Assembly: GCA_029964075.1 (NCBI GenBank)
Contig: CM057144.1
Coordinates: 10,749,281-10,813,280 of the forward strand
Direction of reading: 5' to 3'
DNA from: Patiria pectinifera
Taxonomy: Eukaryota > Echinodermata > Asteroidea > Valvatida > Asterinidae
DNA length: 64,000 bases
Both the position numbers and the translations under genes were made by a program. Every line of letters starts with the position of its first letter. Position 1 is the stretch's first letter. This document shows positions 1 to 64,000 of the stretch, in pieces. The notes under the pieces were generated by a model that saw only the letters and a program-made list of their open reading frames with translations, did not search any database and had not been told where the DNA came from.

Positions 1-371
1 TAGGAGTACATATGCAGTATTAAGGCATTCTTATCCCTCCCTAAATATGCGACCCACACTTAGCTATTCAGTTTCATTTTAAAGTCATATGTACCTATAC
101 ACCCCTTACTACATAGGCCTTCTTCATTTTGAAGTTCCTTGAAAGTGGGAATGTCTTCAGACAACCTTCGCACACCTTTCTAATATTCAGCTCCCAACAG
201 CAATTGCATCGGTTTGGTTTTGCACAATGCAGGGCTCATACACAGATCGAAGTGAAACAACATTCAATGATTGCTGCCAGTGCAATTAAGTGCTCTATAC
301 ATGATGAAATTGCAAATGTTTCCGAAGTTTAAGTAATTCGGGCATTTTGCTTCCGTTTGTTTTATGCGCAG
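1..371. other. Intron upstream of the first visible exon
   Basis: The stretch ends in a usable acceptor (ttttatgcgcag) before the exon at 372. No convincing coding sequence was seen; the open frame at 129-332 has no domain or splice support. The 5' part of the receptor gene lies left of the window. Confidence 0.6.
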
Positions 372-3300
372 AGCTATGACGGTGGAGTGAACTTGTACCA
401 ATCTAACTCTGACTCCATTGATGCTATCTGGGATGCGACTGAAGAGGAGAGCGACATTATAGCCTCATACTTTTACATGGGGCAGTACCCTGGAAGCGGC
501 GATATCTCCCCCGTTACTTCGACAAACAAATCCTACATTCCATCAGCCTTGATAAGTCCTGCCGAAATAGGTACGGTTCGACAGGTCACATCAATGACTT
601 GCTTCCTTACTTGTTACCAAGCCATAAAAGCAGGCTTCTTGGCTTGCATCTTTCAGTCCCTAGCTTTTGGTACTATGTAACTAAATTATCCAGCTTCCTG
701 GCTGCTTCCAGCATTGATTCTCCTGACTGGAGAATCTGACTGGCTATCACCGACTTCCTAGCAGTCAAGGATGGGTGGCCGGTTAGCCTTCACTGTTCTA
801 GTATTGTCCTGGTTTAATTATCTACAGGTTGAGTTTTAGTCTGGTTTTGGCTCCCATTGATTCATTTTAAATGCTGTTTGGCCTCTATTTGTTATATGTC
901 TTAGCATTTTGCAAGCCCGCTCCCCAGCCAGTTATATTTAGCGTACGGGCATTGTGATTAATTTTGTAATGGAATTTTCTTTCCCTTGCTAACGCTCCAC
1001 GATGAAAACCATCTTTGCTTGGCACAGGATCACCCAACATTTTGAGTGTTGAAGCAGTCAACAGTGTCGGGCTAAGGAGGATTATTCATGCCACAAGCGT
1101 GACCGTAGATAACTCTCCACCTAGTGTTGGTCAGGTATGTATTTACTTCAAAAGTCGGGGACATTCTGATAGATAACAAGCCATCTGAAGCAAATAACAA
1201 GTCACCAACTCAAAAGCTAGATGAATGAACTGTAACAAAGGCATTCCGGGTTTTTTTTTATTGTGCATCCCCTGATACCTATACAGGGTGGATAAAAAAA
1301 AACGCAACCGAGATATTATTGCTAATTGGAACAGAAGTGAATGTGAATCAAAGGGACATGTGAATCAAAGGGAGATACCCTCTGTTAGGGTTGAATCTCC
1401 TCTTTAAAATGACACCCTGATCATGTTCTTACATTCACGGTTGACTGAGCAGTGACCAATTTTATGAAAGGTTCTATTTAGAGAATTGCGCCACTGTTCA
1501 TGGTGAAATCTCTTTTTCCCCCACCTGCCTTGATTGGCAACAATAGCCTTCCACTCTGTGACAAATGACACCACATAAACCACAATTGAAAAGGGGCGCA
1601 ATTCTCTAAATAGGCCCTTTCATAAAATTGGTCACTGCTCAGTCAACCGTGAATGTAATGACATGATCAGGGTGTCATTTTAAAGAGGAGATTCAACCCT
1701 AATAGTGGATATCTCCCTTTGATTCACATGTGCCCTACTTTTGTTCCAATTAGCAATAATATCTCGGTTTCGGTTTTTGTATCCACCCTGTATAGTATAA
1801 ATAGGTATAGATTGTTTTGTTATTCTGGTAATGCGACTCAAGTTGTACTTGAGTTTTAAATGCAACACTGGTATTTAGTCAATTGTCTCATTTTGCAGAA
1901 TATAACATTTATTCATACAAAATCTCCAAAAAGGCGTTCACAAAATCAACCATTAATTTGTCACCTACGTAACTTTAATCACGTCTGGGTATGAAAATCC
2001 AGACCCAACTGACTAACTAATTTATTCTCATGTGATTGGTTTGGATTTGTTAAAGCGAAAGTACGACAATAGTACACGTTTTCCGGTTATTTAAAAAAAA
2101 ACAAATTCGTTGTGATTCACCAATTCCTATATTTGAATTCGTCCAAGAATAATTTCAGAAGCCTTTGGAAAAATCGACTTGGTCATTTATCATTCAGTTA
2201 CAAAGTTTGGTCACCCTAATAAAGCACAACATCAAGGATATTCGTCAATACAGATTGAATTCAGTTGTTACCGAATTATAGCATTCAGAGATCGAATTCG
2301 TCTTATATCAATCACATTGCTTCATGGTGGGGTATCGTATTTTCGGTGTTTGTATAACCATGTGGTAATAACTACTACTACTTAGAATATTAGTTCTGAA
2401 AAGAACTTGTCCTGCTTATTATCAACTTTGCTAAGTAGTTTTTTGTTCTGATAAGAACAGTCCTGCTGTAAGTTCTAAACGAACTTGTCTTTGGTCTCAA
2501 CGTTTCGACTAGCCTGCTCTAGTCATCGTCAGGAGACATCGTCACATTAATATTTCTTTTAAGTAAATAAGTCTGGTCTCTGCTACAGGATTTTTCCGTG
2601 TGTCCTTGAGACTTTGAGCACAATTTGGCACATTCGTTCGCATAATGATGTCAGACCAAACTGGTCCACTAAACTCAGAGAATAGTTTCCAAGAGAACAC
2701 AATTAAAGAATACCAAAAATGTAAGAAAACCCATAAATACCTTAAAATTTACAAACGAATGAAAATAAGTCAGAAAATAAGAATAAATTTAAAAAAAAAA
2801 AAAATACAAAACATCTTTGTTTTTTACTTTTTCTTTTTTTTAAATGTGCCCATGTGCCAACATAAAACCCTTTTTCGGAGGGTTGCAGACACCCCAACCC
2901 GCAAAAAAATGAGAGGTTTGTTTCGTTGGAATAAAAATATTGAATTTGAATTTGTTGAGGAGCACGGTGACGCAATGTTAATAAAATGAAAATCAAAAGA
3001 AACAATCTATCAATCTCTTTGTCACAATGAAGTATGACAAAATTGAACAAAATTATGGACAAATTGTGTGACAAAAGACAAATTTGTTTTTCTGCATACC
3101 CCGGTTTGGCTTGAACGAGATGAAATGGAATAGCCATACTTCTTGACAAGTATGTATGCTCGTGGTTTTGAATCCGCATAAAGTAAAATTAGAATTGTAT
3201 GGTAAAGGGGAAAATTTAATATTGGAAGTGCACTAAATCGATTTTGAATATTTTGAATATTAAAAAAGCAGGGAAAACCTTAGACTAAATTCATTTTGAC

Positions 3301-6300
3301 TTCTCATCGAAAGGCAAAGTATGCCCAACAAATAAAATGAATCGGCACGTCACCGCCCAATTTCTGCTATTGTAACACGTGCCTCAGTAATGGCTCCCCT
3401 TTTACCTACCCGTTACCATTCAGGTCCAGTGCCCTGCATTCATTTATGCAAACAGCGCCCTGTTGTGTAGATGGAGCGATTTCCTTGATGCTGAGTCTGG
3501 AATTAATCACGTCGGTTTTCTCGTCGGGACAGCGAAGGGTCAAGGCGATGTGTTCCAGTCTGGTGATTTACCTGGCTACTTCACTCACTACAGTGTCAGA
3601 GGTTCGTGAGCAGCATTTTTGATGAAACAATTATAAGTGTTGAAAAGTCACTATATTACAATTTTACAAAATGTTGGTCCTTATAGATCCGTATGGTTAT
3701 CTTTCCAATATGGTTATATATCTGTACTACCCCGTCTACTGAATTCCTTTAATCGTTTTGAATATTTACCATCGTAAGTTGGATACTGCATTCGGTTTTT
3801 TTATTTGTGCCTTAGAATTATTGCCTCAGATAATAAATAAATTACCCTTGCCCTCTAACATTCACCTTGAGCTTTTTGAGGATTTTGCAGGAATATTAAG
3901 TAGGCACATACTGCCTCACATCCACTTTTAACTTTAAAAATCACGTTTTAAAATTAAGTCAAGTATATAGTGTAGGACATTGTTGTTTAGCCTAATGTTT
4001 TATACTCAAATTAATAATACGTACTCACTGGATAACTTTCCACCTTATAGATCTGAATCTAATTCACAACAAGGTCTACTATGCAACTGTGAAGGCCTTC
4101 AATGCTGTCAACCAAAGCACAATGGCATTCTCTGGTCCTATTGAGATCGACGATACACCTCCATCATACGGCCTTGTAGTGGAGCTGTCTGGTGTGTACA
4201 GCTACAATTTCAGTGATCCTATCGACGTGCCAGAATGGGACTGTACAAACGATGAGGAATGCTTGAGCTTGGACGGCGAGTGTATGGAATCGCTTGCCCA
4301 GCTGCAGATCCTGTGGCAACCGTTCACCGATGAAGACACCCTGATCACCAAGTATGAGGTTGCCCTGGGCACCACACCAGGAGGATCTCAGATCAAACCT
4401 TTCTATGAGGTGTCCAAGGACCAGACTTCAGAGCTCATTACCAATATCGATCTCAGCAGTGTCCGTAGAGTCTACTCCACAGTTAGAGGCTACAACGAAG
4501 CCGGTCTGACCAGCACCGCCGTGTCCAATGGCATCTACGTCAGCCGGTTGAGCGCCGGACTTCCACCCCTCAGACCATTCCAAGTCAAAGATGGCGTCAT
4601 CGACAACCAATCTGCCGACAAAGACTTCCAGACGAGGCTGCGAGAGATGAGTGCGTCGTGGGATTTCAGTGGTGATCCATGTCCAATCAAACATTATGAA
4701 TGGGCCATTTACAGAATTGATGACAAGGAGATTCAGCCAATGACAAATGTGCACGGTAAAGACAAAGCTTTTTGCTAAACAACCAAATATGGTTAACGCG
4801 TTTTTGAGGCACATTTCAAGTCATTCGTCTGACGCATGACCTTTCTGGAATGTTTAACATTTGGTTTATGTTCGTGAACATTTGTTGATAAAAGTACACT
4901 TAACTTTTGTCTAATAACAGTGCTTCGCTGATCGCGTATTCAAACTGCCAAATAAGTTCTGTTACTTGATAGTCGACCACAGAGTTAAGCATCACTCAGT
5001 CCCCGCTCATTTTCACAATCAAAGTTTGTTAGACAGAGGTTTCACAGCATATGTTATATGCTTAATACACATCTGTAGCAGGAAAGTATCGTAAGACTAA
5101 CACAACTTGAAAGATTACAGTTTAAACCATCATCGTGATTTTTTTGTTGACGATAACGTAAGGTAAAAGATGGTTTCACAATTCAATCTGTTATTGTTTA
5201 TGAAAACAGAACGGACCTCAGACACCAACACAGATATCGAGATGACAGATGGTGAGACGTACTACACCCTGGTGCGAGCTACCAACGCCCTGGGCCTGGC
5301 TGTCACGGTCCGATCTGATGGAATCACAGTCAAGCGCGATCCCTTGATACCTGGCCAGGTCTATGATGGCCTCCTAGTGGGCTTTGATATGACTTACCAA
5401 AAGGAGACTGATACTATTTCTGCAAGCTGGAAGGGTTTTGGAGGGGGGAGACAACACCTGCATGTTGAGCATACAGGTATGTGTTGACACAACGGATAGC
5501 ATTCCGAAGCAATACTTTTACTCACAGGAAAATATTCAAAAGAGCTCTAGAGCATCGTTGTTAATACAAACAACAACTTCTGTTAATACTGAATATTAAG
5601 AGTAATTAGCTATAAGAATCCTGAAATTCTCAAGTACCCTTTACAAGTCAGACATTGGATTGAAACGGGCTTAATGCGATGGACTGACATTCCATCCAAG
5701 AAGTAGTGACGTGGCTCAGGCCAATTAATGCTTGTTTCATGTAGTGAATATATTTATCCACCTTCAATCTCTGCGCTGAATTTTCATATAGGAAATGCTG
5801 AAGTCATCAAAGACCAACTCACAGAACAGACTGTGGATTACTACGAGGCGGCGGTCGGAACTGACCGCCGTTACCCTAAAACCAGGGACAACGTAGTGCC
5901 CTTCACCTACGTCGGTCAGAACACAACCGTCACTTTCACTAACCTCGACCTTTTGGCATTGGACGCGATATATTATGTGACGGTAAGGGCATACAGTGCT
6001 AGCTTTTCCACAGCTGAGGTGACATCAACAGGGATCAATGTTGGTATGGACAGCACAGTACATGGTAGGTTTCTGCATATTGCGTCGACTATTCTTTTTC
6101 TTTCCGATATCTTTCAAAATGTGAGGCGTTGAGCCTTTTCAACAATTGTCAGCAAGTTACACGCATTATATCTTAAGTCAGTGTAAAAAATACTTCAGTG
6201 CAGGTTCCATTAGCTATTATTTTCTTTCTCTTCGAAGAAAACACTCAGACTTAATTAAACAAAAATTTCATCAGTACCTTGTTAAAGAAAGAGAACCCAT

Positions 6301-8258
6301 AACAAGTTGATAAATTGTTGCCATTGTTTTAAATATTGCAAAACCGTTCAGTTTGTTTTTTTCTAAAAACGCAACCTCAAGACTTTGTAAAACAAAAAAA
6401 ATGTTTAAAGGGCCATTGGTTTGAAAAATCTTCGTCGGATGATAATTGAACTTGTATTTTCAAACTTTGTTATAGTTGTCAATTGATATCATTTGCATTA
6501 AGATTTTGTATTTTATTCTCATCGTAAATCTGGTTTAAGATTTTCTGTGCAATATCCAAAGTGAAAAAGTTTAATGGCACTCAACTAAATGGAGTGAGCA
6601 TATGTATTTTACTTTACTCTGTTCATGTTGAAATGAATGTAAATACTGATAAATTTATTTGATATGTAATTCTTTATTGCACTGACAAGGATCCGAAGTA
6701 GGAGTGTCCAAGTTCTTGAACTCTGTGTCCGAGGTGCAACTCGTGTGGGATGAATTTCAATCCACTCTGCCCATCCTACTGTATTACGTTGGTGTGGGTG
6801 AATCTTCGCCTTCCTCCGTCCAACCCGAAGATATCGATTGCCGGGATATCTTGTTGGGGACGAGGCAGGCACTGGCGACTTTCAGCGAGAGAGCAATGAG
6901 TTTTGTCGGCAAGGACACGTATGCGGACGTGAAGGGACTGAATATGACGCATGAGGGATCCTACTTTGTGACTGTTGTCGGTGAGTGATATTTATTAATA
7001 ATTGTGCATTAAAGTACAAGTTATGCCTGCAGTTCAATAGATAGTGTTAACATATTTTTTCCTCTGTGTCTTATAGGAATGAACGAAGGAGGACAGTGTA
7101 ACTCCTCAACGAGTTACTTCTCTGTTGATATCACTCCACCCGTAAAGGGTAGGCTGCGTGTTGGACCTTTCTATGACATGGTAAATGTAGTTATTAGTAG
7201 TTTAGTGTAACTAATCTATCAGTAAACTCGATGTTGACATCAGTGTGTAATGCATGTTGCTTATACACTAGTTACGTTTTCTGATAATATCTCTCCACCC
7301 ATTCAGACAAGGATGTGTATAGGCCCTGCCTATGACGCGGCAAGCTGTCAGAACAGTGAAACTTCTAAAACAACTTAATTCGTTGCCAAAAAATACACCT
7401 GTCACGGAGGTTTGGCTGTACATAGGATCATTCTGTCACGTTATGTGATAATAACAGAACAGTGAAACTCCTCTGTCAGCTATTTTTCTCACTGCCGCTG
7501 ATAACAGTATCTGGCTGTGCTGCATCTTTTCTTTAATGGTTATCAGTGTCATTAAAGCAGTGCAAATCATCATATAGTTGTAATCTGTATGTTTATAAAC
7601 TCATTTAATACCCGTCTAGCCTGTTGCATACACTGACAGTGCCGAGTCAGTCTCTGTGGTGTGGGAGGATTACAGGGATGATGAGAGTGGAATCAAGTCG
7701 TTCAACTTACGCATCGTGCAAGCTGCAGCGTGTCATGTCCGAGATGACAACAATCTGACAGTGGTACCAAACCAGGACTGGCTGGCACTCGGCCCAGATA
7801 CGTGGGAATTCACATTCGTGGACTTAAACTTAGAGGTGTGTTAGTATGCACTCTTCATTTTAATGCTTGCGGTAACAGTTAACATTATGTTCATTTATGT
7901 TCTTACCAAAATAGCTCCGTTAGGATGCATTTTGTTAACAAAATTAATTTGCTTATTGATCAGTTAATTTTGTCTCGGTAGCTAGTTTGAATCGACCTTT
8001 TCAAGTCTAAACCTAACCACAAAGGGTGTGCTCCAAGAACTTATTCTCTAATGTGAAAATATTATCTTGTTTTCTCTCCTCAGAAAAACCATCCCTACTT
8101 TGTCCAGCTTTTAGCGGTTAACCATGCAGGAGATAACATGCAGTCCCTGGTGGGGCCCATCTTCGTCGATTCATCAGAGCCGACAGCAGGACTGGTGGTT
8201 GATGGCGTGGACTTCAAGATGGATGTTACAGACAGTGGAGACCGCAGCCAAGTACAAG
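372..8258 (+). CDS. Receptor exons 1-10: FN3-like repeats with DxTPP linkers
   Basis: These exons encode residues 1-838 of the assembled frame. The recurring pattern is a beta-sandwich of about 100-110 residues containing 'xxWxxFxDxxSxIxxYExxxGT', then 'YYxTVrAxNxaGL' and a linker such as [16 protein letters not shown] or DITPPVKG. This resembles the FN3-like modules of large extracellular proteins of marine invertebrates. Introns are mostly phase 1, typical of shuffled extracellular modules. The 705-nt exon at 4051-4755 carries a whole module plus the next linker. The exon at 5210-5476 ends in an odd stretch after a run of six G. Removing one G would give a more natural '[10 protein letters not shown]', but the phase to the next exon only fits the sequence as given. 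Function is inferred to be extracellular ligand or matrix binding. Confidence 0.8.
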
Positions 8259-10477
8259 GTAAATGAAGAATATTACTCAGTTTGTGTACCGTTGTGGTAG
8301 CTAGATTCATAAGGAGGCAGTACCTACGTGTAATACCCACATCATCGAAGCTTTAGTTCACAGCTTCATTTTATTTCTGCAGGCACAATCCTACACCTGC
8401 CAAACCCAGTGGGCCCACCTTGTCCAATGAGAGACATTCCCTTCACTGACCCAAAATGGTCAGCGGTAGACTTCAAGGGACTCTGGAACATGAACAGGGA
8501 GAAGTGGGACCTGGAGTACCAGTCACAGCAGGTAAGCTGTCAAGCTTTGTGGTTTAGTGAAACGTTTTCGCCACACTAATCCTTAAATAATTTACAGAGA
8601 AGAGTTTTTTTTTTCAAAGTTATATTCTTCTTTTCTTCTTTTGCTGTGAATCCCTAGGTGTTTGCATCCGATGAAAGTTTGACACTGAAGTTGGAGCGGG
8701 ACACAAGGGGACCTCGTATGCTGTCTGGAGCCTGCGTCACCAATGCACAAATTGTCAGGGGCTCGGAATATGAGGTTAGTGTGGTGATCAGCTCGGAACT
8801 ATTTTCTGTTGTGTCATTGGACAGTGTTTTGTCTTATACATACATTAGAAAAGGCGTCCAGATTTGAGTATATTCCACTACAAATTGGTCACCACAAGTC
8901 ATCCAAGTGCCTCCATTTAAATGCTCACTGATAAGTAAGCCGGGTTCCCGGCTATTGTAAAACGTTTACAATTCAAATTGACGAATGTTAGGGTTAAATT
9001 CGGTAAAGAAGAATTTCATGGGCATTTGGTAAAAACAGTTTGTCTTTAATCGTTCATTTTCAGGTTGTAATTGTTTAAGCACTTCAATTATTGCCAAGAA
9101 AGTTAGTCTAGTGAGAGGTTAAGCATTTTCGTTTGGCCGTCAAGCACGATTCGGTGCATCTGTTCTGATGATATCGGACTAAGGTGTAGGCATATTGAAA
9201 TCCGAGAAGGTAGGAGAGAAAAAGAAAAAACATGTTCAAATTCATCCCTGTGAATCTCAGGAAGGCCCGTGTAAGTAAGGATTAATGTTATTACTGAAGA
9301 CATTTATGAAATAAGAGACGGATTTGTTTTTAATACAGAATTGATTTTGGCCACGCCAACTGAAATACTCCTTAACGAATTTGTGTGCCCATGGTTTAAA
9401 TGTATCGAAATAAAATTGAAATCAGTCAATCAAGGGCGTTAGTAAATACTTATGTTTGTGTGTAGTAAATATATTAACCGGATGAATATCAACATAATTG
9501 AACCGTGAACGTTTTTGCATAGCAGAGATTACGTACAGTACCACGGTAATGCTCAGCGTCCTCAACAGTTCATACTTTGGTTCAATTAACTGGTTAAGTT
9601 TGAAGACAAATTTACTATGTAATCTATTTAATTTCTTCGACATATAAATTATATACTATTATAATTACAGTTTTACATTTTGTGTTTTATATTACTTCAG
9701 TACTTAATTAGAGTATGTCATGTGCACGATTTAGTCATATACACAACGGATATAGTGCAGCTGCCAAACACACCTTACTGTTTTTACCATTGTAGTTTGA
9801 CTTGATAGCTGCACAATCTGACCTGCACAGCGTGACCAGCATCCTATTCTGGGATGGTCCAGATGGCACGATTGGGGAGTTCGACTTTGGTGGACGGGAG
9901 AACTGGCAAGAAGGGATCTGTCAGTGCTGTTATCAACAACCCTTTAATCAAGTAAGTCAATAAGCTGTATATACGATATCCTCCTTGTTTGTATTTAGTT
10001 ATTTTATTTATTTTTTTATTTTATTTCTTTCTGGTAACGAAACAAAGGATTCCTCAAAAGTGCCCTAGGCACTGTAGCCCAAAAGCCTGACGAAACCTAT
10101 AGAGAGGAGACAATGAGAAGAAATTACAGTTTTAGAGGTGGGAGGAAAAGCCCAGAAGAATATTCTGGGGAAAACCCACGGAATCAGGTAGGGACTGAAA
10201 ACCCAATCCACATATTGGCCCAGACGGGATTCGATCCCGGGTCACATGCGGTGGAAGGCGGGGAAAGTGCCGCTACGCCGACCTGAATCTCCTAGTTGCT
10301 GGTGTGGTCCTGTGATGGCGAATTTTTGCACAATATTTTGTAACAAGCGATGAAATTCAGTGGTTGATTTGACATGTCCAAACACATGTCCTTTGGAAAT
10401 TAAGGTCTTATTTATGGTAATCGCACAATTGTACAAGTGTCTTATAAATCAGTTGCTGATTGCTGCTGTAATAATAA

Positions 10478-10508
<31 letters not shown>

Positions 10509-13500
10509 AATAAAACAGCATTAACATAGCGCAATATGAATCAAAGATTCCTCAAAGCGCTTAACAATAGAACAAGAAACAGTAAAATAAAAATAATCCT
10601 AATGCGCTTAATCTTGTCTGTGTTGCCAACTGTAGCTGAATATGTGTTCATAAATGCGTGAACAAGCATTACATTCACTGTGTGGACTTCCAAACAAAAG
10701 ATGTCCACACAAACCAGTTTTCAGATACGTTGTGTGGACTTGCCCACGCCCAGCCTCCCATACTCATGTTTACATTACGTACCTAGTGTGGACATTCCCT
10801 TGTTTTCGTGTAGAAAAAGCTGTGAAAAAAATTCTCATTTTACTGAAAAACTTCAACCCAATTTTTTTCTATGATTCCCTTGAATGTTTCTCTTTATTTT
10901 GCGACCAATAAACCTAACCAATAATGCCTCTAAACCTGTTTTCCAGATAGGGGGAAACCTTGCGTGTGTATGTGTGTGTTTTACTTGTTTAATGCATTTG
11001 ATGAAATCAATTGGAGAAACAAATGTCGATTTTTTTTGTGATTTTGATTTTCAATTTTATACCTGTTATAATTCTGGTGAGTATTCATGTAAAAATGCCA
11101 ATGCCAAAAATTTCCTCTTTGCTGGGATAATATAGTGTTTGTTCTGTTGTATTGTATTTTAATGTATTGTAAGTGCACAGCAGTTTTGGACTTCAGGCAT
11201 TTTTGTGATGCAGTGTGAAAAAAAAAACTAGTTATTTTCAATGTCAGATTGCAACAGAGTATTTTAATTGTGGCTTGTTCGTGACCAAGACATTTTTCTA
11301 CTGGTTTACAACACAGTATCATTTAATAGATGTTATCGATATTTGTTGCTTTTTTACTGTAATAGAAACTGTCTACAAGAAACCCCTGCTGACACTTCAA
11401 TTTTAATAACAGTAAATCCAAAAACCTGATTTGTTTTACAGACTATGTGCCCTCAGTGTGACTGTCTGAACTTCCTGGGGGTATCTGATTCAGTTGACAA
11501 CAACTCAACATCTGGGAACACAACCTCTATGCGACCTTTAACCACATCCGGCGAGTTCATCATGGCCACCGACAATACTAGAGAGGCCGAAGTAACCGAC
11601 GAAAATGGCGCTTCAGTGATGACTACGTCTTCCAGTCCTTGGACTATCATGAAGGTTGATGAAAACGGGGACAGTGTTCCCGAGGATGATAGTGGGAGAT
11701 GGATATCCCAAAGAGCTTGCGGCTTCCAACTCTATCCAAGTAAGACAGTCTTCTCAACAAGCACTTTAACAAGTATACTTTACTGGTAGAGATGGGTTGA
11801 TACAACTCTGTTTCTGTAACCACCAAACCGTGTCACTGTATTGTCATTTAAAAATCCCCCTTTATATGTGAGGAGAGAATGGGAGTTTTCTGGTGAATCA
11901 TACTTTGGAGTTCATCCTTGAGCATCGAAAGACTGCATCACGACAAAGGTTATCATTTAATATCGGAGAAAGTTATTTTTCCCAGCTACCAGGTCTCATT
12001 ACCCTATACAATTTCTGATTATTTCAGAATAGTTCTATTTTTCTGCTCTTTTTTCATTATTCCGAGCTTGTTTGTGCACGCTCTCTGTATCTCTGGGAGC
12101 CCACATGTGGCACTGCCTCACTTGGGAGAAGAAGTGTCTCTTTCGTGGACATGCTGAAACGGGACATACTGTTGGAGTGTCATGGCCGAGCGGTTGAGAG
12201 CACCGGACTCAAGCTCTGCTGGTGTTTTTGATCAGCAGAGTGTGGGTTCGAGTACCGGTCTCGACGGCTTGGCCACCGCTGAGGACCTCCGCTCCTGCAT
12301 GCTGGACTAAGTCACCTGGACCAACATCATTGGGCGGGCTCGAGCTGCCATATGGCCTCGACTTACATGATTGATTAATTGATTGATTGATTTATTGATT
12401 GACTGATTCTGTATCAGTTCTTTGGCCTTTTAAAAACCTTAAAAAACATCCAGTGATTGGTATCTTTGTTGGGCACAACTTTTATAATAGTGTATGATGT
12501 GTTCTGAACGCCAAGATGATTTGAACGTGTTGTCTTTTCTAGATGGCGAGGCCTCTCAAGCTGTTTTGTGGTGTCGCTACCTTGATGATGCTTGGCCTGT
12601 GACGTCACAGCCTGTAGATCTAGATTTTGATCCATCAGTAGAGGAGCGTCATTACTCCATCCACTTTAAAGTCATGCCATTTGATGCAGATGAGGTATAC
12701 TTTGTGTACTGTTTTATATAAATTGTATTGTAAGTGAACAGTAGCTTTTGACTTATTGAGACATTTTGGTGATGCAGTGTGAGACAAAATAGGTATTTCA
12801 TTGTAAGACTGGAGCACGGTCTTTTGATTGTGACTTTTTCGTGAGCAAGACACTTTCCTTCTATTGCACAACCCCATAATTAACAGTATCTGTAAGGACA
12901 AAGTAGTGAAGGCCAGAAGAGCTGACTTGGTTGGTCAACGGCTTTGTCAGCTTGAGAGGCTTCACATTATTTTGGGTATTGGCAAGAGGTCTAAATTGAG
13001 TATTTTCTTAAGTTTGAGTTTTGTGTATACGACTTACGTTAATCTTTCCCAGGTCGAAAAATAGAGAACAAATACACTTTTTTTCTTATTGAAAATATGG
13101 AGCTTTTAAAATATTTTTTTCGATTGTAGGGGGAAAATATTAGGGGGAAATTATTGGGGAAAAAATAGCTTAGCAAAAAATAAAGGTAAACAAGTGGTAA
13201 AAAAGATTGCTATTTTTAAAAAGTAGGATGGCATTTTTATAAAATAGGAAGCTTTCTTCAGAAAAAGACGTCTGTACAGGTTAGATTGCGCAATAAACAG
13301 TGCACATGTATGTGTGCGCGCAAAAGTTTAAAGCGTAGAAATAAATACTGCTGATGATCTCTCAATGTTGAAAATGCACATGGCGGTAATGCAACATTAT
13401 TTTATTTTTAGCTGTTGAGCAGTCCTATACATACATGAAGTGAGCAAAAAATACAACTGATAAATTTATGAAAGGAAATTTTGAAAATAAAAGGCTATTT

Positions 13501-16500
13501 ACCATTTTGCAAACGGTAATCAGGCTGATACATTAGCGTGTGGCAACACGGAGTCCAATCACTTCCATCGTTGTACATATTGTACTGTGTCTATAGCATG
13601 GTCAAATGTGTCAACAATGTTCCTGCACATGATGCATTGCTACACATGATACATGACTGTGTTGCTCAGGCTTATCCATTCCGCAAAATATAGCCTGAGT
13701 TGGTGCATGAATGTCACTCACATAGTCCTGGAACATCTACTAACCATGTGGTGCACTTCTCACTCGTACTACAGTGATTTTGATGCATTTTAACACAATA
13801 AACTTGCTGTCCCCTTACACCAGCGTGTGGATCTCATGAACATTTCTCAGTAAAAAAAAGGCAAAAAATAGTCCATTTATCTAGAAAATAGCATAAAAAA
13901 CAGTCCATGCACTCTATAAAAATTCTAAGTCTCCAACAAAATAGTCAAAAAATAGCGTGCACTTTGAAAAATAGAAATAATATAGGATGGCAACAAGAAA
14001 AATAGGAACAAATAGTGCATCTGTCCCTACTTAGTTTGATGTAAAAGTGGAAAAAAATATTTGTTACCTGTTTTCCAGGAGAATATAGGTTAAAAGCATA
14101 TTTTAAATAGGAATAAAATAGGATTCTGCCAGGAAAATTCTACGAAGGTTATTTGTTATTTATGATGCTGATATTCATAATACTGCAGTTTCCATTGTTT
14201 ACATCTGATTCCGCTGCTAATGTCACCACCGTTGTTGTTAATGCTTTCGGTTTTGTCTAAATATGGTCAGTGACATAAATTCCATCGTAAGGTATAGAAT
14301 CAAAGAGATGTTGAAGTTCAAGTTTGCATCAACTTTCTTAGGCCTCAGTTGCCCATTTGGTTACAGGTTCCTATTTAATGTGGTCTATGCCTTGAAATTG
14401 TGTGAACAAAGTCGAGTTTTCCATCACACTCCTTGAAATTGTTCTGTTGTACTAGGATGAATGGTCCTTTGAAGTTTACGTTGACGGTAAGCTACTCTCC
14501 TCGCTCACTGGCATACCGGTCCTGTCCTCATCCACGAAGCTCATCCTCCACGTCTTCAATCGAGACAGCTACATCGCCGAGCTACAAGACCCCTTCAATC
14601 CTCCGTCTGTCACCGCAACACTCACAAATTTGAGGTTCGTGAAACAAAACTTCTTGGTTTGAAATTTGAAGTTTTGAACCGGTTGACCACATCTTGCGTC
14701 TCTTTTGTTTAATTCAATAGTTGAATTTTAGCATGCGTTACTGTATCATTCATTTGTAAGCTCTGTCACTCTGTTCTGATATAGGATGCCACCTGATCAA
14801 GGTAATTTGTGTCGTTACGGGGCACCATTTAGAGCAGGAACCAGTCCTGTCTCACGCTACTTTGCCGGAATTGGATCAGTAGCAGGAGTAACCGATGTTG
14901 TGGCATTCAAGGAGGTAAGCTGAATCTTATCATCAAAAATAAATTCCGTTTTTCTGGAAACTTGTATACGGTGTATAGACTTGCAAATTTGTCTTTTTCT
15001 TCCTTAAATCAGCTATGTTAAACACTTTAGATTACAAAAATTACATGACTAATGTTATAAGCCAACCAGATTACGTTAAAACCTCGAGGTTGTCCCGTCA
15101 TCGTCATGAGCAAACAGTATCTTAATGCTGAATGTGTTTGTCTTTTCTGAAAGAAATTCGCTTTAGGAATCACAAATGCAACAAAAAAAGGAAAGTACTT
15201 TTAAGCAACATCAAACTGACACTCCAGCTACTTCCCCCGTATAGTACATCGACGTCTCCAGTGACTATAAGTGGGTTAGACTAAGGCTATAGGATTGCAA
15301 AAACATAAATATTTCATTTTCTTACCAACATGAAATTTTGAACAGGTAAGGGACCGTTCTCATGCGGAACCCATCGGTCTGTTTGGTCTTAGTGACTTTT
15401 TTTTTCTCGATTTTAATACAATTTTTTTCCAAATAATTTTGTATGATAAAGAGCGCCCTCTAACGCCAAAGAGGTCCAGCCCAAGCTCCCCCAACCCCCC
15501 CCCCCCCCGCCCCCTTGATTAAGCAGCACCAGGCTGGCCATTTGGCGACCTAAAAATTTGCGGAGAACTATTTTTGTGTGGGTCCGCCCTTGGTGCCCTC
15601 CCATAAAATGTGAAAAATCTCTTTATTACTGGACTGGACTCAAACTTCTTTTGAGGAATTCTTCCATTAGAAATTGTTTTAACAAAAGAAGACCAGAAAA
15701 TATTTAAAGTCAGGCCAAGCGTTATATATCCTGCAATCTATAATCAATTCTTTGAGCACTGTACCCCTCCCCACCCTCTCTTTTCTTCCTCTGTCTCCCT
15801 CAACAGATTGCCCGGCCTTGCGTCCCATGCATCAATCTCTGCGATCGGTACCAGTGCGAGCCTACGTGTGCCCTTGATGCTGTTCCCATCACGTTCACAA
15901 TCGCCAATCTGACTCTGCCACGACTGGAAATCTTAAATGTAATGCTTGACAATGACACTAATGCAACAACACCATCCTCTCAAGAAGATAAGGGATCGCT
16001 TCCATTCTTCTTGACGGGTGAGATATTAGTTTGATTACAACACTGGATATCAACTTGGATTTAACTTTGAAAGAATTTCCCTTGCAACATTTGTTTTTGA
16101 TTAAACCTACTATACAAGCAGTGTCTTATCACATTAGCAAAGTTGCCATTTCAACGTTTCAGGCCTCACATGCTATCACAAAATTGATAACTGAGCAATT
16201 GTAAATTGAGTTGGTATACACGCACGGACATATGTGCGCACGGATTCAAAAATAGTGTAAGCGGAATATAACGAAACCCAAGTTGATTTTCAAAGACCTA
16301 TTGTATTTGGCACGCTCCTATTTGAAATACCGCATATTTTTCAGCAGCAACACATTTTGTACAAACATTGTCAATGAATACCTTATTATGTGGAGATGGC
16401 CACAATGAAAGATTTTTGCCGGATATAGTTTCTAGTGAAAAAAATACCTTTGAAGCCTTTTCCCGACCACATCTCCCATCTCCTATGATAACCTGTTTAG

Positions 16501-19500
16501 CTTCAGTCGCACAAGAACAACTATGCACTCAAAACTTGACCATCTAATAGTAGAAATTTCCAAAAGGACCAATCAAAGGATATAAGGCTGTGTATAAATT
16601 TCTGAACACTAATGGAATAACAAAAAAATGTTCATAATTATAACCAGCCAGGTACTTATGTGACCCATTAAATGTTTTAACAGACTGTACGTGAAGTGGT
16701 ACCCTTTACAACCGGAAATTTGCGACAATCTTGCATTATTTGTAAAAAAAAAAAAAAAAAAACTGTTGCCACTTTCGTCATTAATACAGCGCATTGTCGC
16801 TGATTTTTCCATTATTCCTTGAGCTAAAAGTTCGCATTGCATTTAATTTGTGTTTGGTGCATTCTCGTCACAGTGAAATCCTTCCTAGGAAACGGGAAAA
16901 CGGTAGTAGCATCCTCAAATGGGTTCTACGTTGACGACACACCGGCACGGCTAGATTTGTTCTTCTACGTAGACCTCAATGTTAACCAATACCAGCCGAC
17001 ATCATTTCAGTCATCAAACTCTACCATCAGTGTATTGTGGCGCTTCATTGATATGGAAAGCTTGGTCAAGGTAGCAGCGATATTAAAATTGTATTGATCC
17101 ATACTTAGCGTTTGATTGAAAGTCCTACTAAGTTTTTATGTTTTCCTTTTTAATATATCAATTAAAATTGATTTATGCAAACCATATCAATACACAGATC
17201 TTAGTCAAAGGTTTGACATATCGAGTAGTAATACTTAAAATATGTATCCATTCTAAATGTGTGATGCAATTAATCGTGTGAAAAGAACATAGCTGCTGGC
17301 CAGACTTATATATTTATAGCACACTCGGAAGGGTAGAGTGAGAGCACCTTGTTTTTTGTATGCGCATCAGTTCAAAAAACTTCCATTGCTGTTTCTCACA
17401 GACTTGAGCATGTCCTTGCCAAAGTCAGACCTTTTGCATCGAGAACACAGCAACAATAATTATCTGAAATTATACTCCCTAGGAGCATTACTGGGCAATA
17501 GGAACATCTAGAGGGGCAACAGACCTGCAAGACTTTGTCAACGTTGGGTTGAATCAGACAGCCACCAACAGCGATCTGATAGGATTACTCCACCACAACA
17601 CTACATACTATGTGACTCTGAAAGCTATCAATGGAGCAGGCTTGGAAACCATAGTAGAATGTAATGGTAGGTAGAGATAGACTGATATATAGACAGACAA
17701 ACAGACAACATGACAGTGATCTGACAGGATTACTGCATCACAACAATACGTACTATGCGACTCTAAAGGCTATCAGTGGAGCAGGCTTGGAAGCCGTAGT
17801 AGAATGGGATGGTAGGTAGAGATAGACTGACATACAGACAAACAAACAGACAACATAATTATACAGTGATCTGACAGGATTACTTCGTCACAACACTACA
17901 TACTATGTGACTCTAAAAGCTATCAATGGAGCAGGCTTGGAAACCATAGTAGAATGTAATGGTAGGTAGAGATAGACTGATATATAGACAGACAAACAGA
18001 CAACATGACAGTGATCTGACAGGATTATTGCATCACAACAATACGTACTATGCGACTCTGAAAGCTATCAGTGGAGCACGCTTTGGAAACCATAGTACAA
18101 TGTGATGTTAAGTATTAAAAGCCAGATAGACATGCAGACAGGCAGCAACGTGTCACTACACAGCCCATAGACATTTAATGATATGTTGCCTCTGAATGAT
18201 ATCAGTAAAGCGGGCAATTGTAGATGGGGGAGACCTATGGAACCAACACTGACTTTCCTCTCAAGGTTTCCAGAAGAACAGGCTTTATTTATGCGGATAC
18301 GATAGTACCAAACGGGTTTTTTTTAAGATGCCATCACAAAGCTACGATGTTAACTTTATAAAACGGAGTTCCCTTTTTTACATTTTTTAGGTGTAACTGT
18401 GCTTCTTGAGGAGCCCGCGGCAGATGACGCCAACGCCACTTCCCTGTTTAGCAAGAAGTTTCAGGAGGAAGTTTACCCTCCTGGGGTGGAGAAAAGTGAA
18501 GACGCAACAAAGACTGGTACCTCCTGGTCAAAACCAGAGGATGAGTCAATTGTCCGTTATGGTATGACAACTTGAAGTGCCTGTTCTGGTTCATTTTGCC
18601 GAGTCCCTCATCAAGCTAATAATCCATTCGAATATAATTTAGACTTTTTTCACAGATTCATGTTTCTGCACAGTTTTGTCTTGACTGTGAATGGTTTAAT
18701 TTCTGCCAAAGCTTTTTCTTGTCAGTGTCTCACACCCTGAGCCATGTGCTCAACACAGAACACCTTGTCTGCAGTTCTGACAACTAAAACATTTTTCAAT
18801 CTTTGACCATTTACATGCAAACCTCCATCCTTTCAATGTGTTGTGTCAGTGAGACGTCTCATTGCTGGTATCTGACCATACCTAATTCAGACTACATTGT
18901 CCATTTATGCGAAGAGTTTTCTTGTAAAGTATCTGATAAGATGTATCTCGCCTCCTTGTAGAGTATTGTGTGAGTAGTTCAGCCGAGCTCTCAGATGACA
19001 TTGTTCCTTGCATGGTGGTTGGAGGCAACTCCTCTGGCTCAGTGGCCATAGAGAATGGAATGATCAACGTCCGAGCCGGTGAACGGGAAGAACGGTTCAA
19101 AATTACGGACCTTCAGGCGCCAAAGGACGCCACTCAAGTGAACATGACTAAAAAGGCTGCCAAGTTCAATATGGAACCTGGAAAGTAAGTGTGTATTTAC
19201 CCCCAATCAGTATTACAGGCCGGGTAATATTGCATGCAAGGGAAGCTGGCCATATGGATGCTATACTCATATGGAAGCTAACAGTGTTATACAGCCAACA
19301 TCAACGGTTAACATCACGCCAACTGTTAATCTTGACATTCTAAGTATTAATTGGTTTATAAGTTACTTATATCCAACTGAGCAACTTAAGACATTGAATC
19401 AGATTGAAACATTTGACTATAGACTGATTAACTTTAAAATTTGACGACATTTTTATTGCCACTTAGACTTCTTCATACCCGGATGAAGATGTGTAACGCA

Positions 19501-22500
19501 GCTACGCTGTGTGTGACAGTATCAGCAGGAACCTCAACCGTGCTAGGTCAGTATTAAAAACCACAAAACATGGACACTTCGCGTGCATTTTGAAGACAGA
19601 CATTAACTAGAGCTCTTTGTTTTGCGGTTTCTAAACCTTGTTACCACCATGTTTTGTATAAGGGCCAAGTAATATTTGATGTGGACGGCAATAGGAAAAA
19701 AAACATATTAGTATCGTGCCATTCTTTTTAAGGGGTAGCATTGGTGCTTAAAATGTTTTCATCTCAAACAATAAAAATTCTCGCTTGTCAACTTATAACT
19801 ACCTAGTTTCACCAAACTTTTCAACAGGAGACAGTGATATGGTGACGACATCAACCAATGGTACAGACCTTGTTCTGACCTCACCGACAAGTCAGAGGAG
19901 GAGAAAGAGATCGATAGATAACCACTTTGAATTCACTGTGGCTACAAAGGGAGGTGGGTAATACTAATAATAATAATACCGGAGTCTTATATAGCGCACG
20001 TATCTACCAACAATTAGGTACTCAAGGCGCTGGTACTCTCTAAATTCTAAAGAGTGAAAATTCACTCCCACAGTCGGAAACTAGGGACTAGACGTTTTAA
20101 AGTGAAATTTCTTCAATCGTAAAGATCGAGGTTTCACTCGAGCTTTGACTGAAGTGATTCATTTTTCTTTTTTTGTCAATCGAAAATGAAAGTGATTTTC
20201 ACTTTAAAACAAGTAAACTCTAATTTCACTCTTTGGAATTTAGAGAGTAATTATGTCTATTTTTAAAGACAGGCAAATAAAGTTCATGAGAAATATGAGA
20301 CCCATTATGTAACACCTTTTCAAATGGTATACAAGGTGCATGGGCGCATATTTCAGCCACTGCTTCAAAATCATGTTATACCCATCAGAAGATAAATGCC
20401 GTAAATGATTATGTTCTCATTAAAATTTGTACAATTCAAACCTTATCTTGGTTCAGCAGAGAAGCCAGAAGAGATGCTTCTTGTAGTAACATGTTGATTT
20501 CGTTTTTCTTAAATGTCTTTATATACCTGGATAAGCGTCTCGTGTCCATTTACCTGTCAATTTTACGTGTGTAATGCTTTAATTTGATTCATAAGAACAT
20601 CTGGTGTTCTTAGTGAGTGCAGTATTTTCACTCAAGAGTTTACACATTATTGACCGAATGAACTCTAAGTGAATTTCTGACTTGTGTATTGCAGGTTTAC
20701 ACCGGGGTGGGTCACTCATCCTAGGCCTGCTGGATGTCAACAGAACCAACCAGGAATTCACATCGGCTGCTGCCCTGAATTATAAACCCTACATCACCAA
20801 TCCCCTGTACACCATCCAGTACACATCAAGAGTTCTCAGAAACAGGTTGGTGTGGCTATTCAATGCATATTTCAAGAAAAACGCTGTATGGATTGACGAA
20901 AGTAAGACATTCCCAAGTCGTGGTGAAGAAACATATTTTGGTTATAAGGAGTACAGCGGTTGGCTGTGGAGCAGTCTTGCGTGGCAGTGGTTGAACAGTT
21001 CATTTGAGTCTGCACAGAATAATGGAAATGAATAATGAACTGAAAAAACCCATATATGCATATCGTCGCTGCAAGTGTGGTCCACTCAGCATCAGGACCC
21101 TTGAAGCACGCTGGCGACTCTTCGCCCATGTCCTGCGGCTAACGAGAGATGTACCTGCTCAGAAATTCATCGACGAGTACTTCGGCACAGAAGCAGGCAG
21201 AAATCAGACCTATTTCAAAATCATTTCAAAAACAATCGATATTTAGTTGGGTGCAATCGTCACATTCTTTGAGAAGTTTTCTGATGTAGAATTAAAAGTG
21301 TTCAAGCAGGGCTCTGCGTTTTTAAAGACAAAGACAGGGAAGGAAACACACAATAAATCATTTCAAATACAAGTTCTTGTTTATTCCCCTTAGAATTCGT
21401 TTTGTGTATGAGCCAACATTCTATATCACGAGTCTTGGGCAGACTGAGCTCCGTGGACCACTAATGATCAACGTAACACTCAGTACACCTCGAAACTGGA
21501 CAGAGGCAAAACCAAGACTTATCTACTGGGACAAAGGTGAATAGATACACTGGAACAACCATTATTTGCTTTGCTCTTAATAAATTATGAATGTGTTAAG
21601 TTTCATTGTGTACTAGTTTACACGTGCACTTTCCTTTTATAGGACCCCAGTGAAAAGGCCCCAGTGGGCATCCAAGAAGAAATCAATCGTCCTTTGTTTC
21701 TTAAGTTTATCTTTGTATTGTTAAGTGCAGTGTATGTTTTTGTGAATTTAATCCAAATTAAAACTGTGAATTGATTAAGCCAGAGTCATTAGCTGACAAC
21801 GTTTTAAGGGGGAGCGGATGTTTATGATTTCACGTGCCTCCCATCCCCAGTGAAGCTGCAACAAAAGATCATTATGTGTGGTTATCTGCATGATAACCAC
21901 ACTTTTACTGTCATAAATCGTATCTTTGTGTAGATAACTCTGAATGGCGAGATGCAGCCAAGACGTGCAGTGATGTAGATCGGATAACTTACCTGGACGA
22001 TGGGAACAAGGTCAATGTGGAGGTTGGTTATTCTCCTGACAGGCCTACTTTATAGGCCAACATTTAAGGAGACACAATGGAAACGCAGTTATATTCCACA
22101 ATTTCAAACAATAGCAATGTCGTTTTAATCTGAACAATCTAGACTAAAGCAGGGTTTGAAGTTGGTATGACTTGCAGTTTACTATGTGCCTCATCTGTAC
22201 AATTGGCACGTTAATTCTTCAAATAATCCGAGCACACTGATTTAAATGTTGAGTGTTTACCCATGCATCAGTTCCTCTAAGAACTCCTTTTCACTGTCTT
22301 CACGGCGCTGCTATATACATCTAATTTTCCATCTTTACAAAGTAAGACTCTTAACTCTTAATTATTTCAGCCAATTATGCTTGTTTCATTACTTATCTTT
22401 CGGCTAAAAAAGGAATCTGTGCTTCTTTTACCTTCGCGTGGTAGGTTTGTTCTACATGGGCTCCTGCCTCGTCATCCTCAGAGCCAGGTCGAAAGCGACG

Positions 22501-25500
22501 TTCTGTGCAAGAGGAGTCTTTCCCATCTGACACGGCTTATTTCAGCCATGAGACCCAGTTTGCATTGGCTGAGGTTCTTGATGCCATCCCCAGTACCCCG
22601 CCAGTAGTCATAAACCTGGTAGAGACTATGTTCATGAATGAAGATGCAGGTAAGTATATCCGTGGCGGAAGAATGCATCTGGAAAAATAGCCCGTATGCT
22701 AAAATTCGAATATAAAAGAAAATATGAAAGTTGTGGGGCATTGTTTGATTTTTTAAGAAGTTTAGTTAACGATTCAAACACATTTCCTAGAAATCCAAAT
22801 GTTAACAGTAGAATTTTTCTACTTTGTTTGCCCACGGATTCTACACACAAGGATAAACGATTGTTCTGAGCTTTAGTACATAATGCACCGAGCGGACTTG
22901 TCTTAATTGGTTGGACGCGTGACAACGGATACCAGTTGGTTTGTAATCGCGTACTTTCCAGGTGTACCACTGTGTCGTGTTTTTTTTTCGCATGACATCT
23001 AAAACGGAAATATGCATGAAACTGTTAGCAAAACTACTCCTTATATAAGATATAATTGTTCCAAAATTGCTTTAAAAAATAAATACTTCAGGATATTACA
23101 GACAGTATTGTGCAGTTTTTGTCGTCATAGATGAAGTATTTACCCGGGAAATAAACCAATTTCGAGGAAAACACCATTTACCCAAATTTTGTGTTTAATT
23201 AGGCTTTCATTAAGAAGTTTTTGAGAGATTTGGTCCCGAACCGTTGAAACAAAAGTACCATTACATAGCTCATTTAAAAGCCAAAGATACTGTGCTCGGC
23301 GTTATCATGGCTGTGTAGTTATCACTTATCAGAATCTTATCACTTATCAGAATAATAAAGACCAAAAACATAGACTCATTAATATTCACAAATATAACTA
23401 GCTGGCTTGATAGATTTCGACACCAGATCGGGCGCAGTGCCCTGCAAGTCTGAAAGCCGCCGCGCGCAGGGGTCTTTGTTCACAAGTTTTCATGGTATTT
23501 GCCACCTGTGCGGTCTGTTATAACTCGTCCAACCAGGAGTTTGGCCGAGTCGTTAATCCTTGTGTGTAGAATCCGTGGTTTGCCAAGTATCCATCGATAT
23601 ATATATCGTTACATTTTGGGAACAAGTTGCTAATATGTTAAATTGGTTGCTGAAGTTTGCTTTTATTTTGCTTTTATTATTTTCTGCACACTTGCCTTAT
23701 TATTGCAGGAACTTTGGTGTACACATTCCAAGCTAGCGATGCTGAAGATGACATCTTAGTCTTTGAGCTTGGTAGTAACAAGGACGTGCAAGGGACAACA
23801 ACGATCACGGAAACTGGTGAATTCAGCTATACACCTTGTGCTGATTGCCATGGTACTGTCACTCTGCAAATCACAGGTAATATTTTGAGGGTTTTTTTTT
23901 TAAATCACAGGTTATATTTTGGAGACTTTTTGCCAGGCACGTTTGACATCATGTGCTTCTGAGTATAGCATTTTCTTATTATTAAGCACTTCAAAGTAGC
24001 CCTACTATTTAGTTGTTTGTTACAAGTCCAATTGTTATGTCTGTAATCTGAACGGTTCGGTTCGGTTCGGTTCGGTTCGGTTCGGTTCGGTTCGGAAGTC
24101 TGATGTACAATTACAAATCGGTTAGATTTTGGAAGTGCTCAGGATCTGGGTTACCGGTTAAATTAACCCTAGTTTGTTCATTGTTCATTTATTTTCCACA
24201 GTGCCACACATTTTTAATGATCGTAATTAATACAAAAAAGATACTATATAAACAGATAGTGAGACTGTAGAGGAACCCACTAAGAAGCTAAGCTTGTAAT
24301 CGTAGGCCCCTTGTATACAAATTTAAAGTTGCTTTTAATACATAAGACACAGGACAGACAATAGACAAGGACAATACACAAACTTTACATGCCAGTTAAC
24401 AAGCAGGATAAGATTTGTTGCACAAGCGATTCTCGAAGTTAATGGGTTACACGGGATCATAATAATTATACAACAGGGTCGATTTATATTTCCGTTTGAA
24501 AGTAGACAAATTTTTTGATGTTTTTAGGTTCTCGGTAAAGGAGTTCCACAGCCTGGGTCCCTCATATCTAATAGTTTTTTGGGCTAAAGTTGTGCGAGTC
24601 AATGGGAGATGAAAGTTAGAGACTTGACGAGTATAATGGGAATGAACATCAAAATTCCGGGTAAAAATTGAAGTAATGGAAGATGGTGAGGTGCCTGAAG
24701 CAGATTGATACATTAGAGACCCAAGCTGGTGGAAATAAATATCTTTAACTTTCAAAATTTTGTGTTTGAAAAATAGGGGATCAGTATGGGCATTAAAATC
24801 AGTAAAATTAATTATTCGAAGAGCCCGTTTTGTAAAAGGAAAAGCCTATTGAGATTACCGAGGAACATGCTCCCAGGCTAGAATACCATTACTGAGGTAC
24901 GACAATATTAATGTATTATACAGGGAAACTAAAATTGTGGGAGGGATAAAATATTTGATCTTGTTGATGACACCTATGTTTCTCGCAATAATTTTACATA
25001 AATAATCTATATGATTAGTCCATGTTAATTTAGAATCTATATATAATCCAAGAAATTTAAGACAATCTGCTTTTTCCATGGCCATGTCATTAATTAATAT
25101 GTTGGAAGGGAGATTACTGGCAGTTTTACTAAATAACATATAGTTGGTTTTCTTAATGTTAAGTGACAGCTTATTAACTGCAAACCAATTACAGATAGAT
25201 TTTAACTCATAATTAACTGTGTTAGTGAGAGTAGTCAAATTGCTATTCGAGATAAATAAGTTGGAGTCATCAGCAAATAAAATAAATGAAAATACATCAG
25301 ATGATTTAACAAAGTCATTAATATAGATCAGAAAAAGCAATGGGCCCAACATTGACCCCTGTGGAACACCACATTTTAGGGCCTTACAAGTTGAATTTGA
25401 ACCGCCTATAGATACATACTGTTGTCTGTCTGAAAGGTAACTTCTGAACCACTCTAGGGCTACTCCTCGAACACCATAATAAGAAAGCTTATATAGCAAA

Positions 25501-28500
25501 ATGTCATGATCAATGGTATCAAAAGCTTTTGAAAGATCGAGGAATATCCCCAGAGTGTGTTCAGAGTTATCCATAGCAGTTGTTACTTTATCAACAAAAT
25601 CAAGTATTGCATGTGTAGTTGAATGATTACTTCTAAATCCGTATTGACAGTCGGTTAAAATATTACATTTATTAAGAAATTGAATAATACGAACATAAAC
25701 ACATTTTTCAAAAATCTTTGAAAAACAGGTCAAAATAGAAATGGGTCTATAATTGATAACTGAATGAAGATCACCGTTTTTAAAAATAGGAACAACCTTG
25801 GCAGTTTTAAGTGAGTTAGGAACAATGCCAGTTTTAAAGGAAGCGTTGATAATGTGAGTAATAGGTCTACTGATGACAGTTATAGTGTTTTTAATAATAG
25901 AAGAGTTAATCAGGTCGTGACCGGAGCTTGTTTTGTTCTGTAAGTTGTTGACGATATCAATCACTTCCTGTTCAACTACTGGTTGTAAAAACAAAGACCT
26001 TGGGTTCGGATCATTAAGAAAATCAACAAATGAACCATGTGAACTAGGAATATTTTTAGCCAGATTAGGACCTAAATTAACAAAATAATCATTAAAGCAA
26101 TTTGCAATATGAGTAAAATCATTGATTAACTTGCCTTCATGCATGATACTACTAATATGTTGAGAGGATAACTTATTATTAAGGACTGAATTTATGACCT
26201 TCCACGTGTTATGAATGTTGTTCTTTTCCTTCTCAAACTGACAAACATAATATTGCTTTTTAGAATTTCGTAAGAGACTAGTCAAAATATTTTTATATTT
26301 AATATATTTGAGTTTCCGCATGTTTGTCGGATTAGCAATGTAATGACGATATAACTTATTTTTCTTGTTAATTGATTTAAGAAGAAGTTTAGTAATCCAC
26401 GGGGCAGTTTGGTTAGAATTAGACTTTGATGTGGGCTTATGTAAATTAGGTGGAATATTTTTATCAACTTTATCATTGAAATTGTCAATAAATAAATTAA
26501 ATGCATAATCGGGATTATCACAGGTAGTAATGTTAGACCAGTCGGTTGCATGCAGATCTTCTTTAAGCCTCTGGATATTAAAATGAGTGAATTTACGGGA
26601 ACCAACATAGTTAAAATGATTAGAGGAGGCACTAGATTTATGGGAGGACATTATCATAAAAATTGGTAAATGATCGGAAATATCAGACAAAATTATGCCT
26701 GAGTTGGGAGATGGTAACACATTCGTCAAAAAATTATCAATTAGCGTAGCAGAAGAATCAGTTATTCTAGTGGGCTTATCAATTAATGGTAAAAAAGAAT
26801 AAGAAGTAATGAGATCAGTAAAAGCCTGTGTGCTGGGGGCTGTATGATTGAGTAAATTAATATTAAATTAATTGCGACTCTGCAAAGCGAGTGCCAATTA
26901 ACAAGCGTCTAGCAGCCAGTCCAGATGATGGTTTTCAGGCCAGGCCGTGACACTTGGCCATACGGCTGGCAATAATTAACGCACAAGTCTATTATGGGAA
27001 GTGGCTGAGCAGTGGCTTCCATAGGTGCGCGTGTTGTGTACATAACCGTAGCCAAGTGACGCGGACGCAGCCTGAACAGAATGAAAACAACGAGTTAACA
27101 GTTTTCTTGTCACACGAGGGCCACGTTATGCATGGCTCGTATTGTGTTTCATTTTTTTCTGGGTACACGTCAACACCGTGACATGGATACTATCGTGATT
27201 GCTTACGCAGCTGGCACAGGACTTGTGCTAGTGTTAAGTCTCGATTTGCCTCGTGCCATTAATAATGATTAACTCGTTATTCTGGACTCTTCTGTGACTG
27301 GAAATTCTTCTGTAACTGGGTTTTCGTCACATGGAAAGCACGTACTGCACACACATCCACTGTGCAAACGATACGTGTAGAGTTTTAATGGTGTCGACCG
27401 GGGTAAAGTTTTCCTAAAATCCAAAGGGATTTTCCATTCTAGTAAGAAAATACTCACCTCTGTTTACCTACATTTGCATATCAGCGCGCATGCGCACAAA
27501 CATTCGCTGAAAAGAATAGCGCCCAAGCCACACCCTCATTGTCCACTGCATGCCCCACACCCACAAAGGACCCTGTAACATAATAGCTCGTCCTAGTTTT
27601 TTTTTTTTTTTTTTAAAGGGAGGGATGGTAAACAGAGGTGAGTATTTTCTTACTAGAATGGAAAATCCCTTTGGATTTTAGGAATTCCATTACAGAAAAT
27701 ACCTCACCTCTGTTTACCTACATTTGCAGAGTAGCACCGAAAGTCTCAAGGGGGGGGAAAGGGACATGCAGTGGTTCTTGAAAGTCTAAACTAGGCCTAC
27801 ATGCAATTCTAAATGGCATGAAAGGTTGCTTAGACATACCCGGGTGCTGCCTATCTATTCTAAAGGAGCTTTGCGGGCTTTACGGGCTGCTGATTGTGCA
27901 GTTTCCTGGAAGACTTTCTGCTAATGCAACCCTCTGCTTGCACCACAGCTATAAGCAAGGTGTCACAGTGTAAGGGTTCTTCCAGCAGTCCGCTTTTCTG
28001 ATACCTGAAAAAGAGAGTCCTGTTCCCTGTATCTGAAAAGGAAGCTCCAAGCAGTTGAGTTCAGGAAGTTGTCACGCTGGGTGTTTCCTGAGCTTGAGAT
28101 TTTGATCCTCGATTTCAGGAGGGCACTCTTTGGTGGCACCGACAATCGAGTGATCATGGTCACAGAGGCTTGAAGATGATGCTAGATGACTGTACGAGCA
28201 TTTGCTTGATGATGAAGCCTCTTGAAGGCCATCAGTGCGAGCATTGTAGTTCTGCAGAGCTCGCATGGGGCACCACCATATCCTTTGCTACTAATGGAGA
28301 GGATGTCAACTTGGCCGGAAATATCAGGTCTGAAAATAAGTTGAATTATTCCGTGTGTTGAACTTCACCCATGGAATAAAGTAAATGCAGTCATGTGCCA
28401 ATGGCTGTGACCTGGTAACTTAGTGAAATTCCCTTCTTAAGGTAAGCTACTGCAGCAACCAGTAAGAATATGGGTTTTGCAACCTGACAGAAAGGAGAGT

Positions 28501-31500
28501 TGCAATGTACCTGTTGGTTCCGCAAGGGGCCAAGGTGAGTGACCCAATGACGATAGTTGGATCCAAAGATGGTAGGCCTATCTACCGGTACTTTACAGTA
28601 GGCGGTCAACTGATAAACCAGCCGTGCATCAGAGTGATTTGAGGAAACTGTAGATGTATCATTGGAACCCTGATAGAGGACTACAATTATGGCTCATCAG
28701 TAACCCTGGACAGTAGATATCTGAAACTGGATTGAAAGACTGTCAGCGAAATCCCAAATGAAGGTGTAGATGCAGATCGGGGATTGGCAGCTACTATCAT
28801 ACCCCATGGGGAATCAACTTGCTTCTGACTGTAAAGACTGTAGTTTTCAGATAATGAAAGCATCCAGGTACAAGATGGAGAGTACATGTAGCTGTGTCCG
28901 CGTGTAGAATTACTGTTGTGAGACCAAGGTGGTCTAGGATTAAAGGGATTATGGCTGCTGTAGCCGAAAAGGAGCTACATGTATGAATTCCTGCCGCGTT
29001 GAAGCTGAAGGATTCTGCTAGATCAGAGGACTATAGGATGAGTATAAACTTGGCGAAAGGCTGGAATTGGAAGCTGGTGGCCTGGAAGGGATGCAAATAC
29101 CTGTAGATAGGTGCAAGTACTGGTAGCAAACTGAGAATGTTGAGGACCTTTGTCTGAATACTGATGGGAGAAGAATCATTCTGTTGAAGTGAATTCAACA
29201 CCTTCTTTCTGGCCAGGTGAAACGTTAAAGCAACAGCCAACTGGGTGTCTCTAAAGTGGACAGGCAAGAAGAAAGAGCGAGTTCCCGGAAGAAGCATGTA
29301 GTACACTACATCTGAACTGTGGAATTGTCCATCCGGACCAAGACAAGCTTGATTATGACTTTGGATGAGCAAATGCAAGGTCTTGAGCACTGTCAATAGC
29401 TCTAGTGAAGGAATGCAACTGGCTCTCTATAGTTGGCCAAATGCTAGGTAATGAAAGACCATACAGATGGAATCTCAACCCTGTCCGAGGTACCCAATGC
29501 GATGGTAGAACATGTAGTTACCCGGTACATAGTCCTTAAAAGGTGCAGTAGGTCATAGCTAAGATGGGTAACTGGAATCCCTTTGGAGGTGACCCTTAGT
29601 AGCATTGATGGGAAGACAAAGGAAAGGCTGCGCAGAGCTTCTGTGTGTCATGCACCAGGGAACTAGGTCTATCATCAAGATGCCAGAAGGTTCTGATGTC
29701 ATCACGTTGTGTTGAACCTTTCCCAGTAAAGCCTGAAACAAAGTTGAAGGAGTTTAATGCTGAAGATGAAAAACCACCTCAAGTGCAAGTTAGGTAGACT
29801 GTTAAAGGCTAAACTGGAGATACAATTACATGTAAGGTCTGCTGTAGCCTAACATCTAAGTATCACAGCAAATAGATCTGTTTTGCTGTAAAGGAATGTT
29901 GTAACAACGGCGATTCTTATAAAGGAACCAAAGGAGCTGTGAAAATCCAAAGGTCTGTAGCGAAACCCTGTAGGTATGCAGAAGTCCAACTTCTGATGAT
30001 CCATGCATGGGTACTGTAAAGGACATTAGTATCTCAAAGATTGATGGAAGCAGCAAACCAACCGTCTCAAGAGACTGGAGAGAAGAAGAAAGCATTTCCA
30101 TCTGAATTCCTTGTTGCATGTCGAGTCTGATAATGGGCCGCCATTCGTCAGACTGTTACTGACTGAGAAGATTGAAGTAAGCCGAAACCTGATCCAGTTG
30201 GAAGTATCCTGGTCCAGATCATTCCTTGAAGAAGATAACCTTCTGTAAAGCAACAAACAAGTGCATGTTGAGGCAGAAGCTCGTGGTCAGGGATAACTGA
30301 GGTAGACAAGAATTCTGAACAATGCTTCAAAGAAGTGTCTGACAACCCCTTTATGTATGAAGTTACATAAACCACATCTGGCCGGATTGTGGGACAAATA
30401 CTTGTTCTAGAGACTCGAAGCAGTGGGGATATGTCGAGATTCTGCTGTAAGCCAAGGATGAAGAGAAGGCCGGTCTACAAACTCCTAGCTGAATCATGCT
30501 GGTTTGAGACCCGTTGGAGACCGACGTAGAGGATGTACATGCATGCCAAGCACCTATGAGGATTAACTTATCTCAAAGTATGGAATCCTGCACCATAAAG
30601 TCTTGCTATATAACCTGCTATTATGCCAAGAAGCATTCATTCAAGACAAGAATGCCAAATAGCCAGAATTAGCAATAAGTCCAAAAGCAATTCCACCAAT
30701 CTAGACAATAAAGCAGAATGATAAATCTCCAATAAAACTGTATCAGTTAAGGGAGATATCATGGCAACTTGCAAGGGCACCAGACAAAGAAGAGTAAGAG
30801 TAAGAATCCTTGGTCTATTGTAAAAATCAACAAACCATCCCAACAGGCTGAAGAATATATAAACAGGCCAGCTGAGCAAGATATTCAATGATAGAATATC
30901 AAGAATCCGAATAAGGAATCCTCCTACAAAACAAACCCCCAACCCAATCGTATATATTGGGAAGAAGCAGGGAAAGAATGCTGCATCCAGACGCCAGTAA
31001 CGTTTGAGTACCACTACCATGACTACCAGTCTATGGATAGTCAAGACTATTTTTTTTTTTTTTTTTTAATCTTGTAATGATATCAAACTAAGTGGCATCA
31101 GGTTGCATCCTACTAAAAGTACTATCTAAAGGTAGCTTTGAGCGTAGAAACATGTGAGCCTGTAATATGAACATGCTCAAAAGGACCAACCCACTGTTAT
31201 AGGATGGAGAAACTGAAAGCTTACCGATAGCCGGTCGAGTGCTGCTAATGGAAAGGCGGCAAGGATGTAGTGTTGTCATGCATTTTCACAGAATAAATAA
31301 CATTATAAGAGAAAACCCAGAAGGTAATCTCGAACATGGGAGACGACTCCAAAGAATGAGTAATCACAATCCAATCGGCCCGAATGTCCGAAGTCAATCC
31401 TCCGTCCGAGTCCGATTGAAAACGCAAGTTGGAACCGCAAACATTCTATCAATGGGAAAAGTGGGCTGCGAAGGCTTAGATTTACGAGTACCAGAATCTC

Positions 31501-34500
31501 TGCGATATGAAGGTCGAGTAGATTCGACTGGGGAATGGGGTGGAAACTGAAGGATCTTACCCACTTCCGTCATCGTAAGATTAGCCTGTTGGACATTGGA
31601 GAGACATGAGAGACTATCTTCATCCACTGTCTGGCCCGAGGAAAAGAAGACCTTGAAGGAGATCTAGAATGTGAGTGTCGACTTCGATGACCAGAATCCG
31701 ACCGTGAGTAATCACGATCAGGACGAGAAGAACGATGTCGGCGCCGAAGTCGATCGTCGGAGTCCGAACGGGACCGCGCACGAGACCGGGAACGGCGCCG
31801 TGAATTGCGGCGTTCTCTCCCCGCCCGGCTGGTGTGTTCACCGAAGCGTTGCGGAGAACGAAGTCTTTGTCCTGTGAAAGGTACACCATGATCTCGCGGA
31901 TAATGTGAAGAATTACCCCGATAAGATGTGTAATGGTGTGAAAATCCCATCGGAAAGGTCTGGGGATAAACCCGCGGGTCGTAGGCTGGAACACTGAGTG
32001 GATACGGAGTGCGAGTATTGTGGTCGAAGTGACGAGGATCGTTCGGGAAAAAGACCACGTGTGAGGCTCCGAATGATGAAGAAAATCTCGCCGAGATTCG
32101 CTTGTAAAACTAGGTTGAGAATACGAACCCGTAGTATGGCTGACTGAAGATGATGGTGATGGTGGTGGTGGTGCCCCAAGCCTCTGTGACCCGGCGGGGC
32201 TGGTCGGATTACCGAAGAACCTTTGGGTTTCGAACGCCAAGCCCCGCCGTCCCGCCTGCACGCGCGAGTCGACCTGTTGTTCCGAAGCGTGCATGTGCTC
32301 TTGCAGACTGCCGGAAGAATGCGGGATTTGTCGGGGAGAGGCCGTAATTCTCATTGGAGAATTCTTTGACCATGTTAACCCCTGGAGAAATGGCCGTAAT
32401 TCTCATTGGAGAATTCTTTGACCATGTTGACCCCCGGAGAAATTCCAACTGCCGAACCCGGGAGATTGGACCCAGTCGTAGCAGAAGAATTATCACGCTT
32501 GGATTGAGTAGAGGGTGACTTTCCAGTAGAACGGCTTGAGACAGTTTTCTTTTGGTTTTGGCGGAGTCCGCCATTTTATAATCACAGCGAGAACAGCTAA
32601 AAATTGTACGTCTTCACACTACGCGTCGCTGAAAAAACTAGGACGAGCTATTATGTTACAGGGTCCTTTGTGGGTGTGGGGCATGCAGTGGACAATGAGG
32701 GTGTGGCTTGGGCGCTATTCTTTTCAGCGAATGTTTGTGCGCATGCGCGCTGATATGCAAATGTAGGTAAACAGAGGTGAGGTATTTTCTGTAATGGAAT
32801 TGCGTATTAAAATTAGGCATACATATCTTTTTTTGATGCAAGTTAAGAAACATGGAGCTACACAGAGACTTGGGTTGACTAATCTTCGATATATTTCGAT
32901 TAATAATAACTGGGATCAAATTGAGTCCAAGTTTCGTGTCATGTTATCAGACGCGAAAATGAATTGTTCGTCAAATGGTCCCGTGTCTCTCCAACTTGTA
33001 ACCATTATTTCGTAACCTGTTTGTGGCATTTTCCTTTTCAATTGACAGTCACGACCAAGTGTGTAGTTGTGCATTATATGAACAGACTTTTATATCATGT
33101 ACAGTCAAGTCTCGTTATAACAAACTCGTTTGGACGTAGCCAATGATTGTTTGTTATATCAGAATTTTGTATTAAGAGGAACATCAGTCCCATTCATTGT
33201 GCATGTAAATGCAGTCGGGACCAAGGCTTTATGTTTGTTATAACCAGAATTTTGTATAAACAGAGTTTGTACTAACGAGAGTCGACTGTACATTGTACAT
33301 GTACTTATAGGCTACAGCCCCCCCCCCCCCCCAAAAAAAAATTAATTCCGTAAAAAGAAATTGCATTAGCAAAAAGAAGGATTGTGATGTACATGCGAAC
33401 GGTCTCCCCCTAAAGAAATAGTCGTGACAAGGGTGCATTTGAATAATATAGTGTGAATGATTTTAGGATTTTATTGGCGCTCCCCATTGAAAATATGGCA
33501 TGACCCCCCCCCCCCCCTATAGATTTTCGGAGGCCTAAGTGTCTGGAGAAAATAACCAGTCTACATTTCAGCACGCCTCCCTGAAAAAATTCTGGATCCA
33601 CCCTGCTAGCCCCCCAAAAATATTGGTTCTAGAACCGCGCCTGGCTACAGCAGGTCTACAGTTGGGCCGCAGCTTCTGAGATCATTTCGAGCTTGTTCCC
33701 CTTAGATGTTCGCCTCATTTAGTTCGCCTCTGGTGACAGAAGAGTGTACCTGAAGCTGGCTGCCCGACCTGGACACACAGACCATGGAGTTATGCACAAA
33801 CCAAGGAAGAAGGAACAAGAGAACGGTCCAAAATTACAAGGAGCGTGTTGGCGAGGCGGTCTGGTTCCTGTCATATCTCGGCAATCAAGCTGTCAATTAT
33901 TTCAGTTATATTCACTTAAACCATACTAGAGCACGAAGACCAAACCAATGAATTATAACTTGTCAGTTTTCAGCTCCCATGGCGCCTTTCTCATCATGGT
34001 CATTAACTAGTCTTGGCCAAAGTTCCCTTAAAGGTAGAGTACATCGATCATTTGTCATTTGTGGATTTGTAGCTGCGGCTGAGCAGCTCAACAAATGGTT
34101 GTGTCTGTTAGTTGGTTAGTTAGTAACAGGCGTCACCAACATCCTTGCATGGCTATCAATCACCTCGTGCCCAGCAGGCCCTTAATGGGTCCCCACTGAC
34201 CGCCTACCATTTATGCAGTCCTGGAAAATTGGGTCACTAGGGTCAAAAACCTGATGTTTGATGGCACAATCACGGTACACATGCATGAACACAAATGCAT
34301 CGGCCCGCAGTTTTCGAGATCATTTCGAGCGTGTTTTCGTTTGTAGAAGTAACAAAAGTGCTCAAAATAGACTTCATCCAAAATTAACGAAAAAACAAAA
34401 CATGTATTCTTTCCGGGTGTGTAGTGTGTACTAACATCACGCTTCTTACAATAGCATTGTGTTTATGGCAGTGTAATCAAAGCGCCGGAAGTTGTTGATC

Positions 34501-37500
34501 TGCCGCACTGAATTTATAGTCTAAATGTGAAAATAAAAACTTGACAAAGTTATACATTTTTCGGGTACATTACTATGTTCCAAGTGTGGCCTTTATTTAC
34601 GGAGGTAAATGTAGTCCAGTAGATTGGCCACATTTTATGGGGCTAAATTGTCGATTAGTGTTGGCCGCCATCTTGTTTGGATGGCGCTGTAGACTTCGCG
34701 CATGCGTAGTATGGCTCTGTACACTTCACGCATGCGTAGTACAGCTAGCTTCGCGTAAACAAAATGTGAAACCTCTTTCAACCCAATTTTTTTTCTATGA
34801 TTCCTTTTAGTGTTTCTCTTTGTTCTGCCACTGATAAACCCAACCCAAATATGCCTCTAAACCTGTTTTCCAGAAATGGGGAAACACTGTGTGGACTAGC
34901 TCAAGTCCACACAACGTCTCCTCTACCTGGTTTATGTGGCCCTCTTTTGTTCGGAAGTCCACACAGTGAATGTAATGCCTACCCACCCACACACCCACAC
35001 ACACACACCCCTGTTTGTTTTACATACGCTATGTGGACATTCCTTTGTTTTCGTGTAGTTAAGAAAACTCGGTACAAACAATAACTTTACTTTAACTGTG
35101 AAAACTCTTTCAACCCAATTTTTTTTCTATGATTCCCTTTAGTGTTTCTCTTCATTTTACCACAAATAAACCTAACCCCAAAATGCCTCTAAACCTGTTT
35201 TCCAGAGAGGGCGAAACGTTACGTGGACACGGCTTAGTCCACATAACGTCAACACAACCTGCATTATGTGGACATCTTTTGTTCACAAGTCCACAGTGAA
35301 TGTAATGCTTACCCACACACACACACACCAGATTTAGAATAAAATCGCCTCCCGGTCCTCTTACTGAAAATGTGTCAGCCCTACACCGTGGTTAACGGGT
35401 TTAACAAATAATGGGAACCCTCCACCCCACACACCCACACCCACTTAAAACACCGGTAATCGTGGACATTCCTTTATTTGTACTTAATTTTTAGCAACAG
35501 CCCTCATTATTTCAAGTTAGCAACAGCTCTCAAATTTTGGTCTCCCAAAAAGTGGGTCCAAAAAAATTACGGCGTGGGGTTCGGGGCCCGCTTAAGGACC
35601 CGGAGGTGGTTATATTTTTATTATTATTATTATTTTGATTCTAGATGCTCTGTGGTGCGATCTGAGGCATTTTCTGACCACTTTGACCAATTTGAACGCC
35701 CTTTTCGTAACCCTTTTGTCCTAGGTCCACGATTGCCGGTGTGGAAGGTAATTCTGTCCCCCGGTAAAACTGTCCAGGGGGGGGGACAGAATTACCTAGG
35801 TAAAAGTGTCCTCCCCGGCCCGTTAATTTTGGCCCCCCCCCCCCAGGTAATTTTGTCCCCCAGGTTTTTTGTCCCTCTCTTTTGAAATCCGGAAGGCCAG
35901 TTCTCTTTATTGTTTTTATGAATTCACTCTACAAGGTATACATTTTGGACGCTTATTCTGCCCTTCATGAATATACAAATTTAATTTTGTCTATTAGATG
36001 ATAATGTGAACACAATGTTTCTATTTGGAGTACGGTGAAATCGCGATTCTACCGCGATTGGTCAATACGGCGGCGATGCATGGCGATGGCCCTCGCCTCA
36101 TTGATACAACGCCTATGCTTGGATTGGTCTGTGTTCCCATCATAGCGCGTAACGAAATTTCCTATTGGATGAATTTCCATTGTAGAGGGAGACGCATGTA
36201 CACATGTGATAATCACTGCCACATATCTTGCAACATGTACTGGCGCTCGCGACACGCTGCTGCTCTCAGTATATACTACATGGGGACACATATACCAGGG
36301 GGACACTTTCACCGTTGGGCAGGGGGACATTTTTACCTGGAGGGGGACAAATCTACCTAGGTAAAAGCAAGGGCGGATCCGGGGGGGGGGGCAATGGGGG
36401 CCATGCCCCCCCCCCCCAAAAAAAAAAAAATTTTTTTTTTTTTTTTTTTTATTTGACATCGCAATAAAGGCATGCAATGAGTACACCACCATCTTTTTAT
36501 CAAAAAAAAAATTGATTAAAGTGGTCAGAAATTGCCTCAGATCGCACCACAGAGCATCTAGAATCCAAAAAAATTTCGGGGCCCTTTAGCGGGCCCCGAA
36601 CCCCACGCCGTAATTTTAAAAACATTGTGTTCTGCATCCGCCCTTGCGTAAAAGGGTCCCCTCGGACACATTTACCGGGTCACGAGCCGGTTAATGTGTC
36701 CGGGGGGACACATTCACCAGGGGGGACAGAATTACCTGTCACACCGGTGTTTACATATTCGCAGACACACTTGCCTACGCCGTCCAGAAACAGATATTTT
36801 TTTTCACAAGACAGCGCGCAAAATCATGTGCCCCCCAAAAAAACAAAAAAACCCAAACAAACAAACAAACCTTCAATGAACAAGAACAAGATCTAAAGTA
36901 GAAACACAATTCGGTTCCACCCACAAATTCTGGAAAAGTACCTCACTAAACAAAACTCCATGAACAGATCTGAAACACTATAGTGAACACTAGACAAGAA
37001 ACATACATGGGGTTATATAAGCAGTGTTTATTTTTGAAGTTCTCAAGTTTGTGTAAGTCTTAAACTACTCATAGCGTTCGGAAAAAATAGTTTAATAGGT
37101 AGTTTAGCGTCCTCTATGGCAATCCAGAATAAATACCTTTTGAAAATGGCCTCCGGTTTTCGGTTTAATATTTGAGCTGCGGCTGTGCAGAACGTTCGTT
37201 TGTTACTAAACAGTACTGTAACTAAGTAACGAACTAACTAATTAACGGAGAGACATGGTGATTTTGTTGGGCGGTTGTCCGCAGCTAAAAAAAATGCATG
37301 TGTAATATTTTTCAACTCAATGAATTTTCCTAAAATTCCTTTAATATTTAGGTCTGACACAGAGAATCCTACGAGTTTTCATCAATAAAATCCTCCTAAC
37401 TGAACTAATGTTAACAAATAAATGACAAGCATAACGGTCACCCAGTTGCACATTTTGCACGGTTTGGGTGTTTTGATTAGGTTTATTATTTTAGTCTTTG

Positions 37501-40500
37501 ATTTTGATCAACAAGATTTCGGGGATGTTTGCATTTTGAGAGATTATCCGGCCACCAACCAATACTTGTCTACAATCTACTTGTTGATTAAAGATGTCAT
37601 CACGTCAAGTTGTATGGGTCATCTTTCACGAAAATACAATGAATTTTTAGTTCATTTTAGGAACCCCAGTTTAAAGGTATTTTCATAATGTTAAATTTTG
37701 TTACTGAAATGGAATTCGAGATGCTATCTGAATATCTGCCATGAACGAGTATAGTTATGGCAAAGGAGATCTCAGACAAAATACTTCCATCAAAGTTCGG
37801 TTTGACGCGGGGATTTTTTCTTTCTGAAATGAAGGCGCAGATGACAGGTCAGACGCTAGGGAGAGGCAGAGCGGTGATACTTGCCTCCTTCTTATCTCCC
37901 GCCAGCGAAGGTTATTACCATTGCCATTCACAACAGCCACTAGGATCTTCAGTGCAGGGATCCTCGAAAGGGCCACAGCCTTCGTCATTCCGTACTAGAG
38001 AAAAAAATAAAAACTAATCATTCCTTAAACAAAATACAATTTGGCACATCGATCCCAATGACAAATACTCTCACCCATTAGGTCTACATATGTCTCTTAT
38101 TTCAACCCAAATGAACTTTTTTCCCCAGTTTAGAAACAAACATAATTGGACAGTCCTGGCATTATTCCTGGGACATCCACTCCCCATCCCCCGCGACGAA
38201 CGTCTTTTGGGCTAAAATTTCTTTTGTTGTTCTGCTTCTTGTGTTTTGGGCTGTGTGTTGCTATGGAGAGTACCCCTTGGCCCCCACCCCACTTTGCACA
38301 GCCTATAATTAGGAGATGGCTTGGCCAGATGATTAACCCCTCCCTTTATTCTCTATCAGCCACAGACAAAATGAGGTCAACATCCAACTTTTAATAACAT
38401 TGAATCGCAAGGGCAATGTGAACTTTTAAAACTTTTATACATGAGATAAAAATGAATTGTCGTTCAACAGAATCAGGTTGACCTTTCAACCCAACTACAA
38501 ACAATATAGTCAGAGTATTACACATACCGTGACGTTCTCCACTGACTGCATGTTGGTCAGAATCGCCATCACTCCGTCCTACGAAAAAAAAACACAAAAC
38601 GGCACAAAAAATGATTGTTTGTTTATGAATTATGATCTATCAGCTTCTTGCCACTTACCTCCATTTGAATTATTATTATTTGAACTTTCCTATACTGTCC
38701 TATCGCTTTAAATGAGTGCAGAGAACTTAAACTGCTGTTTTTGGAATCTCCAATGCAAAACAGAATAAATTACGTTTTGATGTGTAAGGTATTCCTAATG
38801 TAACAAATAATAATAATATCGGAGTCTTATATAGCGCACGTATCTACCAACTATTAGGTACTCAAGGCGCTGGAGATATGTCTATTATTAAAGAAAGGTA
38901 AATAAAGTTTATGAGAAATATGAGACCCATTATGTAGCACCTTATAAGGGTTTACAAGGTGATGCGGCGCATATTGCAGCCACTGCCAGAAACACCGGGG
39001 CAAACCCCTTCTCTTAGCGACAAGTGTTACTGGGTTCTTTAACGTGCATTACACAACACACGGGACCTACGACTTTACGTCCCATCCGAAGGACGAAGCA
39101 ATAATGGTAAAGTGCCTTGCTTAAAAGCACAAGGACCGTGTTCCCACGGTCAGGATTCGAACCCATGTACCACGGCACACGAGTCGAACACCCTAACCAT
39201 TGGACCACAGCACCCCATCATAAGACCTATATGTCGCGTGTGTCGTTATATTTACCTTGCAGACTAGCTGCTTCACTAGTCATCACAGTACTAGCAATCA
39301 AGCCGATTATCAGAAGAGTGACCAGTAACATCTTCATTGTGAGTAGTGGGAAATTCAATGCCGTTCAAAGGAAATGTCTGTGGATCTGTCGCCAAAAGAG
39401 AAAAAGAACAATAGGAACGGGTCAAATTCGAATACCGATCTTATCCTTCACCAGCAACAAAACAATTGCTCACTATCTTCGGGGTGCATAACAACTTAAC
39501 CTGTGGCAATTTCAGCTCAGTGAGAAACAGAAAACACATGTACCATACTTAGGGGGCCATTCAGAATTTTCAATGTTTTAAAATTTCGCCTTTTTTTCCA
39601 AATTATTTTGACCCACCCACCCACCCCTAATTTCGATTAATAAAAAACTGAACATGTACATGTACATGCACTTGCACTTGCATGTACATATACTTGAACA
39701 TGAGCATGTACCCATGAGATCAGAACGCTTGCGCGTAGTTCAGGCAACTCAAAAGATCTATCTTTCTTTTCTTTTCTTTTTTCTTTTTCCATGGAAAGTG
39801 AATTTCGATTTTCAATTATTTAGCTTGACCCCTCCACCCACAATTTTGACACATTGAACATTCTGAATGGCCCCTTATAGGGTTTCATAACTGGATCCCG
39901 TTGCTAAAACTTGCTAAAGCCCGGTTCAACATACTCCACGCGAATGCGAACGCGAAGCGAATTCGGCGTCATGAAACATTCGCTCATGCGAAATTCGCCC
40001 GAGTTGAAAATGTTCAACTTACGAATTCGCAGCGCGAATACTTGCCATTACGTCACAAATCCGCGTTCGCTTTCGCGCCGAGTATGAATCGGGCTTAACA
40101 CAGTAAAAACAAAGTGCGCTCAAGTCACGGAAGTATACATTGCAAAGGTTTTTCTATCGTTTCTAAACATGGCTTGAGCACACACAAAAAGGTCCGAGTG
40201 AAACGCTACCTTGTCACCTATAAATTATAAGCAGTCAAGAAAAAAGAACAACTATTATGGCATGTACACGTACATGAAAATAACGTTCGAATACTTACGT
40301 ATCTTCAGTGTACTTCTCTGTTCTTTGTATCAAGCGACGCTGCAGTATGCTGTCTGGTTGATGTCAGAGACAATAATTCTCTCAGTGACAGCAGGAAGTT
40401 TATATATTTCCAAACCGCTCTTGTAATACAAACTCAACAGACCACCAAATTGCATCATCGTCTACCAAACCTGACTGTAGACGCTCATAATTATCTACTG

Positions 40501-43500
40501 ATGTACAGACATTAGTGTCGCCCATCAAATCCAACCATGCATGTCCGTGACAGATCCATGTCAATATTGTCGTTGTGAAATTTGAATTCGTTGGCCATTC
40601 TCTGGAAAAGTCATTGCGTTTTTAATCGCGTGTTCTATGTTTCTTTTCATTATTGAGACCATTATCCACTCCAAAACCTAGTCGAAGTGGTCAGAAAGGT
40701 GTTAAGATCACAATTAGTGCCTACTTCATAATTCAGCGTGGTTTATGTAGTAACATATACTGAAATGAAGTTGAGTACAAGCCGATGATCGGATGAGCGG
40801 AGGGGGAGGGTGAAAATGCGAGGCGTATAAATAAAGTTTACGGACGTTGATGTAATTCATAGAAATTGCTTTCCTTTTGCAGCCTTTGGTCAAATAATAG
40901 AATACTTGATTTTCTTTAACTAATCAGATATCTCTAGAAAATAAGCAGAATCTGCGGGTGAGGTGTTATAAAACGAACGCAAACTGCTTTGAGAAGAGGT
41001 ACATACTTGCAAACATCAAAAAATAAGACTACCAAGTTGTTTCGAAATACCTTACGAAGATGTTGGTAAATGACAGTCTAAAGCATCCTGTATAATTATG
41101 GCACCTGGTGTGAAGTCATTTTCAAGAAAAATTGTACTTTTGTATACATTTCCAACGTTGGTCGGCCGACCACCGTTGGAAAAACCTAACTATTTTTCAA
41201 CCACTGCTCCAAATTTACCATTTTTGTTCCAGTCCAAATTTTGTTTGCTATTGGTTCCATGTTCATGAACGGGTGCACGCCAGCTAGACTGGTTCCCTTA
41301 CCTTACAATTTTCCGGCATTTTTGATCCATTTCATCTTCAGTGGAGTCAGGGAACCAGACTACCTGAACATTTTTGTTTTTCTTGGTTTTTCCAGCATTT
41401 TCGAACGCAAAACTTCAAACATGTCAGTGTAACAATATTTGATCTATTATACTAACCCCCATGTGAACTGCACATAATGTCTAGACTCAGCAATAGAGTC
41501 AATATCAGTAGACGTCAATATGGAGTTTGACGGAGCCTCCAACGTCCTTGGAGTTTATGCGATATAATTTGTCTCATCTAAAAATAAATGTTTTATGGCT
41601 TTTTTGTCTCTCCATAGACACAATACAATTCTGCTCTGAGCTAACGAAAGAATGGTTTGTGACTATTGTACACTGTAGGAATCATATATTTTCTGCATTA
41701 AAATAGAGGAAAATTGGTAAGGTACGATTGCAATTTAGAAAATGGACTAGAATATTATGGTACTGAATGCTTCGAGTTCAATTGAGAAAATTGGTTTGTG
41801 TAGTCACATATACTGAAATGAAGTTGAGTACAAGCCGATGATCGGATGAGTGGAGGGGAAGGGTGAAAATGCGAGGCGTATAAATAAAGTTTACGGACGT
41901 TGATGTAATTCATAGAAATTGCTTTCCTTTTGCTGCCTTTGGTCAAATAATATAATACTTGATTTGATTTTCTTTAACTAATCAGATATCTCTAGAAAAT
42001 AAGCAGAATCTGCGGGTGAGGTGTTATAAAAACGAACGCAAACTGCTTTGACCAGAGGTACATTAAAGGGAATATACTTGCAAACATCGAAAAATAAAAC
42101 TACCAAGTTGTTTCGAAATACCTTACGAAGATGTTGGTAAATGCAGTCTAAAGCATCCTGTATAATTATGGCACCTGGTGTGAAGTCATTTACAAAATAA
42201 ATGGTACTTTTGTATACATTTCAAACGTTGGTCGGCCGACCACCGTTGGAAAAACCTAACTATTTTTCAACCACTACTCCAAATTTACCATTTTTGTTCC
42301 AGTCCAAATGTTGTTTGCTATTGGTTCCATGTTCATGAACGGGTGCACGCCAGCTAGACTGGTTCCCTTACCTTACAATTTTCCGGCATTTTTGATCCAT
42401 TTCACCTTCAGTGGAGTCAGGGAACCAGACTACCTGAACATTTTTGTTTTTCTTGGTTTTTCCAGCATTTTTGAACGCAAATTTCAAACATGTCAGTGTA
42501 ACAATATTTGATCTATCTGAGAATTACAGCAAAAGCCAATAATGTACATTCCCTTTAAAACTGTGATCCAGGGAGTGTTCAATTTTTCCTCAGAACTCGA
42601 AGCATTCAGTACCATAATATTCTAGTCCGTTTTCCGAGTAGAGTTGCAATCGTACCTTACCAGATTTCCTCTTGTCTTATGCAGAAAAATTGTATTTCGT
42701 ACAGTGTATAGCTACGAACCATTCTTTCGTTAGCTCAGAGCAGAATTTTATTATGCCCATGCAGAGACAAAAAAGCCATAAAACATTTATTTTTAGATGA
42801 GAAAAATTATATCGCATAAACTCCAAGGACGTTAGAGGCTCCGTCAAACTCCATATTGGCGTTTACCGATATTGACTCTATTTTTCAGTCTAGCCATAAT
42901 GTGCAGTATTTTTTACAGGCCTACATTTCCCAGGGCAGCAGCAAAGTTAAAATAGAGTAAATAGCGACAGCACACCAATATAGCTCAGCGTGATTTTTTC
43001 GCGTGACGCACGCCGGGCCTGTACGCGCAGTGTCCGGTCGGTCATCCACGTGACCGTCCGTGCACGGTGACATCACTTGTGCCGGTGCCGGCAGCCTAGC
43101 CCGTGATTCAGCCCGTGATTCAGCCCGTGATTCAGCCCGCGGTTCAGCTCGCGATTCAGTCCGCGACTCAGCCGGCAATTTGGTGGATGGTAGCCCGAAA
43201 CACACAGTTATCTTTTTCTCACTCGTGCGGAAAGGAGCCCTGCTGATTTCCTTCGACCTCGTGCGAGTTTTTTTTTCTATTTTGTTCCTCAAAAAATCAC
43301 TTAGGCTAGATAGTAAAACTTGTGACGAATTTAAAAGGTTCACTCAAGAAAAAAGTCACAAATCCTGGATACATTGAGAGAAAATGACTGGAATGTTTGA
43401 ACATTGGCCATTTTTTCATGAATTGGTATTGAATGGTATTGGGGAAACAATTCTTCAATGCAAATTAATATTCATGGCCTTAAAGCAGGAAGAACAATTC

Positions 43501-46500
43501 GTTTAAAGTATTTTCAGCAAGGAGCTCTCATAATTCACCCTTGCATTAGAAATAGGCCTCCTGCCTCCGTGTTGTTGATGAATTGCTCTAGAAAACTAGT
43601 CTGAGTATCACCCGTCTTCCACGGAGCCAAGTCTCCTGTCTAACGCCTGATATGTCTAGACATGCAGATATATGCAAGCCGCGCGCCAGCCAATCGGAGT
43701 CGACTTTACTAAAATCGTGACTTCATTTCATTCCCAAATCAGGACTAAAACTGTGATTGGTCAATTCGAATGCAGTGTTTTTTAATACAACAGCCGCCGC
43801 GCGCGTGTCGCGTAACATAATACAGAGCGCGTGACTACGGCCTTTGTTGCTGTGTCTAGCGTTTTTTTCTATCCATGTCTTGACGCAACAACGGGCAAAT
43901 GACCCATGACCCAACATAGAAAGCGCCCGCTGATTGGTCAAAATCTAGAGGTCGAGATGCGGCTGTCCATGTTGCATAATTAATCAGCGAATCTGTTCAA
44001 AAATTATAGACCATGGCTTCTATTACATAGACTACTAGAAAACAAACCAGTCAACCAAATTAAAAGAAGAAGAGAACAAGTGTGTAGTCGCTATTTACTC
44101 TATTTAACTTGGCTTCCGCCCTGGAAAATGTAGCCCTGTAAACTGCACATAATGTCTAGACTCAACAATAGAGTCAATATCGGTAGACGTCAATATGGAG
44201 TTTGACGGAGCCTCTAACGTCCTTGGAGTTTATGCGATATAATTTTTCTCATCTAAAAATAAATGTTTTATGGGTTTTTTTGGTCTCTCCATAGACACAA
44301 TAAAATTCTGCTCTGAGCTAACGAAAGAATGGTTTGTGACTATTGTACACTGTAGGAATAATATTTTCTGCATTAAGATAGAGGAAAATTGGTAAGGTAC
44401 GATTGCAATTTAGAAAATGGACTAGAATATTATGGTACTGAATGCTGCGAGTTCGATTGAGAAAATAAAATCGAACACATAACTCCATGGATCACAGTTT
44501 TACTGTACTGGCCCCGTGTAAAAGCAGTCTATGTTGATAACGCCTCACCAACACTTTTTTTAGCTTATTTTCTAGAGATATGTCTGCTTAATTTAACAAA
44601 ATCCAATTCAAGTATTATATTATTGGACCAAAGGCAATACAAGGAAAATGTCTTCTTTGAAAATAAGAATTGCATGCATCAACGTTCATAAATTTCATTT
44701 ATATTCCACGCATTTTCACCCTTCCCTCTCGCATCATATACTGAACTTCCGTTCAGTATTTTGTACACTTTAATTAATACAAACCACGCTAAAAGTAGGC
44801 ACTTTTTATTTTGACACCTTTCCGAATACGTCGGGGCATGGTCGGGGATTGTCACTTAAATTTTGCCCGAGGGGTGGGGATTTTGTAACTTCAAAAGTGA
44901 CAATCCCAACGTCTTGGGTGGGGCAGCCAGGAGGGGTGGAGGGGTGGGGGAAACAATTGATAGGCGCATAAGTTTCATGAAATTACAATTGAATGCAGGC
45001 GAAGTTTGCACTATCAAGTTAAGCCAATACAGGTTTCCACGACGGTGGGCGTCGGGGAGATGATAACCGGTACAGTTCAAATGATCTCGCGCATTTTCGC
45101 TTGTGCGTCATCACGTGATTTCAATGATTTGTCAACGGTCGAATGCCGTAATGGCGACAAGTTTATTTTCACAACCTTGTATTACGCGTGCAAGACGTAA
45201 ACACAGACAGTCCGGTATGTCACGAACTTGGTCGGGAATGTTTGGCCCGTGGTCGAGGGACGGTGACTCCATCAGTAAAGTGTGATGTGATGACTTGACG
45301 TCGAGTATTACCTCCGCCAAGCTTCATCAGTTCTATTTGTTTGTTTGTTTGTTTGTTTGTTTGTTTGCTGGGGTGTTGGGGTGTTTGTTTGTTTGCTAGT
45401 TGCAGTATATTTTTGATAAATGCAAATTCATGACGAAAATATCTTTGACGCTGTTTCCTTCTTCCTCTTCAGTGAAAGAGATAAAGACTTTAACTGAGCG
45501 AGAACCTCTGTCTACTAACGCCAGTTTTACAATTGAAGTGAGACCGATCAACGATATCCCTGTATTGTACAGTGCTCTGAATGGCCAGGTTGTCGGCAAC
45601 GGCCGCACCGATTTGGTAAATTATGTTTCATTCTCTCGCACGAAATATCGATACCTCATATTTAGAAAAATTGTTTGATTCCTAGTGCTTTCCTTCTCCG
45701 AAATTGAAGGTATTTTCATTCCTGAAAGAAAGCCTCACTTAAAATCAATTATATGCAAACAATTCACAATCTTGTCATCTTACGTCTTTTTCAATATGCA
45801 TTTAAAATAAAAGAGCAATTCACCAACAATAATTAGCTTTTATATTGTCACCTTGTCAACCACAAATATAGGCCCTGGTGATTTTTGCAAGTGTCATAAG
45901 CCTTCACTGCGCCAAACCCTACTTTGTTGTAACAGTTTGTGACAGTTGAATTTACTTTTTAAATATTCTCCATATGTTTTCATGAAAAGCTAACAGTTGA
46001 GCAGAACACACTATCCAATGTGGCCTACAAGGACCTGAGGGCTGAGCTTGGAGCGTATGATGCTGACAGCGATGATAAACTGACCATTATAACCCAGCCC
46101 CCGACCTATGGCACTCTGACACTGACAGAGGAAGTAAAGACTGTGCCGTCTACGCAGAATTGCAGTGAGCCCTCTGGAGACAGGGAGGGGTCAGTCATCC
46201 CATGTGGGCTAAAGTTGCCTCATGAAAAGGTAACCTGCAGTGGTAATTTGTTAATAGTGTCTTGCTTACTAAGTGTTCTGTCATGCTGATTGAAGCTCGA
46301 TTATTAAGTGTTCCTCTGCTTTAAAATTTAAGCGTGTGATTAATCACGCTTAATTCATAGAAATATATATTTTCTGGTGCAGTTGAATCAACTTCGGTTT
46401 GATCCCAATCCTGGCACCCTGTTCCAGCACCTTAAAATGTTTGGATCAATTTTTAGAATCATAATTAAGTGTAAACTTTCTAATAATGGTACACCACCGA

Positions 46501-49500
46501 TGTGAAATTACAGCCATTCCTGCACCATGGTGCTGTTTGCTTTCAGCAACCGGTGGAATTGTCCATAGAACTTTACTATGTCACGTCTGTTCTCAGCTAT
46601 TGTATGATGTCTATTAACATTTTAACGGTCCATATTTTCTCATTTGCCCCATCAATGTCGGGTTATACACCCGTTTTATGCTGGCATTCCAGAGTTGCGC
46701 CAAACCAAACTATTTCTTACATCTTAGCTGGAGGGATGTTCATGCACAAGATGTCGAAAGCTCTTTTAATACGGAACGATTATTTCAGACGGCACTCTAG
46801 TCAATATTAGATAAATCCGAAACTGTCTGAAATTATAATATATTTGGGGGAATTTTCGTAGCTCAAAATCTCTTCGGTTCGGCGCGACACTGAAACGCTG
46901 GACAAAGATCTCCTCCTACAGTGCAAGATGAGCTCTTTTAAACTGCCTTAGGATAATTGATATCACTTTAAGTTTACTTACATTTGAGTGTAAACTGTTG
47001 CCCTTAGGAGGACATGAGCTGGACAACAACAACATTCACCTACACTCCGAACCCCAACTATCACGGCAAGGATAGTTTCCTTGTGTTAGCTGAAGACCGG
47101 TCCGGAGCCAAGTCCCAGCTACTCGAAGTACAGATTGCTGTGCTGGTCAACCCTTGCATCAATGATGGCGTCTGCAGAGGTGGGTTACTCTCTTGCAACG
47201 CAATTTCATCAATTGATTCATGTGTTCAACTTATTACACCATCCTCTGAACGTGTGTGGAATCCGTCAGTATAGTGGGAAAAGGAAAGAGGATACATTTT
47301 CTTATGTCTCTGACAAAAAAACAAGACATCGATGTTACGCGAGGAGGTGAGAATGGGTTTTGCAAAACTGTGTATGACAGCCTGTCCGACTAATATAAAG
47401 GCCAGCATGTCGAACTAATATCAAATGTAGGCGGTTTCAGACAGACAGACAGATAGACAGAGACAGACAGACATTTTACTTCAATTAATCGCGGCCCATT
47501 TGATTTTGTTCTATTTTTACTTTCACATCAATGGTTAAAGATATGTCCATATCAGTATTGTACTCAATTCTGGTTCCGAGTCCCTGGCAGTTTCATCGGT
47601 TTCAAGTGACGGTTTTAACATAATTAAGTGAAGATGTTGACACGGATCCCAAGTTGACAAAAACATATCATACAGCACATATCAGCCTTTGTTTCATTCT
47701 TTTTTTAAACAAAGGACCTGTGGAAGATCCTGATTGTTCCTCCCCTGCACGTAGCAGTGGGTTCGAATCCTACTCCTGCCACTGTGAGCCCGGCTGGGTT
47801 GGTGACATCTGTGAGATTGATTATGATGAGTGCCAATCCACACCGTGTGAATATCCATACGTCTGCTACGATCATCTGAATGGATTTGAATGTGCCTGTC
47901 CACTTTCGGATCCACTGTGTGACGGCTTGAACTGGAGGTCAGTTATATTAGCGTTAAACCATTTTTTCCCTGCCTATTTTGTGGTGATGGTATTGGTCCG
48001 GTAACAAATTTGTATTGACATCGACCAGTGTCCAAAACTTAGCAAACACCTTTCTGTCAAAAAAATTCAAATTTTGCGCGTTTTTAAACAACCTCAAACA
48101 ACTTAGATGACCCTTTACCTCCGTTTTTACCCCTCCATCCAAGACAAATCAAAATCCATCAAATTTTGTAGACAAAAAAGTTTGAAGCATGAAGGAAGGC
48201 CTCTAATAAGCCTTACATGACATTTGACCTTAACAGTCCGAGGAAAAGTTTCATCAGATTCCACCATGTATGTACAATGATATAAATTCCCCCCCCCCAA
48301 AAAATGACCTGACTTCTGTGAACTACATCATTATTAACCTCAGTTGACATTTGACCTAAGGGCTTTGCTTTTCGTACTCAATGACTCTTGTGTCCAAGTG
48401 TTATGGAATGCACGTGAATATTTGTGAAATGAGAGTAATATTTAAAACACACTTTAACTTACTTATGGGAATACGGTACACATAATTTAGGACCGGTGTC
48501 ACCCAGAATCCGTTGAGGCGACAAATCAACCAATTTAGTGTTGGTTACTTCACAGAATGGTTGAGACATAACCCAATTTTTAATTTTAATTCGGGCCATT
48601 ACAATGCAGTGCGACACCAAGAGTTTGCCACAGAGAGTTCATTTTTCCCAGTGCTTTATGGGAGGTGGTCGACAAATTTGCAGCGCGGGACATTTGAAAT
48701 TGTTCGTTTTTCCGGTCAGTAGTTTCATACGCATGTGATTCGAGTATATTTTTGCCCTTTGCTTTGTTTAAATATGGTGGTTTTTTATAAGGCGGCAGAA
48801 TGCTATGCCCAAATCTATAACAAATTACATATGTAGCTCAAATAAGTTAATGACACTCATTCAAATGGGCCATGTTTTGTCGACCGTAAACTTGAAAAGT
48901 TGACTCTCCATGGCAAACTCTTGGTGGCGCACTGCATTGTGAATCGCCCGAATTTAAATCATGACACGTTTGAACTAGACCAAAACTTGAGTGGCTCTGG
49001 TACGGTTTTAAAGTAAAACTCGTTGATATTGGGGTAAATTGGTATGTTAGACTGTAAATATGTTCGTCCTTACAAATAATTTTGGTTACCATTGGAATTT
49101 GTTTCACTACTGATATTACAATGGACTGAACCAATTGTTACTGTTGCAATGGTTTTACATTTGAATTTAACAGTGGTTGTAATAGACCAGTATCATGTTG
49201 CAGCCATCTTGTTTTTTTCCCATTCCATTTCAAAGATTGAAAGTTATAATCTGCGTGGTAAGCTGTCTGGTTGGTTTGTCCGTCATTTGTGCTGTGGTCT
49301 TCTACGTGTACAAGAAGAAACGCAGCAAGAAGTAAGTTTAAACTTCGTGTACAAATGATTGCAAAATAACCTGCGTTTTGATGTAAGGTTAAGGGAAGTA
49401 AGCGGGCAAGTTTGCATAAGATGTACATTTGTATCATGTTCAGCGCCCCTAGTGTGATGTGGTGTCACCCCCCCCCCCAACATTTCGAATTGGCCACAGC

Positions 49501-50877
49501 CGAGCAATTGTAGAATTGTTATTCAACGCATCCTCTAGCCCCCGCCAACAAATCGCCGACGCGGAATAACGCCATTGCCTCAAGGCGGGGAGAGTTCAAC
49601 GATTCATCAAAATATCGAGATTGGTACATTTTTTTCCGGTCTAAAATTTCATTGTGAAAATAAAATAATTAATAAAACCAGAACTGAAATCCAACATACC
49701 AGTGTTACCATTTTGTTAAGTGTACACATGTTTATCAGTTTTGGAAAATTTTAGGACTGTCACAGTGAAACGAGTTATGTATTCCTTCTACTCTTATACA
49801 ACAGATATTATATTACGGACCCTAACGGTGGTGGGCAACTGGCGTCTTATGTTCCCCGCTATACTCAGCAAGCCTTTGATGCTGCCACATTTGACGATGG
49901 CAGTGTCGATCATACAGATGCCGATGAGGAAGATGAAAACCAGGACTCTCCATCAGGAAGCGTACTCTCCATAAGCAAAACAAAAGGTGCTGAAGCCTCC
50001 TCATTGGATGGTGGATCTACTCGTGATGAATCTCCCCCTGCTTGTCCTTTAGTGAGCCCTGCTACTGTTGAGAAGTTGGTACATCCAACTATGCACGTGG
50101 GGAGCTCTGTATGCCTCGACAAGGAGGTTGATGAACGGGCGGAGATGCTGACGTTCCAAAATGGAAAGGGCAGCCCACAAACAATCGGAGGTAAGTGCCA
50201 TGACCTGGGTTCAATCTCATTAAGCTTGTTAAAGCGCAGTCGTAAAAAAGAAAGTTGCTAGAAAGAATTGCTTTCAGTCATTCATTAAAATTTGCACCCA
50301 TTTAGTATCTACAAATCCTTATAATGGTAAATCTCTGCCAAAAAAAAAGAAATCTGTCATCTTGGTTAAAATGCGGGTAATAACGTATATGTAAAACATA
50401 ATCAGAATTTGGGAAAATGATCTCATTTTTACAAACGAGTTTTTCTGGCTCAGATCTGAATAAAGGTATGTAGACAGTTCTTGATATTTTGTAGACAAAT
50501 GTTACATGGTGGCCAATCGTAAGGCGTGAACACGATACACGTGCAACATATTGGAAGATATCATGTTTTCTTGTAACGACTGTGTTCGGCTATTGTTTGG
50601 TGCTTGGTTACCGGCTTCATAAATATGCTTATAAATGGTGGGCATACAAAATTAATCCGAGACATATGATTTCCACCAACCATGATTAATGTCTTCAGCT
50701 CACCAAAAAGATTGACAATTTAATTCCCCTGCTCGACAAGCAATAAGTGTAATCTATTGCCATGAATAGTGTAGCCTACTCTAACCACATAATAAATTGA
50801 AGTTTTAATTTCTCTGTTTTCTTTATTTCTATATTTCTTCAGAATATCAAGAAGATGTTTGCGACACAAAGTTGTAG
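372..50877 (+). CDS. Giant multi-exon single-pass receptor-like protein (5' incomplete): FN3-like, cadherin/VCBS-like, EGF, TM
   Basis: I joined 36 exons by AG/GT sites and phase: 372-570, 1028-1134, 3424-3601, 4051-4755, 5210-5476, 5792-6064, 6690-6980, 7077-7180, 7620-7835, 8084-8258, 8383-8531, 8658-8774, 9796-9951, 11442-11739, 12543-12694, 14456-14634, 14785-14914, 15807-16017, 16874-17070, 17483-17666, 18391-18561, 18962-19184, 19467-19546, 19828-19953, 20695-20845, 21394-21536, 21934-22022, 22445-22649, 23709-23876, 45473-45615, 45990-46229, 47008-47179, 47715-47937, 49236-49331, 49805-50190, 50843-50877. They total 6939 nt, 2312 residues plus stop, with no internal stop. The start and signal peptide lie left of the window. 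The order is FN3-like repeats, a Cys-rich region, two furin sites, VCBS-like modules, EGF, one transmembrane helix and an acidic tail, which implies a cell-surface adhesion or receptor role. I cannot name an orthologue. A short exon could have been missed. Confidence 0.88.
1284..1790. mobile_element. Foldback MITE flanked by TA (Tc1/mariner-like ends)
   Basis: Termini CAGGGTGGATA and its inverse (TATCCACCCTG, with small differences) are flanked by TA on both sides, the target of Tc1/mariner elements. The arms are long, roughly 200 bp each: 'aaccgagatattattgctaattgga', 'gattcacatg', 'gagattcaaccct', 'catgatcagggtgtcatttta' and 'gaccaattttatgaaagg' all recur inverted in mirror order. The central loop has no coding capacity. 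It lies in the intron 1135-3423 of the receptor gene. Arm divergence is small, so it may be fairly young. Confidence 0.85.
2494..2537 (-). ncRNA. Hammerhead ribozyme-like motif of a Penelope-type element
   Basis: On the minus strand the order is GTCTC, CTGACGA, a stem-loop (TGACTAG / CTAGTC with loop AGCAGG), GAAAC, GTT, GAGAC. GTCTC and GAGAC pair as stem I. CTGANGA and GAAA are the conserved hammerhead core. GTT sits at the NUH cleavage position. Stem III is reduced to the self-complementary ACGT, as in minimal hammerheads of Penelope-like retroelements, which are thought to act as dimers. The plus-strand form (CAACGTTTCGACT...ATCGTCAGGAG) is the familiar Penelope end signature. Flanking sequence 2391-2490 has three short AGTTCT/AGAACT hairpins. 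No reverse transcriptase is nearby, so this is a relic terminus. Confidence 0.7.
7280..7490 (+). pseudogene. Decayed duplicate of receptor exon 7077-7180 in the following intron
   Basis: The segment 'atatctctccacccattcagacaaggatgtgtataggccctgcctatgac' resembles the exon end at 7129-7180 (the DITPP...GPFYDM part) base by base with scattered changes. A second fragment near 7455 ('cagaacagtgaaactcctctgtcagctatttttctc') resembles the exon's front part. Neither has a clean frame. They look like an old local duplication of the exon, now non-functional. Confidence 0.5.
8383..16017 (+). CDS. Receptor exons 11-18: cysteine-rich, possible ConA-like lectin region
   Basis: Eight exons (8383-8531, 8658-8774, 9796-9951, 11442-11739, 12543-12694, 14456-14634, 14785-14914, 15807-16017) encode residues about 839-1302. 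There are strand-rich segments such as '[18 protein letters not shown]' and '[19 protein letters not shown]', which look like concanavalin-type beta-sandwich strands. There are also Cys clusters: 'GICQCCY', 'CPQCDC' and '[17 protein letters not shown]'. An acidic Ser/Thr-rich insert in exon 11442-11739 may be a loop or mucin-like spacer. I do not recognise a defined family, so the lectin-like call is a guess from pattern only. The exons are supported by phase continuity with both neighbours. Confidence 0.72.
10020..10290 (-). repeat. tRNA-related SINE-like repeat
   Basis: On the minus strand there is a B-box-like GGATCGAATCC (plus strand 'gggattcgatcccgg' near 10225-10245) behind a tRNA-like head. 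It is followed by a body with 'gggaggaaaagcccagaagaatattctggggaaaaccca'. This style of repeat is common in marine invertebrate genomes. The family is not named here. Confidence 0.45.
10463..10580. repeat. Trinucleotide run plus 'tagcgc' interspersed repeat
   Basis: A run of (ATA)n then (AGA)n at 10470-10510 leads into 'cattaacatagcgcaatatgaatcaaagattcctcaaagcgctt'. It resembles the 'tcttatatagcgc...ctcaaggcgct' repeats at 19965 and 38807. Confidence 0.45.
10660..10960. repeat. Interspersed repeat sharing blocks with 34760-35310
   Basis: Blocks 'gtgtggacttccaaacaaaagatgtccacac', 'ttcaacccaatttttttctatgattccctt' and 'atgcctctaaacctgttttccag' recur at 34770-34985 and again at 35095-35310, partly rearranged. 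The GTGTGGAC / GTCCACAC pairs give short hairpins. No coding capacity is seen. Confidence 0.55.
11140..11340. repeat. Repeat copy related to 12700-12880
   Basis: 'ttgtattgtaagtg...gatgcagtgtga...gattgtggcttgttcgtgaccaagaca' matches 12715-12850 with many substitutions, in the same orientation. Both copies lie in successive introns of the receptor gene, so either a dispersed family or a local duplication is possible. Confidence 0.45.
12174..12410 (+). repeat. tRNA-Leu(CAA)-derived SINE
   Basis: The head resembles a tRNA-Leu gene. It has an A box TGGCCGAGCGGTTGAGAGC (12183-12201), an anticodon loop CTCAAGC with CAA (12210-12212), a long variable arm, and a B box GGGTTCGAGTACC (12243-12255). An unrelated body follows, then an (ATTG)n tail at about 12368-12400. 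Head mismatches and the tail argue for a SINE rather than a working tRNA gene. It lies in the intron before exon 12543-12694. Confidence 0.75.
12695..14455. other. Long A/T-rich intron
   Basis: There is no coding sequence. It contains the repeat at 12700-12880 and, at 13080-14120, many short A-rich runs of the form 'aaaaatag' ('gcaaaaaatagtccat', 'caaaaaatagcgtgc', 'gaaaaatagg') that look like a degenerate dispersed or tandem repeat. Confidence 0.5.
15480..15560. repeat. Poly-C tract in a low-complexity intron segment
   Basis: A run of about 15 C at 15495-15510, flanked by 'gcgccctctaacg' and 'ggtccgcccttggtgccctcc'. It resembles the poly-C transposon ends near 36390 and 63850. No gene is seen. 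Confidence 0.4.
16874..19953 (+). CDS. Receptor exons 19-24: second FN3-like block and first furin site
   Basis: Exons 16874-17070 and 17483-17666 return to the FN3-like pattern: '[11 protein letters not shown]', '[11 protein letters not shown]', then '[17 protein letters not shown]'. Exons 18391-18561, 18962-19184, 19467-19546 and 19828-19953 carry a linker and further beta-rich sequence. The last exon holds [10 protein letters not shown], a strong proprotein-convertase (furin) consensus; cleavage would fall after about residue 1615. Cleavage is expected in the secretory pathway and could leave a two-chain receptor. Phase continuity is complete. The intron after 17666 contains duplicated copies of the 17483-17666 exon, listed separately. 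Confidence 0.8.
17556..18110 (+). repeat. Tandem array of receptor-exon fragments (about 150-bp unit)
   Basis: The 3' part of exon 17483-17666, with its donor and the following (AGAC)-rich intron start, is repeated downstream. Units begin near 17556, 17714, 17868 and 18010. Copies 2 and 3 keep the frame ('[18 protein letters not shown]', '[20 protein letters not shown]') and the GGTAGGT donor. Copy 4 has a frameshift and a damaged donor. A fainter fifth copy lies near 18165-18220. None has a clear acceptor of its own. Confidence 0.85.
19965..20390. repeat. SINE-like repeat interrupted by a nested MITE
   Basis: 'ggagtcttatatagcgcacgtatctaccaa...ctcaaggcgctgg' followed, after the insertion, by 'atgtctat...aaataaagttcatgagaaatatgagacccattatgta' matches the uninterrupted copy at 38807-38990. 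This proves that the sequence in between was inserted later. Confidence 0.75.
20034..20249. mobile_element. MITE nested in a SINE
   Basis: Terminal inverted repeats are TACTCTCTAAATTCTAAAGAG and its near-perfect inverse at 20230-20249, 216 bp in all. The interior has further GTGAAA/TTTCAC inverted motifs. The empty-site counterpart at 38870 confirms the boundaries to within a few bases. No coding capacity, so it is non-autonomous. Confidence 0.75.
20695..22649 (+). CDS. Receptor exons 25-28: Cys-containing module ending in a second furin site
   Basis: Exons 20695-20845, 21394-21536, 21934-22022 and 22445-22649 encode residues about 1630-1825. A likely Cys pair lies in '[15 protein letters not shown]' and 'NVEVCSTWAP'. 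It is followed by [10 protein letters not shown], a second furin-type site with cleavage after about residue 1776. Its C-terminal part (ending '[11 protein letters not shown]') opens the first cadherin/VCBS-like module, which continues into exon 23709-23876. Two convertase sites about 160 residues apart could release or expose the segment between them. I do not recognise the module; a self-cleaving GAIN domain was considered, but no GPS-type Cys/Trp and HL[S/T] site is visible. Confidence 0.78.
22828..23585. repeat. Possible MITE bounded by a 27-bp inverted repeat
   Basis: 'acggattctacacacaaggataaacga' (22832-22860) recurs inverted as 'tcgttaatccttgtgtgtagaatccgt' (23552-23578). The interior has no ORF and the arms do not extend inward. 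It lies in the intron 22650-23708. Confidence 0.4.
23709..47179 (+). CDS. Receptor exons 29-32: cadherin/VCBS-like (tandem-95 type) modules
   Basis: Exons 23709-23876, 45473-45615, 45990-46229 and 47008-47179 encode residues about 1826-2066. The signatures are those of Big/cadherin-like 'tandem-95' or VCBS modules: '[18 protein letters not shown]', '[17 protein letters not shown]', 'RPINDIPVL', '[13 protein letters not shown]', and '[20 protein letters not shown]'. The first module is split by a 21.6-kb intron packed with transposons and a nested gene. The acceptor before 45990 is inferred from phase (gaaaag|cta), because a nearer 'cag' breaks the frame. The last exon starts an EGF module at '[11 protein letters not shown]'. 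The expected role is extracellular adhesion or calcium-dependent stiffness. Confidence 0.84.
24055..24096 (+). repeat. (GGTTC)n microsatellite
   Basis: About eight perfect units of a pentamer (ggttc, equally read as ttcgg). It lies just left of the LINE 3' end. Confidence 0.95.
24176..26868 (-). mobile_element. 5'-truncated LINE of the Jockey/CR1/L2 group
   Basis: A minus-strand non-LTR retrotransposon. It begins inside the endonuclease domain near 26868. After the coding region there is a short 3' UTR ending in 'aataaatgaacaatgaac', the kind of short repeat tail seen in CR1/L2-like LINEs, with no poly-A tract. It sits antisense in the large receptor intron. 5' truncation is the usual outcome of target-primed reverse transcription. 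Confidence 0.88.
24447..26868 (-). pseudogene. LINE ORF2 fragment: endonuclease C-terminus and reverse transcriptase, frame broken
   Basis: The frame starts in the C-terminal endonuclease ('[17 protein letters not shown]', then '[10 protein letters not shown]' with the conserved SDH). The reverse transcriptase follows, open to 24855: '[17 protein letters not shown]', '[16 protein letters not shown]', '[19 protein letters not shown]' and the catalytic FADDSNLF. Near 24855 two one-base deletions about 14 codons apart put two stops into the frame. The same frame then resumes and ends with a typical C-terminal '[10 protein letters not shown]' block at 24447. The copy is otherwise well preserved but inactive: truncated, lacking ORF1 and most of the endonuclease. 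Confidence 0.9.
27445..27600 (+). repeat. DIRS left inverted terminal repeat
   Basis: About 155 bp, inverted at 32635-32789 with a single-base indel. Contains 'catatcagcgcgcatgcgcac'-like sequence with a strong palindrome (GCGCATGCGC). Confidence 0.92.
27627..27728 (+). repeat. DIRS internal complementary region
   Basis: Bases 27627-27682 are the exact reverse complement of 27413-27468. Bases 27683-27728 are the exact reverse complement of 32756-32801. The two halves meet at 'ttagg|aattcc', where the left and right ends would be joined in the circular intermediate. Confidence 0.92.
27963..31100 (-). pseudogene. Decayed DIRS reverse transcriptase / RNase H (and perhaps recombinase) region
   Basis: Only fragments survive, nearly all on the minus strand. 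At 29741-29559 the frame contains 'MIDLVPW', resembling the conserved 'S..DLVPW' block of DIRS polymerases. At 29396-29031 '[18 protein letters not shown]' and, after a shift, 'LVRMDNSTV' plus 'PGTRS' resemble the RNase H part of DIRS polymerase (LVRTDNxTVVxYIxxxGGTRS). A tyrosine recombinase would be expected at 28.9-28.0 kb, but I cannot identify its catalytic residues. Many stops and shifts make the copy non-functional. Confidence 0.55.
31245..32574 (-). pseudogene. DIRS gag-like region, frame broken
   Basis: Minus-strand frames overlap in series: 32574-32209, 32354-31620, 32058-31570, 31627-31394 and 31427-31245. The first starts with Met in '[15 protein letters not shown]'. Pro/Ser-rich sequence is followed by an Arg/Ser-dipeptide stretch ('[17 protein letters not shown]') and then a compact tail. 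The position just inside the 5' inverted repeat and the basic composition fit a DIRS gag. A short direct repeat at 32333-32363 and 32390-32420 ('ccgtaattctcattggagaa') duplicates part of the start. At least two frame changes are needed, so no intact protein is encoded. Confidence 0.6.
32635..32789 (-). repeat. DIRS right inverted terminal repeat
   Basis: Reverse complement of 27445-27600 with one indel. The element's outer end continues to 32801 (ctgtaatggaatt). Confidence 0.92.
33102..33288. mobile_element. Pogo/Tigger-like MITE
   Basis: Termini CAGTCAAGTCTCGTTATAAC and, inverted, CAGTCGACTCTCGTTAGTAC are flanked by TA on both sides. The inner 'tgtttgttatatcagaattttgtat' is also repeated inverted or directly. 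It has no coding capacity and is 187 bp long. The sequence style matches the short derivatives of pogo-type transposons. Confidence 0.75.
34760..35320. repeat. Two tandem copies of an interspersed repeat
   Basis: Units at about 34770-34985 and 35095-35310 share 'tttcaacccaattttttttctatgattcc', 'tgcctctaaacctgttttccag', 'gtccacacaacgtc/gtccacataacgtc' and an 'acacacacac' run. A third, rearranged copy lies at 10660-10960. Confidence 0.6.
35734..36752. mobile_element. Non-autonomous DNA transposon with GGACAGAATTACC termini
   Basis: The outer inverted repeat is 'ccggtgtggaaggtaattctgtccccc' (35734-35762) against 'ggggggacagaattacctgtcacaccgg' (36720-36752). Internal inverted blocks, interleaved and partly outside the left end, include 'ttacggcgtggggttcggggcccgct' (35567) with 36575-36610, and 'gattctagatgctctgtggtgcgatctgaggca' (35636) with 36532-36565. 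Poly-C/G tracts and 'gggggacaxxxxxacc' motifs repeat throughout. This suggests two elements nested or recombined. No transposase frame is seen. Confidence 0.55.
37482..37487 (-). terminator. Possible poly(A) signal of the peptide gene
   Basis: AATAAA on the minus strand, about 430 nt past the stop codon. It is the nearest exact hexamer I see; the true end is unproven. Confidence 0.35.
37915..39337 (-). CDS. Secreted four-cysteine peptide precursor (70 aa, three exons), nested antisense in the receptor intron
   Basis: The exons are 39337-39256, 38578-38528 and 37994-37915 (stop TAA). Phases 1 and 1 match at both junctions, and the donors (GTAAAT, GTATGT) and acceptors (tttcgtag, ttttctctag) are good. 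The protein starts [19 protein letters not shown], a clear signal peptide with cleavage near Ala23-24. A hydrophilic propeptide ([17 protein letters not shown]) ends in an RxxR convertase-type site. The C-terminal 24 residues hold four cysteines as C-x6-C-x6-CC and end in EWQW. Exon boundaries follow the usual layout for secreted peptide genes: signal, pro, mature. A TATA box and 5' UTR exon lie upstream. It could be an antimicrobial, signalling or venom-like peptide. The sequence does not decide which, and I recognise no family. Confidence 0.78.
38807..39218 (-). repeat. tRNA-derived SINE in intron 2 of the peptide gene
   Basis: The minus-strand head has an A-box-like TGGTCCAATGGTTAGGG (39207-39191) and a B box GGTTCGAATCC (39163-39153). 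The body contains the 'gcgctatataagactcc' block shared with 19965, and the 3' end is an (ATT)n tail at 38820-38807. It lies between the signal-peptide exon and exon 2 of the peptide gene, in the same orientation. It is not a functional tRNA because the stems are imperfect. Confidence 0.7.
39549..39877. mobile_element. MITE with GGGGGCCATTCAGAAT termini
   Basis: 'gggggccattcagaattttcaatgt' at the left recurs inverted as 'acattgaacattctgaatggcccc' at the right, and inner blocks around 'gacccacccaccc' are also inverted. A CATGTACATGTAC run lies in the centre. It sits in the 5' UTR intron of the peptide gene and has no coding capacity. Confidence 0.65.
39910..40097. mobile_element. MITE with AAGCCCGGTTCA termini
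   Basis: 'aaagcccggttcaacatactccacgcgaatgcgaacgcg' is matched inverted by 'cgcgttcgctttcgcgccgagtatgaatcgggctt'. The interior is rich in GCGAA/TTCGC motifs. About 190 bp, non-coding, in the 5' UTR intron of the peptide gene. Confidence 0.65.
40299..40370 (-). other. 5' UTR exon of the nested peptide gene
   Basis: On the minus strand a TATA box is followed by about 75-100 nt ending in a strong donor (C|GTAAGTATT at 40298). The matching acceptor is near 39386 (ttgttctttttctcttttggcgacag), which leads through a 48-nt leader to the ATG at 39337. The exact transcription start is estimated. Confidence 0.6.
40399..40406 (-). promoter_or_regulatory. TATA box of the nested peptide gene
   Basis: TATATAAA on the minus strand, in context GAAATATATAAACTTCC. 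It is about 30 nt upstream of the proposed 5' UTR exon and in the right orientation for the secreted-peptide gene. Confidence 0.6.
40690..44826. mobile_element. Large palindromic, partly tandem non-autonomous DNA transposon complex
   Basis: The outer ends match inverted: 'agaaaggtgttaa...agtgcctacttcataattcagcgtggttt' near 40690-40745 and its inverse near 44790-44826. Inside is a direct duplication of about 700 bp (40738-41440 and 41803-42515, over 90% alike by eye). A block of about 330 bp occurs three times: 41450-41780 (+), 42585-42915 (-) and 44140-44475 (+). An inner TIR element lies at 42915-44150. Each 700-bp unit carries an imperfect palindrome with TTGGTCGGCCGACCA. No transposase frame is seen. 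The large arms would extrude as a cruciform and may be hard to assemble. Confidence 0.7.
42915..44150. mobile_element. Inner TIR element of about 1.2 kb
   Basis: 'tttacaggcctacatttcccagggcagcagcaaagttaaaatagagtaaatagcgac' is matched inverted by the sequence ending 'tgtagccctgtaaa' at 44150. The TIRs are about 55 bp. The interior includes a 12-bp tandem repeat at 43093-43170 (gattcagcccgt and variants). It splits the inverted flanking blocks symmetrically. No transposase is seen. Confidence 0.65.
47436..47477 (+). repeat. (CAGA)n microsatellite
   Basis: Imperfect cagacagacagacagatagacagagacagacagaca run in the intron after exon 47008-47179. Confidence 0.85.
47715..47937 (+). CDS. Receptor exon 33: EGF-like pair
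   Basis: The exon completes the EGF module begun in 47008-47179 ('[16 protein letters not shown]', the classic CxCxxGWxGxxCE ending). A second EGF-like unit of calcium-binding style follows, starting '[17 protein letters not shown]'. That second unit ends atypically ('[13 protein letters not shown]') and runs straight into the juxtamembrane stretch 'LNWR'. Acceptor aaacaaag and donor gtcagt both fit. EGF modules next to the membrane are common in animal adhesion receptors. Confidence 0.9.
48570..48970. repeat. Foldback repeat in the EGF-TM intron
   Basis: 'ttcgggccattacaatgcagtgcgacaccaagagtttgccacagagag' (48590) recurs inverted at 48910-48955, with 'ggtcgac' further in also mirrored. This is probably a MITE with a loop of about 200 bp. 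No coding. Confidence 0.55.
49236..49331 (+). CDS. Receptor exon 34: transmembrane helix and stop-transfer
   Basis: This short exon is preceded by a good polypyrimidine tract (ttgtttttttcccattccatttcaaag). In the phase set by the previous exon it encodes a hydrophobic helix, '[20 protein letters not shown]', followed by '[10 protein letters not shown]', a classic stop-transfer sequence. The overlapping open frame in another phase, which reads as a Trp/Cys-rich peptide, is a shadow. The donor gtaagt sits inside the AAG codons and joins exactly to 49805. Confidence 0.92.
49805..50877 (+). CDS. Receptor exons 35-36: acidic cytoplasmic tail and stop
   Basis: Exons 49805-50190 and 50843-50877 encode the cytoplasmic tail of about 140 residues. 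It begins [12 protein letters not shown], contains the acidic run '[14 protein letters not shown]' and Ser/Pro-rich stretches, and ends '[11 protein letters not shown]' at TAG 50875-50877. Several tyrosines (YYITD, YVPRY, EYQE) could be signalling sites, but no defined motif is certain. The junctions are exact: G plus AA gives GAA at the last join. A shorter reading of the same exon in another frame is a shadow. Confidence 0.88.
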
Positions 50878-52964
50878 AGATGGACCCAACCATTTTGCGT
50901 CTGCTACAGGTCAAATAGCGTGATGTCAACGGTTATGTACATGTAGTTGTATTACATTTTAACGCATGTTTAATAGCACCTAAAGATAACAAATAGATAA
51001 ACTGTCATTTTAGACATTTTTGTTGTTCATCTTCGATGTACCAATTTTGTCAGTATGTCGAGGGTGGAGTCTCAAAGCACCTTTTGGTGTCCTGATTGGA
51101 GAGACGTTCTTAGGACATAAGGGAGAAGCAAATGCAGTCCATCTTACACGGATACTCATTGCTGATAGGCCAATAAATGTTGTAATATGAATCATATTTG
51201 CTTTATAGGAGGGAAGTTTGCCATGTTATTTTGGAGACTTATTCCAAATATGCAAACATTGTTAAAGTAGAGCCATACAAATGAAGAGCATTTTTGACGT
51301 CCAAGACACAGGATACCAAAGTACATTGAAGTTTACTTCATCGCGTAATTTTCTTGGCGAAATGCTATATCTGTTGCATATAAATTACATTGATGAAACG
51401 AAACTTCCTAATATTTTAAGAATTAGCGACAGATTTGGAAACTATTGCTAACAATTGTAAAATTACTATTTTTACTCTATTTACGGTCATCTGTGCATAT
51501 ATTTTATACAGGTGGATTGCCTTAAAAACGGCGGTGGAAGAAAGTTGTTCAGTTATTTTATTGTAAACGCATTGTTTACCCAGATTCTTTTTTACAAATT
51601 ACTCATATATAATCTCTGATTATTTTAAAATCTAAGTAGTTGCTTCATTTGTGATGATGTTGCTCATGAGCTCTGACATGTTTTGCCGAGATTTGAGGCA
51701 GAGAGTAAGTAGATGCTATAAGCCTACATTAAACCATGCGCCATCGAATGGAGTCATTTTCAGCCTGCGTTTAACATTTAATAATTGGTATTTACATTTA
51801 AGAATTAATATTTTACCATTTATTAAAAAAATTCCGTGCACCTTTCTATCAATAATAAATTTACAAACTTTCAAAATTGTCTGTTAAATTGAGAAAATGC
51901 CCCTAGCCTACTTTTCACATATCTGCACTGATTTTCCCATACCTTCTGTATCAGTCTTTTGAGAGTTTAGAAGGAAGAGGTCTGTTAAAAAAGAAAGGTA
52001 CAGAAAAGTCGGACAACATACCGTCTGGGTTTTTTTTTTTCATTTTGGCACTCTGGTATTTTCTTGTTCTCAACTCAAGGAACAAAAATGATATGCTGAG
52101 TATTATACATAGGGTCTAAAGAACACCGAACTTGTACCAATTGAAATGCAAGAATCTTTAACTTATTCGTCGCCACGATGTTTGTGCAATTTCAATATTG
52201 CTTAAAAAGACACTGCTATGCAACCGATATGTTTGAAGGTGCTGATCTCCATCTTTCAGAATATGTAGTACATTGCAATGTTTATGTAAATGTATCCAGT
52301 TCCAATACTATGATATTAATTCGAAATGACTAGCATGGTAGACTTTTTAAAACCATATACTCCGATTGATGTCAGAATTAACCTCAATAAAAGTAGACAG
52401 AAACCCGAGTTGTGTGTGTATATGTGCCACAGCTTCAAGTTTAATTTAAGACAATTCACCGGAATACCAAAACATAGGGCAAACCGGAAGCATTAGGTAG
52501 TACTCATGTCCACCGTAATTCATCAGTGAATATTGATATCGATATCTACCACTACATGTACATGTATTACGAGAATACCGGAATACAAAAAAAACAGGTA
52601 GGGCAAACCGGAAACATAAGTTACGCCCAAACTCAAAAAGGACTCAGTGATAACGATAACCACGATATGGATAGTGATACCCAAGACCATTATCCACACA
52701 AACCATCCACAAAGAACGCAACAATGACGCAACAATGACTCAGTGATAACGATAACCACAATATAGATAGTGATACCCATGACCACTGTCCACACAAACC
52801 ATCAATAAGGAACGCAACAGTGTAAATGTTCTCTACTCAATTGGAATCGCTCCAGTAAAACTATAGACCATGAAGGTCAACAAATTAGTTATTCCAGAAA
52901 ACTTTCTTAGAATAGTAAATTACAATCAATAGTTCCAACCGCTGGAACTATGCGGCCGGTATAA
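50878..52964. other. 3' flank of the receptor gene, no further gene seen
   Basis: AATAAA occurs at 51854-51859 and 52386-52391 on the plus strand; either could be the receptor poly(A) signal. Local duplications follow: 'gataacgataaccac...gatagtgatacccaxgaccatta' occurs at 52648-52735 and 52743-52830, and 'accggaata...agggcaaaccggaa' at 52459-52493 and 52577-52615. Otherwise it is A/T-rich and featureless. Confidence 0.55.
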
Positions 52965-53464
52965 CCCGTGTGGGATATTATACAAATATTGAATGCTTCG
53001 AGTGGTGTGGTAAAACTAGCCTCCCGAGGTGATCCATGGACCATTCTATTTTCCCGAGGACTTCACCACGAGATAAAGCATTCAATATTTGTTTTATAAC
53101 ACTTCACACACAGATTCTGCTTGATTTTAATATTTAAAATTATTTAAATCTGAACACAGTTGAAATAAACTTCAATTTCAATACAAAATTGGTGGAAAAT
53201 GTATTTCTCTCTTAAAAACTACCCCTTCACAAAATGTTTGAACCCAAGTCTGCGGCGCGCTCTCTTTGGAATAATAAGCCTTTCTTTTGATACGTCACGC
53301 ATCACGTGACAAAACAAACCCGCCATTTTGGTTGGCAAACTACCGATGTTGACAAATCTCGTTTCCCGCGCAATTCGAGTTTCACAGCAGCTGAACAGTC
53401 CGCTGACGTGACGTTCGTAAGTCTCTTGAAAATACGAAAGGTGAAAGCGGCCGGCGGCGTCACA

Positions 53465-56412
53465 ATGGTTGTTACTTGTTGTTGTTGCAACAAGCGGCAC
53501 ATGAAAGACTCGGGAATAAAATGTTTCCGTTTTCCCGATTTTGAGGCCTTTCCAGTGCAACGGCAGGCTTGGATTTGTGCCGTACGGCAACACAGCGACT
53601 GGACAGATGTCTTTGATGAGCAGTGGCAACCATCACTACATGATAGGATCTGCAGTCGACACTTTGTTTCTGGTCAGTAAACAGGTAAAGGTCTATCACT
53701 AGGCCTACATGATCTATGGGCATTGTTTGAGGTTTTTATAAATCATGAAAGCCTCAACCGGTTAAGATTATTTGTGTTTTTATTTCAACAAACCATGGGA
53801 GGAATAAATTAAAAACATAAGAATCATGAATGATTAGGCCTAGGCCAGGGGACCTAGGCCTAGCCTAGGCCTCCAGGCCTATGATAAAAAAGGGTCTATT
53901 CTTAGGCAATTGACGAGGCAAACCATCATGACCATGCTAACCAGCATGACAAGTGAAGTGCTAGCCTTGACATGGCCCGCACTGGAGTAGGATAGACTCC
54001 AGGACTCTGCATCATCATGCATGCAATAAAATATTTTGGGTATTTATTATTATTATTGATAAATGGATAGTATTATGCAAAGACATAGGGGAAAAAATGT
54101 AGCTGAACTCATATTGCAATTTCATCATAACCTTGATTTTATTTTAATTATTCTTTATCTTTTCTGATTTGGGATTTTGCAGGAAATTACTCCAGAGATG
54201 ACAATCATGTGGACTTCGTTCCAACTGTATTTAGCGGAACTACAGCTGACCAACTCAGGAAAGGGCAGGAGCAACTTAAACGTCACGAGAGATGGCAGAA
54301 GCGCTCAGATCGAAAGAGGAAGCAAACCACCACTTCACCATCCATGCCACAGCTGGAACCAGACCCAGTGACTAAGTACGTTTGCATTTTTCTTATGACA
54401 TTTGATTTACATACACTATCAGTCTCCTTTTTGAAAAGATCACTTCACTTAATGAGATGCGAGAGAAGTATCAGGGTTCTCGCGGCATGAAAACAAAAGA
54501 TAAGAAATAAAGTCTTATATATGGTCAAATAAAAAAAAAACATGTTTAGTGCTTGCCTTTTTGCAAAAAAAGGAAGCGGGAGGGAGGCCCTTTGATTGAT
54601 TTAATTCTCCAAAATGGCCACCTGACTAGGCTATGTTGCAAAATGGCTGCCAGTTTTTTGTTTTTTTTATTACCGCCATTGGACTCAGGAAATGACATAC
54701 CAGCTATGGGCTAGGCCAAAATGATGTCTGTTTAAAATTTATCATTTTTTGGTTGCTAAAAAAATGAAATAGGAGGCGGCCTCCAAAGAGCAAGTGGGCG
54801 GGAACGCTAAACGTGGTTTTTTTAATTATTTGACCTAGTTCTTTTCTCAAATTCCAGCCCTAAACAGTAAATTAATAGTCATGGAATTTTTTTGAGGACC
54901 AATATATTTTGAATTTTAAACTTTTTGTAAGTTCATTTTTGTTTAACTTCAGGCCCAATAAAAAAAAAACCCAGGTTATCATCCCTGCCCACATGCCTTT
55001 TTGAAGCAACCGCCTTTAATTTAAATTGTTTATACACCTCAATTTTTTTTATAATGCATAAAAATAAAAATTAATTGGTTACTTTGATTAAATACATACA
55101 ACATTGTTTAATGTGAATAAGTTTACTCTACTTAGGCCAAAACATAATAGTTCCGCATCTGGTTACCCTACCTACCCTGAATGGAAAAAAAACCCAGCAC
55201 ATCACGGCTTTCCCTACATGTATACCTACCTAACTCATGTAATTTTCAAATGCCATGTATTAATCAGAAGCATTTCTTTGGCCTAATGCAAAGCCCAATG
55301 CTAATTGCCTTTTCCCAAAATCTTTTTGTTTTTTAAATTTTTTTTCCAGCAGCTCGCCTTTGCTGCCACCATCCACAAAGAGGAGGAAGGAAAATTGTGT
55401 GCACGAAACAACTACCCGACAAGCTTCAAGTCAGACCATGGATCCCCAGGAATGTGACCCACACAAAATGTACCGTGATGAAATAGCAAATCTAAAATCT
55501 GATATTCGCTCCCTACACAGTAAAGTGGACAAACTAAAGTGGTCCAATGATAGAATTAAATCTGACAAAAAATGTAAATTCTATACTGGTCTTCCTTCTT
55601 ATTTAGTTTTTCTGTGGTTATTTCATCAGCTTGTTCAGGGTGTGTCTTCTTCGTTTTGCAGATGTCTTAATTTAAAGGATCAGTTATTTTTAGTTCTTAT
55701 GAAGCTTAGGCTGGATTTACTTTTTGATGACATAGCGGACCGCTTTCAAATATCACGATCCAGCGCTTCCAAGATATTTAATTTATGGATTAAGCACATG
55801 GCTGGCAAGATGAAGCCATTGATACATTGGCCAGATAGAAACACTCTTAGACGCACTCTTCCCAAAGCTTTTAAGAAGTCAAAGAAGTATCGCAAAACAA
55901 CAGTCATCATTGACTGCTTTGAAATATTTATGCAACGTCCTTCAGATCTCAAACTTAGAGCACACACATATAGTCACTACAAACATCACAATACTATCAA
56001 AGTTTTAATAGGCATTTCACCTACTGGTGCAGTTATGTTTTTGTCCAGATGTTTTGGAGGTAGAGTTTCCGATAAAACATTGACCCAGAAGAGTGGGCTT
56101 TATGAGAAACTGTTGCCTGGTGACCTCATCTTAGCTGACAGGGGGTTCACTATTGGTGAGGAACTTGCTGTACATGGTGCCACTCTGGCCATTCCTGCAT
56201 TCACTAAAGGGAAGAAACAACTATCTGGACAGGAAGTTGCAGGTTCACGCAGTCTATCAAATGTCCGCATCCATGTAGAAAGAGCAATAGGGCGTATTAA
56301 GGAATTTCACATTTTGCAGCATGTTGTACCCATAACGTTTGTTAGAACTATAGATGACATAATTGCAGTGTGTGCTGCATTGACCAATCTTCTTCCAGCT
56401 CTAGTCAAGTAG
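53465..56412 (+). CDS. THAP-domain DDE transposase (ISL2EU type), three exons, 487 aa
   Basis: The exons are 53465-53672, 54183-54375 and 55350-56412. Phases 1 and 2 match at the joins and the total is 1464 nt. I chose the ATG at 53465 because the THAP zinc finger starts there ('MVVTCCCCNKRH', then 'FRFPD', a Trp, 'RICSRHFVSG'; C2CH ligands and the family's FP and HF residues). A basic linker follows, then a coiled segment ('RDEIANLKSDIRSLHSKVDKL'-like), a helix-turn-helix ('DIADRFQISRSSASKIF') and the DDE_4-type catalytic core with D in 'VIIDCFEIF', D in 'LILADRGF' and E in 'HVERAIGR'. No stop or shift is seen, so it may be active. It should bind the element ends and cut and join DNA in the nucleus. 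Confidence 0.9.
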
Positions 56413-57039
56413 TGTGGCTACCTCAATTAAAGGAACTAAACATCCAATTTGTTCTGTGGACACTACTGTCCATCTCATTTTATACCCTAAACGGGCTCCT
56501 TGCGCAAACAAGAGAGGCTTCTTTGTTATCACTTTTGAGAACCATGTGCATGAATTCCTGAATGTACCAAAGTTTTTAGTCACAGTGTCTTCATGTGACA
56601 GTCAGGCGTGGTCGATGCGCAAATATGTTCATGTTTCTAACAATAGTCTGCCACTGCCAGACTAATCCGCACCCCACTGACTTCTGATCATGCTAAAAAT
56701 GCAGTGGATGAACTGGGAACCAGTCTAGGTCTCCCCCAACTCTCTTTCTCTGACTGTTGGGAGTATTTGTGCACGGAGCCCGTAAGGGAACATAAGTACG
56801 ATGAACCAATCTTTACCATGTCAATAATGCAGTAATGTGACCATTAAAAGGTATTAAGGCCAAAAAAAAAGTCTTGCTCTTCAGTGTGTGGACTGCAGAG
56901 CAATGCAGTGGCATAGCCAAAGTGCACCCCCAACCAAAACATCCCAAGTTTCCTTAATTAAAGTGACAAAAAAGGTTTTGGTAGTTTCATCTGCCGCTCT
57001 ATTTTAATTTTCATTTCCTGATTCCGGTTATAGTATAGT

Positions 57040-57345
57040 ATTTTCATCTAGATTGGGGATGAGTGAAAAAATGCATGCATTGGGGTTCACCGTTTCAAAT
57101 GCATCTACATCTAGATCTCGAGTCAAGTGGCTGTTGATGTGGGGTTAAATGGTCATACTGTAGTTTTTAGAGTGGTTATCGGTCAAATTCCCTTCATTTT
57201 ATAGGCAATCTTTATTCCAAAAACATGCATAGGGGTTCAATCTTTTCAATGCGAGATCAACCCTTGCCATTCTTGCATTCACGAAGGTGAAAAACTATCA
57301 TGAGAGGAATTTGCAGGTCACACAATCTATACAATGTCCAAATCC
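57040..57345 (+). pseudogene. Fused, decayed fragments of the nuclease and transposase genes
   Basis: 57040-57225 resembles 59830-60060 (nuclease gene; shared 'gagtgaaaaaatgcatgc', 'atgcatctaaatc/acatc', 'gtggctgttgatg'). 57235-57345 resembles 56178-56285 (transposase; 'ttgccattcttgcattcac', 'ttgcaggt', 'caatgtcc'). Both are in the same orientation as in the intact element but in reversed order, and full of changes. They look like relics of an older copy embedded between the two genes. Confidence 0.65.
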
Positions 57346-57478
57346 ATTTATTTTACAAGAATAAATAATTTCAACTTAACTTTTTTATTCCATTGCTTTT
57401 TGTGCAAATTAAAATATGGTGAAGTACATGTACAGTATAAATGTATATAGGTAGGCCTATAGTTTGACATGACCTAAA

Positions 57479-57863
57479 GGCAAAAAAAAAAAGTCTCCGG
57501 TTTCTGGTGTGGAGCTTGTCCCAAAAGTCGTGCGGCAACACAGCTTGTTTTTTGTTTTTGTTTTTGTTTTACTTTTTTTTTCAAATGTTGGCTGATGATT
57601 GCAAATGGTGCCCGACTAAATTTAGTGCAAAATATATGGGAATCTAGAGAGGACACATAAAGCTTACTTGTATACTTAATCACAACTCCCATGTTTTAAA
57701 ACACGTTAAAATTGTGCAGCAGCAGATTCCAATCAAACCAGTGAGTGTGGCAGTTTTGAGACATCATATCTTGCATTGAAAGTTTTTTTTTTTCATTTTG
57801 CTGGTTTGCATGGCTACGGTGACGTGCGCATACCAGAAACCGGAGACTTTCATTTTTTGGCCT
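57479..57863. mobile_element. MITE inside the ISL2EU element
   Basis: 'ggcaaaaaaaaaaagtctccggtttctggt' at the left is matched inverted by 'accagaaaccggagactttcattttttggcc' at the right. About 385 bp, non-coding, between the convergent transposon genes. Confidence 0.65.
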
Positions 57864-58972
57864 AGCACAAATAAATAACTTAAATACATCAATAGTTTTT
57901 TAAATATTTTGCCTTCAAACTGACCATACAACTCACAAAAATATTATTTAAATTACATTTGAATTTGAAATACATGTATATGATAAAATATGTGATATTC
58001 TAATTCTTCTGCAATATATTAATATTTAGGCCAACAAAATAATTTGTGTGTTTACGGTAACAGTCTGGGGGAAAACAAATTCAGGTAGATAGGTAGGGAA
58101 ATGATTTTATGCTGATTTTTTTTTCTTCTTTCATTCCAGTTTGAATGTTCTTTTGCAATGTTTGAGACTCATTAACAATATATGTGTACTGTATTTTTTT
58201 GCAAAATGACAAACAGTTTTAGGATGGCAATTTGGCCCCATAATTTCCAGGTACCGTAAACATGACATTTTTTTTTAGCCTATGGGAATAAATATGTAAT
58301 TGGTTGGTTTAAAACATGTACACTTAAAACCAAATTGGTTTGTGAACAAACAGTTGCCAGAATTTTAGATTACAGTGTGCATACATGTAGTAAAATTGCC
58401 TTTTAGTGATTTGTTGTTGTGTCAGTTCATGACAGACAGCCAATGAGCAAACTTTCCTCACAAACGTCAAAATGAAAGATGCCAATTGTTTTTCCATAAA
58501 AAAATCTTAATTACATAGTTTATTTTATACAGTATATTTAACAAATGTCTAGTGCACTTATAAAAGATTATACATAAATAAATCTGAAGATTGGAGGAAG
58601 CAAATCCCCACTCTGTATTGTTTGTAACTTTTGTTTTTGCCTCATTTCACCTTTACTTCAATGTACTTTTTCTCAGTTCTGTTTCATTTTGCCAGGGTGG
58701 GGGTGCTGATAGCAGTTGATCAAGTCGGAATTGCTAACTTAAAAAAAAAAAAATTATATACATGTACACGTACATGGTGCTTGATGCATGCACATCCACA
58801 CATGTAGACGTACAATATGTGCAAGCACTGTTTTAATTGTTATACATGTACTTAAGTGAAACGGGCGTTTAGTATAACTTGTCATGCTTCTGGAAAGATG
58901 TAAACTAAGTGTGTTTGGTAATTTGAGACACCGAATTAGTGCAATTCCGACTTGAGTCAAGTCTATCCAAAA

Positions 58973-61806
58973 CTACAACTCTGGCTTTTGTGCAATCTTT
59001 ACAATTGAAGGCTGGAGATATTGTTTAAAAAACAGTTCACTGTATTCCTTAATTGCTTTCCACTGGTCTGCATTATGATGAATCTTCTGCACAAACATTC
59101 CTTTGGATGTCCAAACAACAAACAACCCAGATGATACATTTTTCAATTTGTTTAGAACACCAATTTGACACAACACTTGGTAAAAGTAGTCATGTTTTTC
59201 CTTCAGAGAGATTGTACAATTTTGTTCATGTCCTGTCACATTCAAACAGTCAATGGCTTTGGCTCCAGCAAAACTTTGTGGATCTAGGTTGTGTGCATTT
59301 TTTTTGTTGTGTGGACATTTGACCTCCACACACTGCACCCCACAACATGTGCAACTGACCATGGCATCAGGAGATGCTCCAAGAAATGGTGAATCTGGGT
59401 CTATGTAGAGCCCAACATTCCACAGTGTAACATTTTGATGGCCCTCTAACTCTAAACACTGTTTCAGAGAAGCCAAGGCCACTGACTCATGATCAATCCC
59501 CCATTTCATGGCTCTGGTTGGAAAGAACGAGTTAAGTCCAAGCATTTTGGAGCAGAGTGAAGAGACATCCCTCTTTGACGATCCATTTATGAATTTGACC
59601 ACAGACCCCAGTACTGATGCAGTAATTCTACCATAACGATAGAGGTGCCACAAGTTTGATTTTCTCTGTCCAGATGTGCTTGATGCAATGAGTTCTGCTT
59701 GCTCTTCAGAGATTTGCTGACGGTCCGGAACTTCAGTTGCTTTAAGGTGACAATAGGGTGTTGGTAGTTCTGTCTGCAACTCTAGTTTTACATTATTTTC
59801 ATTTTCTGATGCTGTGTCAGTGTCTTCATCTTGCTTAGGCAGGAGTGAAAAAATGCATGCCTCTGGGCTTACCCTTTTCAATGCATCTAAATCAAGATCT
59901 CCTAAAGTGGCTGTTGATGGAGGGTTGAGTGGGCGTACTGACCTATTTTCTTGCCGGCCTTGACTTGACTGATGTTTAGGCTTTGTGAAGCTAAGATCTT
60001 TAAGGGTACATGGGTCTAAGTCCCTCCCATTCATGCAGTCTTTGTTCCAACTACAGGCCTTTTCAGTGCATGCCTGTGAAGTGTAACCTAGGCGGTTCGC
60101 TGCCTCCAGCTTGAACATTACTGCTGCAATATGGCTGCATGCCTCTCCAAGCCTGGAAATAAAATATATGTAACACAAAATCATGTTAATGGAAGAAAAT
60201 CTCCTTATCACCCCAATCCAAGAACACAAATGTGTAGGGCCCCGGTTTAGTTTCGATCAAATTGCAGTCAAGGTGTTTTCTTATTTAAATATGCCCTTTT
60301 TAACTTGAAGCAGATTTCTGATGACACATTTCTTTTGTAATTGTTGAAGTTCCTTGGGGTAGAAATTCAAATGTTCTTATGCTGTTTATGGTTGGTGCTA
60401 TGTGATTCAGCACACCTTACGTGTTCACAGTACCCCCAAATTACCCTAAAAAATCAGCACCCCATACATGAATGTTCCTACTGTCGCCGACTAGTTTCAT
60501 TAGTTAGTCAAATAATTAAAAGTGGATTTTGTTCCCTCATAGGAACCAGGCCCGTAGATACACAATCACCTTGTGAGTCGGCACTAAACCTAGACCTGTT
60601 AAGCTAGCGTCAATAACATAGCCAAGTTCACGGGTCTTAAAACATAATATTTTTGTCAGATTTTAGTATAAATATTCCAAGTGATTTTGATGCACTTCTA
60701 ATGACGTAAGCGATTAATTTCGTAAAGCGCATTGATTTTTTCCTGATGTAATGAGCTATGTAGGAATAAATGATTTTGCTGTGCCAATGACTACTACTAG
60801 CATTCAGTAGTTGGCTACTGTTACTATTGTAAAGTTGGTACTTGGAGGTACATGTGACTAAGTACCATTTACCCTGAAAAAATATTTGCACTTAAAATCC
60901 TTCAACTTGGCTAAAGTTTAAAGAGTAAACCTTGGAATGAATTTTTACAAAACATAAAGTAGGCCCCTAGTCATAAAATATATTTTATATGCTGCTTCTG
61001 AAAAGCATGTTGTCCTTTTCGGAATGAACGTTGCAACCTGACGCTGCTTTTTTTCTTCAAAATTATATCATCTCATCATAATGATGATTGGACATGTTGG
61101 ACATGACTCTGGGACTGAGAAACACTTCCAATTTGTTACTGTTAGGAAATACTTCAAAAGTTCTCTCGACTGTCCATAGACTTTGTACACAACCGCTGAA
61201 GTGGCGTCAGGTTGCAACACTTTTCCTCGTCACAAAACTAATTGAAGTAAAGCTCTTCTCTTACCCTGCCATGCACATGCAGTGAGCAGCAACTACTGAT
61301 CCTGTGGATTTGTTGATCATTATCCAGGTACTCACAGGGGGTTTGGTCAAGCTCTGTGAATGAGTGACCCTGCTTCGAAGTACACACACAGGGCTATCAG
61401 CACTTACTGAAGAATACAGTATGGCCTGGACAAATCCATTCACAAAGTAGCTGTAGGAGTCCAATGACTTGAATGATTTCATTGAGTCTTTAGTGTATGG
61501 GCCAGGTGAATTAATCAAATAATTATACATGTCGCCATACTCGAAGCTTTCAGGCCACAAGGTTGGGTTGTTACTGTACTGCAATCCTCCACCGAACGGA
61601 TCCGGTATCTGTAAAGTTCCGTTTGGAAATTGAACTGTTAATTTGTCATTGTACCTTTCTCTCGATAACTGATCAAGTTGGTTGACATATGATGATGTAC
61701 ACTCCGAACGACTTGCCTTCGGAAAATACAAATGCTCTTCATATATTTGATTAATAACGGATAGTATCGGCCGTCTTCTTGCGTACGAGTGCTCGTCCGA
61801 GTCCAT
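58973..61806 (-). CDS. SWIM zinc finger plus YqaJ-type nuclease (ISL2EU accessory protein), two exons, 573 aa
   Basis: The exons are 61806-61265 and 60152-58973; the donor GG|GTAAG and acceptor tttccag give an exact join. The split falls within a SWIM zinc finger: 'AHCMCMAG' joins to 'LGEACSHIAAVM' (CxC...CxH). The YqaJ/lambda-exonuclease-like domain follows. Its catalytic pattern is 'GRITAS', 'WGIDHESVAL', 'PFLGASPDAMV' and 'CVEVKCPHN'. An upstream in-frame ATG at 61896 would add 30 residues; I prefer 61806 (MDSDEHS). The frame is intact. In this transposon family the nuclease is paired with the DDE transposase; its exact role in transposition is not established. Confidence 0.88.
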
Positions 61807-62129
61807 TTTACTATTTAGAAAGTGCGCTAAAAAAAGCAGACGTTTGCCAACCAGCAAATGCGCATGCGTCGGTTTCCGGTCAATGTTTACAAACAAAGGA
61901 AAGGCCTATACGCGCTACGCACAACGCGCAACGCGCACACCAGCATGCATTTGCACACAAATACCGCGCCTCGGAAATAGTACTTTGGTTGCTAATGGTA
62001 TAGTACTTTGGTTGCTATGCGCATAGTACTTTTGGCCGTGCACAGAAATAGCAAAATTAGAAAGTAACATGTGACTCGCTCTCGGCCAATCAAGACACAG
62101 AATCTGTGGGTGAGGTGTTATAACACGGG

Positions 62130-64000
62130 CTATTTGTTACACATTCATGTTTACCATGAGGATAAACGCCCAGGTATGGTAGGGAATGGGCCGTGTGGCA
62201 CATTACGGCGCTATATTGTTACATTACAAAATTACATCTAGCACATGAGATTTTAAAGGTACATGTACAAGCAAAATGTCCCATCCCATTGAAGTTAGCT
62301 TATCCCACATCCAAATAAGATTGGGTGTTCGACTTCTTATTTGGCACGAAAAAAACCGTCAAACTCGAGAAGCGCGACCCACAAAAAAGAAACGAACACA
62401 CCAAAGGTACTTCCGAGTGTGGGTGTTCAAACACCTTGGCCCAGCGCCTTCATTGTGAGAAGCCATGCGGTTTGCCTCATGATAACACGCACTCTCCCAC
62501 GACTCATTACAAAAACTGACATCAATTTCAATTTGAATACATGAATGTACAACCTACTGAAGATGTGCAAAAATATAATGACGTCGTCATGACGTCAACA
62601 TGTATCAAAAGTCAAGCAATGAAAGAATTATAGATTAAATCTTTGGAAATCAATAAAAAAAATAAACCGTGAGCGACCTGAACTTGAATTTTGCGGGAAT
62701 GGATAGAATAATTCAGGATCTTCAGTTTATCTGGTGTCTGCAATATCACGTAACCCTTCCTTCTGGTCCAAACCGGAAGTGCCTTATGATATGAAAGTCG
62801 AAAAAGTTGTTAACTTATCTTCAACGATGTTAATCTCTGACTGACGTCGTAAAATGTTAGAGCGCCCCACTAGCAGCAGGACTTTAAAATGTCAAAAAAT
62901 AATTTTCATTTGATGGGTGTGGCGAAGTTTGCGGTAATCGCTTCAAAATTAATGTATATGATGAACTTTATGCGAAAAAAAAGATTGATGACGTCATCAG
63001 ACCGGAAGTTAAAATGAAAAGATCTTTAAACCTTAAAAAATTGCTAAACAATTTGTTTGTCAAGATAGGCCGGGAGTGGAGCAGAATTAGACCCAAGTCC
63101 AAGCACTTTCTCCTGAAGAGATTCGTAAGTAATTAAATCTTAAGTAAAAAGTATTGTTTATTGAGAGTCTGTATAATTAAATAACTTATGTAAGATGCTA
63201 TTCAAGTTTTCTTTATGGAAGTTTAGAACAAGTTATTTATTTATAGTTTTGAATTTGATGGCTTTAGAGTCACTTCACAAATTTGAAGGGCTCACCTGTT
63301 TAATTTAAAGGATTTGAAGAGTCGATGATTCGTTGTAGAAGCGTAACTGAGGACTTACCACATTTACTGCTATAATTTGAAAAGAAAAGAGAATCCAGGC
63401 ACTTGTAAGGTTTTGGGTATTTCTTTAATAGATGGCCACCATATCCGCTCCGTTCACAAGTACCCCCTCACCGGCAAAGGAAGTACAGTTGGGGGTGCGC
63501 GGCCACTGCGTGTACGTGAACAAATCCCCTGGTGTACGCGCGTCACACACAAGGAACGGTGCGCGTCAACCAGCGAAATGTACCGCCCATGGGACGTCGT
63601 TGCTAGGTAAAAGAGCGCCCTCTTTTGGTAGCGCACGGAGCTCATATGCCGCAAAGATGCCCGTGATACCCACATTTCCTACCTGTTGATGGTCATAAGC
63701 ATCAGAGAAAGTCTGTCCATCCTAAAACATGCAACCAAGCTGGGGACATTTTTAAGTGACCAAATCAAGCATATTGGGAGCACGACCAACCAATATCACC
63801 CACGAAACGAACCAGTCAGGAACAGTGGCGTAGCCACCGGGGGGCGTGGGGGGCGACCGCCCCCCCCCCCATGAAACCTTGTCGCCCCCCAGTCGCCCCC
63901 CACTGAGATTTTGAGTTTCTAAAAAAATTATCATTGATCTACATGACGCCATGGGCCCTATTATGTACTACAATGTATCTTTTGCTTAGAAAATATTGGT
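62130..64000. other. Right edge: no gene seen
   Basis: It contains a 'gacgtcgtcatgacgtc' palindrome near 62580. At 63830-63905 a G/C-rich end ('ggcgtagccaccggggggcg...ccccccactgagattt') looks like the terminus of a DNA transposon running off the window. Short frames around 63377-63690 have no support. Confidence 0.45.

Follow-up and report, generated by a model that had tools for sequence, protein, structure and literature searches.

Introduction

Exon-limited hyper-divergence is best known from the venom genes of cone snails. In the excerpted text of PMC3862624, conotoxin genes carry the signal, pro and mature regions on separate exons, with conserved introns and a hyper-variable mature exon which collects point changes as well as trinucleotide indels; the first intron is phase 1, as is the second intron in the T superfamily. 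Among the cysteine frameworks, the available part of PMC4278219 gives XVI as C-C-CC and III as CC-C-C-CC.

Within the echinoderms, the KASH (KARTESH) and CHUPA peptides of Asterias rubens are presented in the accessible sections of PMC11891777 as secreted four-Cys peptides that go up after injury. There, the KASH precursor consists of a signal peptide, an acidic stretch, a convertase site and a mature four-Cys peptide of 28-30 residues with variable loops, while KASH2 bears an amidation signal and folds into a disulfide-directed beta-hairpin with I-III and II-IV pairing. According to the same sections, usable homologues of KASH2 outside Asterias rubens were not retrieved, while the introduction credits other echinoderms with some.

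The present work concerns a window of 64,000 nt (C16:10749281-10813280), the whole stretch of DNA that was analysed, within a 613.5-Mb genome. A previous sequence-only reading had proposed that it holds a gene for a secreted four-cysteine peptide, antisense in the intron of a receptor gene. Judged from sequence, our best reading is that of a real gene, to all appearance not described before, whose product would be a secreted four-Cys peptide processed at RxxR; it lies antisense in a large intron of a gene with a cadherin-like domain. Beyond that proposal, the gene proves to be one of a family of seven loci, and in two of the three close pairs the mature exon is hyper-divergent when set against introns of the gene itself.

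Gene Structure and Genomic Context

The coding parts on the minus strand (39337-39256, 38578-38528 and 37994-37915) join into one frame encoding a 70-aa precursor, and both introns within the CDS are phase 1 with GT-AG borders (Table 1). All the junctions of the three phase-consistent exons in the sequence-only reading were found. The signal peptide, RxxR site and C-x6-C-x6-CC pattern that it had named are all present in the joined precursor, which runs from a signal peptide through a spacer and RHVR (the RxxR site) to a 24-residue mature peptide and the stop, with the signal-peptide and convertase cleavage points placed by eye. The predicted TATA box and 5'UTR intron hold as well: in a promoter/exon 1 alignment that took in five loci (the window, L007, L008, L009 and L010; L037 and L039 left out), the TATAAA core and the exon 1 donor of the window are kept in the four others, the donor reading GTAAGT or GTGAGT.

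The acceptor of exon 4 reads ctctag/TACGG, and the CDS closes with TAA, followed by a short untranslated tail to a GC donor 30 nt after the stop. Exon 4 of the window probably extends to 37885, where a 3'UTR intron with that donor would begin. A donor-like site is found after the stop at all seven loci (GCAAGT in six, GTAAGC in L009), and the acceptor-like ttcatttcag is present in the window, L007, L008 and L010 and not clear in L009. This probable 3'UTR intron (37884-37824 in the window) keeps its GC donor in six loci and has GT in the seventh. An extension of exon 4 through an at-stop donor (ATG/GTAATA), which would add two Cys and complete an inhibitor cystine knot, was rejected, since L007 and L008 are without that donor and end at their own stops, and since the donor common to the seven loci sits after the stop (GGAG/GCAAGT; GAG/GTAAGC in L009). 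An Rfam search gave nothing informative.

As a chance control, exon pairs of this type were counted. The window holds one pair in which a signal-type exon goes with a four-Cys exon containing CC (two start variants), and 4 of 20 random sequences with the dinucleotide make-up of the window also hold such a pair (mean 0.2 per 64 kb), so that the gene model of the window alone is only suggestive. It is the seven paralogous loci with intact structure that settle the model as real.

The intronic antisense placement was confirmed, as the flanking host exons join in frame into one Big_9/cadherin-like domain (Big_9, 29.1 bits with a cut-off of 23.6; Cadherin_5, 26.7 bits with a cut-off of 26.5). Host exon sequence ends at 23876 and restarts at 45473, which gives an intron of about 21.6 kb. 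The description of this intron as that of a receptor stands in part: a large intron and a host with a cadherin-like domain are there, whereas receptor stays a putative label, since the cadherin-like domain alone passes its cut-off. Pfam scanning of ten open frames of the window led to one cadherin-like domain, one EGF below cut-off, two transposon-/phage-type matches and nothing in the remaining six; the two FN3-looking open frames in the scan gave no Pfam match. Matches longer than 400 bp between the duplicated segment that holds the peptide gene and C3 have 82-96% identity, and none of these falls in 34767-36925.

Several other frames were recorded in the window. The same host intron carries a 670-codon frame on the minus strand (24855-26867), of LINE-type reverse transcriptase by eye, and Arg/Ser-rich frames, also on the minus strand (31570-32402), lie near a 52-bp tandem repeat (32340-32443); the frame at 31570-32109 matched no Pfam family. 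A HARBI-type transposase is located at 55264-56412 on the plus strand (DDE_Tnp_4, 166 bits) and a YqaJ-domain frame at 58973-60256 on the minus strand (58 bits).

Table 1. Peptide gene, host exons and duplicated segment in the window, and the six related loci elsewhere in the genome (a slash marks a splice junction).
Feature	Position	Strand	Remarks
TATA box TATATAAA	40399-40406	-	TATAAA core aligned in L007, L008, L009, L010
Non-coding exon 1 (5'UTR)	40299-40375	-	predicted start, about 30 nt downstream of TATA; GTAAGT donor at 40298
Exon 2 (remaining 5'UTR, signal peptide)	39256-39385	-	ATG 39337-39335; donor CAAG/gtaaat
Exon 3 (propeptide, first R of RxxR)	38528-38578	-	cgtag/GACGG...CACG/gtatgt; phase 1 both ends; aligned in five loci
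Exon 4 (mature peptide preceded by second R of RxxR; stop)	37885-37994	-	mature peptide 37989-37918; stop 37917-37915
Exon 5 (3'UTR), probable	37482-37823	-	acceptor ttcatttcag; AATAAA 37487-37482; end provisional
Host exon upstream of intron	23709-23876	+	cadherin-like/Big_9, first part
Host exon downstream of intron	45473-45615	+	joins in phase 1; 45615 only possible end (GATTTG/gtaaat)
Duplicated segment holding peptide gene	32800-45304		discontinuous homology to C3 (L013-L032), two copies 88 kb apart
L007	C3:10108396		signal-exon DNA search
L008	C3:10196320		signal-exon DNA search
L009	C4:3571211		signal-exon DNA search
L010	C16:4698519		signal-exon DNA search
L037	C4:10093274	minus	signal-exon DNA search
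L039	C4:10101490	plus	signal-exon DNA search

Paralogous Loci

With the signal exon and 5'UTR as DNA query, seven loci were retrieved from the 613.5-Mb genome (E<=0.01). The promoter and exon 1 (DNA query, E<=0.01) matched seven places, each upstream of one signal-exon locus and none besides, and the L037 precursor used as protein query of the genome (E<=10) gave 13 matches, all of them within the seven known loci. The window mature peptide as sole query recovered three loci only, against seven with the signal-exon or promoter probes. These searches are lower bounds, and more distant family members may therefore exist.

The seven loci are spread over five separate genome regions, and at every one of them exons 2, 3 and 4 are in identical phases, splice sites and open frames are intact, and exon 4 is flanked by AG and a GC or GT donor. 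They encode six distinct precursors of 68-76 aa with no internal stop (L007 and L008 share their product). RxxR directly precedes the mature part in six of the seven loci, and L010 has RR in its place. The mature parts are 21-27 residues long and contain four Cys, except for the six of L009; they read GDVDCDFYEAPCTTSPSGCCAKWRFV in L007 and L008, NMVCPYRFEPCRHKPTGCCLKREFYP in L037, TRCPYRVGHCRQKTTVCCLKQPFNIR in L039, NNPCPAGQYLTFCRSRPAGCCVALPRY in L010 (after RR) and AAFRCCPEMYCSICPKGTCCS in L009. Cysteine conservation, put forward as a check by the sequence-only reading, was followed here in the paralogues and is upheld: six loci including the window, or five distinct peptides, have C-x6-8-C-x6-CC (x6 in the first loop, x8 in L010), and the seventh, L009, has CC-C-C-CC (CC-x4-C-x2-C-x4-CC). 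The net charge of the mature peptides ranges across the family from -7 to +6, the window peptide being strongly acidic (-7). When the six distinct precursors are compared in all 15 pairings, amino-acid identity averages 0.82 in the signal, 0.61 in the pro part and no more than 0.40 in the mature part.

A protein database (E<=10) yielded no relative when queried with the precursor of the window and with a four-member alignment (L037 and L039 left out); matches there need shared 5-residue words, and a transposase control showed that the database holds animal proteins. The PDB search (E<=10) returned only an immunoglobulin chain (E 0.32) and NKG2-D (E 7.4), and no description of the present peptide family turned up in searches of the open-licence literature. 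L037 and L039 are arranged head to head about 8 kb apart (C4:10092735-10102177), with introns more than 98% identical and mature coding DNA 17% different.

Exon-Limited Divergence

Aligning the window with L008 gave differences of 8/224 in the promoter, 2/75 in exon 1 (mismatches, span 40375-40301), 20/470 in intron 1 (with 453 gap columns), 4/50 in exon 3 (38578-38529) and 33/510 in intron 3, introns 1 and 3 together thus making 53/980. The 5'UTR of exon 2 (0/48) and the signal (0/83, 39337-39255) contain no difference, that is 0/131 over 39385-39255. In exon 4 the picture changes, with 2/10 in its first ten bases and 23/70 over 37984-37915, which covers the stop and the mature part minus its first five bases; 10/40 differ in the 40 nt after the stop and 34/467 further 3'. 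The mature part departs from intron 3 (Fisher p 3.6e-9) and from the 3' flank (p 2.6e-8), and the signal plus 5'UTR is slower than introns 1 and 3 (p 0.0017). Intron 2 (210/570 mismatches, with some insert-adjacent bins at 15-23%) was excluded from this baseline, because the two loci carry different inserted elements in it. The window element is an inserted repeat at about 39236-38850, and L007 and L008 have a related one in opposite orientation (about 80% over 160 nt); the two apparently represent separate insertions.

Between L037 and L039, the mature part plus stop differs at 12/70 against 5/410 in introns 2 and 3 (p 1.3e-7), and the 40 nt after the stop at 6/40 against 22/559 in the far 3' part; the upstream part of this alignment contains 256 gap columns. 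Here both exon 3 (2/51) and the signal exon (4/82, with 3 gap columns besides) are above the introns, and consequently the constancy of the signal rests on the window/L008 comparison plus the amino-acid identities. Binned at 15 nt, both pairs show an excess that opens with the acceptor of exon 4 and is over after about 95-105 nt. Outer bins are high too, from +345 to +374 in one pair and from +375 in the other, and are read as insert or alignment-end effects.

The cysteines are kept while exon 4 diverges many times more than the introns of the same gene in these two of the three close pairs. The third, L007 and L008, is 98.2% identical over 7.4 kb, with 18/1087 differences in introns 2 and 3 and 1/126 in exon 4; as its intron divergence is like that of L037/L039, the excess is not present in every pair. 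L007 and L008 may be alleles placed twice by the assembler, or exon 4 may change in bursts.

The exon 4 excess includes silent and untranslated sites. Values of pN/pS are 0.282/0.095 for window/L008 and 0.253/0.270 for L037/L039, and the latter, together with the fast stretch after the stop, indicates that amino-acid selection alone is insufficient. Up to the CC, the sole gap in the two pairs is one of 3 nt; after it, gaps of 16 and 8 nt are required to align their nucleotides, and these shift the frame and the stop. Gene conversion from a family member was considered as the source of the divergence, and no donor was found: in exon 4, the two members of either pair match each other better than any other locus of the family, and an exon 4 context search met six of the seven known loci (L009 missed) and no others. 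For three of these six, the match is confined to the intron and breaks off ahead of the exon.

Discussion

The explanation that we favor, and hold to be probable by a modest measure, is a family of small secreted peptides with at least seven loci, probably in an echinoderm, in which the delivery parts are kept and the payload is varied; such a division suggests an effector directed at an outside partner that itself changes. The precursors would enter the secretory pathway, a furin-type convertase would cut after RxxR, two or three disulfides would hold the loops of the mature peptides, and these would act as effectors on that partner. Our first choice within this explanation, to which we give roughly half of its weight, would be an effector of defence or of the response to injury, at work in body fluid, mucus or epidermis, with a toxin against predators or prey ranked below it. 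In its favor, four-Cys secreted peptides that respond to injury are on record for a sea star (PMC11891777). A point against is the strong acidity of the window mature peptide, in which it departs from most antimicrobial peptides. A different and rather doubtful proposal is that of an independent conotoxin-like system in echinoderms, in which promoter, signal and propeptide are kept and the payload exon would diversify as DNA, with silent and untranslated bases changing too, via exon-bounded bursts that would permit a switch from C-C-CC to CC-C-C-CC.

It could also be argued that the gene is real and the speed of exon 4 is mainly due to a DNA process, namely local hypermutation or recombinational tract replacement, with selection filtering the Cys and the frame. 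In its favor, change is fast at silent sites and past the stop as well, and the excess is bounded at the acceptor and some 95-105 nt on in two independent pairs. Nevertheless, we regard it as unlikely: L007 and L008 differ at a single exon 4 site despite similar intron divergence, and, being of about the same age as L037/L039, count against continuous hypermutation; the exon 4 context search supplied no donor exon; and portions of the present untranslated tail may formerly have been coding. More improbable still are pseudogene copies or chance frames spread by segmental duplication, to which we give the least credit of all. The window copy does lie inside a duplicated segment, its model by itself is near chance expectation and the tail gaps after the CC are out of frame, but splice sites and open frame are kept at all seven loci in five separate regions, only a 3-nt gap precedes the CC in two pairs, and in window/L008, though not in L037/L039, the signal exon and 5'UTR are slower than the introns.

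Of the antimicrobial, hormonal or venom-like functions offered by the sequence-only reading, a conserved hormone fits the hyper-divergence of the mature exon poorly. A family of hormones or neuropeptides whose core is closed by disulfides would account for the signal peptide, spacer, RxxR and single short Cys peptide; yet the mature loops are the least conserved part, a C-terminal G-K/R amidation signal is absent in all six models and the protein database held no relative for the four precursors searched, so that we rate this explanation as quite improbable. Gamete-recognition or seminal peptides evolving by sexual conflict would agree with the fast mature part, and echinoderms have fast-evolving gamete proteins, such as bindin; we know, however, of no small soluble Cys peptide acting as an echinoderm gamete ligand, and a role of this kind seems to us improbable to a similar degree.

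Independently of function, a case in a probable echinoderm, with same-gene introns as internal clock, constitutes a second system for asking whether selection, mutation or recombination is behind the speed. A further suggestion from this case is that annotation and homology search can overlook secreted peptides which are small and Cys-rich, because mainly the signal exon and the promoter are conserved.

Comparison With Known Peptide Systems

Invertebrate defensins and the mussel CRP/myticin-type peptides are secreted, Cys-rich and copy-variable, as is the present family, which has fewer Cys. It differs from that group also in a net charge spanning negative to positive values, and a Pfam scan of all six precursors, defensins and other antimicrobial peptides included, gave no family at cut-off.

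As far as the excerpted conotoxin accounts go, the resemblance to conotoxins includes the three-exon split, the phase-1 introns, the conservation of the introns, a mature exon that is hyper-divergent around its conserved Cys (seen in two of the three close pairs) and the frameworks themselves, XVI in the family and III in L009. On the other hand, the conotoxin family of Pfam (PF02950) gives only a weak match to the window precursor (E 0.00078), with 20.8 bits for the window, 14.4 for L008 and none in four of the six precursors (cut-off 25.1). No conotoxin-superfamily signal was matched in the protein database (E<=10; window precursor and four-member alignment), the coverage of which was confirmed for animal proteins only. 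Conotoxins come from conoidean snails, whereas the source genome here has a match to bindin, an echinoderm protein (125.6 bits, cut-off 22; model positions 100-165 of 238), so that the source is probably an echinoderm and not a cone snail; a COX1 search gave no hit. Only seven loci were found, and the non-coding exon 1 and the probable 3'UTR intron with GC donor are further differences.

With KASH and CHUPA, the family shares a probable echinoderm origin, variable loops in the mature part and the succession of signal, spacer, convertase site and four-Cys mature peptide, the KASH precursors being compared through their description in the sections available. Set against the acidic stretch of KASH, the family spacer mixes D/E with R and has no clear acidic character, and the amidation signal of KASH2 is absent in the six family models. 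KASH2 (8V2M, 8V2U) was not among the PDB matches (E<=10), in a search where its presence in the copy used is unconfirmed and the L039 peptide was not a query; with a mature part that changes so fast, a sequence relation to KASH2 could be hidden. The family thus resembles conotoxin genes yet falls outside them by Pfam score, by the missing database relative (four of six members queried) and, indirectly, by host, and KASH and CHUPA are the nearest in biology to the present family.
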